Shown: positions 1 through 64,000 of the stretch, in pieces
How positions within the stretch are numbered: position 1 is the first letter of the stretch
Layout of the letters: every line of letters begins with the position of its first letter
From: a virus
IMG/VR virus record: IMGVR_UViG_3300008107_000023
Span: 1 to 64,000 of that record
Strand: one strand, 5' to 3'
Length of the DNA stretch: 64,000 nucleotides
Made by a program: the position numbers and the translations under genes
The notes under the pieces: model-generated
What the model saw: the letters and a program-made list of their open reading frames with translations, nothing else
What the model was told of the DNA's origin: nothing
The model's database searches: none

Positions 1-138
1 AAGACACGCATTCATTATCTTGATGCTGTTGATGAGAATGGATACCACTGGACTGCTCAAATGACCCACCAAGAAGAACCTTGGATTATCTACAAAGAAA
101 TTTGGAAAAAAGACCCACAGCAACCTTATGACGTTTGA
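1..138 (+). CDS. 3' end of a hypothetical protein (truncated by window edge)
   Basis: Frame 1 is open from base 1 to a TGA at 136-138 and encodes about 45 residues rich in Trp, Tyr and charged residues. The start lies outside the window. The stop overlaps the next gene by 11 bases, the same coupled arrangement as in the following genes, which supports it being real. No family is recognised. Confidence 0.6.
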   Translation, partial: KTRIHYLDAVDENGYHWTAQMTHQEEPWIIYKEIWKKDPQQPYDV

Positions 139-397
139 AGAAATCCTAGAAGAATATGGGCAGGAAGTATTAGATACTTACTATGAACTCTTCCCAGATA
201 AAAGTATTTCAAAGTTTCCTGACCGTTTCTGTGGTTTTGTTGGTGAGTATGAGGATTTTGTGTTAGACTGTTATCATTCAACTGGTAGTGATGAACTGGA
301 AACACTTGAAGATTTTATGAATGGTGTATTCCAAGAGTATTATTACTACTGTGAAAAAACAGCAACAGGATTTGTATTTTATAATGAAGACCGATGA
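128..397 (+). CDS. Small acidic hypothetical protein
   Basis: An 89-residue, strongly acidic and aromatic protein with a run of four Tyr near the C-terminus. Its start lies inside the preceding gene and its stop overlaps the next ATG by four bases, so it sits in a coupled operon of small genes. The acidic, aromatic character recalls DNA-mimic or antirestriction proteins, but no diagnostic motif is visible and no function is assigned. Confidence 0.75.
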   Translation: MTFEEILEEYGQEVLDTYYELFPDKSISKFPDRFCGFVGEYEDFVLDCYHSTGSDELETLEDFMNGVFQEYYYYCEKTATGFVFYNEDR

Positions 398-852
398 CTG
401 AAACCGACATCTCAAAAGTTCTTATAGAAGGAGACTACGCAACCATTATGGGTGTGAAGTATAAGAGAGTAGAAGAACCAAAGACACCAGTAGAAGAAGC
501 ATATAAAGAAGTTTTCGGCAAGTATCCTGAAACTGGTTCAGATGCAACTAAATTTGATATTCAATCCTGGAATATCTTTCGGTATGGTTGGAATGCAGCA
601 AAGGAGGATGGAGTGGTTGATGAACCTGAACATTATGATGAAGTAGAATGGGATGAGAAAGATAATCCAAAACCTATGGATGAGGTTGTGAATAGGTTGG
701 TGAAAAAATACGAAGCACAAAAACTTTTTAATAGATTGGTAGATGAACTTGGTTATGATTTTGATGCTTGTAATGATGTTGTAGATTTGGTAGAAGATTG
801 GTTGCCGAAAGAACAATCTTGTCTTGAAAAAATTAAGGGGATGCTACGATGA
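394..852 (+). CDS. Hypothetical protein, 152 aa
   Basis: A 152-residue acidic protein that starts at an ATGA overlap with the upstream stop. It contains a segment near residues 60-70 (YGWNAAKE) of a kind common in small phage proteins that are probably alpha-helical. There is no signal peptide or membrane segment. The function is unknown. It belongs to the same + strand run of small coupled genes. Confidence 0.75.
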   Translation: MTETDISKVLIEGDYATIMGVKYKRVEEPKTPVEEAYKEVFGKYPETGSDATKFDIQSWNIFRYGWNAAKEDGVVDEPEHYDEVEWDEKDNPKPMDEVVNRLVKKYEAQKLFNRLVDELGYDFDACNDVVDLVEDWLPKEQSCLEKIKGMLR

Positions 853-1079
853 GATACAATCCATTAGGTTGGGACAAATATACTCAAAAACAAAGAAAGG
901 AATGGTATCTCAAACCATTTGAAGAACAGCAAGAGATTATAAAACAATCATATCTTTCTCTTGTTGCTGATGAAAATGGTAATCTGGATACTATGAAAAT
1001 CCTTCAACTTATTATGGACTTGCAAGACAGGGTAGAAGACCTTGAAATAGAATGTGTGAGGAAAGAGTATTATGAATGA
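849..1079 (+). CDS. Hypothetical protein, 76 aa
   Basis: A 76-residue protein with ATGA overlap to the upstream gene and an 8-base overlap with the downstream one. The N-terminal half is aromatic and basic, and the C-terminal half (about residues 45-76) is acidic and amphipathic, possibly a coiled coil. No family is recognised. Confidence 0.7.
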   Translation: MRYNPLGWDKYTQKQRKEWYLKPFEEQQEIIKQSYLSLVADENGNLDTMKILQLIMDLQDRVEDLEIECVRKEYYE

Positions 1080-1650
1080 AGACATGCCGTGGGTTAGTCT
1101 CACACAAGAAGAAGTAGAAGAACTCCGCAACAAAAAACACGAACTCACTGAATACGGCAAACAGAGGTTGAAAGAACTTATCTACAAACAGGATATGAAA
1201 AAAATGGAAGATTCTGCAAAAGACCTTGTTCTTGAAAATCTTACGCACGAAGAGATGTTAGAAGAGGCAGCACGAAGAGAGGCAGAAAATAAGGCACTTG
1301 CTGCCCTTGATGAACTCTATGAGAAGCACGGTGATGCTATGCTGAAACTTGCTGAGATTGAGAAGGAAGAATGGGAAAGTAGAGAACGTGCTGATACTGT
1401 CCTGAGACGATATAATCACTTCTATAATGAAGAATGTTCTGGTCTTCCTCACGGTACACCAATCACCCCAGAACATATGCAGGCAATGACACTTGAATGT
1501 ATGATTGATGCCCTCCGTTGTGAGAATATGAATGTTGAGTATAATGTGATTGATATTGAAGATATTAAGGATTTGATTACACGATTGTATGAACAAGGTA
1601 ATGAGTTTCTTGAACGAGTGAGAAAACTGAAGGAGGAAAATAATGGATAA
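1072..1650 (+). CDS. Hypothetical helical protein, 192 aa
   Basis: A 192-residue, Glu- and Lys-rich protein predicted by eye to be almost wholly helical, with heptad-like spacing at about residues 10-110. The central segment, about residues 108-150, is less charged and holds Cys, Pro, Met and Tyr. It overlaps both neighbours by 8 bases. A scaffolding or host-interaction role would be speculation. Confidence 0.75.
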   Translation: MNEDMPWVSLTQEEVEELRNKKHELTEYGKQRLKELIYKQDMKKMEDSAKDLVLENLTHEEMLEEAARREAENKALAALDELYEKHGDAMLKLAEIEKEEWESRERADTVLRRYNHFYNEECSGLPHGTPITPEHMQAMTLECMIDALRCENMNVEYNVIDIEDIKDLITRLYEQGNEFLERVRKLKEENNG

Positions 1651-1933
1651 ACCATTCTATCGTTTCTTTGTGATTGATTACTTTGCGACTGGTGAAGGTA
1701 GATCTGTGTGGTTGCAAATCTGTCGTTATAATCTTGATGGAGAAAGAGATTATGAGTTCGCAAAATTTGCAAACTTTGTTAATAATGATTATTATCTACG
1801 CGGGTGTGATGAACTTACAGAGCGAGAGTTTCTGGACAAATATACAAGGTTTATTCCCCATGTGATTGCTGATATGTTACAAAAGAAAACCATTGGTACA
1901 TGGAAAACTCATTTACACTTTAACCTATCATGA
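1643..1933 (+). CDS. Hypothetical protein, 96 aa
   Basis: A 96-residue protein with alternating aromatic and hydrophobic residues suggesting a small alpha/beta fold. Good ribosome-binding bases (AAGGAGG at 1630-1636) precede the ATG and support this start over the out-of-frame ATG at 1674. The stop overlaps the next start by four bases. No family is recognised. Confidence 0.75.
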   Translation: MDKPFYRFFVIDYFATGEGRSVWLQICRYNLDGERDYEFAKFANFVNNDYYLRGCDELTEREFLDKYTRFIPHVIADMLQKKTIGTWKTHLHFNLS

Positions 1934-2196
1934 ACATCAAATTTACTGGACATCAATCAACTGATCGTGAAGTAGAACTTACACAACAAGAACTATTCCA
2001 ACTCTTTGAGACCATGAAGCAAGAGTTCAGGGATCATATCACTTATGCGAGGTTCCGCAACATCTATTCTCCAACTAAAACTGAAAAGAACATTGTAGAT
2101 TTTTGCAATTCTCATGGTGTTGATGTAGAATACGACAAGGATCGCATTGCTTTCTTTGATGCTATCCTAGACAACCTTAAAAACCCATACCAATGA
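1930..2196 (+). CDS. Hypothetical protein, 88 aa
   Basis: An 88-residue protein with no signal peptide or membrane segment, coupled by ATGA overlaps on both sides. The N-terminus looks like a short beta-hairpin and the rest looks helical. No motif is recognised. Confidence 0.7.
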   Translation: MNIKFTGHQSTDREVELTQQELFQLFETMKQEFRDHITYARFRNIYSPTKTEKNIVDFCNSHGVDVEYDKDRIAFFDAILDNLKNPYQ

Positions 2197-2408
2197 AACT
2201 TTGTAAAGATTGTAAGTATTATCGTCGGGATTGGGTCTCTCATTTATTTGGAATGGGACACCGACACGATACTTGCACTTCCCCAAATACTTCTACAAAT
2301 CTTGTAACTGGTAATGAGAGCAGGTTCTGTGACATGCTCCGTGCTAAATGTTGGGAATCACTTGATTATTCTTGTGGTTCTGATGGTAGGTTCTGGGAGG
2401 CAAAATGA
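2193..2408 (+). CDS. Cys-rich small protein, probable metal-binding knuckle
   Basis: A 71-residue protein that starts MKLCKDCKYY, with further Cys in CTSP, FCDM, KCWE and YSCG contexts. It ends in a CG..G.FWEAK-like tail. This spacing matches a small zinc-ribbon-like family seen in many phages and bacteria; that match is from memory. The role is unknown, and metal binding is inferred from Cys spacing only. It is coupled to both neighbours by ATGA overlaps. Confidence 0.75.
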   Translation: MKLCKDCKYYRRDWVSHLFGMGHRHDTCTSPNTSTNLVTGNESRFCDMLRAKCWESLDYSCGSDGRFWEAK

Positions 2409-2590
2409 GTAGATTTATTGAAAACCCTGATGAAATCGTACTGGAAGAGGTGAAGTTGTTTCACTTGGAAAGTATGAATGAACGCAGTCTGTGGGTTGGA
2501 ATTTACACACAAGACGACAAGATCTACCACTTGAATATTTCTGCTGATAGTGATAGACTGAGATACTATTGGAGTAATGAAACACCATGA
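2405..2590 (+). CDS. Hypothetical protein, 61 aa
   Basis: A 61-residue acidic protein with a likely beta-rich centre, linked by ATGA overlaps to both neighbours. No family is recognised. Confidence 0.65.
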   Translation: MSRFIENPDEIVLEEVKLFHLESMNERSLWVGIYTQDDKIYHLNISADSDRLRYYWSNETP

Positions 2591-2796
2591 ACTTCAAAGA
2601 ACCAACAAAATTGGAACTCTTCATTGACGGATTTCATGACTTCTGGTATGCCTGGGATTGTTATGTTTCTGGAGACTATTGTGACTTCTGGGAAGCACTT
2701 TGTTCTGGGTGGTATGACGATTACATTTATCCTTATGATGATATATTTTACGGGCACATTTCTTCAAAAGAACGTAAACTGAGGTTAGCACAATGA
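2587..2796 (+). CDS. Aromatic-rich hypothetical protein, 69 aa
   Basis: A 69-residue protein with an unusual density of Trp, Tyr, Phe and Asp in residues 15-55 and a basic tail. It overlaps both neighbours by four bases. The function is unknown. The composition resembles small protein-protein inhibitors, but that is only an impression. Confidence 0.65.
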   Translation: MNFKEPTKLELFIDGFHDFWYAWDCYVSGDYCDFWEALCSGWYDDYIYPYDDIFYGHISSKERKLRLAQ

Positions 2797-2960
2797 AACT
2801 TTGCAACGTTATCTTTTTCTCTCTTATTGGTGTTTGTCTTGCTGGTATGGTCTACTCAAATATCAAACCAGATAAAACTGAACAACATACTTCTACAGTA
2901 TCTGGAACTTCTGGCGAATTAAACTGTACTGGAAGTTCTTGTGTAATTAAAGATAAATGA
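2793..2960 (+). CDS. Small exported or membrane-anchored protein, 55 aa
   Basis: A 55-residue frame starting with ATG at 2793 and ending with TGA at 2958-2960. Residues 5-21 (IFFSLIGVCLAGMVYS within them) form one hydrophobic segment after a Lys, like a signal peptide or membrane anchor. A short polar tail with two Cys follows. ATGA overlaps with both neighbours support it. The function is unknown. Confidence 0.6.
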   Translation: MKLCNVIFFSLIGVCLAGMVYSNIKPDKTEQHTSTVSGTSGELNCTGSSCVIKDK

Positions 2961-3298
2961 ATATTCATAAACTGATTATCTCAAATAAGTTTTTCCGTTA
3001 TACTCCATTCTGGTGGTGGTATCGGTTGATTGGTCATGAAGGTTTTCGCTTTGATGACTATCATGTATGGGGAGAGTTTTGGAGTTCTCTAAATGCTGGA
3101 TGGTTGGATATGAACTACAAATGGGAGTTTGAAAAGTTCTGGGGTAAAGGTGCAAAACCTGAAAAGATTATTCTATCAAAAGAAAACTTTGACGCTCTTG
3201 TTGATAGGTTGAATCAACCACCAGACCCAGAGGTAATGGAAAGGGTCAAAAGAGTTTTAGAACGTAAAGCACCATGGGACAGTAATTATGACGATTGA
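2957..3298 (+). CDS. Hypothetical protein with DUF1778-like C-terminus
   Basis: A 113-residue protein. The first half is Trp/Phe-rich. The C-terminal 40 residues have the pattern I-L-S-x4-F-x2-L-x2-x-L-x2-P-P-x-P and end in RKAPW. That pattern resembles the tail of DUF1778/TacA-type antitoxins and recurs in phage proteins (from memory). No toxin gene and no ribbon-helix-helix domain are visible nearby, so antitoxin function is not claimed. Confidence 0.7.
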   Translation: MNIHKLIISNKFFRYTPFWWWYRLIGHEGFRFDDYHVWGEFWSSLNAGWLDMNYKWEFEKFWGKGAKPEKIILSKENFDALVDRLNQPPDPEVMERVKRVLERKAPWDSNYDD

Positions 3299-3434
3299 AG
3301 TAAATGAAGAACAAGACGGATCTCTCACTATCACCTGGGATGAAAATGATCCTAGGGAAAGTATTCTTAACACCTTCACCAAAGAAGACTTCATTAAGGT
3401 TATTTCCGAATATTTGGATAACCTGGAAAAGTAA
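3288..3434 (+). CDS. Small conserved cyanophage protein, 48 aa
   Basis: A 48-residue acidic protein beginning MTIEVNEEQDGSLTITWDE, with the ATG overlapping the upstream gene by 11 bases. It resembles a small hypothetical family of T4-like cyanophages recalled from memory. It is probably a beta-hairpin followed by a helix. The function is unknown. Confidence 0.65.
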   Translation: MTIEVNEEQDGSLTITWDENDPRESILNTFTKEDFIKVISEYLDNLEK

Positions 3435-3459
3435 ATGAAATGTATTGAATGAAATGATC

Positions 3460-3831
3460 ATGAAAAAACTATTGTTGTTTGCTGCACTTCTTTTTTCAGT
3501 ACCAGCATATGGTCAAAATGTCACTACATATCGACCATTTCGATATGAAACTCCATGTATTCTTGAGGCAGGTATTCAAACCTATCCTGACACTTGTGTT
3601 GTGATTGAAACTCGCGAAAAGGGCGGTTCTCTTCGCACTCGTAATATTTTCTCCAATAAACATGCTCTGACAATCAAAGGACGATTTGATAAAGAACAAG
3701 GATATGTGACATGGGATAGTCACAATAAGTTTGAGTACAAATGGGAGTATAAAGTTGGTGGCAGTCAAGAACTTGGTGCATGGACCTATGTAATGCCTGG
3801 TTTCCTTGTACAAAATGTAAGTTGGGATTGA
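3460..3831 (+). CDS. Secreted/periplasmic hypothetical protein
   Basis: The best start is the ATG at 3460 (MKKLLLFAALLFSVPAYGQ). It gives a textbook signal peptide of about 19 residues with a likely A-Y-G cleavage site; the longer frame from 3445 would bury it. The mature part of about 104 residues is beta-rich with two Cys, which may form a disulfide. Export to the periplasm is inferred. The function is unknown. Confidence 0.75.
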   Translation: MKKLLLFAALLFSVPAYGQNVTTYRPFRYETPCILEAGIQTYPDTCVVIETREKGGSLRTRNIFSNKHALTIKGRFDKEQGYVTWDSHNKFEYKWEYKVGGSQELGAWTYVMPGFLVQNVSWD

Positions 3832-3855
3832 ATCATTAAAATATCATAAACTGTA

Positions 3856-3862
3856 TTAAATA
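3856..3862 (+). promoter_or_regulatory. Possible late-type promoter box TTAAATA
   Basis: A TTAAATA box lies 22 bases before the ATG at 3885, in a short gap. It resembles the T4-like late -10 element. It is a weak match and stands alone here. Confidence 0.35.
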
Positions 3863-3884
3863 GTAATAGAATAAGAGAATAGAC

Positions 3885-4055
3885 ATGGTTGTTCTCACTG
3901 CATCAACCATTATTACCTGTTCACAAGCTTTGAATATCATTTACCGTATTCAAAGAGTTGTTGGATTAACTGAAGTTCAAAAAACAGAAATAGTCCAAGA
4001 AATCCGAAAAGTTATTCCTTTCTGCCCCGTTACAATTAAACAAGATGGAAAATGA
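3885..4055 (+). CDS. Small hypothetical protein, 56 aa
   Basis: ATG at 3885 to TGA at 4053-4055. The protein is helical with a short hydrophobic N-terminal half and two Cys. Its stop overlaps the start of the next gene by 11 bases. No family is recognised. Confidence 0.55.
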   Translation: MVVLTASTIITCSQALNIIYRIQRVVGLTEVQKTEIVQEIRKVIPFCPVTIKQDGK

Positions 4056-4218
4056 ATCTCAAGAAACTAAATGGAATCGTGGACTTGATTTGTTTGTCGA
4101 ATCAGTACATAAACCAGATTCTGAATTGAGACAATGTGCTCATAATCAAGAGTGTTATAATGAACTTATGGCAGTACGGGATACTGTCTTAGAATATCTG
4201 AAAACACTAAGAAAATGA
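4045..4218 (+). CDS. Small hypothetical protein, 57 aa
   Basis: ATG at 4045 inside the previous gene, TGA at 4216-4218 with ATGA overlap to the next gene. A soluble, charged helical protein with two Cys (QCAHNQEC). No family is recognised; coupling on both sides supports it. Confidence 0.55.
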   Translation: MENESQETKWNRGLDLFVESVHKPDSELRQCAHNQECYNELMAVRDTVLEYLKTLRK

Positions 4219-4454
4219 GCACAAATTACATATACTTTATTATATTCTTTTGTATTGCATATTTGATTCTTACCGATCAATCAGTTGCAAGAGGATTTTA
4301 TATGCTCACTCAACTTGCAAGAGTACAATATGAAAAGACAAAGTGGTGGATATTACATAATCCTGCCAATCCAATTGTAAAGTATATCATGTGGAGACGC
4401 GCATATAAACTTGCCAAAGAGTTGCAGCAAGAGATAGAATTAAGAAATAAATAA
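4215..4454 (+). CDS. Single-pass membrane protein, 79 aa
   Basis: Residues 4-20 form one strongly hydrophobic segment (IYFIIFFCIAYLIL within it). A basic, amphipathic cytoplasmic-type tail rich in Lys, Arg and Trp follows. Probably an inner-membrane protein. The function is unknown. Coupled to the upstream gene by ATGA. Confidence 0.65.
   Translation: MSTNYIYFIIFFCIAYLILTDQSVARGFYMLTQLARVQYEKTKWWILHNPANPIVKYIMWRRAYKLAKELQQEIELRNK
4446..4453 (+). promoter_or_regulatory. Possible late promoter AATAAATA
   Basis: AATAAATA overlaps the stop codon of the membrane-protein gene and lies 21 bases before the ATG at 4475, the spacing seen for other NATAAATA boxes in this window. Confidence 0.45.
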
Positions 4455-4474
4455 ACATTATTTGAATAACACAC

Positions 4475-4792
4475 ATGCTCTCTACGCAATATCGCCTTCG
4501 CCTTGAGGCAATCTGTGATAAAATCGCAATGCATGAAGAAGTAAGTTTAGAGGATATGATATGGGCAGAGAAGTTAGCAAAATCAAATCGTTCTGCTGCA
4601 ACTATTCTAAGACAAGCAAGAAGACGTGCTGCTAATCCAAATATGCAAGAAGGGAGTTTGGACGACTTCATGAATGCATTAGATTTAGGTGATCCCGATC
4701 CCTCAAATCATAGAACAAATTTCAATAGTGCAGACGATATAATTGATTTCTTCACAGGCGACAAACCCGACGATTGGAGACAAAGAGATTAA
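4475..4792 (+). CDS. Conserved small cyanophage protein, 105 aa
   Basis: A 105-residue protein with a basic helical N-terminal half (MLSTQYRLRLEAICDKI, then WAEKLAKSNRSA) and an acidic C-terminal half. The N-terminus resembles a small family repeatedly seen in T4-like cyanophages (memory-based). The helical basic half followed by an acidic tail may bind nucleic acid or protein. The function is unknown. Confidence 0.7.
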   Translation: MLSTQYRLRLEAICDKIAMHEEVSLEDMIWAEKLAKSNRSAATILRQARRRAANPNMQEGSLDDFMNALDLGDPDPSNHRTNFNSADDIIDFFTGDKPDDWRQRD

Positions 4793-4805
4793 ATGAGTGT
4801 GAGTC

Positions 4806-5288
4806 ATGAATGGTATAACGATACAACCAAATACCAGTATCTTGGTATTAAACTCTTCCTATGAACCATTAAACATAACCAGTTGGAAAAGAGCAATAGT
4901 TCTTCTCTTAAAAGAAAAGGCACAGATATTATCGAATAGAGTCATACGCCTTTTAAGTTATGTGAAAGTACCATTTTCTAAGATTGTTATGAACAAACCA
5001 TCAAGATCAATGATCTACAAGAGAGATAATCATACTTGTCAATATTGCGAATCTACACAACGATTGACAATTGATCATGTTATTCCTAAATGTAGAGGTG
5101 GAGAAGATACATGGGAAAATCTTGTAGTAGCATGTAGTTCTTGTAATACAAAGAAAGGTAATACTCTATTAGAACAAACCAATATGAGGTTAATTCGCAA
5201 ACCAAGAGCACCTTATAATAAGATGCAATTCCTATTGAATGATTGTAAGATTAAAGAATGGAAAGAATATACTATTGAACAATTATGA
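4806..5288 (+). CDS. HNH endonuclease
   Basis: A 160-residue protein. Residues 1-60 match the N-terminal extension of the HNH family common in cyanobacteria and their phages (SILVLNSSYEPLNI). Residues 70-120 hold the HNH/McrA-type nuclease: C78-x2-C81, catalytic D90-H91, N105 and C110-x2-C113-N, which together give a Zn knuckle and beta-beta-alpha-metal fold. Such genes act as homing or packaging-associated endonucleases; here the gene stands free between small genes and a non-coding repeat region. All key residues are present, so it is probably active. Its target is unknown. Confidence 0.92.
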   Translation: MNGITIQPNTSILVLNSSYEPLNITSWKRAIVLLLKEKAQILSNRVIRLLSYVKVPFSKIVMNKPSRSMIYKRDNHTCQYCESTQRLTIDHVIPKCRGGEDTWENLVVACSSCNTKKGNTLLEQTNMRLIRKPRAPYNKMQFLLNDCKIKEWKEYTIEQL

Positions 5289-5414
5289 CTAAAAATGCTT
5301 ATTTTATGGTAAAAAACAATTAAATTAATTAATAAATGTATTTTTAAATATGTTTGTGTGATTTATCTCTTATAATGTTATCGTTATATTGTTAGAGAGT
5401 CTCTGAGTTCTTTA

Positions 5415-5466
5415 ATGTCTTATAAACTTATTAATGCCTTATAAATGTCTTATAAATGCCTCAGAG
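5415..5466. repeat. 11-bp tandem repeat ATGYCTTATAA inside an inverted repeat
   Basis: ATGTCTTATAAA at 5415, ATGCCTTATAAA at 5434 and ATGTCTTATAAA at 5445, with a further ATGCC at 5456. The last copies follow each other every 11 bases. The block is flanked by CTCTGAG (5401-5407) and CTCAGAG (5460-5466), which could pair across it. Confidence 0.75.
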
Positions 5467-5468
5467 TC

Positions 5469-5497
5469 TTGTGATCTTAGCGTGCATTGTATCACAA
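5469..5497. repeat. Inverted repeat TTGTGAT...ATCACAA
   Basis: Seven-base perfect arms at 5469-5475 and 5491-5497 are separated by 15 bases. It could be an operator or a hairpin. The spacing is wrong for a CRP/NtcA site. Confidence 0.4.
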
Positions 5498-5557
5498 CTC
5501 CGAAAAAATGTCAAGCGCCCCCGAAACAAAAATACACGGAGGCGGGCACATATAAAA

Positions 5558-5847
5558 CTAGATTCATGATATCATATAACAATAACGTTATATCATTATA
5601 CAACTAGATTCGCATATATCCTTCGAGATTCACAACTAGATTCACAACTAGACTCAACTAGATTCGCATCATACAACTAGATTGCCCATCTAGATTCGCA
5701 TTATACAACTAGATTCATATCATTATATCAACATATCGAGATTCACACATATACAACTAGATTCATATCGAGATTCATATATACACCATGCACTTGACAT
5801 TCCTTCTAGATTCATGTAACATGTACATAGTTACTTCACCTAGATCC
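5558..5847. repeat. Array of 14 CTAGATTC-like octamers (iteron-like)
   Basis: Octamers start at 5558, 5604, 5624, 5636, 5648, 5658, 5677, 5690, 5709, 5737, 5757, 5769, 5806 and 5840. Eight are exact CTAGATTC. Three read CGAGATTC (5624, 5737, 5769) and three have another single change (5648, 5677, 5840). Many are preceded by ACAA. Several spacings are 10-13 or 19-20 bases, close to one or two helical turns. All have the same orientation and none is coding. Confidence 0.85.
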
Positions 5848-5848
5848 T

Positions 5849-6010
5849 ATGGTTTACGCACAGAAAAACAAGTATCGTATTACTCTAGAACTAGACGTGT
5901 TTCAAGACTTTAACCCACGCGATATTGATTGGGAAAAACTGTTTGAATTGGGTGGCGATGAGCGTGTGAAGGCATATATTGAAGATCTGAGTCTAGACCG
6001 TATTTGGTAA
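5849..6010 (+). CDS. Small acidic protein, 53 aa
   Basis: ATG at 5849, directly after the octamer array, to TAA at 6008-6010. The 53-residue product (MVYAQKNKYRITLELDVFQD at the start) has a predicted beta strand, then the motif NPRDIDWEKLFEL, then an acidic end. Small proteins with this D-x-D-W-x-x-L centre occur in cyanobacteria and their phages (from memory). The function is unknown. It is the first gene of the GC-richer island. Confidence 0.65.
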   Translation: MVYAQKNKYRITLELDVFQDFNPRDIDWEKLFELGGDERVKAYIEDLSLDRIW

Positions 6011-6016
6011 CTCTAT

Positions 6017-6069
6017 CCCAATATTAATATTTCTTCATGCTAGGAGAATTATATTCTCCTCCCAATATT
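6017..6069 (+). repeat. Hairpin between two CCCAATATT direct repeats
   Basis: A perfect 8-bp stem AGGAGAAT/ATTCTCCT (6042-6049 and 6053-6060) with loop TAT lies between CCCAATATT copies at 6017-6025 and 6061-6069. It follows the stop of the 53-residue gene. There is no T-run, so it may be an RNA-stabilising end or weak terminator. Confidence 0.5.
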
Positions 6070-6129
6070 CTGATTAATCTACATTAATCCTATCGATTCT
6101 CGATCATAGCGCACCGATTGCCAATATCA

Positions 6130-6199
6130 AGTATCATTGTGCCACTAGTTCAAGTGTCCACTAAATCGCCCACAGGGGGCAGCTGGGTGCAATGATACT
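6130..6199 (+). promoter_or_regulatory. Inverted repeat overlapping a promoter-like -10 box
   Basis: AGTATCATTG at 6130-6139 and its exact complement CAATGATACT at 6190-6199 flank 50 bases. The right arm ends in GATACT (6194-6199), 21 bases before the ATG at 6221, which is the -10 spacing seen for other island genes. The arms may be an operator pair looped over the promoter. Confidence 0.5.
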
Positions 6200-6220
6200 C
6201 AAGTCGTCAGGGATTGCCCC

Positions 6221-6433
6221 ATGATTCTTCTCACTGCCACCAACTACGGTTGTGTATTCACCCTGTCGCAGGAAGATAGTAACGAACTGTTCTATGCTCC
6301 AATCTATTCTGACGGTAGCGTGAATTTGAATGAATTTGCACCCGTAGATATGGAGAGTGCTGATATGGACGAAATGGAACTATTTGATATCATGAATCAA
6401 TTGCGTGAAATGGAAGGACGTGTGACGGTCTGA
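6221..6433 (+). CDS. Small acidic protein, 70 aa
   Basis: A 70-residue, very acidic protein, with MESADMDEMELFD in the second half. It is transcribed alone: a -10-like box lies 21 bases upstream, and a C/G-rich hairpin and a new promoter lie downstream. The 5' leader has no clear Shine-Dalgarno sequence. The function is unknown; the acidity would fit a DNA-mimic or protein-binding factor. Confidence 0.7.
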   Translation: MILLTATNYGCVFTLSQEDSNELFYAPIYSDGSVNLNEFAPVDMESADMDEMELFDIMNQLREMEGRVTV

Positions 6434-6440
6434 CAAGTGG

Positions 6441-6480
6441 CACAAGGGGGATTGATTTCTCCCCCCACTGCTGCCATACT
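6441..6480 (+). promoter_or_regulatory. Promoter region with GGGGG/CCCCC hairpin and CATACT box
   Basis: After the upstream stop the DNA reads GGCACAAGGGGG, then a C-rich run (a possible hairpin) and CTGCCATACT. The -10-like CATACT is at 6475-6480. The same GGCACAAGGGGG block precedes the gene at 9661. Unlike its sisters, this one has a long (115-base) leader to the next ATG, containing another short G4/C4 hairpin. Confidence 0.5.
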
Positions 6481-6595
6481 ACTTTCAGAAGCGAACCCTC
6501 CTAGCGAAACCACCGATATCGGAAAGGTCCTAGGTAAGATCCTTCACATGCTGTAGGGGAGATCAGCACCCCAACCCAAACTAATTCTTTTCATC

Positions 6596-6909
6596 ATGTC
6601 GATCACCCTGACCGCTAACTACAAAGAAACTCTGAATGTTCAAACTGTAGAGTTCATTGAAGAGCGTCTGGAAGATAACTACGCTCTGGATGACATGTTG
6701 GAGTTCATTGATACCTACAATGAGGACGACTTCTGTAACTATTACGAGGAGAGTTTGCTGAATCTTTCTATGATGATATGGGTTATGATATCCCTTCTGG
6801 AATTGTAGTGGATTGGGAAGCAACTTGGGAGACTTCGTTGCGTTATGATTTCACTGCATGTAACGATGGAACTTCTTATCGTTCGATGCATATCTTCCGC
6901 GATCACTGA
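6596..6909 (+). pseudogene. Hypothetical gene with apparent frameshift
   Basis: The first frame (6596-6808) encodes a sensible acidic protein up to NYYEE, then turns into an unlike hydrophobic tail. In the -1 frame from about 6751 the text continues naturally (FAESFYDDMGYDIPSG, ending HIFRDH) to TGA at 6907-6909. That is followed at once by a strong terminator. The joint is GAGGAGAG, a typical slippage site. The intact product would be about 104 residues. It is either a sequencing indel, a real mutation, or, less likely, recoding, since there is no classic slippery heptamer. The family is unknown. Confidence 0.65.
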
Positions 6910-6917
6910 ATCAAATG

Positions 6918-6943
6918 GGGGGGCACAATGCCTCCCTTTTTTT
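6918..6943 (+). terminator. Intrinsic terminator
   Basis: An 8-bp G/C-rich stem (GGGGGGCA paired with TGCCTCCC, one G-U pair), loop CAA and seven T follow within 10 bases of the stop of the frameshifted gene. This supports the extended reading of that gene. Confidence 0.85.
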
Positions 6944-7151
6944 ATACTTTGCAATTAATATTTCAAAGCTGCTTCAGTGTCGATAATTGTCGTCCGCAGG
7001 GCTACCTCACCCCTCATTCGCTTGTGACCCCATTCTAGCGCCTCCTGGGCGGCAGCCAGAGGGTTCGTGAGCCAGTTCCCGTACTGTCCACCATCGGTTG
7101 ATTCGTGCCCTGATCGGTGCCATACTACGTTTGTTCCTGAGGGAGACACCA
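6944..7151 (+). promoter_or_regulatory. Non-coding gap ending in a promoter (CATACT at 7121-7126)
   Basis: No + strand gene is seen in this 208-base gap. The last 65 bases look like the other island promoters: CTGTCCACC at 7084-7092 and GGTGCCATACT with the -10-like CATACT at 7121-7126, 25 bases before the ATG at 7152. The first 130 bases are unexplained. A 65-codon - strand frame crosses the gap but needs a TTG start inside the promoter of the next gene. Confidence 0.5.
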
Positions 7152-7277
7152 ATGTTTGATGAAATGTGGCAAGAGATTCAAGACATGCCTGGTGAGATCT
7201 TCGATCTGGACATTCCTGAACTGAAAGAAGAAGATTTTAACCTCACGGATTACATTAACGGCGAATACGATTACTGA
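7152..7277 (+). CDS. Very small acidic protein, 41 aa
   Basis: ATG at 7152 (25 bases after a -10-like box) to TGA at 7275-7277. The 41-residue product is almost entirely acidic (about a third Asp/Glu). The leader carries GAGGGAG, a fair ribosome-binding site. It is first in a four-gene coupled unit (7152-7751). The function is unknown. Confidence 0.6.
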   Translation: MFDEMWQEIQDMPGEIFDLDIPELKEEDFNLTDYINGEYDY

Positions 7278-7280
7278 ATC

Positions 7281-7394
7281 ATGAACATCCTGAAAGTTTG
7301 GTATCGTCACATCACAGGATACTGGGAGAAGAAACTTCCCCACATTCCTGGGGCAAACTCTAAACAATTCTGGAACATCATCAATGGCAACTGA
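7281..7394 (+). CDS. Very small basic protein, 37 aa
   Basis: ATG at 7281, three bases after the upstream stop, to TGA at 7392-7394, overlapping the next start by 11 bases. A 37-residue basic, Trp-rich peptide (MNILKVWYRHITGYWEKK start). The function is unknown. Confidence 0.5.
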   Translation: MNILKVWYRHITGYWEKKLPHIPGANSKQFWNIINGN

Positions 7395-7575
7395 CACTAA
7401 CATGAACCGTTCTGAACTCCAAGATCAACTCATTCAGCAGATGTTGGATGACATGGATCTCAAGACAATGACGCAGCTTTGTTATGATTATCTGGATGAG
7501 GGTTATGCTAAGTATTCTGATGAAGAATTGATCACCGAGTGTGAAGAATACTACCCCGAACTGCTGGAGGGTTGA
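7384..7575 (+). CDS. Small acidic helical protein, 63 aa
   Basis: A 63-residue acidic protein, probably three helices, with a TGATG stop/start overlap to the next gene. No family is recognised. Confidence 0.65.
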   Translation: MATDTNMNRSELQDQLIQQMLDDMDLKTMTQLCYDYLDEGYAKYSDEELITECEEYYPELLEG

Positions 7576-7751
7576 TGACTAATTTCCAACACAATTTGAA
7601 TGTTGAGATTGCAGAAACTCTAGAGAAGGTGCAACTCATTAATCCTGAATTGTATGGGGAATGGTATAGCAAACTGTATGCTCCCCATGGTGACATTGCC
7701 AACTGGAATGTGAGCACACTTGAAGAATTGAACCGTATCGTGGTTAAGTGA
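7575..7751 (+). CDS. Small hypothetical protein, 58 aa
   Basis: ATG at 7575 within TGATG to TGA at 7749-7751. It has an N-terminal helix and a Trp/Tyr-rich centre (YGEWYSKLY). Last gene of the 7152-7751 unit, directly upstream of a promoter cassette. The function is unknown. Confidence 0.6.
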   Translation: MTNFQHNLNVEIAETLEKVQLINPELYGEWYSKLYAPHGDIANWNVSTLEELNRIVVK

Positions 7752-7787
7752 CACAAACTGAGTGGCCGCGGCGGTCCAATCCCTGAA

Positions 7788-7844
7788 CTGTCCACCAAAA
7801 CCCCACAAGGGCACCGCTGACCCCCTATACTGACTTCAGTTCAA
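7788..7844 (+). promoter_or_regulatory. Promoter cassette, copy 1 (-10 TATACT at 7826-7831)
   Basis: The block runs CTGTCCACCA, a C/G-rich stretch, GGGCACCGCTGACCC, TATACTGA, then TCAGTTCAA. It is nearly the same, base for base, as the block at 9330-9386. The -10-like TATACT ends 22 bases before the ATG at 7854. There is no clear -35, as in many cyanobacterial sigma70-type promoters. Confidence 0.7.
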
Positions 7845-7853
7845 ACAAACCTC

Positions 7854-8027
7854 ATGCGTTACGAAGTTATCGTCCCCTCTGCCCCTTATGAGTCGCAGTC
7901 TGTGAGTGATGAGGGTCAGGCATACGATCTCTGTTATGATTTGGCAGAGGAATTCGGTTACGCTGAGATTCGTTTGAATGGTCATCACATTGCCGATTAT
8001 GGCAATCCCGCAACCTTCCTGAACTGA
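7854..8027 (+). CDS. Small hypothetical protein, 57 aa
   Basis: ATG at 7854 behind its own promoter cassette, TGA at 8025-8027. It has alternating beta and helical segments (MRYEVIVPSAPYE start) and looks like a compact alpha/beta domain. The leader lacks a Shine-Dalgarno sequence. The function is unknown. Confidence 0.65.
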   Translation: MRYEVIVPSAPYESQSVSDEGQAYDLCYDLAEEFGYAEIRLNGHHIADYGNPATFLN

Positions 8028-8048
8028 TTCTTTCACCTTTTCTTCACA

Positions 8049-8375
8049 ATGGAACTGACCAAATCTTTCCCGCCTGCTGATGATCTGTTCGTGAAACTGC
8101 AGGAGGTTGATTATCAGAAACTCTATCAAGATATGAAGAGTTTTGTAATCACTGCCGCAGCATTCGTTGCTGCAATTGCTACTATTCTTTGGGAGAAAAT
8201 TCAGGTTATGAAATTCCGCACCCCCGATTCTATCAGCAACTATTTCTATTTCAGTGTCAATCTGATTGGTGATAGTGAAGATGAAATCGTTGGTTTGAGT
8301 ATTGGAAACCGTTACATTGGCATGTATCAGGGAACCATTCAGTGGGGAATTCTTGATGAGAATGGGGCACTCTGA
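8049..8375 (+). CDS. Membrane-associated hypothetical protein, 108 aa
   Basis: Residues about 30-48 (SFVITAAAFVAAIATILW) form a likely transmembrane helix. A soluble amphipathic N-terminus precedes it, and a beta-rich domain of about 55 residues follows. It lies 22 bases after the preceding stop with no promoter cassette, so it is probably co-transcribed. Topology and function are unknown. Confidence 0.65.
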   Translation: MELTKSFPPADDLFVKLQEVDYQKLYQDMKSFVITAAAFVAAIATILWEKIQVMKFRTPDSISNYFYFSVNLIGDSEDEIVGLSIGNRYIGMYQGTIQWGILDENGAL

Positions 8376-8416
8376 GAACTGGCACACGCCCTCTTGCGAT
8401 CCGCTCAATTCTCTGC

Positions 8417-8422
8417 CATACT
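8417..8422 (+). promoter_or_regulatory. Promoter -10 box CATACT with very short leader
   Basis: CTGCCATACT ends only six bases before the ATG at 8429, so transcription would give an almost or fully leaderless mRNA. The upstream stop is followed by GGCACACGCCC, echoing the GGCAC block of the other cassettes. Confidence 0.5.
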
Positions 8423-8428
8423 AAGAGC

Positions 8429-9325
8429 ATGAAAAACACACACCTCGAACACCCCGAAGATACCATTCTCACTGGTGATCTTTCGTGTCTTGATTGGTTC
8501 ATTGCCCCTGGCACTTTGAGCGTTAAGATTGATGGTGCTCCCGCAATTGTGTGGGGAATTGATCCTGCAAACGGTGAGTTCTTTGTAGGAACGAAAGCAG
8601 TCTTTAACAAGAAAAAGATTCGCATTGCTCACTCTCATGAAGAAATTGATCAACACTATCAAGGTGAGGTTGCGTCTATTCTTCATGCTTGCTTTGATTA
8701 TCTTCCTCGCACCAATACTGTCTACCAAGGTGATTTTATTGGTTTTGGCGGTAGCGATGAGTATACTCCCAACACGATTACTTACAAGTTTTCTGAGGTA
8801 GTTTCTCAGCAGATTATCATTGCCCCTCACACTTGCTACTTTGCAGAGAATGATCTGCGCGAAGCAGTTGCAATGCCTGACCGTGCGATCTGGAATGATA
8901 CTGAAACTGTTAAGTTTGTGAAACCTGAAGCATACATTCTTTACAATCAAGAATCGTTTGCTGATGTGAAAGAAGTTGTGGACTTTGCCCGCCAAATGTC
9001 TACCGCTTGTGAGTTTGTTTCTGATAAGGAAGCAGCAAAGATCAAACAACAAATCAACGCCTGCATTCGTGCTGGCGAACAGGTTGCTGCTGAGGACTTT
9101 GATTGTGATCCTAACCTGATTCGCTTGTGGGCATTGGTTAAGTCTATCAAAGATGATTGTGTATACTTGTGTCGCAATTATGGTCCTGCTGCTTATGTGA
9201 ACGGCAATCGTATTGACGCTGAGGGTTATGTAATGACCAATGAGTTTGGTATGTTCAAACTCGTGAATCGTGAGGTGTTCTCCTATCATAATTTCAACAG
9301 CGGACGTTTCCAGTGTGCCAACTGA
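8429..9325 (+). CDS. DUF6267-like protein with covalent nucleotidyltransferase (ligase-like) motifs
   Basis: A 298-residue protein. Motif I is VKIDGAPA with candidate nucleotidyl-lysine K33. GTKAVFNKK follows at 54-62, a motif-III-like YQGDFIG at 99-105, a motif-IV-like AEGYVM at 264-269, and FKLV at 276-279 for motif V. This order is that of DNA/RNA ligases and capping enzymes. The sequence as a whole matches phage DUF6267 proteins as I recall them, whose function is not established. It is the largest gene of the island, has its own promoter, and is probably early. An RNA end-repair or nucleotidylation role is inference. The C-terminal OB domain of true ligases appears to be absent. Confidence 0.75.
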   Translation: MKNTHLEHPEDTILTGDLSCLDWFIAPGTLSVKIDGAPAIVWGIDPANGEFFVGTKAVFNKKKIRIAHSHEEIDQHYQGEVASILHACFDYLPRTNTVYQGDFIGFGGSDEYTPNTITYKFSEVVSQQIIIAPHTCYFAENDLREAVAMPDRAIWNDTETVKFVKPEAYILYNQESFADVKEVVDFARQMSTACEFVSDKEAAKIKQQINACIRAGEQVAAEDFDCDPNLIRLWALVKSIKDDCVYLCRNYGPAAYVNGNRIDAEGYVMTNEFGMFKLVNREVFSYHNFNSGRFQCAN

Positions 9326-9329
9326 GGCA

Positions 9330-9386
9330 CTGTCCACCAGACCCATATGGGGGCACCGCTGACCCTTTATACTGATCTCAGTTCAA
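9330..9386 (+). promoter_or_regulatory. Promoter cassette, copy 2 (-10 TATACT at 9368-9373)
   Basis: The block CTGTCCACCAGACCC, GGGCACCGCTGACCC, TATACTGA, TCAGTTCAA starts six bases after the upstream stop. It is almost identical to 7788-7844, and its right half also to 9625-9649. The ATG follows 23 bases after the -10 box. Confidence 0.7.
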
Positions 9387-9396
9387 CCGATCTACC

Positions 9397-9588
9397 ATGT
9401 CCCGCCTGGAAATGACCTACGCTCAGATCACCGCCGCTCACCGCTACGCTTCCGATGCCCGTGAGGCGATCTGTGATCTGGCGGATCACTACTCCTGGGA
9501 AACGATCGCCCGTGAAATGATCTCCCGCATGACGGGTGATGAGGCGCTGGAGTTTGTGGAGGATTTCAACTCCCTTTATGCCGACTGA
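9397..9588 (+). CDS. Small helical protein, 63 aa
   Basis: A 63-residue protein of probably three helices (WETIAREMISRM in the middle), acidic at the end. Monocistronic between two promoter cassettes. The codons are distinctly GC-rich. No family is recognised. Confidence 0.65.
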   Translation: MSRLEMTYAQITAAHRYASDAREAICDLADHYSWETIAREMISRMTGDEALEFVEDFNSLYAD

Positions 9589-9601
9589 GGCACTGGCACA
9601 A

Positions 9602-9649
9602 GGGGGACACCGATCCCCCACCCTGACCCTTTATACTGATCTCAGTTCA
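9602..9649 (+). promoter_or_regulatory. Promoter cassette, copy 3 (-10 TATACT at 9632-9637)
   Basis: GGGGG at 9602-9606 and CCCCC at 9615-9619 can form a hairpin just after the upstream stop. CTGACCCTTTATACTGATCT then matches copy 2 exactly and is followed by CAGTTCA. The ATG is 23 bases downstream of the -10 box. Confidence 0.7.
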
Positions 9650-9660
9650 GGCAACCCGCC

Positions 9661-9824
9661 ATGAAAGTCTCCGCCATCGGCAGCAACAAAACTCAAGTCT
9701 CCCTCGCGGATGGCACTGAGGTTCTGTTCTCCTATTCCACCCCTGTCGCCGCTCTGGTGCCTGGTAAGGGTTGGATGCGGACAGAGCCCCAAAAAAGACT
9801 CCGCCAAACATTAACTTTTTTTGA
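9661..9824 (+). pseudogene. DUF8033-like protein with apparent 1-base frameshift
   Basis: The N-terminal 42 residues (MKVSAIGSNKTQVSLADGTE, then SYSTPVAAL, then GKGWMRTE) match a small cyanobacterial/phage family that I place near DUF8033, whose members end in T-x-x-H-I-N-x-F. Here that ending (KTPPNINFF, then stop TGA 9822-9824) lies in another frame. Adding one A to the run of six at 9791-9796 would join the two. The TGA would then sit five bases before the next ATG. So this is probably a separate gene damaged by, or misread at, a homopolymer. Confidence 0.6.
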
Positions 9825-9828
9825 TCAA

Positions 9829-9996
9829 ATGTCCCGCGAACTGGCTCTTTCCCTTCTGCGTCAAGGTAACAACGGATCCGACATTCTCCAGATTCTGGAA
9901 ACTATCACCAGCGACATTGAACAGGAGAACATCAACGATTGTGCCGCACATTATGCTTCAATCAGTGCCCCTACTTTGACCGCGATTCAATTCTGA
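9829..9996 (+). CDS. Small cyanophage-type helical protein, 55 aa
   Basis: Its ATG at 9829 is in frame with the preceding reading, so the two appear as one 111-residue fusion. MSRELALSLLRQGNNGSDIL is a typical protein start, and similar short proteins begin this way in cyanophages (memory). Two helices, then a variable tail. Whether it is made alone or as the fusion depends on the upstream frameshift. Confidence 0.6.
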   Translation: MSRELALSLLRQGNNGSDILQILETITSDIEQENINDCAAHYASISAPTLTAIQF

Positions 9997-10020
9997 TCTG
10001 ACATTAATTTTATAAGTACA

Positions 10021-10176
10021 ATGCGAGCAATTCTCCCTTCAATGTTTGCAATCTTCTGCATTGCAATTGCCTCCACTTTTGTACAGTCTGCCACTGCCAC
10101 AATTAATTCATATCAAGAGAAGCAGGCAGAGACAATTTGCCAAGTGTCCCCCGCCGCCTGTGGATCGCGCTCCTGA
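10021..10176 (+). CDS. Small secreted peptide, 51 aa
   Basis: ATG at 10021 to TGA at 10174-10176. Residues 1-26 are a clear signal peptide (SMFAIFCIAIASTFVQSATA). The mature part is about 25 residues with two Cys that could form a disulfide. The stop codon is part of the next promoter's CTGACCC. TATAAG at 10010-10015 may be its own -10 box. The function is unknown. Confidence 0.6.
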   Translation: MRAILPSMFAIFCIAIASTFVQSATATINSYQEKQAETICQVSPAACGSRS

Positions 10177-10187
10177 CCCTGTAGAAT
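10173..10187 (+). promoter_or_regulatory. Promoter CTGACCC with -10 TAGAAT
   Basis: CTGACCCTGTAGAAT begins in the stop codon of the secreted peptide. The -10 TAGAAT (10182-10187) is 25 bases before the ATG at 10213. The same 15 bases recur at 10407-10421. Confidence 0.65.
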
Positions 10188-10212
10188 TACAGAGTCAACC
10201 GCAAGGCAACCG

Positions 10213-10395
10213 ATGACCTTCCCCGACCTGATCGCTGAAATCACCAACCCTGAGAATGGCACCATCTATTGGATCGAAGCGGCACACGCTGCCAAACAGC
10301 ACGGTCTGTGGGATGACTTCCGCACCGACTATGGCACGACCTCTGACTTCGGCGGGGTTGACGCTGGTGAGTTCCTGGTGTGGTTGGGGTATTGA
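10213..10395 (+). CDS. Small hypothetical protein, 60 aa
   Basis: A 60-residue acidic, Trp- and Gly-containing protein, monocistronic between two TAGAAT promoters. A helix (EAAHAAKQHGLWDDF) lies in the centre. No family is recognised. Confidence 0.65.
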   Translation: MTFPDLIAEITNPENGTIYWIEAAHAAKQHGLWDDFRTDYGTTSDFGGVDAGEFLVWLGY

Positions 10396-10406
10396 CCCCT
10401 GCCCCC

Positions 10407-10421
10407 CTGACCCTGTAGAAT
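10407..10421 (+). promoter_or_regulatory. Promoter CTGACCC with -10 TAGAAT, second copy
   Basis: An exact repeat of the 15 bases at 10173-10187, 11 bases after the upstream stop. The -10 box (10416-10421) is 24 bases before the ATG at 10446. Confidence 0.65.
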
Positions 10422-10445
10422 TCTCAAGCAACCGACAGACGACCA

Positions 10446-10616
10446 ATGCGCTTCCCTCTCGCCATGTGCTCTGACCTCCAGACCCGCCAGATCAAATGGA
10501 TCTCCCGCGCCGATCAACTGAAGAACGGTTCCCGCCCTTCCTCCTACGTTCACTGGGGAGTGCCCGCTACCGTCATCGCCGCCCAGTACTCTGAGGCACA
10601 CGCAGGGCGGGGGTGA
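10446..10616 (+). CDS. Small basic hypothetical protein, 56 aa
   Basis: ATG at 10446 to TGA at 10614-10616. A 56-residue basic protein (MRFPLAMCSDLQTRQIKW start). Its stop codon overlaps the next promoter's TGACCCC. No family is recognised. The longer frame from 10256 would run through the upstream gene and promoter and is not preferred. Confidence 0.55.
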   Translation: MRFPLAMCSDLQTRQIKWISRADQLKNGSRPSSYVHWGVPATVIAAQYSEAHAGRG

Positions 10617-10635
10617 CCCCGTTTCGTGCTACAAT
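10614..10635 (+). promoter_or_regulatory. Promoter TGACCCC with -10 TACAAT
   Basis: TGACCCC overlaps the upstream stop. CGTGCTACAAT holds the -10 TACAAT at 10630-10635, 22 bases before the ATG at 10658. This is the same stop-codon/promoter overlap as at 10173. Confidence 0.6.
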
Positions 10636-10657
10636 TCACAAGTCGCCAACCGATCCC

Positions 10658-10996
10658 ATGATCAACGCTCAAACCGCCAACCGCCTTGACCTCCTGCTGG
10701 CAGACTGCCGTGGTGAAATTTCCTACCGCCGCCTGCCCACTCGCCACGCTCGCAAGGGTGAGACCTGGCAGCGTCAATCGCAGCATGGTAGAGGGGCAGC
10801 GATCGGTAACGTTCGCGGTGGTGATTTCGGATCCACTGGCGACACCGTTGCGGGTGCTGGTAAGGGTGTGACCCTGACCCGCGTTTGTGGAATCGGTAAG
10901 GAGATGGTTCGCGATCTTGATTCTGTGGTTGCCCGTGCCAAAGCACAGTATGCCGCAGATCGCCGCTCCGCTGCCTTAGAGCGGCGTGGGGTCTGA
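10658..10996 (+). CDS. Basic Gly/Arg-rich hypothetical protein, 112 aa
   Basis: The ATG at 10658 is chosen because the promoter lies at 10630; a start at 10613 would put the promoter inside the gene. The 112-residue product is basic, with a Gly-rich centre (about residues 44-70) and a helical, Arg/Ala-rich C-terminus. It may bind nucleic acid. The family is not recognised. Last sizeable gene of the GC-rich island. Confidence 0.6.
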   Translation: MINAQTANRLDLLLADCRGEISYRRLPTRHARKGETWQRQSQHGRGAAIGNVRGGDFGSTGDTVAGAGKGVTLTRVCGIGKEMVRDLDSVVARAKAQYAADRRSAALERRGV

Positions 10997-11010
10997 TCTT
11001 CGTTAGTGGC

Positions 11011-11088
11011 ATGTTCGTGATGGGCAGTTGTATGGGGCGCGGTCCGCCGCCCCCGCCCCGCCGTGCCCCCCGTTATAAAAATTGTTAA
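11011..11088 (+). CDS. Possible proline-rich micropeptide, 25 aa
   Basis: ATG at 11011 to TAA at 11086-11088 encodes MGRG followed by five Pro, then a basic end. No clear ribosome-binding site was seen. The same DNA holds a G/C hairpin at 11034-11053, so the ORF may be accidental. Confidence 0.2.
   Translation: MFVMGSCMGRGPPPPPRRAPRYKNC
11034..11053 (+). other. GGGGCG/CGCCCC hairpin at island end
   Basis: Perfect 6-bp G/C arms with an 8-base loop that itself contains the palindrome around GGTCC. No T-run follows, so termination is uncertain. It marks the change from GC-rich to AT-rich DNA. Confidence 0.4.
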
Positions 11089-11136
11089 CTACCCTAACCT
11101 ACAGAGGTGACAAAAAGCGAGAGTGTTATTATACTT

Positions 11137-11196
11137 AAAAAAATTTCCGGAGGGTAAAAGTGGAGAATAAACCATTTTCTGATAAAAAAATTTCCG
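11137..11196. repeat. Direct repeat AAAAAAATTTCCG, 47 bases apart
   Basis: The same 13 bases occur at 11137-11149 and 11184-11196. The first supplies part of the ribosome-binding area of the GTG-start ORF at 11160 and the second lies inside that ORF. CCGGAGGGT (11147-11155) and ACCCTCGG (11208-11215) are near-complements, so the mRNA could fold across this ORF. Confidence 0.55.
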
Positions 11197-11282
11197 ATTA
11201 TAAAACGACCCTCGGAGAGCAATTCGAGTATATTTTGCTGTGTGTAAAGGAAACCGTAAAAATACTTCTATCCCGTGAGTGA
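11160..11282 (+). CDS. Possible 40-aa protein with GTG start
   Basis: GTG at 11160 is preceded seven bases upstream by GGAGGG, the strongest Shine-Dalgarno sequence in this part of the window. The frame runs to TGA at 11280-11282. The product (MENKPFSDKKISDYKTTLGE start) is a charged, probably helical peptide with codon use like the AT-rich regions. The function is unknown. Confidence 0.5.
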   Translation: MENKPFSDKKISDYKTTLGEQFEYILLCVKETVKILLSRE

Positions 11283-11326
11283 ATATATAATGGGACCGAC
11301 GCGAAAGCCGTTCAAATATTATTCAG

Positions 11327-11518
11327 ATGGATAAAGTATATCACATATATGCAAAGGGTAAGTGCATATATCACAATCTCCCAAAGAACAAATTTGAGGA
11401 GACCTGGGAAATGATGCACAGAATGATTGAGGTTCTTGACGTAAAATTTAAGAAAGAAGATCTACAATATGAAGAACTTGCAATTAACAAAGAAATAATA
11501 AACGCTTCTTCTTTTTGA
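11327..11518 (+). CDS. Conserved small cyanophage protein, 63 aa
   Basis: A 63-residue protein starting MDKVYHIYAKGKCIYHNL. This N-terminus is shared, as I recall, with a small protein common in T4-like cyanophages. The gene at 12352 has a related beginning (KFYNILYKGRKIYSNL), so the two may be distant paralogues flanking the glycosyltransferase. A beta-hairpin then an acidic helix. The function is unknown. Confidence 0.7.
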   Translation: MDKVYHIYAKGKCIYHNLPKNKFEETWEMMHRMIEVLDVKFKKEDLQYEELAINKEIINASSF

Positions 11519-11541
11519 GGGGCCTCTTAGATTGACAAACA

Positions 11542-11548
11542 CTAAATA
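11542..11548 (+). promoter_or_regulatory. Late promoter CTAAATA
   Basis: CTAAATA, the cyanophage-type late -10 box, lies 36 bases before the ATG of the glycosyltransferase-like gene at 11585. Confidence 0.6.
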
Positions 11549-11584
11549 AGACGATAAAATTGATTTTGAAGGTTACTAAAACTT

Positions 11585-12352
11585 ATGGCAAAAGGATTCA
11601 CTGTTAAAACGGTAGCACCTAAGACCAAGACTGAAGAGTGGGATTATGATGCTATTAGAGAAAGAATGCGAGGGAAGTCAATTGTTTTTTGTCTTCCTGG
11701 AAGAGGTTGTTCTTATACATTCCTCAAGTCATTCGTACAACTATGCTTTGATCTAGTAAAGAATGAAATGAGTATCCAGATTTCTCAGGATTACTCATCT
11801 ATGGTTAATTTTGCAAGGTGTAAAGTTCTCGGCGCAAATGTTCTCCGAGGTCCAAACCAAGTTCCCTGGGATGGAAAACTACAATATGATTATCAACTAT
11901 GGATTGATAATGACATTGTTTTTAACTCAGAAAAATTCTGGCAACTTTGTGACCTTGCATTTCCTGCAGAAGGTGAGGAACGTCCTATTTCTGCTGGTTG
12001 GTATGCAACTGAAGACGGGCACACAACCTCAGTGGCTCACTGGTTAGAGGAAGACGACTTCCGTAAGAATGGTGGAGTCATGAATCATGAGACTGTAGAA
12101 TCAATCTCAAAGCGTCGTAAGCCTTTTACTGTTGACTACACTGGATTTGGTTGGGTTCTGATTAAAAATGGAGTCTTCGAAAATCTCGAATATCCTTGGT
12201 TTGCTCCTAAGATGCAAGTCTTTGAATCTGGGCAAGTTCAAGATATGTGTGGTGAAGACGTTTCGTTCTGTCTTGACGCTATTGAGAAAGGATTTAAGAT
12301 TTGGTGCGATCCTCGAATTCGCGTTGGACACGAAAAAACTCGTATTATCTGA
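11585..12352 (+). CDS. Glycosyltransferase-like (GT-A fold) protein
   Basis: A 255-residue protein. Residues 31-45 (KSIVFCLPGRGCSY) match the first strand and loop of a GT-A fold. Residues 105-113 are LWIDNDIVF, with D108-x-D110 as the metal/nucleotide-sugar DxD motif. A C-terminal part with GEDVSFCLDA then IRVGHEKT resembles the acid/His ending of many GT-A enzymes. Such proteins recur in cyanophages beside baseplate genes. Substrate and target (virion protein, DNA or host surface) are unknown. A late promoter lies upstream, and the stop overlaps the next ATG (TGATG). Confidence 0.75.
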   Translation: MAKGFTVKTVAPKTKTEEWDYDAIRERMRGKSIVFCLPGRGCSYTFLKSFVQLCFDLVKNEMSIQISQDYSSMVNFARCKVLGANVLRGPNQVPWDGKLQYDYQLWIDNDIVFNSEKFWQLCDLAFPAEGEERPISAGWYATEDGHTTSVAHWLEEDDFRKNGGVMNHETVESISKRRKPFTVDYTGFGWVLIKNGVFENLEYPWFAPKMQVFESGQVQDMCGEDVSFCLDAIEKGFKIWCDPRIRVGHEKTRII

Positions 12353-12507
12353 TGACTACAAAATTTTACAATATCCTTTATAAAGGTCGTAAAATTTATT
12401 CGAACCTCAGTATTGAAGAATGTACTGAGGTTCTTCAAGATTTTTCCGAAAACTTCTATGAGGAAAAGTCTTTTGATCCTATTGATATTGAACTGGAGGA
12501 AATTTAA
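12352..12507 (+). CDS. Small conserved protein, 51 aa
   Basis: The ATG at 12352 overlaps the glycosyltransferase stop, so it is preferred to the in-frame upstream ATG at 12301. The 51-residue product resembles the 63-residue protein at 11327 in its first 20 residues. Acidic C-terminus. The function is unknown. Confidence 0.65.
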   Translation: MTTKFYNILYKGRKIYSNLSIEECTEVLQDFSENFYEEKSFDPIDIELEEI

Positions 12508-12648
12508 ATGGCTAAAGGTGGAAACAATAAGGTAATCTTTGAACCAGGAGCACCCAAGAAAACTCGTCAGGGGCGTTCTCCTCGTACATTACTTTCACCA
12601 ACTTCTCGTAATGGACGTAAGAAGAAGTATCGGGGACAAGGTAAATAA
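12508..12648 (+). CDS. Small highly basic conserved cyanophage protein, 46 aa
   Basis: ATG at 12508, directly after the preceding stop, to TAA at 12646-12648. The 46-residue product (MAKGGNNKVIFEPGAPKKTR start) is very basic with KKKYRGQGK at its end. I recall near-identical short basic proteins in many T4-like cyanophages at this genome position. Nucleic-acid binding is plausible but unproven. GGAGG before the ATG is a good ribosome-binding site. Confidence 0.75.
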   Translation: MAKGGNNKVIFEPGAPKKTRQGRSPRTLLSPTSRNGRKKKYRGQGK

Positions 12649-12655
12649 TTTTTTT

Positions 12656-12689
12656 AGAGTGCTTAAATAGAAATAAGCACTCTTTTTTT
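12656..12689 (+). terminator. Intrinsic terminator abutting the next start codon
   Basis: A perfect 10-bp stem AGAGTGCTTA/TAAGCACTCT (12656-12665 and 12674-12683) with an 8-base loop runs into seven T that end right at the ATG at 12690. Confidence 0.88.
12663..12669 (+). promoter_or_regulatory. Late-type box TTAAATA inside the terminator hairpin
   Basis: TTAAATA spans the top of the left stem and the loop of the terminator, 20 bases before the ATG at 12690. That is the right distance for a late promoter of the next gene. Confidence 0.5.
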
Positions 12690-13214
12690 ATGTTTTCAGA
12701 TAAAGAACTTTATATCTTAAATTGGATAAAGGAAGTATCAAAAGTTCGTCCAGAATTGAATGGATTTGCAATTTGTCCTTTTGCAGCAAACTCAAAATTT
12801 AAGATCATAGAGTGCTCCGCAGAAGATATTATACCAATTGAAGGTTATCAAGTTATCATTTATATCATAGAAGACTATTTTGATTTGGATACTGTTCAAT
12901 TTTGGGTAGATTATTATAATCAAAAACATGAAAAGTGGAAATTTTTTGAAGATTGTGGCGCATATAAAACATACATTAAAGGAATTCAAACGAATAACGG
13001 AAAATATAATTTAATTCTAGGACAACCAACGGACAAATTACGTAAATTCAGAGAAAATCTTGCTAAAAGTGAATATTATAATATGTGGGATAATGATTAT
13101 CTAAAAGAAATTCTTGAAGATGACTACGATTTGATTGAAAAACGGGATAGCAACCCCGTAAAAAGTTCTGATTTAACAGATCAGGAGCAAAAAAATGACC
13201 AAACAAGTCGATAA
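12690..13214 (+). CDS. Hypothetical protein, 174 aa
   Basis: A 174-residue acidic, Tyr-rich protein. The segment LNGFAICPFAANSKF near residues 23-37 faintly recalls the NLCPFA signature of DUF1415, but the rest does not clearly follow. Residues 60-105 look alpha/beta. The last 30 residues are polar and low in complexity. A late-type box lies within the terminator just upstream. The function is unknown. Confidence 0.75.
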   Translation: MFSDKELYILNWIKEVSKVRPELNGFAICPFAANSKFKIIECSAEDIIPIEGYQVIIYIIEDYFDLDTVQFWVDYYNQKHEKWKFFEDCGAYKTYIKGIQTNNGKYNLILGQPTDKLRKFRENLAKSEYYNMWDNDYLKEILEDDYDLIEKRDSNPVKSSDLTDQEQKNDQTSR

Positions 13215-13440
13215 AGATCAAAATTTCATGAAAAATGAGTGGGGAACTCAGTATTTGTCCTCAGAATATGGTTGGGAATCTAAAATCAATAAGCAAAAAA
13301 TGCTTAGAGAAATTGCAAATGATGACCTCACACCCAAAAAGCATGATTTCTTTCATCAAAATGAAATTCACTCAAAAATAAGAAATGATGAAGACTATGA
13401 TGACTGGGAATATGGTACAGAACCAATAATAGGAATGTAA
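13195..13440 (+). CDS. Hypothetical protein, 81 aa
   Basis: An 81-residue acidic protein, overlapping the upstream gene by 20 bases and preceded by AGGAG. It ends in a Tyr/Asp/Trp-rich segment. Small acidic proteins like this precede gp25 in several cyanophages as I recall. The function is unknown. Confidence 0.7.
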   Translation: MTKQVDKDQNFMKNEWGTQYLSSEYGWESKINKQKMLREIANDDLTPKKHDFFHQNEIHSKIRNDEDYDDWEYGTEPIIGM

Positions 13441-13448
13441 AAAAGTCT

Positions 13449-13455
13449 CTAAATA
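13449..13455 (+). promoter_or_regulatory. Late promoter CTAAATA for the baseplate operon
   Basis: CTAAATA lies 30 bases before the gp25 ATG, in a short AT-rich gap, and is well placed to drive the baseplate genes. Confidence 0.65.
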
Positions 13456-13485
13456 ATACAGAATTTATAAACTTTAATATTATAA

Positions 13486-13887
13486 ATGCCTGTCGAAAGA
13501 ATTTCAAAGGGATTTAAAGATATAAGTCTTTCGTTTCAGGTGAGTCCCCTGAACTATGATCTTCTCACAATTAAAAATGAAACCGCAATCGCTCGATCCG
13601 TTAGAAATTTAGTTTTATATGGAACGGGCGAAAAATTTTTTAATGAAACATTTGGATCAAAAGTATCGCGTTTACTCTTTGAAAACATTGATGAGATATC
13701 TGCTTCAATATTAAAAAGCGAAATTGAACTTACAATCAAAAATAATGAACCTAGAGTTAGTTTAATAGGTATTGATATTACACCAAATTATGATAACAAT
13801 GAATTTAATGTGGTCATAAAATATTATATTATTGGTATAGAGGCATTACCTCAGCAACTATCATTTGCATTACAGCAGTCACGATAA
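13486..13887 (+). CDS. gp25: Baseplate wedge subunit gp25
   Basis: A 133-residue protein, the same size as T4 gp25 (132). It has the family features: an N-terminal KGFKDISLSFQ strand, AIARSVRNLVLYGTGE around residues 36-51, then FGSKVSRLLFENID. That core is shared with lysozyme-like sheath-initiator proteins of contractile tails (GPW/gp25 family). It sits in the inner baseplate wedge next to gp6 and helps start sheath assembly. The gp6 start follows immediately after its stop, as in other T4-like phages. Confidence 0.95.
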   Translation: MPVERISKGFKDISLSFQVSPLNYDLLTIKNETAIARSVRNLVLYGTGEKFFNETFGSKVSRLLFENIDEISASILKSEIELTIKNNEPRVSLIGIDITPNYDNNEFNVVIKYYIIGIEALPQQLSFALQQSR

Positions 13888-15840
13888 ATGGCATTAGTCA
13901 ATTTTACAAATTTAGATTTCAACGATATTAAGAGTTCAATAAAGGATTATCTTAGATTGAACTCGAATTTTACTGATTATGATTTCGAAGGATCTAATCT
14001 GTCTATTATCTTAGATATATTGGCATATAATACGTACATTTCTTCGTATAATGCCAATATGATAAGTAATGAAATTTTTATCGATAGTGCAACTTTGCGA
14101 GAGAATGTAGTATCTCTTGCGAAAAATATTGGATATATACCAAAATCTAGAATTTCCCCAAGATCTAAAATAAGTTTTTTTGTAGATACCACAGAATTAT
14201 CATTTAATCCTGTGACTTTAACTTTAAAAAGAGGAATTGTTTGCTCTACACCAACTTCCTTTGGCAGAGAAAGTTACACTTTTAGTATATTAAATGATAT
14301 CACTGTTCCAGTTGTAAATAAAATAGCATTTTTTTCAGATGTTGAAATTTATGAAGGAACCTACCTAACCTCTAATTTTACAGTAGATTCTTTAAATCCA
14401 AATCAAAAATTTATTTTAAATAATGCAAATATTGACTCTTCTCTAATAAGTGTTCAGGTAAGAGACAATCAGAATTCATCGTCATCAACAAAATATAATT
14501 TGTCGGATAGTTTATTTGATATTGGTCCAGAATCAAAGGTTTTCTTTATTCAAGAAATAGAAGATCAAAGATATGAATTGGTATTTGGAGATGGTATTTT
14601 TGGCAAAAAGCTATCTGCAAATAATTATATTGAAGTTTCATATATTGTTACCAATGGACCTTCGGCAAATGGTCTAAGTAACTTCACTTTTGCAGGAAGA
14701 ATCATTGATAATGAAGGAAATACTATAACTAGCGATATATCAGATCTAACAACAGATCAGTCAGCAGCGGGAGGAAAGGATATTGAATCTATTAATTCGA
14801 TTAAAAAATATGCTCCTAGAATATATGCAGCACAAAATAGGGCTGTAACTGCTGCAGATTATGAAGCGATTGTACCTCAAATTTATCCTGAAGCAGAATC
14901 AGTTTCTGCTTTTGGGGGTGAAAATTTAGATCCTCCAGAATATGGAAAAGTTTTTATAACTATAAAACCAACTAACGGAGCATTTGTACCAAACTCAATC
15001 AAAGATAATATCATATCCTCCTTGAGAAAATATAGTGTAGCAGGAATAGTTCCAGAAATTTTAGACCTAAAATATCTTTATGTTGAATTTGACAGTAGAA
15101 TTTACTATAATACTAATTTCTCTTCAAGTCCAAGTAATATTTCTACGGGCGTACTTAATAACATTAATGAATATGCAAATTCTTCGGAATTGAATAAATA
15201 TGGTGCAAAATTTAAGTATAGCAAATTCCTAAAAATAATTGATAATTCAGATCAATCTATTACCTCAAATATTACAAGAATTCAAATAAGACGAGATTTA
15301 AGTCCAACATTAAATTCTTTGGCAGAATATGAAATATGTTTTGGAAATCAATTTTATGTTGAGGGTGGAAATGGATACAATATTAAATCTTCTGGATTTG
15401 AAATTGCAGGAATAACAGGGACTGTATATCTGGCAGATATTCCAGATTCGGGGACTGATGGTAGATATGGTTCTTTGTTTTTCTTTAGATTGGATTCAGA
15501 TACTCAATCTTCAACGATTAAAAAATCTGTAGGTAAAATAGATTATTTAAAAGGAGAAATTTTTCTAAATCCAGTTAATATTGTTGGCACTTCAAAGAAC
15601 TTTGAAGGAAGACCAATTATTGAAATATCCGCAATACCATTATCAAATGATGTGATAGGATTAAAAGATTTATATTTACAGTTGGATGTCAATAATAGTT
15701 TCATTACTACCTTAAAGGATGAAATTGCATCTGGATCAGATATTTCTGATCTCAACCTTCCATACAAAAATACATCCTATACTGGCACAACATACATAGT
15801 TACATCAAGCTACGACACAGGGAACTTAGTAAGATTATAA
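13888..15840 (+). CDS. gp6: Baseplate wedge subunit gp6 (baseplate J-like)
   Basis: 650 residues, close to T4 gp6 (660). The N-terminus (MALVNFTNLDFNDIKSSIKD) and the segment AQNRAVTAADYEAIVPQIYP (residues about 312-331) are hallmarks of the gp6/baseplate J family. In T4, gp6 dimers form the continuous inner ring of the baseplate that changes shape on contraction. It abuts gp25 with no gap and is followed after 3 bases by the giant protein. Full length, no breaks. Confidence 0.95.
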   Translation: MALVNFTNLDFNDIKSSIKDYLRLNSNFTDYDFEGSNLSIILDILAYNTYISSYNANMISNEIFIDSATLRENVVSLAKNIGYIPKSRISPRSKISFFVDTTELSFNPVTLTLKRGIVCSTPTSFGRESYTFSILNDITVPVVNKIAFFSDVEIYEGTYLTSNFTVDSLNPNQKFILNNANIDSSLISVQVRDNQNSSSSTKYNLSDSLFDIGPESKVFFIQEIEDQRYELVFGDGIFGKKLSANNYIEVSYIVTNGPSANGLSNFTFAGRIIDNEGNTITSDISDLTTDQSAAGGKDIESINSIKKYAPRIYAAQNRAVTAADYEAIVPQIYPEAESVSAFGGENLDPPEYGKVFITIKPTNGAFVPNSIKDNIISSLRKYSVAGIVPEILDLKYLYVEFDSRIYYNTNFSSSPSNISTGVLNNINEYANSSELNKYGAKFKYSKFLKIIDNSDQSITSNITRIQIRRDLSPTLNSLAEYEICFGNQFYVEGGNGYNIKSSGFEIAGITGTVYLADIPDSGTDGRYGSLFFFRLDSDTQSSTIKKSVGKIDYLKGEIFLNPVNIVGTSKNFEGRPIIEISAIPLSNDVIGLKDLYLQLDVNNSFITTLKDEIASGSDISDLNLPYKNTSYTGTTYIVTSSYDTGNLVRL

Positions 15841-15843
15841 GAA

Positions 15844-18800
15844 ATGGCAGATACAAGAATCAAAATCAACTCTATTGTTGAAAATCAACTTCCATTATTT
15901 GTACGCGATGAGTATCCTCTTGTCGCGGAATTTCTATCTCAGTATTATAAATCACTCGATGCTAAGGGAGGAGTATCTGATATACTTCAGAACATAGATC
16001 AATATGTAAAATTGGAAAATTTAACCAATCTTACAGATTCTACTGTTCTAATTAATGACATCGATTCTTTGGGAGATGTTATTGAGGTAGAATCCACATA
16101 TGGATTTCCTGATAGTTATGGATTGATTCAAATTGATTCTGAAATAATTACCTATACTGGAATAACAACAAATCAATTTGTTGGGTGCGCTAGAGGATTT
16201 AGTGGTATTACAACATATCAAGGAAATACTAATTTAGATCAACTTATATTCTCTCAATCAGGAATAGCAACACATGCTAGTGGATCTACAGTAAGTAATT
16301 TAAGTATAAGATTTCTTAAAGACTTTTTCAACAAAATAAAAAAACAAGTTGTTCCTGGATTTGAAGGTAGAGAATTTTATGAGAATTTAAACGAAGAACT
16401 TTTCATTACAAATTCAAAAGATTTTTATACTTCAAAAGGAACTGATCAATCGTACAAAATTTTATTCAAAGCCCTATATGGAGTAGACGTTGAAGTAATA
16501 AAACCAAAAGATTATTTAATTGAGCCTTCAAATGCTCAGTATAGAGTAGTTAGAAATTTAGTTGTAGAGTCTCTAGAAGGCGAAGATCTAAGCGAACTAT
16601 TGAATAGAACGATATATCAGGAACAAGGTGATCTTTACAATGGAGCAAATGGTGTTGTCAATAATATAGAAAAGATTTTAAGAGATGGAAAAGAATATTA
16701 TGTTCTTAGTCTTGATTATGATTACCAAAAAGATATTGGACTCAATGGATCTATATTTGGAGAATTTTCGATACACCCAAGAACAAAAATACTCAATAAT
16801 GTTTCAATAGGAGCCACATTTATTGATGTAGATTCTACAGTATCATTTCCCACTGAAGCAATTTTATATACCAAATTGGACAATGGAACTACAGTTTCTA
16901 TTGGATACTCTGGTAAAAGTTTAACTCAGCTGTATAATTGCTATGGAATAGATCAAAATATTCCTGCAGGATCCGACTTAAATGTGGACGCATATGCTTA
17001 TGGATATGGAAAAAATAACCAAATAATAAAGTTTAGAGTAACAGGGGTCCTTTCTGATTTAGATATCATTGATAACACTTATTATTTTGCAAAAAATGAT
17101 ACCGTAAGAATTAAAACTTTAGGATATGACTCTAAAAAGTTTAGAGATAATAATTGGATCTTTAATATATGCCCAAGTTATACAATAAAATCTTTAGATC
17201 TTATCGATTCTACAGATTATACTTATAGATTGGCAACAATAGATCAAAATATTTTCAACATTGGGGACATTCTAGAATTATTGTTGACTGATGGTTCTAT
17301 CATAAAAACAACAATTTATTCGATAGAAAATAGAAATTCTTGCATAATTAAAGGGCAAGGGTTAATACCACCAACTAATTTAATAGTTAATGTAAAAAAA
17401 TCTCTTTCAAGAGTAAATTCAACAAATCAACCAGAACTAAGTCTCTATACTACAAATATACAAAATGTATATACGGATTTGGATTCTACATTTGTAACTT
17501 CCCCATCATTACCAACTTATCATGAAGAACCACTCAACATTAATGATCTATCAGTTACTTTTTCTGGTTCTTTTTCTGGAGAAGAATTAAGAATTGTTAG
17601 ACATGGATTTTATACCGGAGAAGCAATCTGGTATAATGAGTCTGACGAGAATAATAGATTGGATATTCTTAATGGCATATATTATGTCAAAAAAATTGAT
17701 GAGGATACAATAAAGTTATCCAAAAGTAGATCTAATATAGACAATAATAAATTTGTAAGTGTTAATGGAACTGTCGTAAACAATAAGTTTGAATATTACA
17801 AATTCAATTCACAGAAAGTTGAACCTCAAAAAATTATAAGAAAAATATCAGATCCCGAAGACGATGGCAATATTTACGAAACTTTGCCTGGAGCAATTGG
17901 AATTTTAGTTAATGGTGTTGAAGTATTAAATTACAAATCTTCTGATAGTATTTTTTATGGAGAACTAGAAGAAATTATCGTCTCTGGTGGAGGATACGAT
18001 TATGATGTAGTAAATCCCCCAATTTTACAAATAACAGATAAAATTGGTGTTGGCGCAACTGGATTTTGTTCAGTTGTCGGAACCTTAGAAAGAATTGATA
18101 TTATAGATCCTGGGTTTGATTATATATCAGAACCAATTATAACTATTAGCGGTTTAAATGGGCAGGAAGCAACTGCCAAAGCAACTTTAACTTCATTTGA
18201 GCATTATGTTGATTTTAATTCATCATCAAATGCCAACATGGTAGACTTGTCAAATAATACTATAGCATTTTCAACTTATCATAAATTTAGAGATTCTGAA
18301 AGGGTTATTTACAGAACAGATAAGCAGCAATCTGTTGGCGGATTGACTACAGATTCTCAATATTATGTTTATGTAGAGGACGCATATACAGTCAAATTAC
18401 ATAAAACTCAAAATGATGCCATTATCGGAATTAATACTGTCAATTTGACATCATATGGTATTGGTAATCATAGATTCAGATCATATTCACCAAAAAATAG
18501 AATTGGATTTATTAATATTTTAAACGCTGGATATAATTTTACCAATAGAAAAATATCAGTTACTAGATCTGGAATCAACACATATTCAAATGAAATTTCT
18601 GCAAAAAATCATGGGTATAATGAGGGAGATATCATAACTTATGAGTCAATAAACCCTATTGGTGGATTATCAACTTCTAAAAAATACTTTGTATCTAAAA
18701 TTGACGATGATAAATTTAAGTTATCTGAAGTGGGAATTGGAAGTACATTATCTAGATATTTCTATGAAACAAATCAATTTGTCAATTTGACATCAAATAA

Positions 18801-21800
18801 TGATGATAATCATTACTTTAACTACCCACCTATTGAAATTTTAATCAATGGTGTGATAGGAGTTTCTACAAAATCTGGACAAGATTTTAATGCTAAAATT
18901 AGACCTATTATTTTAGGGGAAATTAAATCAGTTTTCTTAGATTCTGGTGGAGTTGGATATGGTTGTTCCGATATTATTGGATATAATAGACAACCCCAAA
19001 TTACTCTTGTTAATGGCGATGGTGCGGAAATAACACCAATTGTTTCAAATGGAAAAATTGTTGATGTCTTAGTCAATAATTCTGGCGCAAATTATAATTC
19101 GACTCCAGAAATAATTTATTATGGAGACGGTTATTCTTCTTTAATGACTCCAATAATTAATGATGGAAAATTAACAGAAGTGAAAGTAATTAATGGTGGA
19201 GTTGGATTTAATACTTCAAATACAACAGCGATTGTATTGTCTAGAGGGCAAGAAGCAAAATTTGAGGCAAAGATTAAAGAATGGACAATTAATTTATTTG
19301 AAAAATTATACCAAAATAATAAAATCTCAAATGATGACGGGATAGTAGATTCTGGTCTTAATAGTGACTATGGATTACAATATACTCACATATATTCACC
19401 AAGAAGCTTAAGAAAAACATTATTGTCTTCAAGATTTGTTGATGGCAATTTAAATTATACACCAGATTTAATTCTGATTAATGATAAGGAAGTTAAATCT
19501 TCATCTCACTCACCAATTATTGGGTGGGCATATGACGGAAATCCAATTTATGGTCCTTATGGATTTACTAAAGTTGGATCTAGATCTGGAACAGTTAAGC
19601 AAATGATATCTGGATATGAAATAATACAGAATTTGCCCACTACTAGACCAAGTTTAGATTTATATCCAAAAGGATTCTTTGTTCAGGATTATGAATTTAA
19701 AGCAAAAGGAGATTTGGACGAATATAATGGAAGATGGTGTATAACTCCCGAATATCCCAATGGTGTTTATGCATATTTCTCTACGATCAATTCTGATACT
19801 GTAGAATCTTCTGGAGTATTTAAAAACTACAAAAAACCCGAATTCCCATATCTAATAGGAAATAAATTTAGATCCAAACCAATAGAATATAATTTTACAA
19901 GATATGCTAATCAAGATAGTATAGATTTAAGTGGAACATATTGGTTTAGAAATACAACACCATATGGACTTACAAATGAAAACACTTTTTATGATTATTT
20001 AATAAAACCTTCAAATATACAAAATCAAACTTCCAAAATTAAGTTTGCAACTAAAGGTGCGGTAGAATCTGTAGGAATTGTTAGTGGAGGAATCAATTAT
20101 AACGTTGGAGATTTGGTAGTATTTGATAACACAGAAACTGGTGGAAGAGGAGCTTCAGCCAGAGTTTCTTTGGTTAAAGGAAATGAAATCCAAGAAATAT
20201 CATGCTCTACTAATAAAATTGAAAATATAGAGTTTTCTCCATATCTAACGTTAGGTAGTTTCATAGGATTCTCAAGTTTGCCCCATGGATTTAAAAATTC
20301 TGATTATGTTTATATAACAGGAATCAATACAACTACTACAAGTTTAAAAAATTTATATGAAGTTGGTGTTAGATCGGAAACATTTAAATTAATATCTGGA
20401 ATTGGAAGTGCAGCTGCAACTGGTATTGTTACATATTTTAATATTTCAGGATCTCTAATTTATCCAAATATTAGAGAAAATGATGTATTAGGAATAGGTA
20501 CCGAAAAAGTAAAAGTATTGTCCGTCGATATAAAATCTTCAAGAATTAAAGTATTAAGGCAGTATGATAATACTGTCGGATCTGCACATACATCTTTAAC
20601 GCCCCTATACGAAAATTCAAGAAAGTTTACCATTAATGTTGGTTATAATACTTCTAACCAGTATAGAGTAAACAGGGAAATTTATTTTAATCCTTCAGAA
20701 TCGCTTGGAATTGGTATAACTGGAACATATACTGCATACATTTCAAATCCAGGTAGTGGAAGTTCTACTGTAACTATTCCAGTAAGGTCAATTTACTATG
20801 AGAATCATGGATTGGAAACTGGAGATAGACTAGTCTATTTTTCTAACGGAGGAACACCAGTATCCGTTTCAACAAATGGATCTTCTAGTTTCCAACTATT
20901 AGATAATCAAATAGTTTATTCTGTAAGGATTAATAATGATTTAATAGGAATATCAACTCTTAAAGTTGGTGTTGGGTCAACAGGAACTTATGTTGGTATT
21001 GATAGCAGCAAACCTACAAGTATTTTATACTTTACTGGCATAGGTACTGGAACAATACATAGCTTTAGAACAAATTATGACAACGTTGTTATTGGTTCTG
21101 GAATTAAAAATATTGTCACCATTTCTACTGCGTCAACGCACGGTTTAAACATAAAAGACTCAGTTTATATCAATTCTTCTCCAGGAATATCAACAACTAT
21201 TGTAGTCAAGTATAATGATTACAATAGAAGACTGATAGTAAATCCAAGATCTTTTGTTTCTTCGGATGTTGATATTGTCAATGATATTATTACAATTAAT
21301 AATCATGGATATAATAATGGACAAAAGATAATTCATACATCTACTTCTCCATGTACAGGATTAACTAATGAGCAAATTTATTATGCAGTAGTTTTAGATG
21401 AAAACAAAATTAAACTATCCGAAAATTATTATGAATCAGTATCTTCAAAACCTTCAATAGTAAGTATTGGAAGCTCCTCTTTTGGAACATTATCGCCAAT
21501 AAACCCAGAATTGGCAATTTTAAAAGGATCTTCTGTTATTTTTGATTTGTCAGATTCTTCTCTTTCTTATAGCAAAAATTCTACTTTATATCCTGCGTTT
21601 GAACTGAATTTCTATCTAGATAAAAATTTCAAAAATAAATTTGAAACTTCTCAGTTATCCAACGAATTTGAAATTTATAGGGAAGGAGTTGTTGGTATTG
21701 ATCCAACAGCTAACGTAAAAATTAATGCAACACAAAATTTCCCGCAGACAATATATTACAAATTGGATGTTGTAAATATTGACAATATCCCAGTAGAAAA

Positions 21801-24800
21801 ATCACAGATAATAATTGATGCAGAATATATTAAAGAGGGAAATACAATATATCGATATGAAAGTGAATATACTGGAACATATAAAATTTCGGGAATTGGA
21901 TCTACTACATTTAGTTTTAGTATGCCAACTGTTCCTGAAAAAAATATTTACAGAAAAAATGAAGGATTATTTGAATATTATACTGACTCAAAAACTTCAT
22001 ATGGTGAAATTTATGCACTAGATGTTGATACTACTGGATCTCAGTACGAAAAACTTCCAGGAATTTCTACCATTGTAAGTGAAAAGGGAACTGGAGCTGT
22101 CCTCTTGCCATACAGTTCAAGTATTGGGCAAGTTAAAACGTCAATAATAAATGATATTGGTTATGATTATTATGCTGATACTACAATTAGACCGTTAGCA
22201 AAACTACCAGAAATATTAAAAATTTCAACTTTAACTTCTTTTGAAAAGATTGGTATAACTTCTGCTGGTATAAATTATGCAGTTTCACCAGACCTTTTGG
22301 TAATAGACGGATTAACTAGAAAAATTGTTGATGATGTTGATTTGTTCTATAAAGTAGGTGATACAGAAGTTACTATTCTCAAAAATACAACAGGAATTAG
22401 TAACGTTCCTCCAATTATTATTCCTGTAAATAATTGCAATGGAGTTGGAATATCGTCAATTGGATACAATCCATTGACAAATTATGTCACTGTTGGACTT
22501 GCAGTTAGTTACAGCAATGCTTCAGACTTCCCATTCTCTGTTGGAGATAAAGTTCTAATTGAGAACATTAGTGTTGGTCTAGGATCTACAGGAAGAGGTT
22601 ATAATTCCTCACAATACTCTTATGGATTATTCCCTGTTGTAGCAGTATCTCCAAATATAGGAGGCATTAATGCTACTGTCACATATGATCTTACCGAATA
22701 TATTTCATCAGGGCAAGTTCCTGGAAGATATGATCCTATAAATTCAAAGGGTAGGATAATCCCAGAAAAACATTTTCCAAAGTTTGACGCAATTCTATCA
22801 AAAAATAATTTTATTAAGGGAGAGACTGTAGTATCAGATGATTCAATCGGAATAGTTGAAAATTGGGATCAAAAAAATGAAATTCTAAAAGTTTCCACAA
22901 ACAAAGAATTTTATACAAATACTGTATTGAGAGGTTTATCTTCAAAATCTCAAGGATTAATATCAAATAAAGAGTCTTTTGAGGCAACTTATGAAATTGA
23001 TTCTTCTTCTATTGTAACTAAAGGGTGGGAGAGACAAACTGGATTCTTAAACAGCAGTCTACAAAAAATTCATGATAATGACTATTATCAATATTTTTCA
23101 TACTCATTGAAATCAGAAATACCATATGAAACCTGGAATACACCAGTAAGTAATTTAAATCACGTTGTTGGATACAAGAAATTTAGCGATCTTGTTATAG
23201 AAACAAGAGATTTGGATTATGTTGGCATACAAACCTCTCAAGATAATGGAGATTTTTATGGAATCTGCGATTTTTCTTCTACAATTAATCTAAATCACAT
23301 TTACGATTATGATTTAGTTTTTGAAGAAACGATCAATAATGATAATAATATAATTTCAACTGATATAGTCTTTACATCGAAAGAGATACAAGATTATCTC
23401 CAATCAATAGGAAATAGAGTATTAGAGATAGATGATTTTAGTGACACATTCAAGAGTGTTCCTAGATCAACTCCATTTTCTATTGTTGATACATTTAGAA
23501 TGAATGACTCCAGATCTAGAAAATATATTACATATGTAAGAGATAAGAGATTTAGTTCGGATAGACAAATTCTATTAGTTTCTTTACTATATGATAATGA
23601 TTTTGGGTATTTAAATCAATACGGAAGAGTCGAAAGTTATCTAGAAGATCTGGGATCATTTGACTTCACTGTAAATGGCGATGAGGGCAATTTACTATTT
23701 TATCCTTCTAAGTATACAGTTAATGACTATAATATTAGTCTTCTGTCATTTAATTTAAAAGACGACGTTACAGCAACTTCTACCTCTTATTTTGGAGATA
23801 TTATAAGATTATCGACCAGTAATGTTAATGCTTCTTCGTCCACTCCCTCAACAATCGTATCGATAGCATCTACATATCGTTCAACAAAAATATTAGTACA
23901 AATAGAATCTAATAATGACATATATGAATACGATGAACTAACTGCTATTCACGATGGAACAAATGTAGATCTCTTAGAATATGGTCAAATTACAAATCAC
24001 TCAAGAAATGCATATGCAAGTAGTGGTCTGGGTACATATAATGCATATTTGTCTGGTCCTGGACTAATAGTAGAATTTATACCAAATCCAGGAGTAGCTG
24101 CAACCATAAACACTATGGCAATATCTTTTGCGGCAAATACAAGTGGTTCTGTTGGTACAGGAACTGCAATATTGAGCACATCTTCATTAAGTTCTAATTA
24201 TGTCTCTATAGCTTCTACATCTGCCCCAACTCAAAACTTAGTTTCAAGTTATTCTAGTGATTATTCTGGTGCATATTATATTGCTTCTGTCGAAGATACA
24301 ACCAATAGTAGATATCAGATTTCAGAATTGGTTGTTGTTGATGAGACAGTTTTCAATACAACCTCAATTACAGAATTTGGAATTGTAGAAACTCATAGTG
24401 GACTTGGAACTTTTGGATCTGACATTTCAGGAAATCAAACTAATTTATACTTTACGCCAAATCCAAATATTAATGCACAGGTTAGAATATTCCAAGTTGC
24501 AATGAAACCATTGGATGAGGGAATAGCAACAAATAATATTGATTTGAATAATGGATTTATAAAGAGTAATTATGGATCATATGAAGGTACTGAAAGAGAT
24601 GTTAGAAGATCTTTTGAATTAACTAGCAGCGGTAGAGAAATCTTTAAGCGTTATTTTGACGGCACCGATTCAAGCGTTGTTAATATTACAAATAATACTA
24701 TAAGAATTCCAGAACATTATTTTGTTACTGGCGAAGAACTCCAATATTCTTCTCCTGGAATTGGAAATACTCAATCTATTGGAATTACAACTGCAATATC

Positions 24801-27800
24801 AATTCCCGGAATAGGAATAACCAATAAATTGCCAGGATCAATTTATGCAATTAAAGTAAGTGACTTAGATATAAGAGTTGCTGCTTCTGCAACAGATGCT
24901 TTAAAGGCTGTTCCAATTCCACTGCAATTAAATTCACTTGGTATCGGAACTGTTCACTCATTTACTTCTAAGAGACAAAATTCTAGAGTATTAGTGACAA
25001 TTGATAATGTAATTCAATCTCCTATTGTTGGTTCTTCTATTACTACGACATGCGCGAAAACAGTTGAAATCGTTGATGATAGAGTCAAATTCTCAGGAAT
25101 TACTTCATTCTTCAGCGATGACTTAATTATGGTCGATGATGAAATTATGAGATTGAATACTGTAGGACTTGGAAGTACTAATATTGTACAAGTCCAACGT
25201 GGTTGGATGGGTACAAATATTGGAATTCACACTGTTGGCAGTTTAATTAAAAAGATATTAGGAGATTATAATATTGTTGGAAATACTATTAATTTCTTTA
25301 AAGCACCTTATGGAAAATCTCCTATAGGAACTGATAGTAATAGACCAGATGATAGAGACTATACAGGAATAACTACTCATTCAACATTTAGTGGTAGATC
25401 TTTTATGAGGTCTTCCGCTACAAATTCTACAAGTGATCCTTATAGTAAAAATTATATTTTTGACGATATTTCTGAAGGGTTTACTGGAATTAAGTCAACA
25501 TTTACATTAAGATCAGAAGGCAAAAATATCTCAGGAATTTCTTCAGATAATGCGGTAATTCTGATCAATCAAATATTCCAAGGACCACAAAGACTTGGAG
25601 TAGTTGATATTGTAGGAGACTATACATTAACAGAAAATGCAGGTATAACTTCAATAACATTTAATGGATCATATGATCCAGATGATATTACTAGCACAAA
25701 TTTACCATTCGGAGGACAGATTGTTTCTGTTGGTTCCACTAAAGGTTTTGGATATCAACCTCTTGTTGCTGCAGGTGGAACTGCAATCGTTTCTTCTGCA
25801 GGAACAATCTCAGCAATAAGTATTGGAAATAGTGGATCTGGATATAGATCTGGAATTCAAACAACTGTTAATGTTGGTGTGTATACAGAATCATTAACTT
25901 CTACAAATATAACCTATGTTGGATTTGCTTCAGTTAGTAATGGAAATATTGTTGGTGTCTCAATAACAAATCCTGGAATTGGATATACTTCAAGTAATCC
26001 ACCAAAGGTAATTTTTGATTCTCCATTATCATATTCAAATATTCCTTTAGTTTATTCCACAAATTCAACTCCTGGATTTGGTACTGGAGCAACTATTAGT
26101 ATTGTAGTTGGACAAGGATCAAGTATCATTGACTTTGAGATACAAAATAATGGGTATGGATACGGTCAGGGTGAAAAATTAACTATTGAGTATGGTGGAT
26201 CCACTGGCATTCCAACAGATATAACAAAGAATCTTCAACCATTTGAATTATCAATCGATAGAATTTATAATGACCAGTTTAATGGTTGGTCTCTTGGAAG
26301 TTTTCAAGTTATTGATAATATAGATGAATTATTTGATGGTCAAGTTAATACTTTCCCAATAAAAATTGATGGAGTTCAACAGTCAATAAGATCCAAAAAA
26401 GGATCAAACATTAATGTAGAATCTACACTGCTAGTGTTTATAAATGATATTTTACAAACACCAGGACAATCCTACATATTTGAAGGTGGAAGCATTATCA
26501 AGTTTGTAGAAGCACCTAGAGCAGGAGATACTTCTAAAATTCTTTTCTATAAGGGAACTGAAGGTGTCGATGTAGTTTCTGTTGATATTTTAGAAACTGT
26601 TAAAGTTGGAGATCAGTTAAGAATTTATAGTGAAGATCTTAGTTTAAATCAAACAAATAGATTGGTCACAAGAGTTAATTCTTCGGATAGTGTTTTGACA
26701 AACCCATATTCTAATATTGGTGTTTCTTCAAATAGAAATCTTTTAAGACCTGTAATCTGGTGCAGACAAACAGAGGATGTTATTATTGACGGCATACAAA
26801 TTTCCAAAAACAGAGAATGGTATGAACCCTTAGTAAATCCATCAACAAATATAATACAAAGTGTTGGAGTAGGATCTACATTTATTTTTGTGGAAAGTGT
26901 TAAGTCATTCTTTGATAGTGCTAAGGAGAATACATCTTCTTCAATCTACTACACAGTCAAATTGACTTCACAAGATCAAAAAGTATCGGCTGCTAGTACC
27001 GCAATAGTATCAATTGCAGGAACGATAAGTTCTATTAATATTACAAGTGGCGGAATTGGATACTCAACAAATCCAACAGTTACTATTGCAAATCCTGTCG
27101 GATTGGGCACCACTCTAAGAGCTTCTGCAAATGCATTTATTTCTGCGGGAGTAGTAACTTCAATTCAAATAAATTATGGTGGAATTGGATATACAACAAC
27201 AAATCCTCCTGTTGTTTTAATTGAAGATCCAGAACCAATTTCAGAGATTATTGAATATGTTTCATATGAGGGTGATTTTGGAAGAATTGTTGGTGTTGCA
27301 ACAACTTCAGTAGTTGGAGTTGCTTCCACTGCTATTGCATTTGATTTCTATATTCCACAAAATTCAATATTGAGAAATTCTTCGATTGTAGGAACAGCAA
27401 TAACAATTAGTGGAATTTCTACTGGATATTATTTCGTAGTAAATAAATCAAATGTTGGAAATGGTGTAACTTCTTTAAGGAGAGATAAATCTATCGTTGG
27501 CGTTGGCACGGAGTTTCTGGACAATGTTTATGAGGTTATTTCTGTTTCTAATGTAACAAGAAGTATACCTGGTATAGGTGTAACTTATGTTTCAAGAGTC
27601 ATAACTTCAGTTTCTTCTTATAATGGGTTAACAGGAATTGCTAACACAGGATACTATGGCAATTATAGTTGGGGAAAAGTTTCTACAAATAGCAGAACTA
27701 ATCCAACAGCATTTAATTCGTACAATAACAATGGAACAACTGGTTTGTCAACTAATCCAATTTTAATTAGATTAAATCCATTGAGATACTTTAATTATAA

Positions 27801-27807
27801 TTCATAA
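15844..27807 (+). CDS. Giant virion structural protein with YHYH domain (VrlC-like)
   Basis: 3987 residues in one uninterrupted frame. The N-terminal ~70 residues (KINSIVENQLPLFVRDEYPL) are typical of the large baseplate-region protein of cyanophages, often named VrlC. The rest is modular. There are many Gly-Gly-x-Gly-Tyr/PTVTIS-like beta modules, repeated HG-x-x-x-GD-x-I-x-Y segments (for example near residues 918 and 1653), and ID-x-E-I-x-x-Y-T-G modules near residue 96 and again near 3095. A YHYH domain lies at about residues 1220-1340 (IIGWAYDGNPIYGPYG). Between gp6 and gp8, it is most likely a baseplate-periphery or fibre-like protein. The role is unproven, and the length is large even for this family. 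Confidence 0.88.
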   Translation: MADTRIKINSIVENQLPLFVRDEYPLVAEFLSQYYKSLDAKGGVSDILQNIDQYVKLENLTNLTDSTVLINDIDSLGDVIEVESTYGFPDSYGLIQIDSEIITYTGITTNQFVGCARGFSGITTYQGNTNLDQLIFSQSGIATHASGSTVSNLSIRFLKDFFNKIKKQVVPGFEGREFYENLNEELFITNSKDFYTSKGTDQSYKILFKALYGVDVEVIKPKDYLIEPSNAQYRVVRNLVVESLEGEDLSELLNRTIYQEQGDLYNGANGVVNNIEKILRDGKEYYVLSLDYDYQKDIGLNGSIFGEFSIHPRTKILNNVSIGATFIDVDSTVSFPTEAILYTKLDNGTTVSIGYSGKSLTQLYNCYGIDQNIPAGSDLNVDAYAYGYGKNNQIIKFRVTGVLSDLDIIDNTYYFAKNDTVRIKTLGYDSKKFRDNNWIFNICPSYTIKSLDLIDSTDYTYRLATIDQNIFNIGDILELLLTDGSIIKTTIYSIENRNSCIIKGQGLIPPTNLIVNVKKSLSRVNSTNQPELSLYTTNIQNVYTDLDSTFVTSPSLPTYHEEPLNINDLSVTFSGSFSGEELRIVRHGFYTGEAIWYNESDENNRLDILNGIYYVKKIDEDTIKLSKSRSNIDNNKFVSVNGTVVNNKFEYYKFNSQKVEPQKIIRKISDPEDDGNIYETLPGAIGILVNGVEVLNYKSSDSIFYGELEEIIVSGGGYDYDVVNPPILQITDKIGVGATGFCSVVGTLERIDIIDPGFDYISEPIITISGLNGQEATAKATLTSFEHYVDFNSSSNANMVDLSNNTIAFSTYHKFRDSERVIYRTDKQQSVGGLTTDSQYYVYVEDAYTVKLHKTQNDAIIGINTVNLTSYGIGNHRFRSYSPKNRIGFINILNAGYNFTNRKISVTRSGINTYSNEISAKNHGYNEGDIITYESINPIGGLSTSKKYFVSKIDDDKFKLSEVGIGSTLSRYFYETNQFVNLTSNNDDNHYFNYPPIEILINGVIGVSTKSGQDFNAKIRPIILGEIKSVFLDSGGVGYGCSDIIGYNRQPQITLVNGDGAEITPIVSNGKIVDVLVNNSGANYNSTPEIIYYGDGYSSLMTPIINDGKLTEVKVINGGVGFNTSNTTAIVLSRGQEAKFEAKIKEWTINLFEKLYQNNKISNDDGIVDSGLNSDYGLQYTHIYSPRSLRKTLLSSRFVDGNLNYTPDLILINDKEVKSSSHSPIIGWAYDGNPIYGPYGFTKVGSRSGTVKQMISGYEIIQNLPTTRPSLDLYPKGFFVQDYEFKAKGDLDEYNGRWCITPEYPNGVYAYFSTINSDTVESSGVFKNYKKPEFPYLIGNKFRSKPIEYNFTRYANQDSIDLSGTYWFRNTTPYGLTNENTFYDYLIKPSNIQNQTSKIKFATKGAVESVGIVSGGINYNVGDLVVFDNTETGGRGASARVSLVKGNEIQEISCSTNKIENIEFSPYLTLGSFIGFSSLPHGFKNSDYVYITGINTTTTSLKNLYEVGVRSETFKLISGIGSAAATGIVTYFNISGSLIYPNIRENDVLGIGTEKVKVLSVDIKSSRIKVLRQYDNTVGSAHTSLTPLYENSRKFTINVGYNTSNQYRVNREIYFNPSESLGIGITGTYTAYISNPGSGSSTVTIPVRSIYYENHGLETGDRLVYFSNGGTPVSVSTNGSSSFQLLDNQIVYSVRINNDLIGISTLKVGVGSTGTYVGIDSSKPTSILYFTGIGTGTIHSFRTNYDNVVIGSGIKNIVTISTASTHGLNIKDSVYINSSPGISTTIVVKYNDYNRRLIVNPRSFVSSDVDIVNDIITINNHGYNNGQKIIHTSTSPCTGLTNEQIYYAVVLDENKIKLSENYYESVSSKPSIVSIGSSSFGTLSPINPELAILKGSSVIFDLSDSSLSYSKNSTLYPAFELNFYLDKNFKNKFETSQLSNEFEIYREGVVGIDPTANVKINATQNFPQTIYYKLDVVNIDNIPVEKSQIIIDAEYIKEGNTIYRYESEYTGTYKISGIGSTTFSFSMPTVPEKNIYRKNEGLFEYYTDSKTSYGEIYALDVDTTGSQYEKLPGISTIVSEKGTGAVLLPYSSSIGQVKTSIINDIGYDYYADTTIRPLAKLPEILKISTLTSFEKIGITSAGINYAVSPDLLVIDGLTRKIVDDVDLFYKVGDTEVTILKNTTGISNVPPIIIPVNNCNGVGISSIGYNPLTNYVTVGLAVSYSNASDFPFSVGDKVLIENISVGLGSTGRGYNSSQYSYGLFPVVAVSPNIGGINATVTYDLTEYISSGQVPGRYDPINSKGRIIPEKHFPKFDAILSKNNFIKGETVVSDDSIGIVENWDQKNEILKVSTNKEFYTNTVLRGLSSKSQGLISNKESFEATYEIDSSSIVTKGWERQTGFLNSSLQKIHDNDYYQYFSYSLKSEIPYETWNTPVSNLNHVVGYKKFSDLVIETRDLDYVGIQTSQDNGDFYGICDFSSTINLNHIYDYDLVFEETINNDNNIISTDIVFTSKEIQDYLQSIGNRVLEIDDFSDTFKSVPRSTPFSIVDTFRMNDSRSRKYITYVRDKRFSSDRQILLVSLLYDNDFGYLNQYGRVESYLEDLGSFDFTVNGDEGNLLFYPSKYTVNDYNISLLSFNLKDDVTATSTSYFGDIIRLSTSNVNASSSTPSTIVSIASTYRSTKILVQIESNNDIYEYDELTAIHDGTNVDLLEYGQITNHSRNAYASSGLGTYNAYLSGPGLIVEFIPNPGVAATINTMAISFAANTSGSVGTGTAILSTSSLSSNYVSIASTSAPTQNLVSSYSSDYSGAYYIASVEDTTNSRYQISELVVVDETVFNTTSITEFGIVETHSGLGTFGSDISGNQTNLYFTPNPNINAQVRIFQVAMKPLDEGIATNNIDLNNGFIKSNYGSYEGTERDVRRSFELTSSGREIFKRYFDGTDSSVVNITNNTIRIPEHYFVTGEELQYSSPGIGNTQSIGITTAISIPGIGITNKLPGSIYAIKVSDLDIRVAASATDALKAVPIPLQLNSLGIGTVHSFTSKRQNSRVLVTIDNVIQSPIVGSSITTTCAKTVEIVDDRVKFSGITSFFSDDLIMVDDEIMRLNTVGLGSTNIVQVQRGWMGTNIGIHTVGSLIKKILGDYNIVGNTINFFKAPYGKSPIGTDSNRPDDRDYTGITTHSTFSGRSFMRSSATNSTSDPYSKNYIFDDISEGFTGIKSTFTLRSEGKNISGISSDNAVILINQIFQGPQRLGVVDIVGDYTLTENAGITSITFNGSYDPDDITSTNLPFGGQIVSVGSTKGFGYQPLVAAGGTAIVSSAGTISAISIGNSGSGYRSGIQTTVNVGVYTESLTSTNITYVGFASVSNGNIVGVSITNPGIGYTSSNPPKVIFDSPLSYSNIPLVYSTNSTPGFGTGATISIVVGQGSSIIDFEIQNNGYGYGQGEKLTIEYGGSTGIPTDITKNLQPFELSIDRIYNDQFNGWSLGSFQVIDNIDELFDGQVNTFPIKIDGVQQSIRSKKGSNINVESTLLVFINDILQTPGQSYIFEGGSIIKFVEAPRAGDTSKILFYKGTEGVDVVSVDILETVKVGDQLRIYSEDLSLNQTNRLVTRVNSSDSVLTNPYSNIGVSSNRNLLRPVIWCRQTEDVIIDGIQISKNREWYEPLVNPSTNIIQSVGVGSTFIFVESVKSFFDSAKENTSSSIYYTVKLTSQDQKVSAASTAIVSIAGTISSINITSGGIGYSTNPTVTIANPVGLGTTLRASANAFISAGVVTSIQINYGGIGYTTTNPPVVLIEDPEPISEIIEYVSYEGDFGRIVGVATTSVVGVASTAIAFDFYIPQNSILRNSSIVGTAITISGISTGYYFVVNKSNVGNGVTSLRRDKSIVGVGTEFLDNVYEVISVSNVTRSIPGIGVTYVSRVITSVSSYNGLTGIANTGYYGNYSWGKVSTNSRTNPTAFNSYNNNGTTGLSTNPILIRLNPLRYFNYNS

Positions 27808-27810
27808 ATA
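27803..27810 (+). promoter_or_regulatory. Late promoter CATAAATA before gp8
   Basis: CATAAATA overlaps the stop of the giant gene and is followed at once by a second AATAAATA-like run, 17 bases before the gp8 ATG. Confidence 0.6.
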
Positions 27811-27827
27811 AATAAAAAACGTTAAAA

Positions 27828-29381
27828 ATGTCTGCAATTATAACTGATCAATTTAGAATATTAAATGCAAAAAATTTTGTTTCTGCAGCAACTTCCTCAG
27901 CAAATTCTTATTATGCATTTGTTGGTTTGACCAATGCAACAGATTATAGTTCCACTTGGGATACTTCACCACTTGCACCTAAAGATAATTTTAACGAAGA
28001 ATCCGATTATTGGGATACTATCGTAGCATTAAAAAAAATTGGAAGTGACGATGTGCGTCAAGTGGTTAGAAAAATAACATGGTCTTCCGGAACCACTTAT
28101 GATATGTATCGTCATGATATTAGCAGGACAAATACATCTAAACCTTCAAATGCTACTAGTATATATTCTTCAAATTTTTATGTTGTAAATAGTGATTTTA
28201 GAGTGTATATTTGTCTACATAATGGAACAGATCCAGAAAATCCTACAGGAAGACCATCTTTAGACGAACCAACATTTACGGACTTAGAACCAAGATCTGC
28301 AGGTTCTAGTGGAGATGGATATGTGTGGAAATATCTCTATACAATTAAACCAAGTGACATTGTAAAATTTGATTCTATTAATTTTATTCCCGTTCCAACA
28401 GATTGGGAAAATAGTGCAGAAAATTTTGCAGTTAGGGACAATGCTTCTACTAGTGGTCAACTAAAAATTGCAGTTATTACCAATAGAGGTATTGGTATAG
28501 GAACTGCAAATAGAGTTTATACCAGGGTTCCTATTAAGGGTGATGGATCTGGAGCAGAAGCTACTATTGTGGTCAATAATGATTCTAAAGTTGATACTGT
28601 TACGATAACTAAAGGTGGATCTGGATATACATACGGAACAATTGATTTGGAATCTGGAAATGTTCCAACTGGTTCTACAAGACCAACGTTTGATTTAATA
28701 ATTCCACCAAAAGGTGGACATGGATATGACATATACCGAGAACTGGGCGCATACAATATCTTAATTTATTCTAGAATTGAAAATGATATACAAAATCCAG
28801 ATTTTGTTGTAGGCAATAAGATTGCTAGAATTGGAATTATAGAAAATCCAGAAAGTTTTAATTCGGATTCAATATTGACTTTATCTAAAGCAAGTTGTTT
28901 GTCAGCATTAAAACTTGTTGGTAGTGGATATAGCACAGCGGTCTTTACTGAAAATAGTTTTATTACTCAAACTATAGGTCTTGGCATAACGGCTGTTGGT
29001 AGGGTTGTTTTCTATGACCAAGACACTGGAGTTCTTAAATACTGGCAAGATAGAACTCTTGTTGGTTTTAATAGTGATGGATCAAGAAATACGACACCAA
29101 TCTATGGATATGATATGAATGAATTTAGTGCAAATCCAATATCCGGAGGTTCGCTAACAATTTATGGAGGAAGTGTCAATCTAGGTATAGACACAAGTTT
29201 TAGTGGTGTCTCAACTACAATAAATAGTAGGACATATTATCTTGGACAAACTTTTGTCGATGGAGTTTCTGATCCAGAAGTTAAAAAATATTCTGGAAAT
29301 ATAATTTATGTTGACAATAGACCTTCAATAACAAGGTCTTCAAATCAAAAAGAAGATATAAAAGTTATTTTGCAATTCTAA
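27828..29381 (+). CDS. gp8: Baseplate wedge subunit gp8
   Basis: 517 residues against 334 in T4. The N-terminal ~180 residues carry the gp8 pattern (ITDQFRILNAKNFVSA, then YYAFVGLT, then YDMYRHDIS, then a YVWKYLYTIKPSD segment). A GGSGYTYGTIDLESG beta module follows at about residues 263-277, of the type shared with the giant protein. gp8 joins gp6, gp7, gp10 and gp53 in the T4 wedge. The extra length lies in the C-terminal half, as in other cyanophages. Confidence 0.9.
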   Translation: MSAIITDQFRILNAKNFVSAATSSANSYYAFVGLTNATDYSSTWDTSPLAPKDNFNEESDYWDTIVALKKIGSDDVRQVVRKITWSSGTTYDMYRHDISRTNTSKPSNATSIYSSNFYVVNSDFRVYICLHNGTDPENPTGRPSLDEPTFTDLEPRSAGSSGDGYVWKYLYTIKPSDIVKFDSINFIPVPTDWENSAENFAVRDNASTSGQLKIAVITNRGIGIGTANRVYTRVPIKGDGSGAEATIVVNNDSKVDTVTITKGGSGYTYGTIDLESGNVPTGSTRPTFDLIIPPKGGHGYDIYRELGAYNILIYSRIENDIQNPDFVVGNKIARIGIIENPESFNSDSILTLSKASCLSALKLVGSGYSTAVFTENSFITQTIGLGITAVGRVVFYDQDTGVLKYWQDRTLVGFNSDGSRNTTPIYGYDMNEFSANPISGGSLTIYGGSVNLGIDTSFSGVSTTINSRTYYLGQTFVDGVSDPEVKKYSGNIIYVDNRPSITRSSNQKEDIKVILQF

Positions 29382-29387
29382 ACGGTT

Positions 29388-32300
29388 ATGCCCCAGGAAA
29401 CTAATCTCAATGTATCACCTTATTTTGATGATTTTGATGCAATAAATGGATACTATAGGGTACTATTTAAACCAGGGTACCCTGTACAAGCTAGAGAATT
29501 AACAACAATTCAATCCATTTTACAAAATCAAATTGAACAATTTGGAAATCATTTTTTCAAGGAAGGTTCTGTTGTAATTCCTGGTGGCGTAAACTATGTT
29601 GATAGTTATAAAGCTGTTGAACTTCAGAATTTGTATTTGGGAACCAATGTTATTGCATATTTGCCAAGTTTAATTGGAAGAACTCTTAGGGGCCAGAATT
29701 CTGGAGTAAGAGCAACCGTAATTGGTGTACTAGACTTTACAAATTCGGATCGAGGAAATAATACATTATATGTAAACTATTTAAATTCAGATTCTCAAAC
29801 TAATAGTTATGAAGGATTTGCTGATGGAGAAATTTTATTAATTGAAGGGGCACTAACAACAAAAAGTTCTTTAAATAGAGAACAATCAGTAATATTTCAA
29901 GATGGAGAGGGAATTGCGTCCACAATTTCTGTAGATTGTAATTCACCTTCTTCTGCGGTTATAATTTCTTCTGGAGTTTACTTTTTAAGAGGTTGTTTTG
30001 TTGAAGTACCAGAACAAACAATACTATTAGACCAATACTCAAATACTCCTAGTTATAAAGTTGGATTTGAAATCTTTGAAGATATTATTACTTCAGATAA
30101 AGATAAATCGCTGAATGATAATGCACAGGGATTTTCGAATTATTCTGCTCCAGGTGCCGATAGATTATCTATAAAAGCAGTAATTTCTAAGGTTCCTTTA
30201 GGTGTAAAAGATGTTGAAAATTTTGTTCAACTTCTAGAAGTTGAGAATGGTGTTCTTAGATCAGTATCTAATACTCCACAATATAATATTTTACAAAAAG
30301 AACTTGCCAGAAGGACTTATGAAGAGTCTGGTGATTATTATGTAGTACAACCAAAACTAAGTGTACAAGAATCATTAAACGATCTTAAGGGCAACAATGG
30401 GTTATTTACAGAAGATCAGATAACATATGATGGAAAAGTACCTTCAGAGGATCTTGGTACTTACAAAATATCTCCACTAAAAGCTTTTGTTAGAGGATAT
30501 GAGATAGAAACCATATCTCCAACTTTTATTGATTTTGAAAAGCCTAGGACAACTAAAAAATTACAAAATAGAAGTATTAATTATGTAACCGGACCAACAT
30601 TTACCTTAAATAGAGTTTATGGATCCCCAAGCTTAGGGATTGCAACTTCATATACTTTAAGTTTAAGAAATTCTAGGATTGGATCTGATCAAAAAACTGC
30701 TTCAGGAAAAGAGATTGGACTCGCAAGAGTATATGATTTTGCTTTAGAATCGGGATCATATAGTACAGCATATCCAGATATTAATGAGTGGGATATATCT
30801 CTTTATGATATTCAAACATATACTGAAATATTTTTAAATGAACCAATATCTTTAAGTAATTCTGTTCATATTAAAGGAAAATCTAGCGGAGCTGTTGGAT
30901 TTTTAAGATTTGATGCTAGCAATTCTGGTATCATTACTGCATACAATACCAAAGGTAATTTTATAGTTGGCGAAAAAATTATATTCAATGGTACCGAAAG
31001 TATAAGCAGAGTTTCTACAGCAATAACGGATTATTATCCAAATGACATCAAATCTCTGTATGGAGTTGTTGGTTCTGCTTCAACTTTTACTGCAGATGTA
31101 AAACAATATCCTTCTATTAATATTGGACAAGTAAATATAACTGCAGGAAGTGGTGGAATAAGCACTGTTTCTTCCTCGTCATTTATATTTTCCGGTATAG
31201 CTACAGTAGGAAATATTGTATCTTACTCTAATCCTGGGTTGTCCACAGTCTCATACGCAAGAATAGAGGCAGTATTTCAAAATTCTATCCGAATTAGTGC
31301 AGTAAACAAAGTTATTGGTGTATGTGAAGGAGATTTGCCAACAACAATTATTAATCCTAGCGATTTTAATATCTTAACTTCAAGATTCCAGTCTTCAACC
31401 GATAATACTTTATATACAGTATTACCAAATCAAAACATATCTTCTGTAGATTTAGAGAATTCAAATTTAACCATCAGAAAAGAATTTATTGTCAATATCA
31501 CATCAAATTCAACGGGAACTATAGTTGCTGGAAGTAATGAAACCTTTTTACCATTTGATGAAGAAAGATACGTATTGATAAGATATGATGGACAAACAGA
31601 AAATTTAAGTGCAGATAAATTTGTATTTACTTCCGGATCTACAGAACTTACAATAAATGGATTAGGGTCAAATACAACTGCTAGATTAATAGCAACTCTA
31701 AGAAAAGTTAACATCAAAGAAAAGGTTAAGAATAGAAATAGAGTAAGATCAATTATAATTGACAAATCAAAATACGAAGGATCTGGAATCGGATCAACTA
31801 CATTTAATGACGGATTGACATATGGAAATTATCCATATGGCACTAGAGTTCAGGATAGTGACATATGCTTGATGGAACCAGATGTAACCAAAATAATTGG
31901 TATTTTTGAGTCCAATGATACATCTAATCCAGATCTTCCTGCGATTAGTATGATATCTCTTTCCGGTCCAACAAATAAAACTGGCGATTTATTGATTGGA
32001 GAAGAAATTGTAGGAAAAGAAAGTAATGCAGTAGCTATCTATTCTGAAAAACTAAATGATCTAAAAATTTCTTTAATATACTTAAACGAGAATAGATTTA
32101 AAGTTGGTGAAACCGTAAAATTTAAAGAATCTGGAATACAAGCAATAATAACAGAAGTAGAATCTGGAGATCAGAATATTACAAATAGTTTTACTTTTGA
32201 AAATGGTCAGACAAATACGATTTATGATTACTCCAGAATAGTAAGAAAGACTACATCTTCAGAGCCAACAAGAAGATTGAAGATATTGTTTGAGTCTGCA

Positions 32301-35300
32301 AGTTATCTGCCATCAGACACTGGGGATATTACAATAATAAATTCATATAACCAATTTGATTATTGTGATTTACCTGCAATTAATGGAGTTAAGTCAAGTG
32401 ATATTATTGATATTAGACCTAGAGTATCAAATTATTCCGTAACTTCTGGATCCAGATCACCATTTGAGTTTTTGGCAAGATCATTTACTTCTAGCGGAAA
32501 TTCTGCATCTAATATTTTAGCTTCAGATGAGTCAATACTATTAGATTATTCTTATTATTTGCCTAGAATAGATAAAATTTTCTTAACTAAAGAAGGATAT
32601 TTGCAGTTAAGTAAAGGAGAACCCTCAGATAATCCTCAACCACCACTACCAGCAGATGATGCTATAGAAGTTGCAACAATGCTACTTCCCGCATATTTGT
32701 GTGATCTAAGTTCCATTAACATAAGCATGATGGAGCATAAGAGATATAGAATGGTTGATATCTCTAGTTTAGAAAATAGAATTAAAAATCTAGAATACTA
32801 TACTTCATTGTCTCTTCTGGAAAGTGATACTTCCAATCTACAAATTAGAGACACAAATGGATTGAACCGATTTAAGTGCGGTTTCTTTGTCGATGATTTT
32901 TCAGATACTAAGTCTCAACTAAAGAAAACGATAGTAAAGAATAGTATTGATGTCAAAAACTCAGAACTAAGACCTTCTCCTTATACAACTTCAATTGACT
33001 TACTTTTAGGATCAACTTCATTTGTTGGAATTGATGGAGTATATGATCCAACAGCAGATCTTGGATATGTGACCGATTTGATTGGAACTGGAATTAAGAG
33101 AACTGGCGATGTAATAACACTAGATTATACTGAGGTTTTAGAAATAGATCAACCTTATGGCACAAGAGTTGAAAGTGTTGCTCCATATAGAGTTGCTTAT
33201 TACAATGGTACCATAGAGTTAACACCTTCTTCTGATATTTGGGTTGATACTGTAAGATTGTCAGCGAATAATATTAATGTACAAGGCAATTATACAGAAA
33301 CTTTCTCTCAAATCAGCATTGCTGATTTAGATAAGCAAACTGGTTTTGGACCCGTAATTTGGGGATCTTGGGAAACTAATTGGACAGGAACCACTAAACA
33401 AACTCAAACTGAAGTTGTTCAAGATGAGTATGGCAATACTTTCCAAGAAACGTATGATATTACATTGGCTAGTGGAACAGCCGCTAGAAAAGGATTAAGA
33501 ACTAGCACTAAAGCAGAATTTAGTACAGTTTCTCTTGGCGATAAGATTCTAAGTACGGATATAATTCCATACATGAGATCTAGAAATATTGAATTTGTTG
33601 CAAAGAGATTAAAACCCTCTACAAGAGTATATGCGTTTTTTGACGGAAAGGATATTAATAGATTTATTGTTCCAAAACTAATTGAAGTTTCTATGCAGTT
33701 TGGATCATTTGTAGTTGGAGAAACTGTTAAAGGTTATATCGAAGGTTCTTCACAAGATACTCAAGAAAGTCCTTCAATATCTTTTAGAGTAAGTTCTTCT
33801 AATCATAAGTATGGTCCATATAATAATCCTTCAGATATCTATGTTTCAAATCCATATAATAGAAACGAATTTTTACCTTCTGAGTATTCTACAACTTCAA
33901 CTACTCTAAATGTAGACACATATAGTTTAGCATATCAATCACAGGGTTTATATTATGGATATGTTCTTCCAGGAATGAAGTTAAAAGGACAAACTAGCGG
34001 AGCTGAAGCAACAGTTGCAGATGTCAGATTAATTACTGATAGTATTGGGGTTATAATAGGATCTTTCTATATTCCAAATCCAAACATCAATACAAATCCT
34101 TATTTTACAACAGGAACAAAATTATTCAGATTGACAAGTAGCAATCTAAATTCTCAAGTACAGGGAAGTATTACTAGTGCAGAAGAAAAATTCTATGCAG
34201 AAGGTAAAGTTAATAAGGCTCAAGAAAATGTTCTTTCTTTAAGAAATGTTAGAGTTGAAAACCAAACAGTCATCGATGCAACTTCGGTTGTTTCTGATGG
34301 ATATACTGTTGTAGAAACTACTCCAATCAATGTTCCTTCAATTCCTCCTTCTCCCGCACCAGTTAGTGGTGGTGGAAGAGGTGATAATGATACTCCTCTA
34401 TCTAAACCAGTTGATGTTCCCAATCCTCCAGTCGCACCAACAACTGGTGTAGAGTACCTATTGACAACTGCAAGAGGAACTGGAAAAACAGTTGCCGTTG
34501 AACTTCAAACCGTTACATATCAAGGAAAAGAATACAACTATGCTGAACTTGAATCTAAGAAGAGCATTTCCACCCAAGAGGCTAAACAAATATTCGCTCA
34601 ACAAGGTGTTACTCTTACTGCAGCCGATATAAGATTTGAGAGGAAGACCCGAGATAAGGATATTAGACAAGATAAGTTAGATGCTAGAATTGTTAGCGAT
34701 GAAAAACTGAATAATATTTTAAGTCAGTCTGGAGTAAAATCTAGAAATACTGATACTAAAGTTATTGCAAATGTAAGTAGAACTGGAGGAACTAATAGGT
34801 CAGTTACTGTAGGTCAACAAGTTACGACTACTCAAAGATCTAAAGACGGATTTGTTGGCAAAAATAATACTAGATCTGTTGGTACAAGTATTGTTATATC
34901 AGGTGGTTCTATGGGTGGTGGAAGTAATATGAGTTCTGGTTCTGGTGGATTTGTGACTTCCAATTCAAATTCGAGCAATAGAGGAGGAAATTCTAGTGGT
35001 TCTATGAGTGGTGGTGGTGGTGGAAATAATGGCGGATCTGCTGGCGGAGCTTCTATGAGCGGCGGTGGCGGAGGTAGCAGTGGTGGAGGAATGAGTGGCG
35101 GCAGCAGTGGTGGCAGCAGTGGCGGCGGTAGTAGTGGTGGTAGCAGTGGTGGAGGAATGAGTGGCGGCAGCAGTGGCGGCGGTAGTAGTGGTGGTAGCAG
35201 TGGTGGAGGAATGAGTGGCGGCAGCAGTGGCGGCGGTAGTAGTGGTGGTGGTGGTATGGGTATGAGTGACATTAATTTAAAAACCAACATTCAACCTATC

Positions 35301-35342
35301 AATAATGCACTAAATAGATTGTTTAGTATTAATCTGAAATAA
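29388..35342 (+). CDS. DUF4815-type baseplate/tail structural protein, N-terminal half with Gly/Ser tail and truncated S74 domain
   Basis: 1984 residues. The start (YFDDFDAINGYYRVLFKPGY, then PVQARELTTIQSILQ) is the DUF4815 signature of T4-like marine phages. The body ends around residue 1640 at AEEKFYAEGKVNKAQENVLS. In relatives, as I recall, a DPLAQSF-type C-terminal domain comes next. Here it is replaced by a Pro-rich linker, a helical stretch and a Gly/Ser/Met tail (about 1835-1955). The frame then begins an S74 intramolecular-chaperone domain (SDINLKTNIQPINNAL) and stops after about 26 residues. The rest of S74 lies in the next frame at 35342, and the missing DPLAQSF part begins the gene at 36067. 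Confidence 0.85.
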   Translation: MPQETNLNVSPYFDDFDAINGYYRVLFKPGYPVQARELTTIQSILQNQIEQFGNHFFKEGSVVIPGGVNYVDSYKAVELQNLYLGTNVIAYLPSLIGRTLRGQNSGVRATVIGVLDFTNSDRGNNTLYVNYLNSDSQTNSYEGFADGEILLIEGALTTKSSLNREQSVIFQDGEGIASTISVDCNSPSSAVIISSGVYFLRGCFVEVPEQTILLDQYSNTPSYKVGFEIFEDIITSDKDKSLNDNAQGFSNYSAPGADRLSIKAVISKVPLGVKDVENFVQLLEVENGVLRSVSNTPQYNILQKELARRTYEESGDYYVVQPKLSVQESLNDLKGNNGLFTEDQITYDGKVPSEDLGTYKISPLKAFVRGYEIETISPTFIDFEKPRTTKKLQNRSINYVTGPTFTLNRVYGSPSLGIATSYTLSLRNSRIGSDQKTASGKEIGLARVYDFALESGSYSTAYPDINEWDISLYDIQTYTEIFLNEPISLSNSVHIKGKSSGAVGFLRFDASNSGIITAYNTKGNFIVGEKIIFNGTESISRVSTAITDYYPNDIKSLYGVVGSASTFTADVKQYPSINIGQVNITAGSGGISTVSSSSFIFSGIATVGNIVSYSNPGLSTVSYARIEAVFQNSIRISAVNKVIGVCEGDLPTTIINPSDFNILTSRFQSSTDNTLYTVLPNQNISSVDLENSNLTIRKEFIVNITSNSTGTIVAGSNETFLPFDEERYVLIRYDGQTENLSADKFVFTSGSTELTINGLGSNTTARLIATLRKVNIKEKVKNRNRVRSIIIDKSKYEGSGIGSTTFNDGLTYGNYPYGTRVQDSDICLMEPDVTKIIGIFESNDTSNPDLPAISMISLSGPTNKTGDLLIGEEIVGKESNAVAIYSEKLNDLKISLIYLNENRFKVGETVKFKESGIQAIITEVESGDQNITNSFTFENGQTNTIYDYSRIVRKTTSSEPTRRLKILFESASYLPSDTGDITIINSYNQFDYCDLPAINGVKSSDIIDIRPRVSNYSVTSGSRSPFEFLARSFTSSGNSASNILASDESILLDYSYYLPRIDKIFLTKEGYLQLSKGEPSDNPQPPLPADDAIEVATMLLPAYLCDLSSINISMMEHKRYRMVDISSLENRIKNLEYYTSLSLLESDTSNLQIRDTNGLNRFKCGFFVDDFSDTKSQLKKTIVKNSIDVKNSELRPSPYTTSIDLLLGSTSFVGIDGVYDPTADLGYVTDLIGTGIKRTGDVITLDYTEVLEIDQPYGTRVESVAPYRVAYYNGTIELTPSSDIWVDTVRLSANNINVQGNYTETFSQISIADLDKQTGFGPVIWGSWETNWTGTTKQTQTEVVQDEYGNTFQETYDITLASGTAARKGLRTSTKAEFSTVSLGDKILSTDIIPYMRSRNIEFVAKRLKPSTRVYAFFDGKDINRFIVPKLIEVSMQFGSFVVGETVKGYIEGSSQDTQESPSISFRVSSSNHKYGPYNNPSDIYVSNPYNRNEFLPSEYSTTSTTLNVDTYSLAYQSQGLYYGYVLPGMKLKGQTSGAEATVADVRLITDSIGVIIGSFYIPNPNINTNPYFTTGTKLFRLTSSNLNSQVQGSITSAEEKFYAEGKVNKAQENVLSLRNVRVENQTVIDATSVVSDGYTVVETTPINVPSIPPSPAPVSGGGRGDNDTPLSKPVDVPNPPVAPTTGVEYLLTTARGTGKTVAVELQTVTYQGKEYNYAELESKKSISTQEAKQIFAQQGVTLTAADIRFERKTRDKDIRQDKLDARIVSDEKLNNILSQSGVKSRNTDTKVIANVSRTGGTNRSVTVGQQVTTTQRSKDGFVGKNNTRSVGTSIVISGGSMGGGSNMSSGSGGFVTSNSNSSNRGGNSSGSMSGGGGGNNGGSAGGASMSGGGGGSSGGGMSGGSSGGSSGGGSSGGSSGGGMSGGSSGGGSSGGSSGGGMSGGSSGGGSSGGGGMGMSDINLKTNIQPINNALNRLFSINLK
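34891..35265 (+). repeat. Gly/Ser/Met minisatellite inside the structural gene
   Basis: Near-perfect GGT/GGC/AGT/AGC repeats encode GMSGGSSGGGSSGG-type units. GGAGGAATGA recurs at 35085, 35151 and 35205 (periods 66 and 54 bases, both multiples of three), so copy changes would keep the frame. This gives the false Pro-rich ORF on the other strand. Confidence 0.85.
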
Positions 35343-35611
35343 TGGGATTGTATCTTGATAAAATAACAAGATTAAATGGAAAATATTATGAGTGGAATAA
35401 TAAAATGAAAGAAATAACCGGTGTGACAGGAAATTCTTATGGAGTTATAGCACAAGAAGTCCAAAAAGAATTTCCTGAAATGGTCGAAATGCAAGATAAT
35501 GGATATCTTGCTGTTGATTACAAACAACTAATTCCTGTTATCATTGAAGCATTAAAGGAAATGAAGCAAGAGATGGATTCATTAAAAAAAATTATTGGTC
35601 AAACTATATGA
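35342..35611 (+). CDS. C-terminal part of an S74 intramolecular chaperone domain, separate frame
   Basis: 89 residues. LDKITRLNGKYYEWN, then SYGVIAQEVQKEFPEMV, then YLAVDYKQLIPVIIEALKEM is the core and C-terminal coiled coil of Peptidase_S74, normally preceded by SDI-x-x-K...NAL in one chain. The preceding gene supplies that N-terminal piece and ends in TAATG, so this ATG shares one base with its stop (-1 frame). It may be made by reinitiation, by frameshift or bypass, or be a broken gene end. The stop overlaps the SET gene by ATGA. S74 domains fold and release fibre or spike trimers by self-cleavage before the Ser-Asp. Confidence 0.8.
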   Translation: MGLYLDKITRLNGKYYEWNNKMKEITGVTGNSYGVIAQEVQKEFPEMVEMQDNGYLAVDYKQLIPVIIEALKEMKQEMDSLKKIIGQTI

Positions 35612-36009
35612 GAAGAAATGTTGAGTCTTTCAAGTCAATGCATTTAAATGATTTGATATTTTCGGAAAAAATGATAGTCCAAAGATCAAATATACATAGA
35701 TGGGGAGTTTTTGCAAAAGATTCAATAAAAAAATATGAAATTTTAGAGGAATTTCCTTACTTTAAAGTACCTTTAGAAGAATTAAATAATGCTCCTTCTT
35801 GTGTAAGTTATAGTTACAATTTAGATAATGAATTTAGTATTATAGGAATGGGTTTTTGTGGATTGTATAATCATAGTTTTGATCCAAATGTAGATTATGA
35901 AATAGATAAAGTAAATGAAGTAATGAGGCATTATGCTATTAGGGATATTGATGCTGGTGAGGAATTGACTTTAAATTATGGAGAAGAAAATGCTGAAAAT
36001 TTTATTTAA
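35608..36009 (+). CDS. SET-domain protein (probable lysine methyltransferase)
   Basis: 133 residues. The SET-domain landmarks are in order: NIHRWGVFAKDSIKK (29-42, first strands), GLYNHSFDPN (85-94, the N-H-S motif that binds S-adenosylmethionine), then DIDAGEELTLNYG (113-125, with the catalytic-pocket Tyr124). It is short, with no Cys-rich post-SET part visible. Family members methylate protein lysines. The target here is unknown; virion proteins or host factors are possible. It is coupled by ATGA overlap to the S74 fragment and lies between the two halves of the DUF4815-type gene. Confidence 0.88.
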   Translation: MRRNVESFKSMHLNDLIFSEKMIVQRSNIHRWGVFAKDSIKKYEILEEFPYFKVPLEELNNAPSCVSYSYNLDNEFSIIGMGFCGLYNHSFDPNVDYEIDKVNEVMRHYAIRDIDAGEELTLNYGEENAENFI

Positions 36010-36017
36010 CTAGAAAA

Positions 36018-36024
36018 ATAAATA
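36018..36024 (+). promoter_or_regulatory. Late promoter ATAAATA
   Basis: ATAAATA in the 57-base gap after the SET gene, 42 bases before the ATG at 36067. It gives the C-terminal half gene its own late promoter. Confidence 0.5.
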
Positions 36025-36066
36025 ATTAATAGTAATAAACTTGAGTAAAAATCAACAGATAAAAAA

Positions 36067-38571
36067 ATGAAACTAGTAGATCCATTAGCACAATCTTTTT
36101 ATGTAGAGCCAAAGAGTGGAATATTTGTAACTTCTGTTGATCTTTATTTTTTCTCCAAAGATCCGGAACTTCCAGTAACGGTTCAATTGAGACCAATGAA
36201 TTTGGGGTTTCCATCGAATAAAGTATATCCATTTAGTGAGATTGTAGTAGATCCTAAAGATGTAAATGTATCCGACGATGGATCAGTGGCCACGCGAGTA
36301 ACATTCAAGTCACCGATTTATCTATCTGGATCAGAATTTCATTGTATATGTTTGTTATCAAACTCAAGTGAGTATCTAGTCTGGTTATCTAGATTGGGAG
36401 AGATTGATACCGAGTCACAAACTCAACTAGAATCTAAACAAATTGTAGTAACAAAACAACCTCTTTCTGGTTCTATTTTTAAATCACAAAATGGAATAAC
36501 TTGGAATCCAAGTGATTTTGACGATTTAAAGTTCAAACTTTATAGAGCTAGTTTTGGTGTAATTGGAGATGTAAATTTTTACAATCCAGATTTATCTACA
36601 GGAAATGGAGAAGTAGCAAGATTAGTAAAAAGACCACTATTTTTAAATTCGAGGAAAGTTAAAGTTGGATTGGGGACAACTTTATCGACAAGTGATCTAC
36701 CAACACTAGGAAATACAATTGTCCAAAGAAATTCTAGTGTAACTGCTAATTATGTTGGATATGCAGGATCTTGCAGTGGAAATTTAACAATTGTAAATGC
36801 TGGAATTGGATATACACCGTCTTCGGGAAATAGAACTTTTGCTGGAGTAGCTTTAACTAGTGTGACTGGTACCGGCAAAAATGCGACAGCAAATATTCAT
36901 ATATCTAATGGTGTTGCTGTTGCTGCAACAATTCAATCTGGCGGAACAGGATATATTGTTGGTGATATCCTAACCGCAAATCAAATTGGAAATGATACAT
37001 TAGGAAGAAATATTAGATTATCGGTAAGTTCTCTATCAGGAATTAATGAACTTATCGTAGACCAGGTTCAAGGAGAATTTTTGACTGGTGTAGGAAATAC
37101 TTTGCAGTATGTAAATAATTCTGGAATAACTACGGATCTAAAGGCAACGGGATCTAACGTTCTTGCAAGTACAATCGAACTTCAAAGTGATGGTTTACAT
37201 ATTAAAGTAAATCACAAAAATCATGGAATGCACTCACCTACAAATACTGTTTCGATTTCAAATGTTTTGCCAGATACAATTCCGTCAAAATTAATGGCAA
37301 ATTATGATCTATCTTCAACTGCAGATATCTTAGTCGAAGATGAATCAGTATTTGGTACATTTGAAAATGTTGGAGTTGGAACATCCAATTTAGGATACGC
37401 AAGAATTGGAGATGAAATTATTTCATACTCAGGAACTTCTACTGGCGCTTTAACTGGAATAACAAGATCCGTTGACCAAACCGTTGCGTCTTCTTATACA
37501 ACAGGAACTCAAATATACAAATATGAACTTGGATCAGTTTCATTGAGGAGGATTAATAAAGATCATAGTCTTGGCGACTCTACTGTTAGTGAATCTATAG
37601 GACTTGATCATTATCATATAAAAATAGATACTAGTTCTAATGGCATTGATAGATCTACAGGAGCAAGTTTTCCTAAGTTATATTTGAATGAAACAAAATC
37701 TGCAGGTGGATCTAGAGTTAATGCATCACAAAATATACAATATGAAATTATTAGACCAAATATCGAAACATTAACTCTTAATGGAACTAAAATAAATGCT
37801 TCAATAAGAACTGTTAGTGGAACAAGTGTAAGCGGAAATGAAGAGTCTTTCTCAGATCAGGGTTTTGAAGAAATTAATTTAAATGCGAACAATTATTTAA
37901 ATTCGCCAAGATTAATATGCTCTAAAGTAAATGAAAATAGTAAACTGTCTACACTGCCAGGCAAAAAATCATTTACTTTAAATATGAGACTATTGACAGC
38001 AAATACTTATATTTCTCCAGTTATAGATCTTCATAGATCTGGTATGATTTTAACGTCTAATAGAATTAATAATGTCATTGAAGATTATGTAGAAGATGAG
38101 AGAGTGTCTACTCTTAAAGATGATCCAACCGCATTTGTATATGCAACGAAACCAATTTCACTAGAAACTCCAGCAACTTCCATTAAATTATATGTAAATG
38201 CATATGTAAATGTGGATAGTGATATAAGGGCTTTATTTGCAATTGCTAACGATCCAAAAGAAGAACTGATTTATTATCCATTCCCAGGATATGACAATCT
38301 ATCAATAGTCGGAGAAACTTCAATTTCTCCAAGTCCAGAAACTATCAAAAAAGTTGTCGATACATCAAAAAATAGTGGAAGACCGGACAGAAAAAGACCA
38401 AAAAGCACTAAAAGAGGATTTTTTGCCAATCAACTTGAATTTATTGAGCATGAATTTACTATAGACCAATTACCGGCATTTAGATATTTTAGTGTTAAGT
38501 TAATAGGAACTTCAACAAATCAAACATACCCTCCAAGATTTAGACAATTAAGAGTTATTGCACTTGCCTAA
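36067..38571 (+). CDS. Tail/baseplate structural protein: separated C-terminal half of a DUF4815-type protein
   Basis: 834 residues. It begins MKLVDPLAQSFYVEPKSGIF, then VTVQLRPMNLG and SDDGSVATRVTFKSPIYLSG. I know this text as the interior or C-terminal domain of DUF4815-type proteins, not as a protein start. A GGTGY-type beta module lies at about residues 275-300, and an RIGDEIISYSG...TGITRS module lies near 440-470. The C-terminal ~150 residues (RLICSKVNENSKL onwards, ending PPRFRQLRVIALA) are a compact domain. It probably assembles with the 29388 product in the baseplate. Confidence 0.82.
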   Translation: MKLVDPLAQSFYVEPKSGIFVTSVDLYFFSKDPELPVTVQLRPMNLGFPSNKVYPFSEIVVDPKDVNVSDDGSVATRVTFKSPIYLSGSEFHCICLLSNSSEYLVWLSRLGEIDTESQTQLESKQIVVTKQPLSGSIFKSQNGITWNPSDFDDLKFKLYRASFGVIGDVNFYNPDLSTGNGEVARLVKRPLFLNSRKVKVGLGTTLSTSDLPTLGNTIVQRNSSVTANYVGYAGSCSGNLTIVNAGIGYTPSSGNRTFAGVALTSVTGTGKNATANIHISNGVAVAATIQSGGTGYIVGDILTANQIGNDTLGRNIRLSVSSLSGINELIVDQVQGEFLTGVGNTLQYVNNSGITTDLKATGSNVLASTIELQSDGLHIKVNHKNHGMHSPTNTVSISNVLPDTIPSKLMANYDLSSTADILVEDESVFGTFENVGVGTSNLGYARIGDEIISYSGTSTGALTGITRSVDQTVASSYTTGTQIYKYELGSVSLRRINKDHSLGDSTVSESIGLDHYHIKIDTSSNGIDRSTGASFPKLYLNETKSAGGSRVNASQNIQYEIIRPNIETLTLNGTKINASIRTVSGTSVSGNEESFSDQGFEEINLNANNYLNSPRLICSKVNENSKLSTLPGKKSFTLNMRLLTANTYISPVIDLHRSGMILTSNRINNVIEDYVEDERVSTLKDDPTAFVYATKPISLETPATSIKLYVNAYVNVDSDIRALFAIANDPKEELIYYPFPGYDNLSIVGETSISPSPETIKKVVDTSKNSGRPDRKRPKSTKRGFFANQLEFIEHEFTIDQLPAFRYFSVKLIGTSTNQTYPPRFRQLRVIALA

Positions 38572-38573
38572 TT

Positions 38574-38798
38574 ATGACGCACATAAAAGTAAAAGAAAAT
38601 GCAAGTTATGTGAGAGATGAAAATAGTGGCGCTATTCTAAATACAAATATTTCCGAATATCATACTTATTTGCAACAAAAAGCATTAAAAGAGTTAGAAT
38701 CACAAAAAATAAAAAATCTTGAGGAGGATGTCAATTCTATAAAAACAGATCTTGAAGAAATTAAAGGTTTATTAAGGAGATTTTTAAATGGATCCTAG
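38574..38798 (+). CDS. Small coiled-coil cyanophage protein, 74 aa
   Basis: 74 residues: an N-terminal strand part (VKVKENASYVRDENSGAIL-like, residues 4-22) and a C-terminal coiled coil (about 40-70, LEEDVNSIKTDLEEIKGLL). Similar proteins sit just before gp13 in other cyanophages, as I recall. It begins two bases after the structural gene stop and overlaps the next gene by 11 bases. Perhaps a virion assembly factor; the function is unknown. Confidence 0.75.
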   Translation: MTHIKVKENASYVRDENSGAILNTNISEYHTYLQQKALKELESQKIKNLEEDVNSIKTDLEEIKGLLRRFLNGS

Positions 38799-38952
38799 TA
38801 CAATTGAATTAGAAAATATTACCAAGTTGTTTGAATATGAGAAAATGTGTAGAGAGATAGATAGTATAGAGGATATTGAAAAAGTAAAATTAATGCTTAA
38901 GTGCTATTTAAAATTATATCTAAAACAACAAGAGGTCGTTTGTAACTTATAG
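38788..38952 (+). CDS. Small conserved protein upstream of gp13, 54 aa
   Basis: ATG at 38788, preceded by AAGGAG, to TAG at 38950-38952. The 54-residue product (MDPSTIELENITKLFEYEKM start, ending YLKQQEVV) is helical. Near-identical short proteins precede the neck gene gp13 in T4-like cyanophages (memory). The function is unknown. Confidence 0.78.
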   Translation: MDPSTIELENITKLFEYEKMCREIDSIEDIEKVKLMLKCYLKLYLKQQEVVCNL

Positions 38953-38955
38953 AAA

Positions 38956-39795
38956 ATGGCACAACCAACCAGCAGACAAGAATTAATTGATTATTGCAAG
39001 AGAAAACTAGGTTATCCTGTTTTGGAAATTAACGTTGCGGATGAACAAATTGAAGACCTAGTAGATGATGCGATACAGTTTTTCCAAGAAAGACATTTTG
39101 ACGGCGTTTATCCTACGTTTTTTAAATATAAAGTCAATCAAAATGATATTGATCGAGGAAGAGCAAAAGTTGGTGGTGTTGGAGTTGCAAGTACAAGTGC
39201 AACAACAAATATAGTTGGTACTGCAACGACATTTACTTATTATGAAAATAGCAATTATTTACAAATTCCTCCGTCTGTAATAGGTGTCAATAAAATTTTC
39301 CATTTTGACGGTGCCAACACTATAACCCACAATATGTTTAGTGTTAAATATCAATTATTTTTAAATGATATTTATTATTGGGGAACAACAGAACTTTTGA
39401 GTTATGCAATGGTCAAAACTTATCTTGAAGATTTGAATTGGTTATTGACAACTCAAAAACAGATAAGATTTAATAAAAGACAAGACAGATTATATTTGGA
39501 TATAGATTGGTCAAGTGTTAGTCCAGATACATTTTTTGTTATTGATTGTTACACCACACTAGATCCTAACGATTATAGTAGGGTTTGGAATGATTCTTTC
39601 CTCAAACCATATTTGACTTCATTAATTAAAAAGCAGTGGGGGCAGAATTTGATTAAGTTCCAAGGTGTTAAATTGCCAGGTGGAGTAGAATTGAATGGTA
39701 GGCAGATATATGACGACGCTCAGAGAGAGATTGATGTTCTAATGGATAAAATGTCAAGTACATACGAATTACCTCCTTTAGATATGGTAGGTTAA
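38956..39795 (+). CDS. gp13: Neck protein gp13 (head completion)
   Basis: 279 residues (T4 gp13 has 309). The start RQELIDYCKRKLGYPVLEIN and VDDAIQFFQERHFDG are strongly conserved in this family. An insertion of Gly/Ala/Thr-rich residues at about 70-95 (VGVASTSATTNIVG) is typical of the cyanophage version. gp13 forms the upper neck ring and, with gp14, seals the filled head and joins it to the tail. Directly followed by gp14, as in T4. Confidence 0.95.
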   Translation: MAQPTSRQELIDYCKRKLGYPVLEINVADEQIEDLVDDAIQFFQERHFDGVYPTFFKYKVNQNDIDRGRAKVGGVGVASTSATTNIVGTATTFTYYENSNYLQIPPSVIGVNKIFHFDGANTITHNMFSVKYQLFLNDIYYWGTTELLSYAMVKTYLEDLNWLLTTQKQIRFNKRQDRLYLDIDWSSVSPDTFFVIDCYTTLDPNDYSRVWNDSFLKPYLTSLIKKQWGQNLIKFQGVKLPGGVELNGRQIYDDAQREIDVLMDKMSSTYELPPLDMVG

Positions 39796-39801
39796 TGTTA
39801 T

Positions 39802-41190
39802 ATGTTAAATCCATTTTTTCTTCAAGGTTCGGCAAGTGAGCAAGGTCTAATACAAGATCTCATAAATGAGCAACTAAGAATGTATGGTGTGGAAATATAC
39901 TATGTTCCCAGAAAATATATAACAAAAAAATCAATCATAAAGGAATTAATAGAATCAGAATTTACTAGTGCATATCCTTTGGAAGCTTATGTAAATACAT
40001 ATGACGGATATGGTGGACCAGGAACTTTATTGTCAAAATTTGGTGTCCAGCCAATTAATGAATTATCCCTCGTAATTTCAAAGGAAAGATTCGAATCTTA
40101 CATTACACCATTAATTAATGGTCAACCAAATATTGAACTTTCAACAAGACCTAAAGAAGGTGATTTAGTTTATTTTCCTTTAGGTGATAGATTATTTGAA
40201 ATAAAATTTGTAGAGCATGAAAAGCCATTCTACCAATTACAAAAAAATTATGTCTATGAATTAACTTGTGAACTGTTTATATACGAAGACGAAATTATCG
40301 ATACTGGCATAGAAGAATTAGATAATAATATTGTCGAATATGGACAGATTCAAACTTTATCTTTGGTTGGTGTAGGATCAACTCCTGTGGCAACTGCACA
40401 TATTGTTAATGGAGGACTAAGATCCATAACTGTGACTAATAGGGGAGAAGGTTATACAAGTGTTCCAATTGTGGCAATATCTTCAGCGGTTCCAGCTGCT
40501 CAGGGTGGTGTCAATGCAACTGGAATTGCAACAATGATAGGAAATATTGTAAATTGCAATGGATCTAAATCATTACGAGTTCAAGGTGTTGATATTATCA
40601 ATGCAGGTGCAGGATATACGGTAGCACCAAACGTTGTATTTGTTGGTGGTGGTGGAGTTGGAGCAGCTGCAACCACGACAATAGGAAATGGAATTGTTGG
40701 TATTGTGACCTTAGTTTCTGGTGGATCTGGATATTCTACTGCACCTACGGTTACTATAAGTGGACCAGTTGGTACAGGAGTTACAGCTAAAGCTATTGCA
40801 GTAATAGATTCTTCTGGAAAGATAACCTCAATAAGAATAAGAGACGGAGGTACTGGATATGCTTCAAATCCAACAATAACATTCTCCTCTCCAGATATGG
40901 TAGGGGTTGGAACTTATACATTTAATGAAGAAATAATTGGCAGTATTAGTGGAACTAAAGCGATAGTTAGGGAATGGAATTCTACTACATCTAAATTAAA
41001 AATTTCTAATGTTACTGGCACATTTAAACTGGGAGAATTGATAGTTGGGTCTACGAGCAATGCTTCATATAAGGTAAGCAATGCACCAATAGATGAATTT
41101 AGTGATCCATATGCACAGAATGAAGAAATAGAATCCGAATCAGATAATATTTTTGATTTTACTGAAACAAATCCTTTTGGAGAAGCATAA
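39802..41190 (+). CDS. gp14: Neck protein gp14 with inserted Gly-rich beta modules
   Basis: 462 residues against 256 in T4. Residues 1-165 match gp14 well: EQLRMYGVEIYYVPRKYI, YVNTYDGYGGPGTLLSKFG, KEGDLVYFPLGDRLFEIKFV. After the strand at about 170-185 comes a 200-residue insertion of NRGEGYTSVPIVAIS, GGSGYSTAPTVTISG and GGTGYASNPTITFSS modules. An acidic tail like the end of T4 gp14 follows. gp14 caps the head with gp13. The insertion could decorate the neck, whisker-like; that is inference. Confidence 0.93.
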   Translation: MLNPFFLQGSASEQGLIQDLINEQLRMYGVEIYYVPRKYITKKSIIKELIESEFTSAYPLEAYVNTYDGYGGPGTLLSKFGVQPINELSLVISKERFESYITPLINGQPNIELSTRPKEGDLVYFPLGDRLFEIKFVEHEKPFYQLQKNYVYELTCELFIYEDEIIDTGIEELDNNIVEYGQIQTLSLVGVGSTPVATAHIVNGGLRSITVTNRGEGYTSVPIVAISSAVPAAQGGVNATGIATMIGNIVNCNGSKSLRVQGVDIINAGAGYTVAPNVVFVGGGGVGAAATTTIGNGIVGIVTLVSGGSGYSTAPTVTISGPVGTGVTAKAIAVIDSSGKITSIRIRDGGTGYASNPTITFSSPDMVGVGTYTFNEEIIGSISGTKAIVREWNSTTSKLKISNVTGTFKLGELIVGSTSNASYKVSNAPIDEFSDPYAQNEEIESESDNIFDFTETNPFGEA

Positions 41191-41199
41191 TTTTATTAG

Positions 41200-41207
41200 T
41201 ATAAATA
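41200..41207 (+). promoter_or_regulatory. Late promoter TATAAATA before gp15
   Basis: An exact match to the T4 late consensus TATAAATA, 49 bases before the gp15 ATG. A leader hairpin AATGATT/AATCATT (41220-41226 and 41230-41236) follows it. Confidence 0.7.
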
Positions 41208-41256
41208 GGTTACAATTATAATGATTTCAAATCATTAATAAGTAAGAGAACAAAAA

Positions 41257-42261
41257 ATGTTTGAATATTTTTATCACGAGATTCTAAGAAAAACAATCAT
41301 CGGATTCGGATCAATATTTAACGAAATAAGAATAAAACATAAAAATGACCAAGATCAAACAGTAAGTTTGATTAAAGTACCTCTTGCATATGGTCCGACA
41401 CAAAAATTCTTAGCAAGGCTTGAGCAAGTTCCTGATCTAAACAAGCCAATACAAATTACCGTGCCAAGAATGTCATTTGAACTTAATGGCATATCATATG
41501 ATTCTGCAAGAAAAGTATCTACGGTTCAAACATTTTTAACAAGTTCCGCTTCAAATCAAAGTGATAAAAGAAAGGCATATATGCCAGTTCCATATAACTT
41601 GTATTTTGAATTGAGTATATTTACAAGATTAAACGATGATATGTTACAAATAGTGGAACAAATTTTACCATATTTTCAACCTTCATATAATTTGTCTATA
41701 GATTTAGTAGATGAAATTGGAGAAAAAAGGGATATTCCTATCGTATTCGAAGGAATTCAAATGCAAGATAATTATGAAGGCGATTACTCTTCAAGAAGGG
41801 TTTTGATCTATACGTTAAGATTTACTGCAAAAACTTATTTGTTTGGACCAGTTTCTACTTCAGTTTCTTCAGATATTATCAAAAAAGTTTCTATTGGATA
41901 TGTTGCAGGAGATACTACAAAAACTCCTACAAGAGAAATTACTTATGCGGTTGAACCTAGAGCAACACAGAGTTATACAAACAATAGTATAACCAATTTG
42001 TCCCAGGATATTACATCAGATCAAACTTCCATAAATGTTGAGAGTTCTTCTTCCATATCCGAAGGAGATTACATAACAATTGATCAAGAAGAGATGTATG
42101 TAAAATCTATTACTGGAAATACATTAAAAGTTGTACGTGGATCAGATTCAACAATTGCATCTCCACATGTTCTTGGATCTGTTATAAACAAAATTACTCA
42201 AGCAGATAATGCTTTAATTGAAGTTGGAGATGATTTTGGATTTAGCGATTCGATAGCATAA
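41257..42261 (+). CDS. gp15: Tail sheath stabiliser/completion protein gp15
   Basis: 334 residues (T4 gp15 has 272). It starts MFEYFYHEILRKTIIGFGSI, with LPYFQPSYNLSIDLVDE and a SRRVLIYTLRFTAKTYLFGP segment as in T4 gp15. The hexameric ring caps the tail tube and sheath and binds the neck. Its C-terminal ~90 residues (about 240-325: QDITSDQTSINVESSS, TIDQEEMYVKS, VVRGSDST) form an extra module of the same kind found in the giant and 834-residue proteins. T4 gp15 does not have it. Confidence 0.93.
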   Translation: MFEYFYHEILRKTIIGFGSIFNEIRIKHKNDQDQTVSLIKVPLAYGPTQKFLARLEQVPDLNKPIQITVPRMSFELNGISYDSARKVSTVQTFLTSSASNQSDKRKAYMPVPYNLYFELSIFTRLNDDMLQIVEQILPYFQPSYNLSIDLVDEIGEKRDIPIVFEGIQMQDNYEGDYSSRRVLIYTLRFTAKTYLFGPVSTSVSSDIIKKVSIGYVAGDTTKTPTREITYAVEPRATQSYTNNSITNLSQDITSDQTSINVESSSSISEGDYITIDQEEMYVKSITGNTLKVVRGSDSTIASPHVLGSVINKITQADNALIEVGDDFGFSDSIA

Positions 42262-42262
42262 A

Positions 42263-42712
42263 ATGAAAATGACAAAAAAATTTGAAGATTTAAATAATAC
42301 ATTCAACGTTTCGGACGAAATTGTACATGTTGATGTAGAAGTTGATAATTCAATACAAATTGATAAGGAAAAGAAGATAGAATCCTTTTCCAATGATGTA
42401 AAAAAAGATTATGAATATACTAGAGGAAATTTGTATTCTATTATTGAAAAAGGACAAGAAGCAATAAATGGAATTTTAGAATTAGCTCAAGAAACTGAAC
42501 AAGCACGAGCATATGAAGTTGCTGGTCAATTGATAAAAAATGTTGCGGACGCAACAGACAAATTAATGGATTTGCAAAAGAAATTAAAAGATATAGAACA
42601 GGTTAAACAACCAAATGGACCAACAAATGTCACAAACGCATTGTTTGTTGGATCTACCGCAGAGTTATCAAAGTTGTTAAAGAAAAGATCCAAAGAAGAT
42701 GATGATAAATAA
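42263..42712 (+). CDS. gp16: Terminase small subunit gp16
   Basis: 149 residues (T4 gp16 has 164). The core DYEYTRGNLYSIIEKGQEAI, a long central helix pair and the ending VTNALFVGSTAELSKLL match the T4 gp16 family, which recognises phage DNA and stimulates the gp17 packaging motor. ATG at 42263 is used; ATG at 42269 is also possible. gp17 does not follow directly, since fibre genes intervene, as in several cyanophages. Confidence 0.92.
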   Translation: MKMTKKFEDLNNTFNVSDEIVHVDVEVDNSIQIDKEKKIESFSNDVKKDYEYTRGNLYSIIEKGQEAINGILELAQETEQARAYEVAGQLIKNVADATDKLMDLQKKLKDIEQVKQPNGPTNVTNALFVGSTAELSKLLKKRSKEDDDK

Positions 42713-42724
42713 TTAAAAAAACAA

Positions 42725-43060
42725 ATGGCAGTACCAGCAGTCAATATTACAATAGAAAAAGGTGTTGACTTTGAAAATTCATTCACAATATCAAATCCAG
42801 ACGGATCTGCATTCAATTTATCTGGATATACTGCCGTGGCAAAAATAAAAAAATTTCCTTCATCAACAATTTCAAAGTCCTTTTCAGTTTCTATTACACC
42901 TGCAATTGGTAAAATACTCATATCCATGGGCAGTACAATAACTAGCGAGTTATCTGAGGGAAGAAACTATTATGATATTGTAATTATATCTACTGGATAT
43001 GGACAAAAAACAAGAGTTATTGAAGGAATGGCCCTAGTATCACCAACGGTATCTGCATAA
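42725..43060 (+). CDS. Small beta-sandwich virion-type protein, 111 aa
   Basis: 111 residues, all beta by appearance (NITIEKGVDFENSFTISNPD, then NLSGYTAVAKIKK, ending MALVSPTVSA). This pattern recurs in small proteins next to cyanophage fibre genes and in BppU-like N-terminal domains. It is likely a fibre-associated or fibre-attachment protein (inference). The stop overlaps the next ATG by one base (TAATG). Confidence 0.78.
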   Translation: MAVPAVNITIEKGVDFENSFTISNPDGSAFNLSGYTAVAKIKKFPSSTISKSFSVSITPAIGKILISMGSTITSELSEGRNYYDIVIISTGYGQKTRVIEGMALVSPTVSA

Positions 43061-43392
43061 TGACTATAGGAAGCATGTCATATAATGTAAAATTTAATAA
43101 AACATCCGGGTTTAAGGTAACCAGAGAAAAAGCCATGGCTTCAAATTACTTTCAGGAATTGTTGGATGTATCTTTTCCAGGAATATCTAAGGACAATCCA
43201 AATTCAAACAAAAATAGTTATGTAGTAGTATATGATAGTGTATTGAATAAATTTACAATTGTTGACCCCGATGGAGTTCTTTCTGCAGCTTCAACTACAG
43301 CAAGTGTGCAACCCGGTTTACCAGAAGATTTCTTAAACACTTTAGATGCAGATCTCGATAATCGCATTGATGTAGATGGTGGAGTATTCTAG
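43060..43392 (+). CDS. Small hypothetical protein, 110 aa
   Basis: 110 residues. Residues 20-60 are helical (KAMASNYFQELLDVSFPGI). The middle carries VVVYDSVLNKFTIVDPDG, a strand-loop-strand seen in small cyanophage structural proteins. The C-terminus has DADLDNRIDVDGG, an acidic loop like a Ca-binding stretch. It is coupled to its upstream neighbour by TAATG and precedes the first fibre. The function is unknown. Confidence 0.75.
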   Translation: MTIGSMSYNVKFNKTSGFKVTREKAMASNYFQELLDVSFPGISKDNPNSNKNSYVVVYDSVLNKFTIVDPDGVLSAASTTASVQPGLPEDFLNTLDADLDNRIDVDGGVF

Positions 43393-43394
43393 TC

Positions 43395-43402
43395 AATAAA
43401 TA
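43395..43402 (+). promoter_or_regulatory. Late promoter AATAAATA before fibre gene 1
   Basis: AATAAATA lies 18 bases before the ATG at 43421, just after the preceding stop. Confidence 0.6.
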
Positions 43403-43420
43403 TTTAAAAGATAGAATAAT

Positions 43421-46400
43421 ATGGCCTCATCACTACTTCGGTTTAAAAGGGGCAATGCTGGGATTGGTGGCACAGTTCCCGCATTAAAGCCCGGTGAACC
43501 AGCTTTCTCTCTTAATAACTTTGATCTTTTTGTAGGTTTTAATACCACTGTATCTGGAAATAAATTCTTTGGATCTCATAGATATTGGACAAGAGAAGAC
43601 GAAAGCACACGCGGCAGTGGAATTAATCTTGTAGAGGCTTCAACAAACGGTTCAAATTACATAACTCTCGCTGCACCTTCTGCTGTTGGTTCTGCAGTAA
43701 CATATTATTTTCCAGCTGATCAAGGAACAGCAAATAGCGTTTTACTTAATGATGGAAGCGGATCATTATCTTGGGTAACAAATATTCCAATTTTAAGTGG
43801 AATTGTAACATTCACAAATCCAGCAGATTCTTATAGCAAAGATACTGGAGCTGTAATAATTGAGGGTGGATTGGGTGTAGAGAAAAGTGTAAATATAGGC
43901 ACAAATTTAAATGTAGGTAATAATTTTACTGTTGCTGGAATAGGAACTATTCCATTATTTAATAGTGAATATTCAACAATTCAACATGTAAGAGGATTAA
44001 ATTTAAATTATTCTGGTATTGGCACTATTGCTTCATTTAACTCAACATATTCAAACATTAATACAGGTATTGTAACTAATTTAAGTGGAACTTATATAAG
44101 TTATAGTGGAATTGGTACTATAGAAACTTTATATTCTACAGTTTCAAATGTTTCCACTTTATACAACACAAATTTATTTGTAAATACTGGTATCATAACT
44201 ACATTAACTGGTACTAATTTAAATTATTCTGGTGTAGGTACAATTTCAAATGTTAGAGGTACCAATTTAAATTATTCTGGAATAGGAACGGTTCAAGGTT
44301 CGTTTAATGTTGGTGTTGGCGGAACCATAATTTCTGCGTCTTCAAATGGATTTGTAGGAATTTCTACAAATAATCCAAGCGATTCTATAACTTTATATAA
44401 AGACACAAGAATTGCAAGTTATGGATCCGTTGCAAAATTAAGCGTAGGTCGAATAACTGATGGATCAGATTCGATTCCTGGAAGTTTATTTTATCCAGAA
44501 TCGGGCACAGTAATTACAAATTCCACAACTGGTGGTTACTATTTAAATAATGTAGGTTCACCATCTTGGTATGTTGATTACAATGGAAATCAATACAATA
44601 AAGGATTTGTTAGAGTTGGTCCATCAACATCTATAACTAATATAAGATTAGATCCTAATGGAAATATTTCTGCTACAGGAATACTGACAGCATTTTCTGT
44701 AAGCATTGGATCTACTCAGGTAATTAGTAACGAAAGACAATTACAAAATATATTATCTTTAGATGCTATTACAATCAATACAATTGAAACGGCAGTTTCA
44801 AATGCACCAAATACATTTACTGATTTAAAAATAAGTGGAATATCTACATTTATTGGAATAGCAACTTTTGCTTCTGGAATACATGTAGTTTCGGGTATAT
44901 CCACATTAGGTGTAGTTACAGCTACAGATTTGACATTAGTGAATCTCAAAGTAAGTGGATTGGGGACAATCACAACTTTAGATAGCACAACTTCAAATAT
45001 AACCAATGCAAATATTGTAAGCGGAGTAGTCACAACTTTATCTGGTACCACAGCGACGTATAATACTGGTAACTTAACCACATTAAATGCCACTACAGGC
45101 AATATTGTTACTGGTGTGGTTACTACCATATCAGGAACTACCGCAAACTATAATACCGGTAATTTTACAACCGGTAACATTGTCACTGGAGTAGTCACAA
45201 CACTATCAGGAACTACCGCAAACTATAATACTGGTAACTTAACTACATTAAATGCCACTACCGGTAACATTGTCACTGGAGTAGTCACAACACTATCAGG
45301 AACTACGGCAACATATAATACTGGTAACTTAACTACATTAAATGCAACTACTGGCAACATTGTTACTGGTGTAGTTACAACTTTATCTGGTACCACAGCG
45401 ACCTATAATACCGGCAATCTAACTACACTAAATGCCACTACAGGTAATATTGTCACTGGCGTAGTTACCACAATATCAGGAACTACCGCAAACTATAATA
45501 CCGGCAATCTAACCACATTAAATGCCACTACAGGCAATATTGTTACTGGTGTAGTTACAACTTTATCTGGCACCACGGCGACCTATAATACAGGCAATTT
45601 TACAACCGGTAATATTGTTACTGGTGTGGTTACTACAATATCAGGAACTACAGCTACTTACACAAATTCAAATATTACAAATCTGAATGTTTCTGGAATT
45701 ACTACAGTCACAACTCTTACTGGTACTAATTTAAATTATTCTGGAATAGCAACTTTACCAACTATTGATGGTACAACAGCAGACTTTGTTAATCTATATT
45801 CAAATACTGGCATAGTAACTACATTAAGAGGAACTAATTTAAATTATTCTGGTGTAGGAACTGTATCAAACTTGGTAGGTACCAATTTAAATTATTCTGG
45901 TGTGGGCACAATTCCAACTCTTACTGGTACTAATTTAAATTATTCTGGAATAGCAACTTTACCAACTATTGATGGTACAACAGCAGACTTTACGACTGTT
46001 TACTCTAACGTTGGAATTGTAACTACATTAACTGGTACCAATTTAAATTATTCTGGTGTAGGAACTGTATCAAACTTGGTAGGTACCAATTTAAATTATT
46101 CTGGTGTAGGAACTGTAGCAAACTTGGTAGGTACTAATTTAAATTATTCAGGAATAGCAACTTTACCAACTATTGATGGTACAACTGCCGATTTTACAAC
46201 TGTCTATTCTAATGTTGGAATCATAACAACATTAACTGGTACTAATTTAAATTATTCGGGAATAGCAACTTTACCAACTATTGATGGAACAACAGCAGAC
46301 TTTGTTAATCTATATTCCAATATTGGTATTGTAACTACATTAAGAGGAACTAATTACAGTTTTATTGGTGTAGGTACAATTTCTACACTAAATGGTACAA

Positions 46401-47377
46401 CTTTAAATTTTGACTTAGGAAACATTTATGCCGCAACTGGAGACAATTTACTATACACTGGCGTAAGTACGATTTCAAATATTAGAGGATCTAATCTAAA
46501 TTATTCTGGAATTGGGACAATAGAAACTCTAACTGGGACTACTTTAAATTATACAGTTGCAGATATTACATCACTAAGAGGAACTAATTTAAATTATTCC
46601 GGAATTTCTACTGCAACTAACTTAAGTGGAACGACTTTAAATTATACAGTTGCAGATATTACATCACTAAGAGGAACCAATTTAAATTATACTGGAGTTT
46701 CTACAGCAACCAACTTAAGTGGAACGACTTTAAATTATACAAATTCAACCATTACAAATGCAACTGCAACAAATTTAAATGTAAGTGGAATTGCAACGGT
46801 TCAAAATCTATTCAGTACTGTAGGAGTTGTAACTAATCTATCTGGAACAAATATATCTTATAGTGGAATAGGCACCTTTGGAGAGGTAAGATCTCAATAT
46901 CTAAAAGCCAGTGATGGAACTTCTGCAATTAGCATATCCAATTCTACAGGAAATGTACAAACCACTTCAGACCTTACTGTTAGTGGAAATCTATACGTTA
47001 ATGGTTCAACTACTCAAGTAAATACAACATCAATCACAGTAGAGGACCGCACAATTGAACTTGGGGTAGTTGATGGATCTGCTCCATCCACAACTACTAC
47101 TTGGGATTTGGGGATTTTATTCAACTATTATCAAACTTCATCTAAAAAGTCAGCATTTATTTGGGAACAAACAGATTCTAGATTTAAATTTGGATCTCAA
47201 ATATCAGAAAGTGTTGGAGTTGGAACAACAAGTCCACAAATAACAGTTTCCTCCTATGCACCAATAGAGGTTTCTACTATATGGATTAATGATTGTGCTG
47301 GACAATCAGCAATAATAAATTGTTCAGGCACAGAAAGATTATTAGAAAATATTACAGTTGACTGCGGAACTTACTAA
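43421..47377 (+). CDS. Tail fibre protein 1 with repetitive shaft
   Basis: 1318 residues. The N-terminus (LLRFKRGNAGIGGTVPALKP, then GEPAFSLNNFDLFVG) is the virion-attachment type of cyanophage fibres. A shaft of GTNLNYSGIGTI-like units of about 16 residues (about 180-285 and 760-1150) is split by eight tandem NIVTGVVTTLSGTTA-type units of 30 or 25 residues (about 530-760). The C-terminal ~170 residues (NLYVNGSTTQVNTTSITVED) form a non-repetitive tip. It lacks an S74 domain. Probably a trimeric beta-structured fibre for host binding. Confidence 0.88.
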   Translation: MASSLLRFKRGNAGIGGTVPALKPGEPAFSLNNFDLFVGFNTTVSGNKFFGSHRYWTREDESTRGSGINLVEASTNGSNYITLAAPSAVGSAVTYYFPADQGTANSVLLNDGSGSLSWVTNIPILSGIVTFTNPADSYSKDTGAVIIEGGLGVEKSVNIGTNLNVGNNFTVAGIGTIPLFNSEYSTIQHVRGLNLNYSGIGTIASFNSTYSNINTGIVTNLSGTYISYSGIGTIETLYSTVSNVSTLYNTNLFVNTGIITTLTGTNLNYSGVGTISNVRGTNLNYSGIGTVQGSFNVGVGGTIISASSNGFVGISTNNPSDSITLYKDTRIASYGSVAKLSVGRITDGSDSIPGSLFYPESGTVITNSTTGGYYLNNVGSPSWYVDYNGNQYNKGFVRVGPSTSITNIRLDPNGNISATGILTAFSVSIGSTQVISNERQLQNILSLDAITINTIETAVSNAPNTFTDLKISGISTFIGIATFASGIHVVSGISTLGVVTATDLTLVNLKVSGLGTITTLDSTTSNITNANIVSGVVTTLSGTTATYNTGNLTTLNATTGNIVTGVVTTISGTTANYNTGNFTTGNIVTGVVTTLSGTTANYNTGNLTTLNATTGNIVTGVVTTLSGTTATYNTGNLTTLNATTGNIVTGVVTTLSGTTATYNTGNLTTLNATTGNIVTGVVTTISGTTANYNTGNLTTLNATTGNIVTGVVTTLSGTTATYNTGNFTTGNIVTGVVTTISGTTATYTNSNITNLNVSGITTVTTLTGTNLNYSGIATLPTIDGTTADFVNLYSNTGIVTTLRGTNLNYSGVGTVSNLVGTNLNYSGVGTIPTLTGTNLNYSGIATLPTIDGTTADFTTVYSNVGIVTTLTGTNLNYSGVGTVSNLVGTNLNYSGVGTVANLVGTNLNYSGIATLPTIDGTTADFTTVYSNVGIITTLTGTNLNYSGIATLPTIDGTTADFVNLYSNIGIVTTLRGTNYSFIGVGTISTLNGTTLNFDLGNIYAATGDNLLYTGVSTISNIRGSNLNYSGIGTIETLTGTTLNYTVADITSLRGTNLNYSGISTATNLSGTTLNYTVADITSLRGTNLNYTGVSTATNLSGTTLNYTNSTITNATATNLNVSGIATVQNLFSTVGVVTNLSGTNISYSGIGTFGEVRSQYLKASDGTSAISISNSTGNVQTTSDLTVSGNLYVNGSTTQVNTTSITVEDRTIELGVVDGSAPSTTTTWDLGILFNYYQTSSKKSAFIWEQTDSRFKFGSQISESVGVGTTSPQITVSSYAPIEVSTIWINDCAGQSAIINCSGTERLLENITVDCGTY
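45011..45697 (+). repeat. Tandem 90-bp (30-codon) repeats in fibre gene 1
   Basis: Eight units encode NIVTGVVTTLSGTTA...GNLTTLNATTG. Six are about 90 bases and two are 75 bases, lacking LNATT. Copies differ mainly at third codon positions (GGT/GGC, ACC/ACA), so the protein repeat is kept while the DNA has drifted. Units alternate TTL/TTI and TAT/TAN. Confidence 0.9.
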
Positions 47378-47378
47378 T

Positions 47379-47564
47379 ATGAATGAAAATGACCTGAAAG
47401 AAGTTATTAATGTTTATCAACAAAAAACTTTTGAACTTTTGACTAAAAACGTTGTTTTAGAGGCACAGATAAATCAATTAAAAACTATTATAGAAAGTAT
47501 AACGGAAGAAAATAGGGCTTTAAAATCTTTAATTGAAGATTCTCAGCAGACTGAAGATTATTGA
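47379..47564 (+). CDS. Small coiled-coil protein, 61 aa
   Basis: The ATG at 47379 (MNENDLKEVINVYQQKTFEL), one base after the fibre stop, is preferred to 47358, which lies inside the fibre gene. The 61-residue product is one long coiled coil with LeuIle heptads. Similar short proteins sit beside cyanophage fibre genes (memory). It could be a fibre assembly chaperone, but this is inference. Confidence 0.75.
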   Translation: MNENDLKEVINVYQQKTFELLTKNVVLEAQINQLKTIIESITEENRALKSLIEDSQQTEDY

Positions 47565-47570
47565 TAAATA
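47563..47570 (+). promoter_or_regulatory. Late promoter GATAAATA
   Basis: GATAAATA overlaps the upstream stop and lies 51 bases before the ATG at 47622. Confidence 0.5.
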
Positions 47571-47621
47571 TATAAAAGTTCATTTATACTGAACTTTGAG
47601 GTATATACCGATTTGCATTAA

Positions 47622-49202
47622 ATGGCATCCCCTATAATTAGAATTAAAAGATCCGCAGTTCCCGGTAAATCACCGCAGATAAGTGATTTGCCTTTGGGAG
47701 AACTTGGACTTAATACATATGATGCAGAGTTATATGCCCGCAGAGAAAGAACAGGAATTGGCACCGATATTGTAAGACTTGGTGCTGGAGCAACAGTTAC
47801 TAATATTCTTTATGTCACACAAGACGGAAGCGATACAAACACAGGAAAAAAACTTGGAGACGCGAAAAGAACAATCGGAGCAGCACTCACAGCAGCAACA
47901 ACAGGAACAGTTATTAAAGTTAGTGCTGGATCTTATCTAGAGAATAACCCTCTTTCAATTCCAGAACAAGTATCAATAATTGGAGATAGTTTAAGAGAAG
48001 TATCAGTATCTCCACAAAATGCAACTTCTGATTTATTTTATGTGACAAATGGAAACTATGTTGCAGAGATGTCTTATACAGGCACTCTAAATTCTGGAAA
48101 AGCAATATTTGCATTTAATCCAGTAGGTGCAGGAACAATTACACAATCACCATATATTCAAAATTGTACTAATTTCATTCCAAATAGCATTGGAATGAAA
48201 ATTGATGGAAATCATGCAAGTGGCAATTTAAAATCAATGGTCCTTGATAGCTATACTCAGTACAATCAAGGTGGAATAGGTGTCTCTATTACTAACAGTG
48301 GTTATGCACAATTAGTTTCTCTATTCACTATTTGTAACGATATTGCAGTCTATTGTGGATCGGGTGGAGCATGTGATCTGACAAACTCAAACTCTTCGTT
48401 TGGGAACTATGCATTGGTTGCAGATGGAGTAAGTTCTACTCAATTTACTGGTATTGTAACTTCATATGCATCCGCAAACAGCAATGAATTTGTTATTTCA
48501 GGACTTAGTAATACGAGACCATATGATGGTCAAGTAGTTTATTTCGATAAATTGTACAGTACCGTCGAAAAAGTTACTGTTTCGGCAGGTGGTACAGGTT
48601 ATACTTCTGCACCAACAGTAACAATTTCTCCACCATCAACTTCTTGGGGAATACAAGCACAGGCAGTAGCAGAAATTGATAATGGTAGTGTTATTAATAT
48701 TCAAGTCGTCTCCAGTGGCAGAGGATATGAATCTGTTCCAACGATAACAATATCTTCACCAGATGTTGGGATCAATACCGCAACAGCAATTGCATCTATA
48801 TTACCGACGTATTATGTGATCGAAAGTTCCACGCCAATTTCTTCAGGAATTTCGACAATTACATTAAGTGATAATGTTCCATATTCTGTTGGTGTTGGAT
48901 CAACAGTCCCATTCTTTAAACAAAGTAGAATATTGGCTTCTGGTCACTCATTTGAATATGTAGGTTCTGGCATAACAATTTCTAGTGCTCTTCCTTCAGC
49001 AGGAGGAATACCAATACAAGAAAATGAAACAGATGCGAGAAATGGTGGATTAGTTGTATACACGTCTACTGATCAGTCTGGAAACTTTAGAATAGGTGAT
49101 GGGGTTACGGTAAATCAACAAACCGGAACAATATCAGGAAACTTCTATTCAAAGAGTTTATTTACTACAATGACTCCATTTATTTTAGCACTAGGAGGAT
49201 AA
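47622..49202 (+). CDS. Fibre/spike protein with right-handed beta-helix-like domain
   Basis: 526 residues. The attachment-type N-terminus (RIKRSAVPGKSPQISDLPLG, then ELGLNTYDAELYARR) is followed by LYVTQDGSDTNTGKKLGDAK (about 65-84) and VIKVSAGSYLENNPLSIPEQ, the start of a pectate-lyase-like beta-helix as in many phage spikes. Two GGTGYTSAPTVTIS-type modules lie at about 325-385. A conserved end has DQSGNFRIGDGVTVNQQTGT (about 485-505). No polysaccharide-cleaving residues could be identified. A similar helix segment occurs inside fibre 2. Confidence 0.82.
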   Translation: MASPIIRIKRSAVPGKSPQISDLPLGELGLNTYDAELYARRERTGIGTDIVRLGAGATVTNILYVTQDGSDTNTGKKLGDAKRTIGAALTAATTGTVIKVSAGSYLENNPLSIPEQVSIIGDSLREVSVSPQNATSDLFYVTNGNYVAEMSYTGTLNSGKAIFAFNPVGAGTITQSPYIQNCTNFIPNSIGMKIDGNHASGNLKSMVLDSYTQYNQGGIGVSITNSGYAQLVSLFTICNDIAVYCGSGGACDLTNSNSSFGNYALVADGVSSTQFTGIVTSYASANSNEFVISGLSNTRPYDGQVVYFDKLYSTVEKVTVSAGGTGYTSAPTVTISPPSTSWGIQAQAVAEIDNGSVINIQVVSSGRGYESVPTITISSPDVGINTATAIASILPTYYVIESSTPISSGISTITLSDNVPYSVGVGSTVPFFKQSRILASGHSFEYVGSGITISSALPSAGGIPIQENETDARNGGLVVYTSTDQSGNFRIGDGVTVNQQTGTISGNFYSKSLFTTMTPFILALGG

Positions 49203-49205
49203 AAA

Positions 49206-49550
49206 ATGGCATTAGCTTTAAACGTATTCAAAACAGTAACACACGCAGTTACTCCAAATAAAGTTGGGATATATACTGCACCTGTAGGATACTCTGGTGT
49301 TGTTCTTCTTGCACAGGTTGCAAATGTTGACACCGAATCACATACGATCACATTTTCGCACGAAAGATCTGTTTCAGGAACTGCAGTAACAACTGAGATT
49401 GTAAAGGATTTTGCAATTCCTTCAAATGATTCTGCAAATTTAATATCCGGAAAACTAGTACTTGAATCCGGAGATAAGTTAAATATAACAGGTGTAGGAT
49501 CCACAGGAAATTTAAAATTTATAGCAAGTGTTTTAGAAACACTCAACTAA
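49206..49550 (+). CDS. Small conserved virion-type protein, 114 aa
   Basis: 114 residues, all beta (LNVFKTVTHAVTPNKVGIYT, then YSGVVLLAQVANVD, ending FIASVLETLN). This is a familiar short protein between cyanophage fibre genes, with an Ig-like or jelly-roll look. It lies three bases after the previous stop. It may be a fibre-binding or decoration protein. The function is unproven. Confidence 0.78.
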   Translation: MALALNVFKTVTHAVTPNKVGIYTAPVGYSGVVLLAQVANVDTESHTITFSHERSVSGTAVTTEIVKDFAIPSNDSANLISGKLVLESGDKLNITGVGSTGNLKFIASVLETLN

Positions 49551-49591
49551 TAATTAACAAACTATTATTAAAGTAGGACTTTATATAAAAA

Positions 49592-52500
49592 ATGGACAAA
49601 TTTCTAAGCGGAAGAAAATCTCAGTTAAATGTTGGTGTAAGTTCTTTTACAGAGAATAACACTGTAATTACAACTATTGGTAGGGTTGGTATAAAAACCA
49701 ATAATGCTTCTTCTGATTTAGAAGTTTTTGGTACAGCAAAGGTTTCTGGAATAGCGACTTTTGGTTCTGGGAATACAGTTACTCTTGACGGAGATGGTGG
49801 AGAGATAAGAATTGGTTCTGGTATAACCATTACCAATACAACATATAAAACTGGTAGCAGTTATTTGGACCCATCAGCTCTTGCTGCAAATACTGTACTC
49901 ACAAATTTAGTTGAAACAACTTCAGTACAATCGACAAATATTGTTGCTACTGGTGTTGGTACTATTGGTACTCTTTCTGTAGATACTTTAACATATGGTG
50001 TTGGTATTGCAAATACCTTACAAGGATATGAATTAAATTATTCGGTCGGAATTATAACTTCTTTATCTGGATCAGGATTAGAATATAACGTAGGAATTAT
50101 TACAAACTTAACTGGAGTAAATGCAAATTATTCTGGTATTTCTACTTTACAAAATCTAAGGTCCGCTGTTGGTGTAGTTACCAATATTTCAGGAACGTTT
50201 TTAACCTATAGTGGAGTTGGAACTTTTGGAAGTATAAATGCAACTTCCGTTGGACTTAGTTCGGATATTTATGCATCTATTGGTAATTTTGGTGTTGGTA
50301 TAATTACAACAATAAGTGGCATAGGATTGTCATATTCAGATGGATATATTGGTAAAATAAATGGACAAAACCTAAATTATTCAGGTATTTCCACAATTAA
50401 TACTCTAACTGGAGAAAATCTAAACTATTCTGGAATTGGAACAATTGATACCTTATCTGGTACAAATATCAATTATTCTGGTGTTGGAAGTGTTACAACG
50501 TTAATTGGAGAGAACCTAAATTACTCTGGTGTAGGAACAATATCCAGATTAATAGGTACAGATTTGTATTATTCTGGGGTAAGCACATTATCAGATTTAA
50601 GAGGATCTAATCTATCTTATACTGGTATAGGAACAATATCCTCACTAAATGGTGTAGATATAAACTACAGTGGAATAGCGACATTTGCAAGCGCAGATAT
50701 ACCAACTCTTAGTGGAGATCAAATAACCTATAATAATGCAAACTTTACATCTGTTGCTTCGACAGATATTGTAATAAGTGGAATTGCAACAATTTCTACA
50801 CTTGAAGGATCAACATTAAATTATACTGGATTAAGTACAGTATCAAATCTTAAAGGATCTGACATAGAGTATGTTGGAGTAAGCACATTAGCATATTTAA
50901 ATGGAACAAATCTAAATTATTCTGGTGTTGGTACTGTCGCAGATTTAAATGGCACTAACATAAACTACAGTGGAATAAGTAGTTTTGCAACGATAAATGG
51001 TACAAATTTAAATTATTCTGGTGTTGGTACAATATCTCAATTAAAAACAACTGATATTGAAAATGTTGGCATTTCTTCACTAGATACTTTAAGAGGAACA
51101 AATCTAAACTATTCTGGAATTGGAACAATCGATACCTTATCTGGTACCAATATCAATTATTCTGGAATAAGCACACTCCAATACTTAGAAGGAACTAACA
51201 TAAATTATTCTGGTATTGGTACTATTGCAACTCTTAACAGTACCACAGCAAATATTTCTGACATTAGCGGAAGTACTTTAAATTATTCTAGTGGAACAGT
51301 AACCACATTAGATGGAGATACTGCAACATTTTTAGAAGGATCCTTTGACGACGTAACGACAATAAATTTAAATTCCTCTGGAATTGGAACTATTCCAGAA
51401 CTTAAAGGTACAAATTTAGAATATGCTGGAATTGGATCTATTGCAAATATAATTGGGACTAACTTAAATTATTCTGGTATAGGTACAATTTCTAGCATAT
51501 CCGGTACAGATATTAACTATTCTGGTGTTGGAACATTTACAACATTAAATTCGTCAGATATTAATGTTTCTGGATTTGGAACTATTCCAAACCTAACAGG
51601 TACTAACATTAGTTACTCCGGAATTGGAACGATTTCCAATTTAAATTCCGATGATTCAAATATTGCATATGTGAGGGGAACCAACTTAAATTATTCTGGT
51701 GTAGGAACTGTTTCAACTCTATTAGGAACAAATGTTAAGTACACTGGTATCGGAACTATAGATTCCTTGTATGGAACGAATATTGACTATTCTGGAAATG
51801 GAAGTATCCAAAATCTAAATGGTACAAATTTAAACTATTCTGGAATTTCAACGGTCAATGAATTGTTTGCTACAGACTTCACACTATCTGGAGTTGCAAG
51901 TATTAGTAGTTTGAGAGGAAATACTTTATATTATGATAACACATTTTCTAATGTTGGTCTAATTACCGAAATTTCAGGTACTAATTTAGAGTATATTGGT
52001 GTTGGTACTATAATCAATTTCAACGCAACAGACGCTAATATACAGGCTCTAAGGGGAACTGATATTAATTACTCTGGAATATCAACACTAACAAACCTGA
52101 ATGGTACAAATATCAACTATTCTGGTGTAGGTACAATAACAAATTTAAGTGGCACTAATTTAAATTATTCTGGAATTGCTACGGCAACAATTATTAATTC
52201 TGTCACAGGAATAATTACAACCGCACAAATTCAAACCATATCTGGAACAGACTTAAATTATTCTGGAGTGGGCACAATTGGTAACGTTAAAGTTGGATTT
52301 GGCAATACAACTTTAATTGTTACTGGAGATGCTAGAATAAGTGGAGTCTTAACAGTTGGATCAGGATCAGTAACAATAAATGGCATTTCAAACGTTTTAA
52401 GTGGTGTATCAACATTTAATGCAAATTCTGGAATTATAACAACATTAAGTGGTATACAAGCAACTTACGACAATTTAATCTTAAACAATGACTTAAAATT

Positions 52501-55500
52501 TATTGGAATTAACACTCAAACAAGTGGAATTAATACTTATAGATTTGTTGGATCTGCAGCAACTAATTCACAATCATACACATTAACTCTGCCTCCAAAC
52601 TTAGGAATTCCTGGACAAGTTTTAACACTAAATCCTGGAGGAAGATTATCATTTGAAAATACTGGTCTTTATGAAAATAGAATTTATGTTTCGACTGCAA
52701 ACGGTAATGATGCAAACGACGGTAAAGCAGCTCCAGTTGCTACACTCAAGAGAGCGGCACAATTAGCATCGTTTGAGTCATTTGTATTACCTGGCGGAAG
52801 ATATTTAGATGCTGCAAATTTACTTGAGGCAAATAAAGAATTCATTAAAGCAGAGGTTATTGGGTTCACAACAACTACATACCCAGCTCTTCTTACAGAT
52901 CCACAATATGATGAAACTACTTGCAAAAGAGATATTGGATATATTGTAGACGCAATAGTTTATGACCTATCATATGGAGGTAATTCAAAGACCGTTCAGG
53001 CAGGTTTAGCATATTGGAATGCTGGAACTAGTTATGTTGCTGGAGAAACAACAGAAACAGTGGCGGCATATCGCTATATTATCGACATTTCAAAATATAT
53101 CATTAATAATGTTGGAATACCAACAACTTATCAAAATACAATATCCCAATCATTTGATTTAACTCTTGCATATGATGATTCATGCAATCCAAATGCATAT
53201 AGTGAAAATTGTTGTGCAGATGTTTGGAGTGCAATTGGATCTTATGTTGGTATTGTTACTAGCATTATTGGTATTGGAACAACAGCTGCTCCTTCTGTTA
53301 CTTTACCTACGGTAAAATCAAATCCAGTATGCATTTTTGTTGAAGCTGGAGAGTATGTAGAGGACAACCCAATTCTTCTTTATGAAGACGTAGCAGTTGT
53401 TGGAGACAACTTAAGAAATACTATTATACGACCATTAAATGCCGGAAAAGATTTATTTAGAGTTAGAAATGGTTGCTATGTGACAGGATTCGCAATGAAA
53501 GATTATGTGGATGCCGCTGGTATTCCACAATATACTTTTGATTATGCTGTTGCATTTGACGATCCTGCAGACTCAACTGCTTCAAGAACTGGATACGCAG
53601 TCAAAACAACAAAACCAATTATTACAAGATCTCCATACATCCAAAACTGCTCTATCTTATCATTCTTAGGTGGAAATGGTATTTTAGTTGATGGATCTAA
53701 AGTATTAACTCCAAATACAGCAATTATACCTGAAGAAGCTGAAAATCCTGTAATTGGTCCACAACCAGAATTTGGTAAGTCCATGGTTGCTAATGCATTT
53801 ACCATGGTTTCGTTTGGTGGAATTGGTTGGCGTGTTATTAATGATGGATATTCTCAGGTTGTTTCTTGCTTCCAAATCTTCTGTCGTTATGGATCACTAG
53901 CTCAGTCTGGTGGATACTTGTCAATCACAAACTCTGCGACTAACTTTGGATATTATGCCCTCAAATCAACAGGATTCAATCAAAGATCCTATGTGTTTGA
54001 TAGAGGTATAGCTGCTGCAACAGGTACAAGTGGTGGTCTTCAGACCTTGAAAGTTATTGGTTTAGGAAGAACAGATCAAGAACTTTATGTTCTAAGATTC
54101 TTTGACGGAAATAATATAGATCAAACATCCGCATTTAAACAAGCAGTAGTCTCAAAAACTGTTAATATTGCAGTTGGTGTTAACACAACAACAGATACTA
54201 TAGGTATTGCAAGTCATGGATTTACGCAAGGAGATAAAGTAGTATATCTAGGACATGAAGGTGTAATACCTGCTCAAGTAATTGGTGGACTCACAAACCA
54301 AAACGAATACTATGTAAGGTTTGTTGATATTGATAACTTCCAACTATGTGAAGACGAGAGCTTAACAAGGTTAGTAGATTTAACTTCTGTCACAACAGGT
54401 ATTAATACTTTCCAAAAAGGAAATCAAGAATTCTTTAATTATGAAACAATTGACACACATAGATCATATCAAAGAATTGGTATTGCTTCTACATCGAGCA
54501 CTTTAAATTTTGTTCCAGGAAGACAAGTAACTCAGTCTGTTAATGGTGGAACAGCAGTAGGATATGCATATACCTACAATAGTTCTTCAAGAGAACTGAT
54601 AGTTTCTGTTGAAAAGGTTGGAGGAATAAGAAATAATTTTGGTGTTACTGGAATTGGAACCAATTCTACTATTTTAGATCATAGTGGATCTCCAGTATCA
54701 ATTGCAATAACCTCAGTAACGGGAATAACTACATTCTGCACCATAGAATTTAAGGTCGATTCTACAGAAACAGGGAATCAAATATTGAATATTGCAAACC
54801 TTGTAGAAGATTATAAAATTCATTTCCATAGACCCTCTATTGTCAACTCTTCTTCTCACACCTGGGAATTTTCGGGATCAGGAATTGATTATAATGCATT
54901 ACCACAAAATGGTGGCAAAACAGATCCAGCATCTGAGCAAGTTTATTCTCTTGGAGGAAGAGTTTATACTTCAGGAACAAATGAACTCGGAGACTTTAAG
55001 ATTGGTCAGTTTATTGTTGCATATAACAGAACTGGAAATATTGTATTCAATAATAAAGTCTCTATTGGTCAGTTAGATTCTCTTAGATTAAGTCTTTCTG
55101 GTGGCGTTGCTATTGAAGAATTCTCTACAGATGTGGGACTGGGAGATAATGAAATTGGAGGTCCATTAGACAGTCGTGTTTCAACACAAAAAGCAGTTCG
55201 TTCTTTCCTGAACAATAGACTTGGCGACTTTATCGATAAGTCAGTTTCAACTAATGCTGTCCCAAGTTCTATTGTTCAACTAAATTCTATTGGTCAAATT
55301 AATCCGGATCTTATACCACCTAAGGTTGTTAACTACTATAGGGCAAATGTTTCTGGCGGAAGAACTACTTTAGTTGATCAAATTCCAGCAATTAATTTGG
55401 CAAATGGTGATACTGTAATTGAACCCGATAGTGGATATGTTCTCATATCCGACGTATATGGTCAGTATTTAATTTTAAATAACAACACAAGAAATTATAA

Positions 55501-58500
55501 CTTCCAAAATGGAGATATAGTTACGAGTACAACATCTGCGGGTGGTGCCATTGGTATTGTTACCACACCAACTTCGGTTGGATATGGAACAACTGGACTT
55601 GTTAAAGGTGTGTTGTTAACAACAACCAGTTTGGTTGGAGGATCTGGATATACAAATCCAGGAATTTATACTGGCGTAACACTGAATAGTATTACTGGAA
55701 TTGGAACAAGTGCAAGAGCGACGATTACAGTTGGTGGTGGAGGAACTGTCACAAGTGTCGATATTGATTATGGTGGAAGAGGATATGTTCAGGGAGATAG
55801 TCTAACTGTAAATAATCCGGTTTTAATTGGTGGTAGAAGTGGTGGATCTGATTTTACAGTTTCTGTCAATACTGTAGAAACTAGACTTTATTTGAAGTTA
55901 ACAAATAATCAGAAATTCCCAGGTTCGAATTTAATTACAGATTATATTGAAGATAGAGATGCTGTTGGTATAGCAACTACTGTAGCAGCAAATTATTCAG
56001 TGACATTTGATCCAACCGATTTTTCTACTGGTGGCGATATAGACTTTGCAAATGACAGGATTATTGTTGGTGTTACAAGTTTTGCCGATGGAGATCCAGT
56101 TGTTTATTCTACAGGAGGTGGAAATCTTTTAGGAGATCTGATTAATGGTACGACATATTATGTCAAAAAGGTTGGAATCAGTTCTGTTGAACTTTATACA
56201 ACTTATGCACTTTCTACTAAGAAAGACCTAGCTACTAGCGGAACAGGAACTCATTCCCTAACGAGAAGAGGAGTCAATGTTGATACTGATCAGATAGTAT
56301 TTGTAAATCATGGGTTTAGTGTTGGTGATGCAGTAAGAGCTAGTGGTGCAACCCCAACAGGAATCAATACAAATAGTTTCTACTTTGTCGGATCTGCAAC
56401 AACCAACTCATTTACACTACATACAACACAAGCAGCATCTTTAGTATCGATTAATGGACTTCTTTATAATCCAGTTAATATTACTGCAGTTCCTTCTTCT
56501 GGATTTGTAACATTCACAAAACAAAATGTTGCATATGAGTCAACCGTAAATACTTCTTCTGCTGATCCAAATAACTGGAGTATTCTGGCATCGGGTAGTA
56601 TTGACGCTGCAAACATAACCAGTGGTACAATCTCACCAACAAGATTGGGTAGTGGAAGTGCAAACTCAGATACATTCTTGTCCGGAGACTCTAGTTACAG
56701 AAAAGTAGTAAAATCCGTAGGAATTGCAACGACCGAACCAGTAACCATTGTTGGTTCTAGTTTTGAATCCGCTTCTGGAGTTACAACACACTATGGAGAT
56801 TTAAATTTGAAACTAAACAGAGTAGAGCAAACTCTAGATAGTTTCTCAACTCTTGGTGTATCTAAGTTTAAAACTTCAACTTTCAGTATAGGTGACGACG
56901 GACAAGTTTCTATTAAAAATTCTGCAACGGGTGATGTTGATGCTGCAACTTTAGGTGGACAATCTGGATCATATTATCTCGACACGAACAATTTAGTTGG
57001 AAATATTCCTATCACAAAGGGTGGAACTGGATTATCAGCTCTTCCATCAGACGGCGCAATTCTTGTTGGAAATGGTTCTGCATATGAATTAACAACGAAT
57101 CCTTCAATTGGTGGAACCGTAACTGCGTCTTTTGCAGTTCCTGCAAACAAAGATATTATATTTACATCAGGAACTTGGACAGGTGAAAAGGCAGCAAAAA
57201 TTCAGTATTCTTCAAATAACCTATACTTACAGTTTACTAGCAACTTAATTGCAAGAAACTCTGTTGGAACAAACAGACTTACATTAGATTCTTCTGGAAA
57301 CGTTTCTATTGGTGGTTCAATATCAGCAACAACTATACATTCCACAGTTTCTACTGGAACTGCCCCATTAGTTGTTAGCTCAACAACACAGGTTACAAAT
57401 TTAAATACACAATATCTTAATGGGTATTCTTCTTCGGCATCAGCAACTTCAAATACTATTGCACTAAGAAATGCAACTGGAGGATTAGTTGCTGCTGATA
57501 TCACTGGAACTACAGGAGCATTTACTGACAACGTTACCATATCTAATCCTGCATCATTGTCGTTTGGATCTGCCACTAGACAGATGCTTAATCTTTGGAG
57601 CACCGATTATGGATTGGGTGTACAAAGCAGTACATTATACTTTAGATCTGCTTCTAGATTCTCTTGGCATCGTGGCGGATCGCATAGTGATAGTCAGAAT
57701 GATCCAGGATCTGGTGGTTCCGTAGCAATGACACTAGACAATTCCAGCAATCTCACGATAACTGGAACTGTTGAAGGTACAAGATTAATTTCTAATATAG
57801 CATCGGGAACTGCTCCACTTACAGTAACTTCAACTACACAAGTTACAAATCTGAATGCTTCATATCTTGAAGGATACGTGACAGATACTGCAAATACAGC
57901 AAATAGAATTGTTAGAAGAGACTCTAATGGAGATTTTGCTGCAAGAACAGTAACTGCAACTTTATCAGGAAATGCTACTGGTGTTGGAGCAACATTTACT
58001 AATGGAAACTTTACCAATGTTTATACAAATAATGCATATGCCAACGTTGGTATAATAACTGCAGTTAGTGGAACAAACTCAAATTATTCTGGCATATCAA
58101 CAGCATCTCAGTTTGTGTCTACAGTTTCCACAGGAACTGCTCCACTAGTTGTTAGCTCAACAACACAGGTTACTAACCTAAATGCTTCTCAGTTAGAGGG
58201 GTATGTTACTGATACTGCAAATACTGCAAATAGAATTGTTAGAAGAGACGGTTCGGGCAACTTTAGTGCTGGATCTGTTACAGCATCTGGTTTAACTTTA
58301 AATGGTTCTGGATCAACCAGTTCTGCTCAGTTAACATTTAGTGGAGCAACAAACAATTGGATAAACTTTGGTACAACTGGTGTTGCTGCTCCTGCATTTA
58401 CAACAAGAAGTGCCGGCACTAAGATCGTTCTTTATAACAATATTGCAGCTTCTGCAGTAGATTATGCATTGGGTATTGAAGGATCCACATTGTGGAATTC

Positions 58501-59131
58501 TGTTCCAACAACTTCTGAACAATTTAAGTGGTATGGTGGCACTACTTTAGCAGCAACTTTGACTGGTGCTGGTGCATTTAGTGTGGCAGCATCGATAACT
58601 GTTCCTTCAACAGATAGAGCTTTTGAAGTTAATGCTTCCGGTGGCGTTTCTCTATTCTCTAATGAGATTAATGCAGGTGCTTTGGGTGGAACTGGAAGCT
58701 TGTACTTTGGATATAGAAGAACCAGCAATCTTTATTTTGGTGCAAGTGGAAATTGGGGAACATGGCAATCTAGTGGTCTAACAATCACTGGAGCATTAAA
58801 TGCAACCACAAAATCTTTCGTAATTCCACACCCAACTAAAGAGGGAATGACTCTACGTTATGGATCTCTTGAAGGTCCAGAAAACGGAGTATATGTAAGA
58901 GGAAAATCAACAGAAACCGTGATTGAACTTCCAGATTATTGGACAGAACTTGTACATGACGATAGTATAACAGTATCTTTAACCCCAATCGGTAACAGTC
59001 CGACTCCAAGAGTCTTAAAGATTGATAACAATAAAGTTTACGTATTTTCAAAAGAAAATGGTCCAATTGAATATTTCTTTGTTGTTTATGGTGAAAGAAA
59101 AGACGTTGAAAGACTAATAGTTGAATATTAA
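49592..59131 (+). CDS. Giant tail fibre protein 2
   Basis: 3179 residues. After a 60-residue N-terminus there are about 45-50 repeats of 16 residues, GTNLNYSGIGTI type (about 110-890). Next is a beta-helix-type region starting RIYVSTANGNDANDGKAAPV at about 1030. HGFTQGDKVVYLGHEG and GGRGY modules follow, then a region rich in TQVTNLNAS repeats (about 2590-2860). The C-terminal ~105 residues (IPHPTKEGMTLRYGSLEGPE, then GVYVRGKSTETVIELPDYWT) are the conserved tip or assembly domain of many cyanophage fibres, different from S74. Likely the long host-recognition fibre. Confidence 0.88.
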   Translation: MDKFLSGRKSQLNVGVSSFTENNTVITTIGRVGIKTNNASSDLEVFGTAKVSGIATFGSGNTVTLDGDGGEIRIGSGITITNTTYKTGSSYLDPSALAANTVLTNLVETTSVQSTNIVATGVGTIGTLSVDTLTYGVGIANTLQGYELNYSVGIITSLSGSGLEYNVGIITNLTGVNANYSGISTLQNLRSAVGVVTNISGTFLTYSGVGTFGSINATSVGLSSDIYASIGNFGVGIITTISGIGLSYSDGYIGKINGQNLNYSGISTINTLTGENLNYSGIGTIDTLSGTNINYSGVGSVTTLIGENLNYSGVGTISRLIGTDLYYSGVSTLSDLRGSNLSYTGIGTISSLNGVDINYSGIATFASADIPTLSGDQITYNNANFTSVASTDIVISGIATISTLEGSTLNYTGLSTVSNLKGSDIEYVGVSTLAYLNGTNLNYSGVGTVADLNGTNINYSGISSFATINGTNLNYSGVGTISQLKTTDIENVGISSLDTLRGTNLNYSGIGTIDTLSGTNINYSGISTLQYLEGTNINYSGIGTIATLNSTTANISDISGSTLNYSSGTVTTLDGDTATFLEGSFDDVTTINLNSSGIGTIPELKGTNLEYAGIGSIANIIGTNLNYSGIGTISSISGTDINYSGVGTFTTLNSSDINVSGFGTIPNLTGTNISYSGIGTISNLNSDDSNIAYVRGTNLNYSGVGTVSTLLGTNVKYTGIGTIDSLYGTNIDYSGNGSIQNLNGTNLNYSGISTVNELFATDFTLSGVASISSLRGNTLYYDNTFSNVGLITEISGTNLEYIGVGTIINFNATDANIQALRGTDINYSGISTLTNLNGTNINYSGVGTITNLSGTNLNYSGIATATIINSVTGIITTAQIQTISGTDLNYSGVGTIGNVKVGFGNTTLIVTGDARISGVLTVGSGSVTINGISNVLSGVSTFNANSGIITTLSGIQATYDNLILNNDLKFIGINTQTSGINTYRFVGSAATNSQSYTLTLPPNLGIPGQVLTLNPGGRLSFENTGLYENRIYVSTANGNDANDGKAAPVATLKRAAQLASFESFVLPGGRYLDAANLLEANKEFIKAEVIGFTTTTYPALLTDPQYDETTCKRDIGYIVDAIVYDLSYGGNSKTVQAGLAYWNAGTSYVAGETTETVAAYRYIIDISKYIINNVGIPTTYQNTISQSFDLTLAYDDSCNPNAYSENCCADVWSAIGSYVGIVTSIIGIGTTAAPSVTLPTVKSNPVCIFVEAGEYVEDNPILLYEDVAVVGDNLRNTIIRPLNAGKDLFRVRNGCYVTGFAMKDYVDAAGIPQYTFDYAVAFDDPADSTASRTGYAVKTTKPIITRSPYIQNCSILSFLGGNGILVDGSKVLTPNTAIIPEEAENPVIGPQPEFGKSMVANAFTMVSFGGIGWRVINDGYSQVVSCFQIFCRYGSLAQSGGYLSITNSATNFGYYALKSTGFNQRSYVFDRGIAAATGTSGGLQTLKVIGLGRTDQELYVLRFFDGNNIDQTSAFKQAVVSKTVNIAVGVNTTTDTIGIASHGFTQGDKVVYLGHEGVIPAQVIGGLTNQNEYYVRFVDIDNFQLCEDESLTRLVDLTSVTTGINTFQKGNQEFFNYETIDTHRSYQRIGIASTSSTLNFVPGRQVTQSVNGGTAVGYAYTYNSSSRELIVSVEKVGGIRNNFGVTGIGTNSTILDHSGSPVSIAITSVTGITTFCTIEFKVDSTETGNQILNIANLVEDYKIHFHRPSIVNSSSHTWEFSGSGIDYNALPQNGGKTDPASEQVYSLGGRVYTSGTNELGDFKIGQFIVAYNRTGNIVFNNKVSIGQLDSLRLSLSGGVAIEEFSTDVGLGDNEIGGPLDSRVSTQKAVRSFLNNRLGDFIDKSVSTNAVPSSIVQLNSIGQINPDLIPPKVVNYYRANVSGGRTTLVDQIPAINLANGDTVIEPDSGYVLISDVYGQYLILNNNTRNYNFQNGDIVTSTTSAGGAIGIVTTPTSVGYGTTGLVKGVLLTTTSLVGGSGYTNPGIYTGVTLNSITGIGTSARATITVGGGGTVTSVDIDYGGRGYVQGDSLTVNNPVLIGGRSGGSDFTVSVNTVETRLYLKLTNNQKFPGSNLITDYIEDRDAVGIATTVAANYSVTFDPTDFSTGGDIDFANDRIIVGVTSFADGDPVVYSTGGGNLLGDLINGTTYYVKKVGISSVELYTTYALSTKKDLATSGTGTHSLTRRGVNVDTDQIVFVNHGFSVGDAVRASGATPTGINTNSFYFVGSATTNSFTLHTTQAASLVSINGLLYNPVNITAVPSSGFVTFTKQNVAYESTVNTSSADPNNWSILASGSIDAANITSGTISPTRLGSGSANSDTFLSGDSSYRKVVKSVGIATTEPVTIVGSSFESASGVTTHYGDLNLKLNRVEQTLDSFSTLGVSKFKTSTFSIGDDGQVSIKNSATGDVDAATLGGQSGSYYLDTNNLVGNIPITKGGTGLSALPSDGAILVGNGSAYELTTNPSIGGTVTASFAVPANKDIIFTSGTWTGEKAAKIQYSSNNLYLQFTSNLIARNSVGTNRLTLDSSGNVSIGGSISATTIHSTVSTGTAPLVVSSTTQVTNLNTQYLNGYSSSASATSNTIALRNATGGLVAADITGTTGAFTDNVTISNPASLSFGSATRQMLNLWSTDYGLGVQSSTLYFRSASRFSWHRGGSHSDSQNDPGSGGSVAMTLDNSSNLTITGTVEGTRLISNIASGTAPLTVTSTTQVTNLNASYLEGYVTDTANTANRIVRRDSNGDFAARTVTATLSGNATGVGATFTNGNFTNVYTNNAYANVGIITAVSGTNSNYSGISTASQFVSTVSTGTAPLVVSSTTQVTNLNASQLEGYVTDTANTANRIVRRDGSGNFSAGSVTASGLTLNGSGSTSSAQLTFSGATNNWINFGTTGVAAPAFTTRSAGTKIVLYNNIAASAVDYALGIEGSTLWNSVPTTSEQFKWYGGTTLAATLTGAGAFSVAASITVPSTDRAFEVNASGGVSLFSNEINAGALGGTGSLYFGYRRTSNLYFGASGNWGTWQSSGLTITGALNATTKSFVIPHPTKEGMTLRYGSLEGPENGVYVRGKSTETVIELPDYWTELVHDDSITVSLTPIGNSPTPRVLKIDNNKVYVFSKENGPIEYFFVVYGERKDVERLIVEY
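50085..52290 (+). repeat. 48-bp (16-codon) repeats encoding NYSG units
   Basis: About 45 tandem units of x-L-x-GTNLNYSGIGTI. The NYSG-to-NYSG distance is usually 16 residues. The DNA of many units is nearly the same as units in fibre gene 1 (44213-46700), for example AATTTAAATTATTCTGG, giving long stretches of possible recombination between the two genes. Confidence 0.85.
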
Positions 59132-59151
59132 TTCCAGCATCAAACACAATC

Positions 59152-59159
59152 CATAAATA
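59152..59159 (+). promoter_or_regulatory. Late promoter CATAAATA before fibre gene 3
   Basis: CATAAATA lies 21 bases before the ATG at 59181, in the 49-base gap after fibre gene 2. Confidence 0.6.
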
Positions 59160-59180
59160 AATTTAGGAAAGTATTAAAAA

Positions 59181-61628
59181 ATGGCTAATTCTGATAAAAA
59201 TATAGTCATAACTCCGAATAAAAATCAATCTGCTCAACCAGAAATTGATTTTACTGGATTTGGCAATACTACAATTTCTCTTAAAGTCTTAGACGATTCA
59301 TACGGAACTTTAAGTTTTGAAGGATCTGCTGGTCAATTATTTTCTATAAGTAACAACCTTACCGCAGGAAGCATTTTTTCTGTAAATGATGTTTCCGGTA
59401 TTCCCAGTATTGATGTAAATGCAAATGGAAATGTAAGTCTTGGTGCATATAGTTCGAATGTAGCAATAGGTCACACTAGAGCAACCTCAAAACTTCATGT
59501 TTTGGGTAATAGTTTATTTACTTCTGGAATAACCACCATTTCAAACTTATCAAGTACAAATGGTGTATTTTCCAACATAAACTCTTCAGGAATAACTACT
59601 GCTGCAGTTTTAGTTGCTGGTAACGGAACTGCTTTGGGATCTTCACCATTAGTTGTTAATGGTACTGTTGGAGATAATGATTCTCAACTTTTAATTAAAA
59701 AGCCATCACAATCTTCATTTGGAGTTCTTGCTTGGAATGGAGAAATATATTTAAGCTCCAATACTTATTATCAGGATGGTTCTTGGGTACAATCTGCTCC
59801 TTCCGGAGATAATGATAACCAATTATTTGCATTAAGTCCAGGTAGTGGCGTAAAATGGTATGCGTCAAATAATGGAACTTCATCTTGGAACGTTGCTAGT
59901 GATTTACTACTTTGGAATGATTCTGGAGTATGGCAAAGGCCGCTAGCAAATACTTTAACAATATCTTCACCATTAACTGGAACTTCATATAATAATTCGT
60001 CAGCAGTTACTATTGGTATCAATGCAACTAGTGCAAATACTGCAAATTTTGTTGTTCAGCGTGATGGATCTGGGAATTTTAGTGCAGGAACAATTACAGC
60101 TACTTTAAGTGGAAACTCAACAACTGCAACAACTGCTTCCAACTTATCTGGATTTACAAATTCTAACAGTTCAAATCCAGTAGCAGCAGATAGTGTAACA
60201 AATAATGGTCTTGCTTACGTCAATACCAATATTTCACTATACAGCCAAACTGATGGAGCACTATACTCACAGGCATATAGTTCGAACTGGATTCATCAAA
60301 TTTATGGAGACTATAGAACTGGTCAAATTGCAATACGAGGAAAAAATAATGGAACTTGGCAATCTTGGAGAGCTGTCCTAGATTCTTCAAATTATACATC
60401 ATACGCTATTGCAGCATCAAGTGGAACTGGTAATGACATTTATAATAATGGTTGGTTCCGAAATAATGATTCAGGTGAAGGATTATATAATCAAGCAACT
60501 GCCCTTCATTGGTATTCAGATTCTGCAAATTATTGGAACAGCGCAACTAGTAGCAGTACTACTGGTGGTATTAGATTTAGAGCTGGATATGGAAGCACAA
60601 TTTATGGTTATGTCTATCATGACACTAGTGGTTTTGGTTTATTAGATTCTGCCGGTAACTGGTCTTACAGAACAACAACATCATCAGCAGAAATTTACAA
60701 AACTCTTTATACAAGAGAACTTCAACTTCAAAATTATCAAATTGTCAATACTGGGCCAATAACACCTTATGTGCCTGGTGGTAACAGTGGGTGGACAAGA
60801 TCTTCATATCCATATAGTCTTGGATTCCAAGAAACTGGTGGATGGTCATATCCATATCCAGATCTCATAGTCCAGTATCATACTGGAGTTACTATGGCAG
60901 CAAACTCTGGATATGATGGCATAAGGTTTAAGAGAGATTATAATGATGATACTTTGGTCTTCCAAATTAATGGGGGTTCAAACTACATGTACAAGTATAA
61001 TTGGTTGTATACCAATACTACTGGATTTTATTCGGATACCAATAGTGCTCACATTTATCCCAACACTGGTAGTAGTTATGCCGCATGGAGAGTTGACGGA
61101 AATAGGAATGGATATACCGGTATTTGGTATAGCCATGGTGGCGTTGCTGATATGTGGGATAGTGGTGGAAATGGTGGTTGGTATAGAGAAGGAAGTGGGA
61201 GATGGTATGCATATTACCTCCTATCCAATGTTTGTATGGGAATCAATACTTCCACAACTTCATCTTCATATGGATTATATGTAGATAAAGGAATTTATTC
61301 AACAGCAAATATTGTTGCATATTCTGATGTAAGAAAGAAAGAAAATATAGTTACTGTTGATAATGCATTAGACACTATATCCAAATTAAGAGGTGTATTT
61401 TATAATAAAATCGACGATGAAACAAAAACACGTCAAATTGGAGTTATTGCACAAGAAGTTGAAATGGTTCTTCCCGAAGTAGTAACTCATGCAAAAGATA
61501 TTGACGAATATGGCGTTTCTTATGGAAACTTTGCAGGTCTATTCATAGAAGCATTTAAAGAACAGACTGAAATAATAAATACATTGAAGGAAGAAATTGA
61601 AATTTTAAAAAGCAAACTAGGAGAATAA
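59181..61628 (+). CDS. Tail fibre protein 3 with pyocin-knob-like region and intact S74 chaperone
   Basis: 815 residues. The N-terminus (about 1-170) resembles a fibre head with NVSLGAYSSNVAIGHTRATS. A pyocin-knob-like region sits at about 340-410 (WIHQIYGDYRTGQIAIRGKN, then GTWQSWRAVLDSSNY). The distal part is rich in Trp, Tyr and Gly. Residues about 715-812 form a complete Peptidase_S74 domain: SDVRKKENIVTVDNALDTIS, then QIGVIAQEVEMVLPEVV, then a coiled coil. Self-cleavage is expected before Ser-Asp at about 715. This intact copy is the in-window reference for the split S74 at 35265-35611. Confidence 0.9.
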   Translation: MANSDKNIVITPNKNQSAQPEIDFTGFGNTTISLKVLDDSYGTLSFEGSAGQLFSISNNLTAGSIFSVNDVSGIPSIDVNANGNVSLGAYSSNVAIGHTRATSKLHVLGNSLFTSGITTISNLSSTNGVFSNINSSGITTAAVLVAGNGTALGSSPLVVNGTVGDNDSQLLIKKPSQSSFGVLAWNGEIYLSSNTYYQDGSWVQSAPSGDNDNQLFALSPGSGVKWYASNNGTSSWNVASDLLLWNDSGVWQRPLANTLTISSPLTGTSYNNSSAVTIGINATSANTANFVVQRDGSGNFSAGTITATLSGNSTTATTASNLSGFTNSNSSNPVAADSVTNNGLAYVNTNISLYSQTDGALYSQAYSSNWIHQIYGDYRTGQIAIRGKNNGTWQSWRAVLDSSNYTSYAIAASSGTGNDIYNNGWFRNNDSGEGLYNQATALHWYSDSANYWNSATSSSTTGGIRFRAGYGSTIYGYVYHDTSGFGLLDSAGNWSYRTTTSSAEIYKTLYTRELQLQNYQIVNTGPITPYVPGGNSGWTRSSYPYSLGFQETGGWSYPYPDLIVQYHTGVTMAANSGYDGIRFKRDYNDDTLVFQINGGSNYMYKYNWLYTNTTGFYSDTNSAHIYPNTGSSYAAWRVDGNRNGYTGIWYSHGGVADMWDSGGNGGWYREGSGRWYAYYLLSNVCMGINTSTTSSSYGLYVDKGIYSTANIVAYSDVRKKENIVTVDNALDTISKLRGVFYNKIDDETKTRQIGVIAQEVEMVLPEVVTHAKDIDEYGVSYGNFAGLFIEAFKEQTEIINTLKEEIEILKSKLGE

Positions 61629-61632
61629 TAAA

Positions 61633-62067
61633 ATGGCATTGATTAGAGACTTTGAAATTCCTGGAAGTGGACTTGTTGTAAATGATGCATATCATATTAT
61701 AGTAAATGTTGCCACAGAAAAAAGACTTAGTGATATTTTACCACCACCAGATCCCACCCAACCAAGTGGTCTGAGTGTTAGAGACGATACGGATGAATCT
61801 CAATTTGTTTATTGGAAATCTGGATACATTGGAAGAATTGCAATTGAGGTTTATTCTTCAAAGCAAGCAAGAACTGATGGAAAAAAACCAATAGGAGCCT
61901 TGGCAACTTCACCAACTGAAGTGAACGTTGATTGTCAATTTGCAACGTCTGGCAAAGACTTTAAGGTTTTATTCTTCATAGATCCGGATAGTCCCGATTC
62001 TATTTTAACCCAGGCATATAATCACCTGAAAACTACAGAATATTATAAGGATGCTATAGAAGACTGA
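61633..62067 (+). CDS. Conserved small cyanophage protein, 144 aa
   Basis: 144 residues (MALIRDFEIPGSGLVVNDAY, then ending HLKTTEYYKDAIED). Mostly beta with a C-terminal helix. Proteins like it follow S74 fibres in cyanophages, as I recall. It starts four bases after the fibre stop. Probably fibre-associated; the role is unknown. Confidence 0.78.
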   Translation: MALIRDFEIPGSGLVVNDAYHIIVNVATEKRLSDILPPPDPTQPSGLSVRDDTDESQFVYWKSGYIGRIAIEVYSSKQARTDGKKPIGALATSPTEVNVDCQFATSGKDFKVLFFIDPDSPDSILTQAYNHLKTTEYYKDAIED

Positions 62068-62073
62068 TAAATA
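62066..62073 (+). promoter_or_regulatory. Late promoter GATAAATA
   Basis: GATAAATA overlaps the stop codon of the 144-residue gene and lies 40 bases before the ATG at 62114. Confidence 0.55.
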
Positions 62074-62113
62074 GTATTGAATTTTAATTATTATTAATTA
62101 ATAGGTAAACGAC

Positions 62114-62332
62114 ATGGAACAAAATCATCAACAACTTTTTGATACTGTTCAACAACAACTAGAAGAACTTCAAAAAGAAATCACTTTAGAAGAGCAGAAA
62201 CTATCTTCACTAAAAGAAAGGTTTGTACGTCTTTTAGGATCTAGAGACGTTTTGAGTATGCTTGTTCAAGATACCTCTGGCTCTGGAGATGCAAAGGAAG
62301 CAACTAATACTCAAGAAAATTCTAAAAAATAA
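62114..62332 (+). CDS. Small coiled-coil protein, 72 aa
   Basis: 72 residues: a coiled coil (about 5-45, QQQLEELQKEITLEEQKLS) followed by a polar, flexible Gly/Ser/Asn tail. It follows a late promoter. It may help fibre or virion assembly. No family is recognised. Confidence 0.7.
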   Translation: MEQNHQQLFDTVQQQLEELQKEITLEEQKLSSLKERFVRLLGSRDVLSMLVQDTSGSGDAKEATNTQENSKK

Positions 62333-62358
62333 ACTACAATTTCTATATTATTGAAATT

Positions 62359-63171
62359 ATGAAGAAAACTTATTTTTTTATGGCAGGATTGCCAAGGAGT
62401 GGATCAACACTTCTTGCTGCAATTTTAAATCAGAATCCAAACATTTATGCGAGCAATGACTCTCCTGTTTGTGATTTAATGTTTAATACTCACAAAACAT
62501 TCGAATCTTCTGAGCAATATGCTGCCGATGAAAATTTTTTAGGATATAAAAAGGTATGTTCCTCTATTATAGAAAATTATTATTCTCATATTGACAAAAA
62601 ATATATTATTGATAAGCAAAGATCTTGGGGAACACCTTTTAATTTGCAAATGATTGAAAGGTTTATTACTGAAGATGTGAAAATTTTATGTCCAGTAAGG
62701 GATATATTAGAAATCTTATCTTCTTTCATTAGTTTAGTACACAAAAATCCAAGTTTACAATCAGTAATTGACAGAGACATTTCTAAAGCAGAAATGTTTT
62801 TTTATAGACCGGTAGATGATGTTAGATGTGATTTTTTAATGTCTCCAAAAAATCCAATGGATCAAGAATTATTTTCTTTGAGTCAATCTTTGCTTCCGGA
62901 AAATAAAAATAAATTTCATTTGATAGAATACAACGATTTAACTAGCGATCCAGAATCTACTATAAAAGGTGTATATGATTTTTTGGGATTAGAATACTTT
63001 AAACATGACTTTAATAATATACGTCAAAAAAATAAACCAAATGATTTGATTTACGGCATAGAAGGTTTACATGATGTTAGAAAAAAATTAGAAAAAAAGT
63101 CAGTAGATCCAAAATCTATTTTATCTCCATATATTTTAAGCAAATATAAAGGATATGAATTTTGGCGTTAA
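62359..63171 (+). CDS. Sulfotransferase-family protein
   Basis: 270 residues. GLPRSGSTLL (10-19) is the 5'-phosphosulfate loop that binds PAPS. VKILCPVRDILEILSSF (107-123) is the 3'-phosphate-binding segment, with Arg114 and Ser121/122. The C-terminal part has an L-E-Y-F-K-H-D-F segment and a YRYK-like end (SKYKGYEFWR). Both PAPS-binding motifs are intact, so activity is plausible. The acceptor is unknown. Next to the fibre genes, it may sulfate a virion glycan or host surface sugar (inference). Confidence 0.88.
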   Translation: MKKTYFFMAGLPRSGSTLLAAILNQNPNIYASNDSPVCDLMFNTHKTFESSEQYAADENFLGYKKVCSSIIENYYSHIDKKYIIDKQRSWGTPFNLQMIERFITEDVKILCPVRDILEILSSFISLVHKNPSLQSVIDRDISKAEMFFYRPVDDVRCDFLMSPKNPMDQELFSLSQSLLPENKNKFHLIEYNDLTSDPESTIKGVYDFLGLEYFKHDFNNIRQKNKPNDLIYGIEGLHDVRKKLEKKSVDPKSILSPYILSKYKGYEFWR

Positions 63172-63183
63172 GTAAGATCTATC

Positions 63184-63191
63184 TATAAATA
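63184..63191 (+). promoter_or_regulatory. Late promoter TATAAATA
   Basis: An exact TATAAATA, 21 bases before the ATG at 63213. Confidence 0.65.
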
Positions 63192-63212
63192 ATAATGGTC
63201 GATTTTGTTTAA

Positions 63213-64000
63213 ATGCCTACTAAATTAAAGTCCCATAAAACAGTTGAACAGATTGCTAAGAAACATCGGTTAGATGTAAGTTTTATAGAAAAGCAATTGA
63301 AAATGGGAGAGCCTATTGAGCATGAGCATACAAAAGACCATGATCTTGCAAGAGATATTGCTTTGCAACATCTTGATGAAATTCCAGATTATTACACTCG
63401 TTTGAAAAAAATGGAAGCGGATGCCAAGAAACACCACAAAAAGTTTAAAGATGTAAAAGAAGAAACTAAATCCGGTGATGATGGTCTTCATGATTGGTTT
63501 AATAAATCAAAATCTTCAGATGGAAAAAGTGGGTGGGTTCAACTTGGTGGAAAATGGGCAGGAAAACCATGCGCTCGTCAACCAGGACAAACTTCTACAC
63601 CAAAGTGTGGTAGTTCTAAAATGAAAAGAGCACTTTCTAAGGATGAAGAAGAAGCAGCAAGAAGAAGAAAGAATAGACTAGATCCTAATCAGCCAGAAAA
63701 AACTGGCGGATCTAAACCAACCAATGTCAAAACCGAAGAAATGAACTTACAAGAAGTAAAAGATAAACCAAGCAAAGGTAGTGGCAAAAAGGATGCTTGT
63801 TATCATAAAGTAAAGTCACGTTATGACGTTTGGCCAAGTGCATATGCATCTGGAGCACTTGTCAAATGTCGTAAAGTTGGCGCTTCAAACTGGGGAACTA
63901 AATCGGAAGAAACCATGCAAGAAGAAGAAAGATATTGTCCTCTGTGCAATAAAAGAGAAACAAGATCCGAATGCTCTTATGGAGAAAAAGCATGGGACAA
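63213..64000 (+). CDS. DUF5661-like cyanophage protein, 5' part (runs off the window)
   Basis: The frame is open from ATG at 63213 to the window end (262 codons, no stop). It has three segments. Residues 1-70 are VEQIAKKHRLDVSFIEKQL, then EHEHTKDHDLARDIALQHLD, the DUF5661-type start. Residues about 95-175 (HDWFNKSKSSDGKSGWVQLG, then a basic RRRKNRLDPNQPEKTGG) match a segment found in many large-phage proteins. Residues about 190-230 (KKDACYHKVKSRYDVWPSAY) are another such segment. Near the cut, YCPLCNKRETRSECSYGE is a Cys knuckle. Possibly nucleic-acid binding; the function is unknown. Confidence 0.8.
   Translation, partial: MPTKLKSHKTVEQIAKKHRLDVSFIEKQLKMGEPIEHEHTKDHDLARDIALQHLDEIPDYYTRLKKMEADAKKHHKKFKDVKEETKSGDDGLHDWFNKSKSSDGKSGWVQLGGKWAGKPCARQPGQTSTPKCGSSKMKRALSKDEEEAARRRKNRLDPNQPEKTGGSKPTNVKTEEMNLQEVKDKPSKGSGKKDACYHKVKSRYDVWPSAYASGALVKCRKVGASNWGTKSEETMQEEERYCPLCNKRETRSECSYGEKAWD

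Follow-up and report, generated by a model that had tools for sequence, protein, structure and literature searches.

A split baseplate gene with a swappable tail and a probable two-chain S74 chaperone in uncultured T4-like phages

Here, we analysed a stretch of 64,000 nucleotides of viral DNA (the window), in which a DUF4815-type baseplate protein is encoded by two genes that flank part of an S74 domain and a SET-domain gene. We consider it likely that an ancestral DUF4815 chain was cut, that the upstream part (A) acquired a swappable C-terminal tail, and that the S74 chaperone in which this tail often ends consists of two translationally coupled chains, cleavage and coupling being the steps that we infer.

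Results

Two genes encode consecutive parts of one baseplate protein

Protein A (1984 residues) matches the Pfam family DUF4815 (PF16075) at 192 bits (cut-off 30), and the 834-residue downstream protein (B) matched no Pfam family. Both halves match the profile of phrog_358 (2056 positions), in order: residues 1–1637 of A cover positions 1–1411 and residues 4–834 of B cover positions 1421–2055. Because these stretches are consecutive, the claim of a preliminary description of this DNA that the MKLVDPLAQSF protein (B) continues the same protein is correct. Where phrog_358 has a single polypeptide, the window encodes each matched part in an ORF with its own stop, and 1,768 nt separate the two parts. 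The solved protein ORF65 (9euf, 1152 aa), presumably of a staphylococcal phage, contains both A- and B-type parts. Elsewhere, the baseplate protein is distributed over three chains (loci L012, L013, L029 and L108).

Other elements of the preliminary description also hold, namely the DUF4815 body of A, the presence of a second S74 frame and a SET gene between the halves (PF13884 in an 89-aa ORF, PF00856 in a 133-aa ORF), and a downstream half with its own ATG at 36067 and a late-type ATAAATA box at 36018. What had been taken for an S74 piece of the long protein (SDINLKTNIQPINNALNRLFSINLK) and a second S74 frame are the front and back of one domain (Table 1).

Table 1. Features of the split baseplate locus and a comparison protein of the same genome
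Feature	Coordinates	Strand	Evidence or remark
DUF4815/VrlC-type baseplate protein, upstream half (A), residues 1–1637	29388..34298	+	Pfam DUF4815; phrog_358; solved relative 9euf (ORF65)
Full ORF of A	29388–35342	+	1984 aa
Variable C-terminal tail of A	34299..35264	+	about 200 residues in common with L003, then Gly/Ser-rich stretch
54-bp tandem repeat, 3.4 copies, 91% matches	35065..35249	+	encodes part of the Gly/Ser run
S74 N-half tag, SDINLKTNIQPINNALNRLFSINLK, C-terminus of A	35265..35339	+	self-cleavage strand; helix 1 by comparison
Stop codon of A	35340–35342	+	
S74 C-half, separate 89-aa ORF	35342..35611	+	Pfam S74; AlphaFold model; Foldseek to MyRF ICA domain 7dc3
Predicted SET-domain methyltransferase, 133 aa	35608..36009	+	Pfam SET; solved relative 1n3j; sequence
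ATAAATA late-promoter-like box	36018..36024	+	49 nt 5' of the ATG of B
Downstream half (B), MKLVDPLAQSF..., 834 aa	36067..38571	+	phrog_358; 9euf chain residues 789–951
Comparison protein, 815 aa, ordinary S74 in one ORF	59181..61628	+	profile positions 1–57

Of the 25 listed gene starts in the window, 8 have the ATAAATA motif 10–100 nt upstream; random positions gave a mean of 0.42, and none of 2000 draws yielded as many as 8. The motif also precedes the downstream half by no more than 100 nt in 24 of 30 chosen split loci. The SET profile (PF00856) matches at 52.2 bits (cut-off 22.4) over positions 2–105 of 105, and the best solved relative of this ORF is 1n3j, the PBCV-1 enzyme (E 2.4e-13).

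The S74 domain lies on two chains

The S74 profile (PF13884) matches the 89-aa ORF (hereafter the C-half) at 37.7 bits (cut-off 22) over positions 17–57 of 58, and the front of the domain forms the C-terminal tag of A; an ICA domain would be expected on one chain with its client, whereas the window has front and back in two ORFs. The ATG of the C-half and the stop of A have one base in common (TAATG), and the ATG of SET overlaps the stop of the C-half (ATGA). As modelled, the C-half has a fold that matches the S74 chaperone body: the AlphaFold model (pLDDT 82.3) runs helix-strand-helix-strand-helix-strand-strand-long helix, close to the order published for the MyRF ICA domain, as far as the text consulted describes it (PMC8326128), and Foldseek matched it to that domain (7dc3) with E 2e-5 and a TM score of 0.75 by query length, followed by 3gw6 and 3gud (E 0.085–0.21). 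Helix 1 seems to be present twice, once in the tag and once in the C-half, and the arrangement is therefore not simply an intact domain cut in two.

A search for S74 homologues returned 105 places, 50 split (60–100% identical to the query, rounded) and 53 intact (at most 53%), where many loci are one contig retrieved by different queries, so that places are not to be counted as phages. At all 50 places of about 60% identity or more, the break in the domain falls at one and the same position: the upstream protein ends with the self-cleavage strand, and a separate ORF encodes the body. The domain is likewise split in 12 of 12 further new phage loci at 58–68% identity. Sequencing or assembly error is ruled out by the recurrence of this cut in many contigs with different offsets. 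The C-half starts −17 to +7 nt from the stop of A in all 25 measured rows of the split set (24 ATG, 1 GTG) and is in frame with A in none of them. In a tree of the C-domain, the split rows form a weakly supported group (90/51) that also takes in an intact row on a long branch (L222). Of the 34 rows labelled split, 33 are real; the label of L133 stems only from a contig that begins 9 bases before the match. Among 18 bacterial loci retrieved with a C-half profile, no split S74 was found: 16 are intact and two (L234, L239) unclassed. Of the intact ones, L235 is 56% identical over a stretch of only 41 residues and L240 60% over only 30.

In 21 aligned tags, S1, D2, L5, K6, N8, I9, I12 and L16 are invariant, although the tag-finding pattern already requires S, K or R, N and I. 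The Ser-Lys pair of SDxxLK, described as a dyad in the sections consulted of PMC3742443 and PMC8326128, is present in the tag of the window and kept in all 21 of these pattern-selected tags. According to the same portion of PMC8326128, an arginine in the stalk that precedes the domain also takes part in the phage endosialidase reaction, and a counterpart of this residue could not be placed in the Gly-rich tails of A. Across 23 sequences, pN/pS in the true frame is 0.36 for the tag (0.20 in the first nine codons, 0.52 in the rest) and 0.27 for the C-half, and both exceed 1 in the other frames.

One 53,280-base contig (L108) carries two tagged chains (4231–4308 and 5925–5990) and one C-half, being a single fragment whose genome may hold a second C-half elsewhere; we count it as support for the suggestion that the C-half could act in trans. 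It was the only locus with an extra tag in a scan of the retrieved loci with a strict motif pattern. At L114/L115, the tag is on an unrelated 483-aa protein.

The tail of A matches that of L003 at 78% over the roughly 200 shared residues and that of L005 at 34%, from residue 48 of that stretch. Seven of 15 S74-less tails (which include two close pairs, L026/L027 and L009/L013) clearly resemble an S74-bearing tail and terminate no more than 11 residues from its SD site; the other eight have no such end at SD, L005, L038 and L050 among them, though these align well above shuffles.

The split is shared by the whole near clade

To judge from sequence comparison, the split is an old, clade-wide state of this uncultured T4-like phage group. 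A quick tree of the downstream half, computed without bootstrap, places all 43 demonstrably split rows, among 83, in one group, with an SH-aLRT of 92 for a single origin of the gene split (L001, L002, L004, L072, L082, L083 and L087 were left out as the record itself, a duplicate contig or window-identical sequence). The group has 44 rows, none of which was shown to be fused; L022 is labelled ‘fused-like’ only because its locus begins 2 bases before the half, and its contig carries an S74 C-half (in L177). Just outside the group, on weak support (60), are the fused L008, the nearest fused relative (60% identical), and L028; these two and the fused L031 already have long linkers at the junction point. 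Separate encoding of the DPLAQSF domain in relatives, which the preliminary description had named as counting against its own reading, is thus the rule within the near clade but not outside it: in a sample of 60 records drawn down the ranking of the phage collection, 56 have A and B fused, with alignment uninterrupted across the junction.

As many as 21 of the 83 rows are split, with both halves visible, at a locus without S74 and without SET, and SET is visible in only 9 of the 43 split rows. L030 and L053 are split loci in which no S74 was seen, but their contigs reach only 383 and 224 bases further upstream, which makes its absence there uncertain. The nearest relative, L003 (90% identical), lacks S74 and SET yet is still split, and retains the last 22 nt of the SET gene, in what looks like a deletion scar. 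No photosystem gene, which would be a clue to the host, was found in the four records searched.

Discussion

We propose that a single DUF4815 (VrlC-type) chain was cut, most simply once in the ancestor of the group, at the linker before the DPLAQSF domain, and that both parts were retained, the downstream one with its own start and late-type promoter box. Comparison of the tails shows the freed C-terminus of the upstream part to have become a site of tail swapping. In many of these phages, that of the window among them, the Ser-Lys strand and helix 1 are left on the baseplate protein as a tag of 22–30 residues, and the presumed trimer-forming body is a small separate protein, for which the stop-start overlap points to translation by coupling to A; SET would be translated from the same overlapping run. 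Three of these small proteins could trimerise via the long C-terminal helix and gather three tags, such that the tails fold together and the active site is completed, upon which the tag would be removed by a cut before SD. Tag and C-half may even constitute a two-component system, in which different virion chains bear a short tag and a shared trimeric protein captures them, aligns them and triggers removal of the tag in trans, a proposal that we put forward tentatively, at somewhat less than an even chance. The locus suggests that the S74 helper, known for cleaving itself off, can operate as a component in its own right.

The preliminary description attributed the split to a cassette of linker, S74 and SET inserted in this phage. 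One gene has indeed become two, with these elements in between, but their insertion is an improbable cause. The cassette does sit exactly at the break, and the C-half of the window is 81–85% identical to those of six SET-bearing loci whose baseplate halves are only 53–58% identical to its own, which fits exchange as a block. However, we reject recent insertion because many members of this group (the 21 rows above) are split yet have neither S74 nor SET, and because L003 lost the cassette and remains split. Moreover, the fused relatives L008, L028 and L031 already have long linkers at this point, and no fused, cassette-free relative was shown within the split group.

The S74 pieces themselves could be read differently. 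T4, Mu and Alteromonas phage V22 (gp27) provide precedents for separate chaperones whose genes directly follow the fibre genes, at least as summarised in the part of PMC7289586 considered, and a separately made chaperone need not be cut off, so that the C-half might be such a protein and the tag only its docking site, staying in the virion without self-cleavage. We consider this somewhat unlikely, given that every aligned tag has both residues of the Ser-Lys cleavage pair, even if the pattern asked for Ser and Lys or Arg, and that 7 of 15 tails lacking S74 terminate close to the SD boundary. It is very improbable that programmed frameshifting or ribosome hopping joins the frames into an ordinary one-chain S74. 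The halves do lie in overlapping or adjacent frames that jointly cover the domain, but the offset varies between rows (one direction in 17 of 25, the opposite in 8), a start codon heads the C-half in 25 of 25, and in L101, L103 and L104 the stop of A precedes the opening of the second frame, so that no shift could bridge them. When six junctions were folded as single strands, z ranged from −2.01 (L007) to 1.23, with the remaining five above −1.2, and among 12 of the 25 junction sequences inspected by eye, no codon pair was common to all as hop sites. Classification as a programmed frameshift or bypass gene was rejected on the offset, the overlap and the lack of a strong fold in five of the six junctions. 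Finally, the absence of S74 from many relatives and the deletion in L003 would be compatible with decaying, functionless remnants, and the searches would show mainly intact motifs, so that frame-disrupted C-halves and tags are likely under-seen; nevertheless, pN/pS well under 1 for both pieces in the true frame and the same cut in 50 places and 12 further phage loci make decay extremely improbable.

If the two-chain reading is right, the S74 ‘intramolecular’ chaperone need not be intramolecular, a natural short tag and its partner would be available as a means of producing trimers and clean C-termini, and swappable tails can be accommodated on a baseplate protein with its core undisturbed. In such a locus, automatic annotation could list the S74 gene as truncated and the two baseplate genes as unrelated.

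Both baseplate halves belong to the same sequence family as the DUF4815/VrlC/phrog_358 proteins of cyanophages and ORF65 (9euf), which, unlike those described here, are one chain (the CDS of S-SCSM1 spans 7,812 bases). The predicted methyltransferase shares with SET lysine methyltransferases such as the PBCV-1 enzyme a whole-domain Pfam match, with 1n3j as its best solved relative, but, unlike that enzyme, it sits in a phage baseplate gene run. None of T4 gp38, Mu Tfa and V22 gp27 is the back part of a self-cleaving domain with its front on the client, and T4 gp38 and Mu Tfa are not known to have S74 folds. In the account of PMC7289586, as far as consulted, each of the three resembles the C-half in being encoded by a small gene directly 3' of the gene for the structural protein whose assembly it assists, and V22 gp27 is presented there without homology to known phage chaperones. 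Polinton-like viruses encode S74 domains adjoining fibre genes, and the description in the consulted portion of PMC12220804, the sole basis of this comparison, mentions no domain front left on the neighbour, unlike here. A literature search, mostly outside subscription journals and covering papers in part, returned none recognisable as describing a split S74. With the Peptidase_S74/ICA domains of endosialidases, phage fibres and MYRF, the domain in the window has in common the SDxxLK strand, the order of helices and strands, the long C-terminal helix and the position at the C-terminus of a virion protein; those domains, however, are one polypeptide, whereas here there are two, the body being encoded by an overlapping or adjacent ORF.

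A baseplate gene in two parts

The IMG/VR virus record that contains the window comprises 94,911 bases, and the window carries T4-like baseplate genes of the gp6 and gp8 types, recognized by Pfam and phrog matches, together with the run of four genes that heads the table. Residues 1-1637 of the first protein in this run match positions 1-1411 of phrog_358, and the last protein matches positions 1421-2055. Because these stretches are consecutive, the two, here called the upstream and downstream halves, are one ancestral protein now residing in two genes, in agreement with the preliminary description.

Features of the window and of related loci (L-numbers, fetched from viral contigs and genomes)
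Locus	Position	Feature	Details
Window	from 29388	Upstream half	1984 aa; DUF4815 (Pfam)
Window		S74 C-half	89 aa; back of S74 domain (Pfam)
Window		SET protein	133 aa; SET domain (Pfam)
Window		Downstream half	834 aa
Window	35988	Start of stretch matched in L003	
Window	36018	ATAAATA box	
Window	61368	Second S74 domain	whole in one ORF (Pfam)
Window	15844-27807	Very long protein	3987 aa; matches phrog_2885, baseplate wedge subunit
L008	174-893	Linker in fused relative, where others split	663 nt, with DUF4214
L028	2122-2796	Linker in fused relative, where others split	672 nt, with DUF4214
L084	5246-6733	Hint/intein-like stretch in tail of upstream half	Pfam PT-HINT 25.2 bits, below cut-off 27.7; L085 and L086 are near-copies
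L104	10440-10997	Homing-endonuclease-like ORF	I-HmuI NUMOD-like; between two apparent neck genes
L107	1-2836	Tail like that of upstream half, with split S74	followed by terminase-like genes (sequence reading) instead of downstream half; possibly an assembly join
L012	7223	Second break	
L013	2249	Second break	
L029	about 8775 (by eye)	Second break	
L108	4317	Second break	

Fused and split relatives

In the phage collection, tblastn found the downstream half in 1510 records and the upstream part in 1202. A query bridging the junction, evaluated in 60 records taken at spread ranks out of 1483, aligned across it as a single piece in 56; one record (DSL-LC03) gave two pieces, and the upstream side was not reached in 3. 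The closest phage record for the downstream half, S-SCSM1, has one CDS of 7,812 bases, and the solved relative ORF65 (9euf, 1152 aa) likewise holds both parts within one protein. The fused condition of the phage records and ORF65 argues that fusion is the older state. Viral contigs gave 226 matches, and many of the loci in the top 80 are split. A midpoint-rooted tree of the downstream half (83 rows: viral-contig loci and the window, duplicates removed) includes 34 fused rows, 21 split, 10 split with S74 and 8 split with both S74 and SET, along with rows in which the upstream half lies off the contig, 6 of them fused-like and 4 split (2 with S74, one of which, L014, also has SET). A single group of 44 rows (SH-aLRT 92, obtained by a quick method without bootstrap) holds every one of the 43 that are demonstrably split; the remaining row, L022, has a state not readable at the locus and an S74 C-half on its contig. 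The fused L008 and L028 adjoin this group with weak support (60).

The division had been attributed to insertion of a cassette consisting of a Gly-rich linker, S74 and SET. This cause is contradicted by L003, which is split yet encodes neither S74 nor SET, at 92% identity to the window in the upstream and 90% in the downstream half. Ahead of its downstream half and reaching into it, L003 has a 135-nt stretch with 91% identity to the window; the match opens within SET, 22 nt from the end of the gene, and reads NAENFI in the SET frame, a remnant that looks like a deletion scar. Identity to the C-half of the window is 81-85% for the C-halves of six loci with SET (L014, L032, L033, L084, L088 and L089), 73-76% for those of L103 and L102, and 58-71% for those of 12 loci lacking SET, the upstream and downstream halves being 44-62% identical to the window in all of these. 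This pattern would fit movement by recombination of a block comprising SET, the C-half and the tag, i.e., the N-terminal half of S74 with the SDxxLK self-cleavage strand at the C-terminus of the upstream half.

An S74 domain in two chains

The tail of the upstream half ends SDINLKTNIQPINNALNRLFSINLK and the following ORF starts MGLYLDKITRLNGKYYEWN. Among 105 places matching the C-half in 170 loci and the window, 50 are split, with the front motif in another frame and a stop between (several represent the same contig, fetched repeatedly), 53 are ordinary one-frame S74 domains, and the remaining 2 are a contig edge (L133) and the second S74 of the window. Identity to the window C-half is 60-100% (rounded) at split places and at most 53% at intact ones. 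A second query added 12 phage loci (L188-L190, L194 and L204-L211), all of which proved split, at 58-68% identity to the nearer of the two queries; they include two sets of similar loci (L189, L190 and L194; L204-L207 and L211). Long open frames ending in a one-chain S74-like region occur in Bosea genomes (L235, L237 and L240), Gly-rich just ahead of this end in L235 and L237.

Across 25 junctions from the split set, including two near-identical pairs, the start of the C-half (81-110 aa) lies between -17 and +7 nt relative to the end of the upstream stop (-17 in 4, -4 in 8, -1 in 3, +1 in 1, +2 in 5, +5 in 1 and +7 in 3), with ATG in 24 and GTG in 1; 17 junctions share one frame offset and 8 have the other. 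In L101, L103 and L104, the upstream frame is closed before the second opens; this rules out a simple frameshift in these three and points to stop-start coupling of translation. For 6 junctions folded as single strands, z-scores ranged from -2.01 to 1.23. In the true frames, pN/pS is 0.36 for the tag (0.52 for its second part) and 0.27 for the C-half; in shifted frames, it exceeds 1 for both. In the window, the C-half and SET starts overlap the stops of the preceding genes, and no ATAAATA was found within 200 nt upstream of either, so that translation of both may depend on coupling. Gene starts in the window have this motif upstream more often than random positions do, and of 30 chosen split loci, 24 carry it before the downstream half, where it would act as that gene's own promoter.

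When the tails of 15 split loci with the tag were compared with those of 15 without, 7 tagless tails (L003, L009, L011, L013, L026, L027 and L029) clearly resembled a tagged one, the aligned part ending 0-7 residues ahead of SD, followed by 1-17 residues of their own. Of these, L026 nearly duplicates L027, and L009 is close to L013; for L003, the alignment at its end depends solely on low-complexity glycine. Such ends would correspond to the mature end expected after cleavage; loss of a terminal module would look alike. The tails of L005, L038 and L050 score well above shuffles and end away from SD, those of L006, L034, L036 and L040 show a smaller excess, and that of L037 none.

Some baseplate proteins are broken again, yielding three chains, in a variable loop near residue 1335-1380. 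In L108, where the break lies near residue 1339/1380, a tail with the tag SDVQLKQNIVLINSALDRLININFNN closes the first chain and the next begins 5 nt on; this second chain ends with another tag followed by the C-half, the single one found in this contig of 53,280 bases. This C-half may act in trans. The same break in L012, L013 and L029 follows tails without a tag. Interruptions were flagged in 7 of 117 loci whose upstream half spans this region, repeat contigs counted (L010, L012, L013, L029, L108, L184, which is the L108 contig, and L211). In L114 and L115, tag and C-half sit on a protein of 483 aa for which Pfam gives no match and phrog a single weak one (L114 scanned).

Comparison with known S74 domains

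An AlphaFold model of the C-half, built from a 21-sequence alignment (mean pLDDT 82.3), comprises helix 3-9, strand 13-17, helix 20-26, strand 31-35, helix 37-43, strands 48-50 and 56-58, and helix 60-88. The three Foldseek matches below 0.001 are all to 7dc3, the MyRF ICA domain; the next, 3gw6 and 3gud, lie at 0.085-0.21. According to PMC8326128, the order of elements in the MyRF ICA domain is a1-b1-a2-b2-a3-b3-b3a-b3b-b4-a4, trimer formation is driven mainly by the a4 coiled coil, and the Ser-Lys pair cleaves only in the trimer; the dyad also appears in PMC3742443. Judging from the model, the entire S74 body seems to be present in the C-half, together with its own helix 1, and the catalytic strand lies on the upstream half; as read from sequence, the tag might also form helix 1.

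The divided baseplate gene and the two-chain S74 layout are established at the sequence level; we infer coupling, trimer capture and cleavage. The two-chain S74 is a variant arrangement of a known domain; no description of a split S74 was found in the literature searched, most subscription papers being outside its reach. In polinton-like viruses, according to PMC12220804, S74 domains are encoded beside fibre genes.
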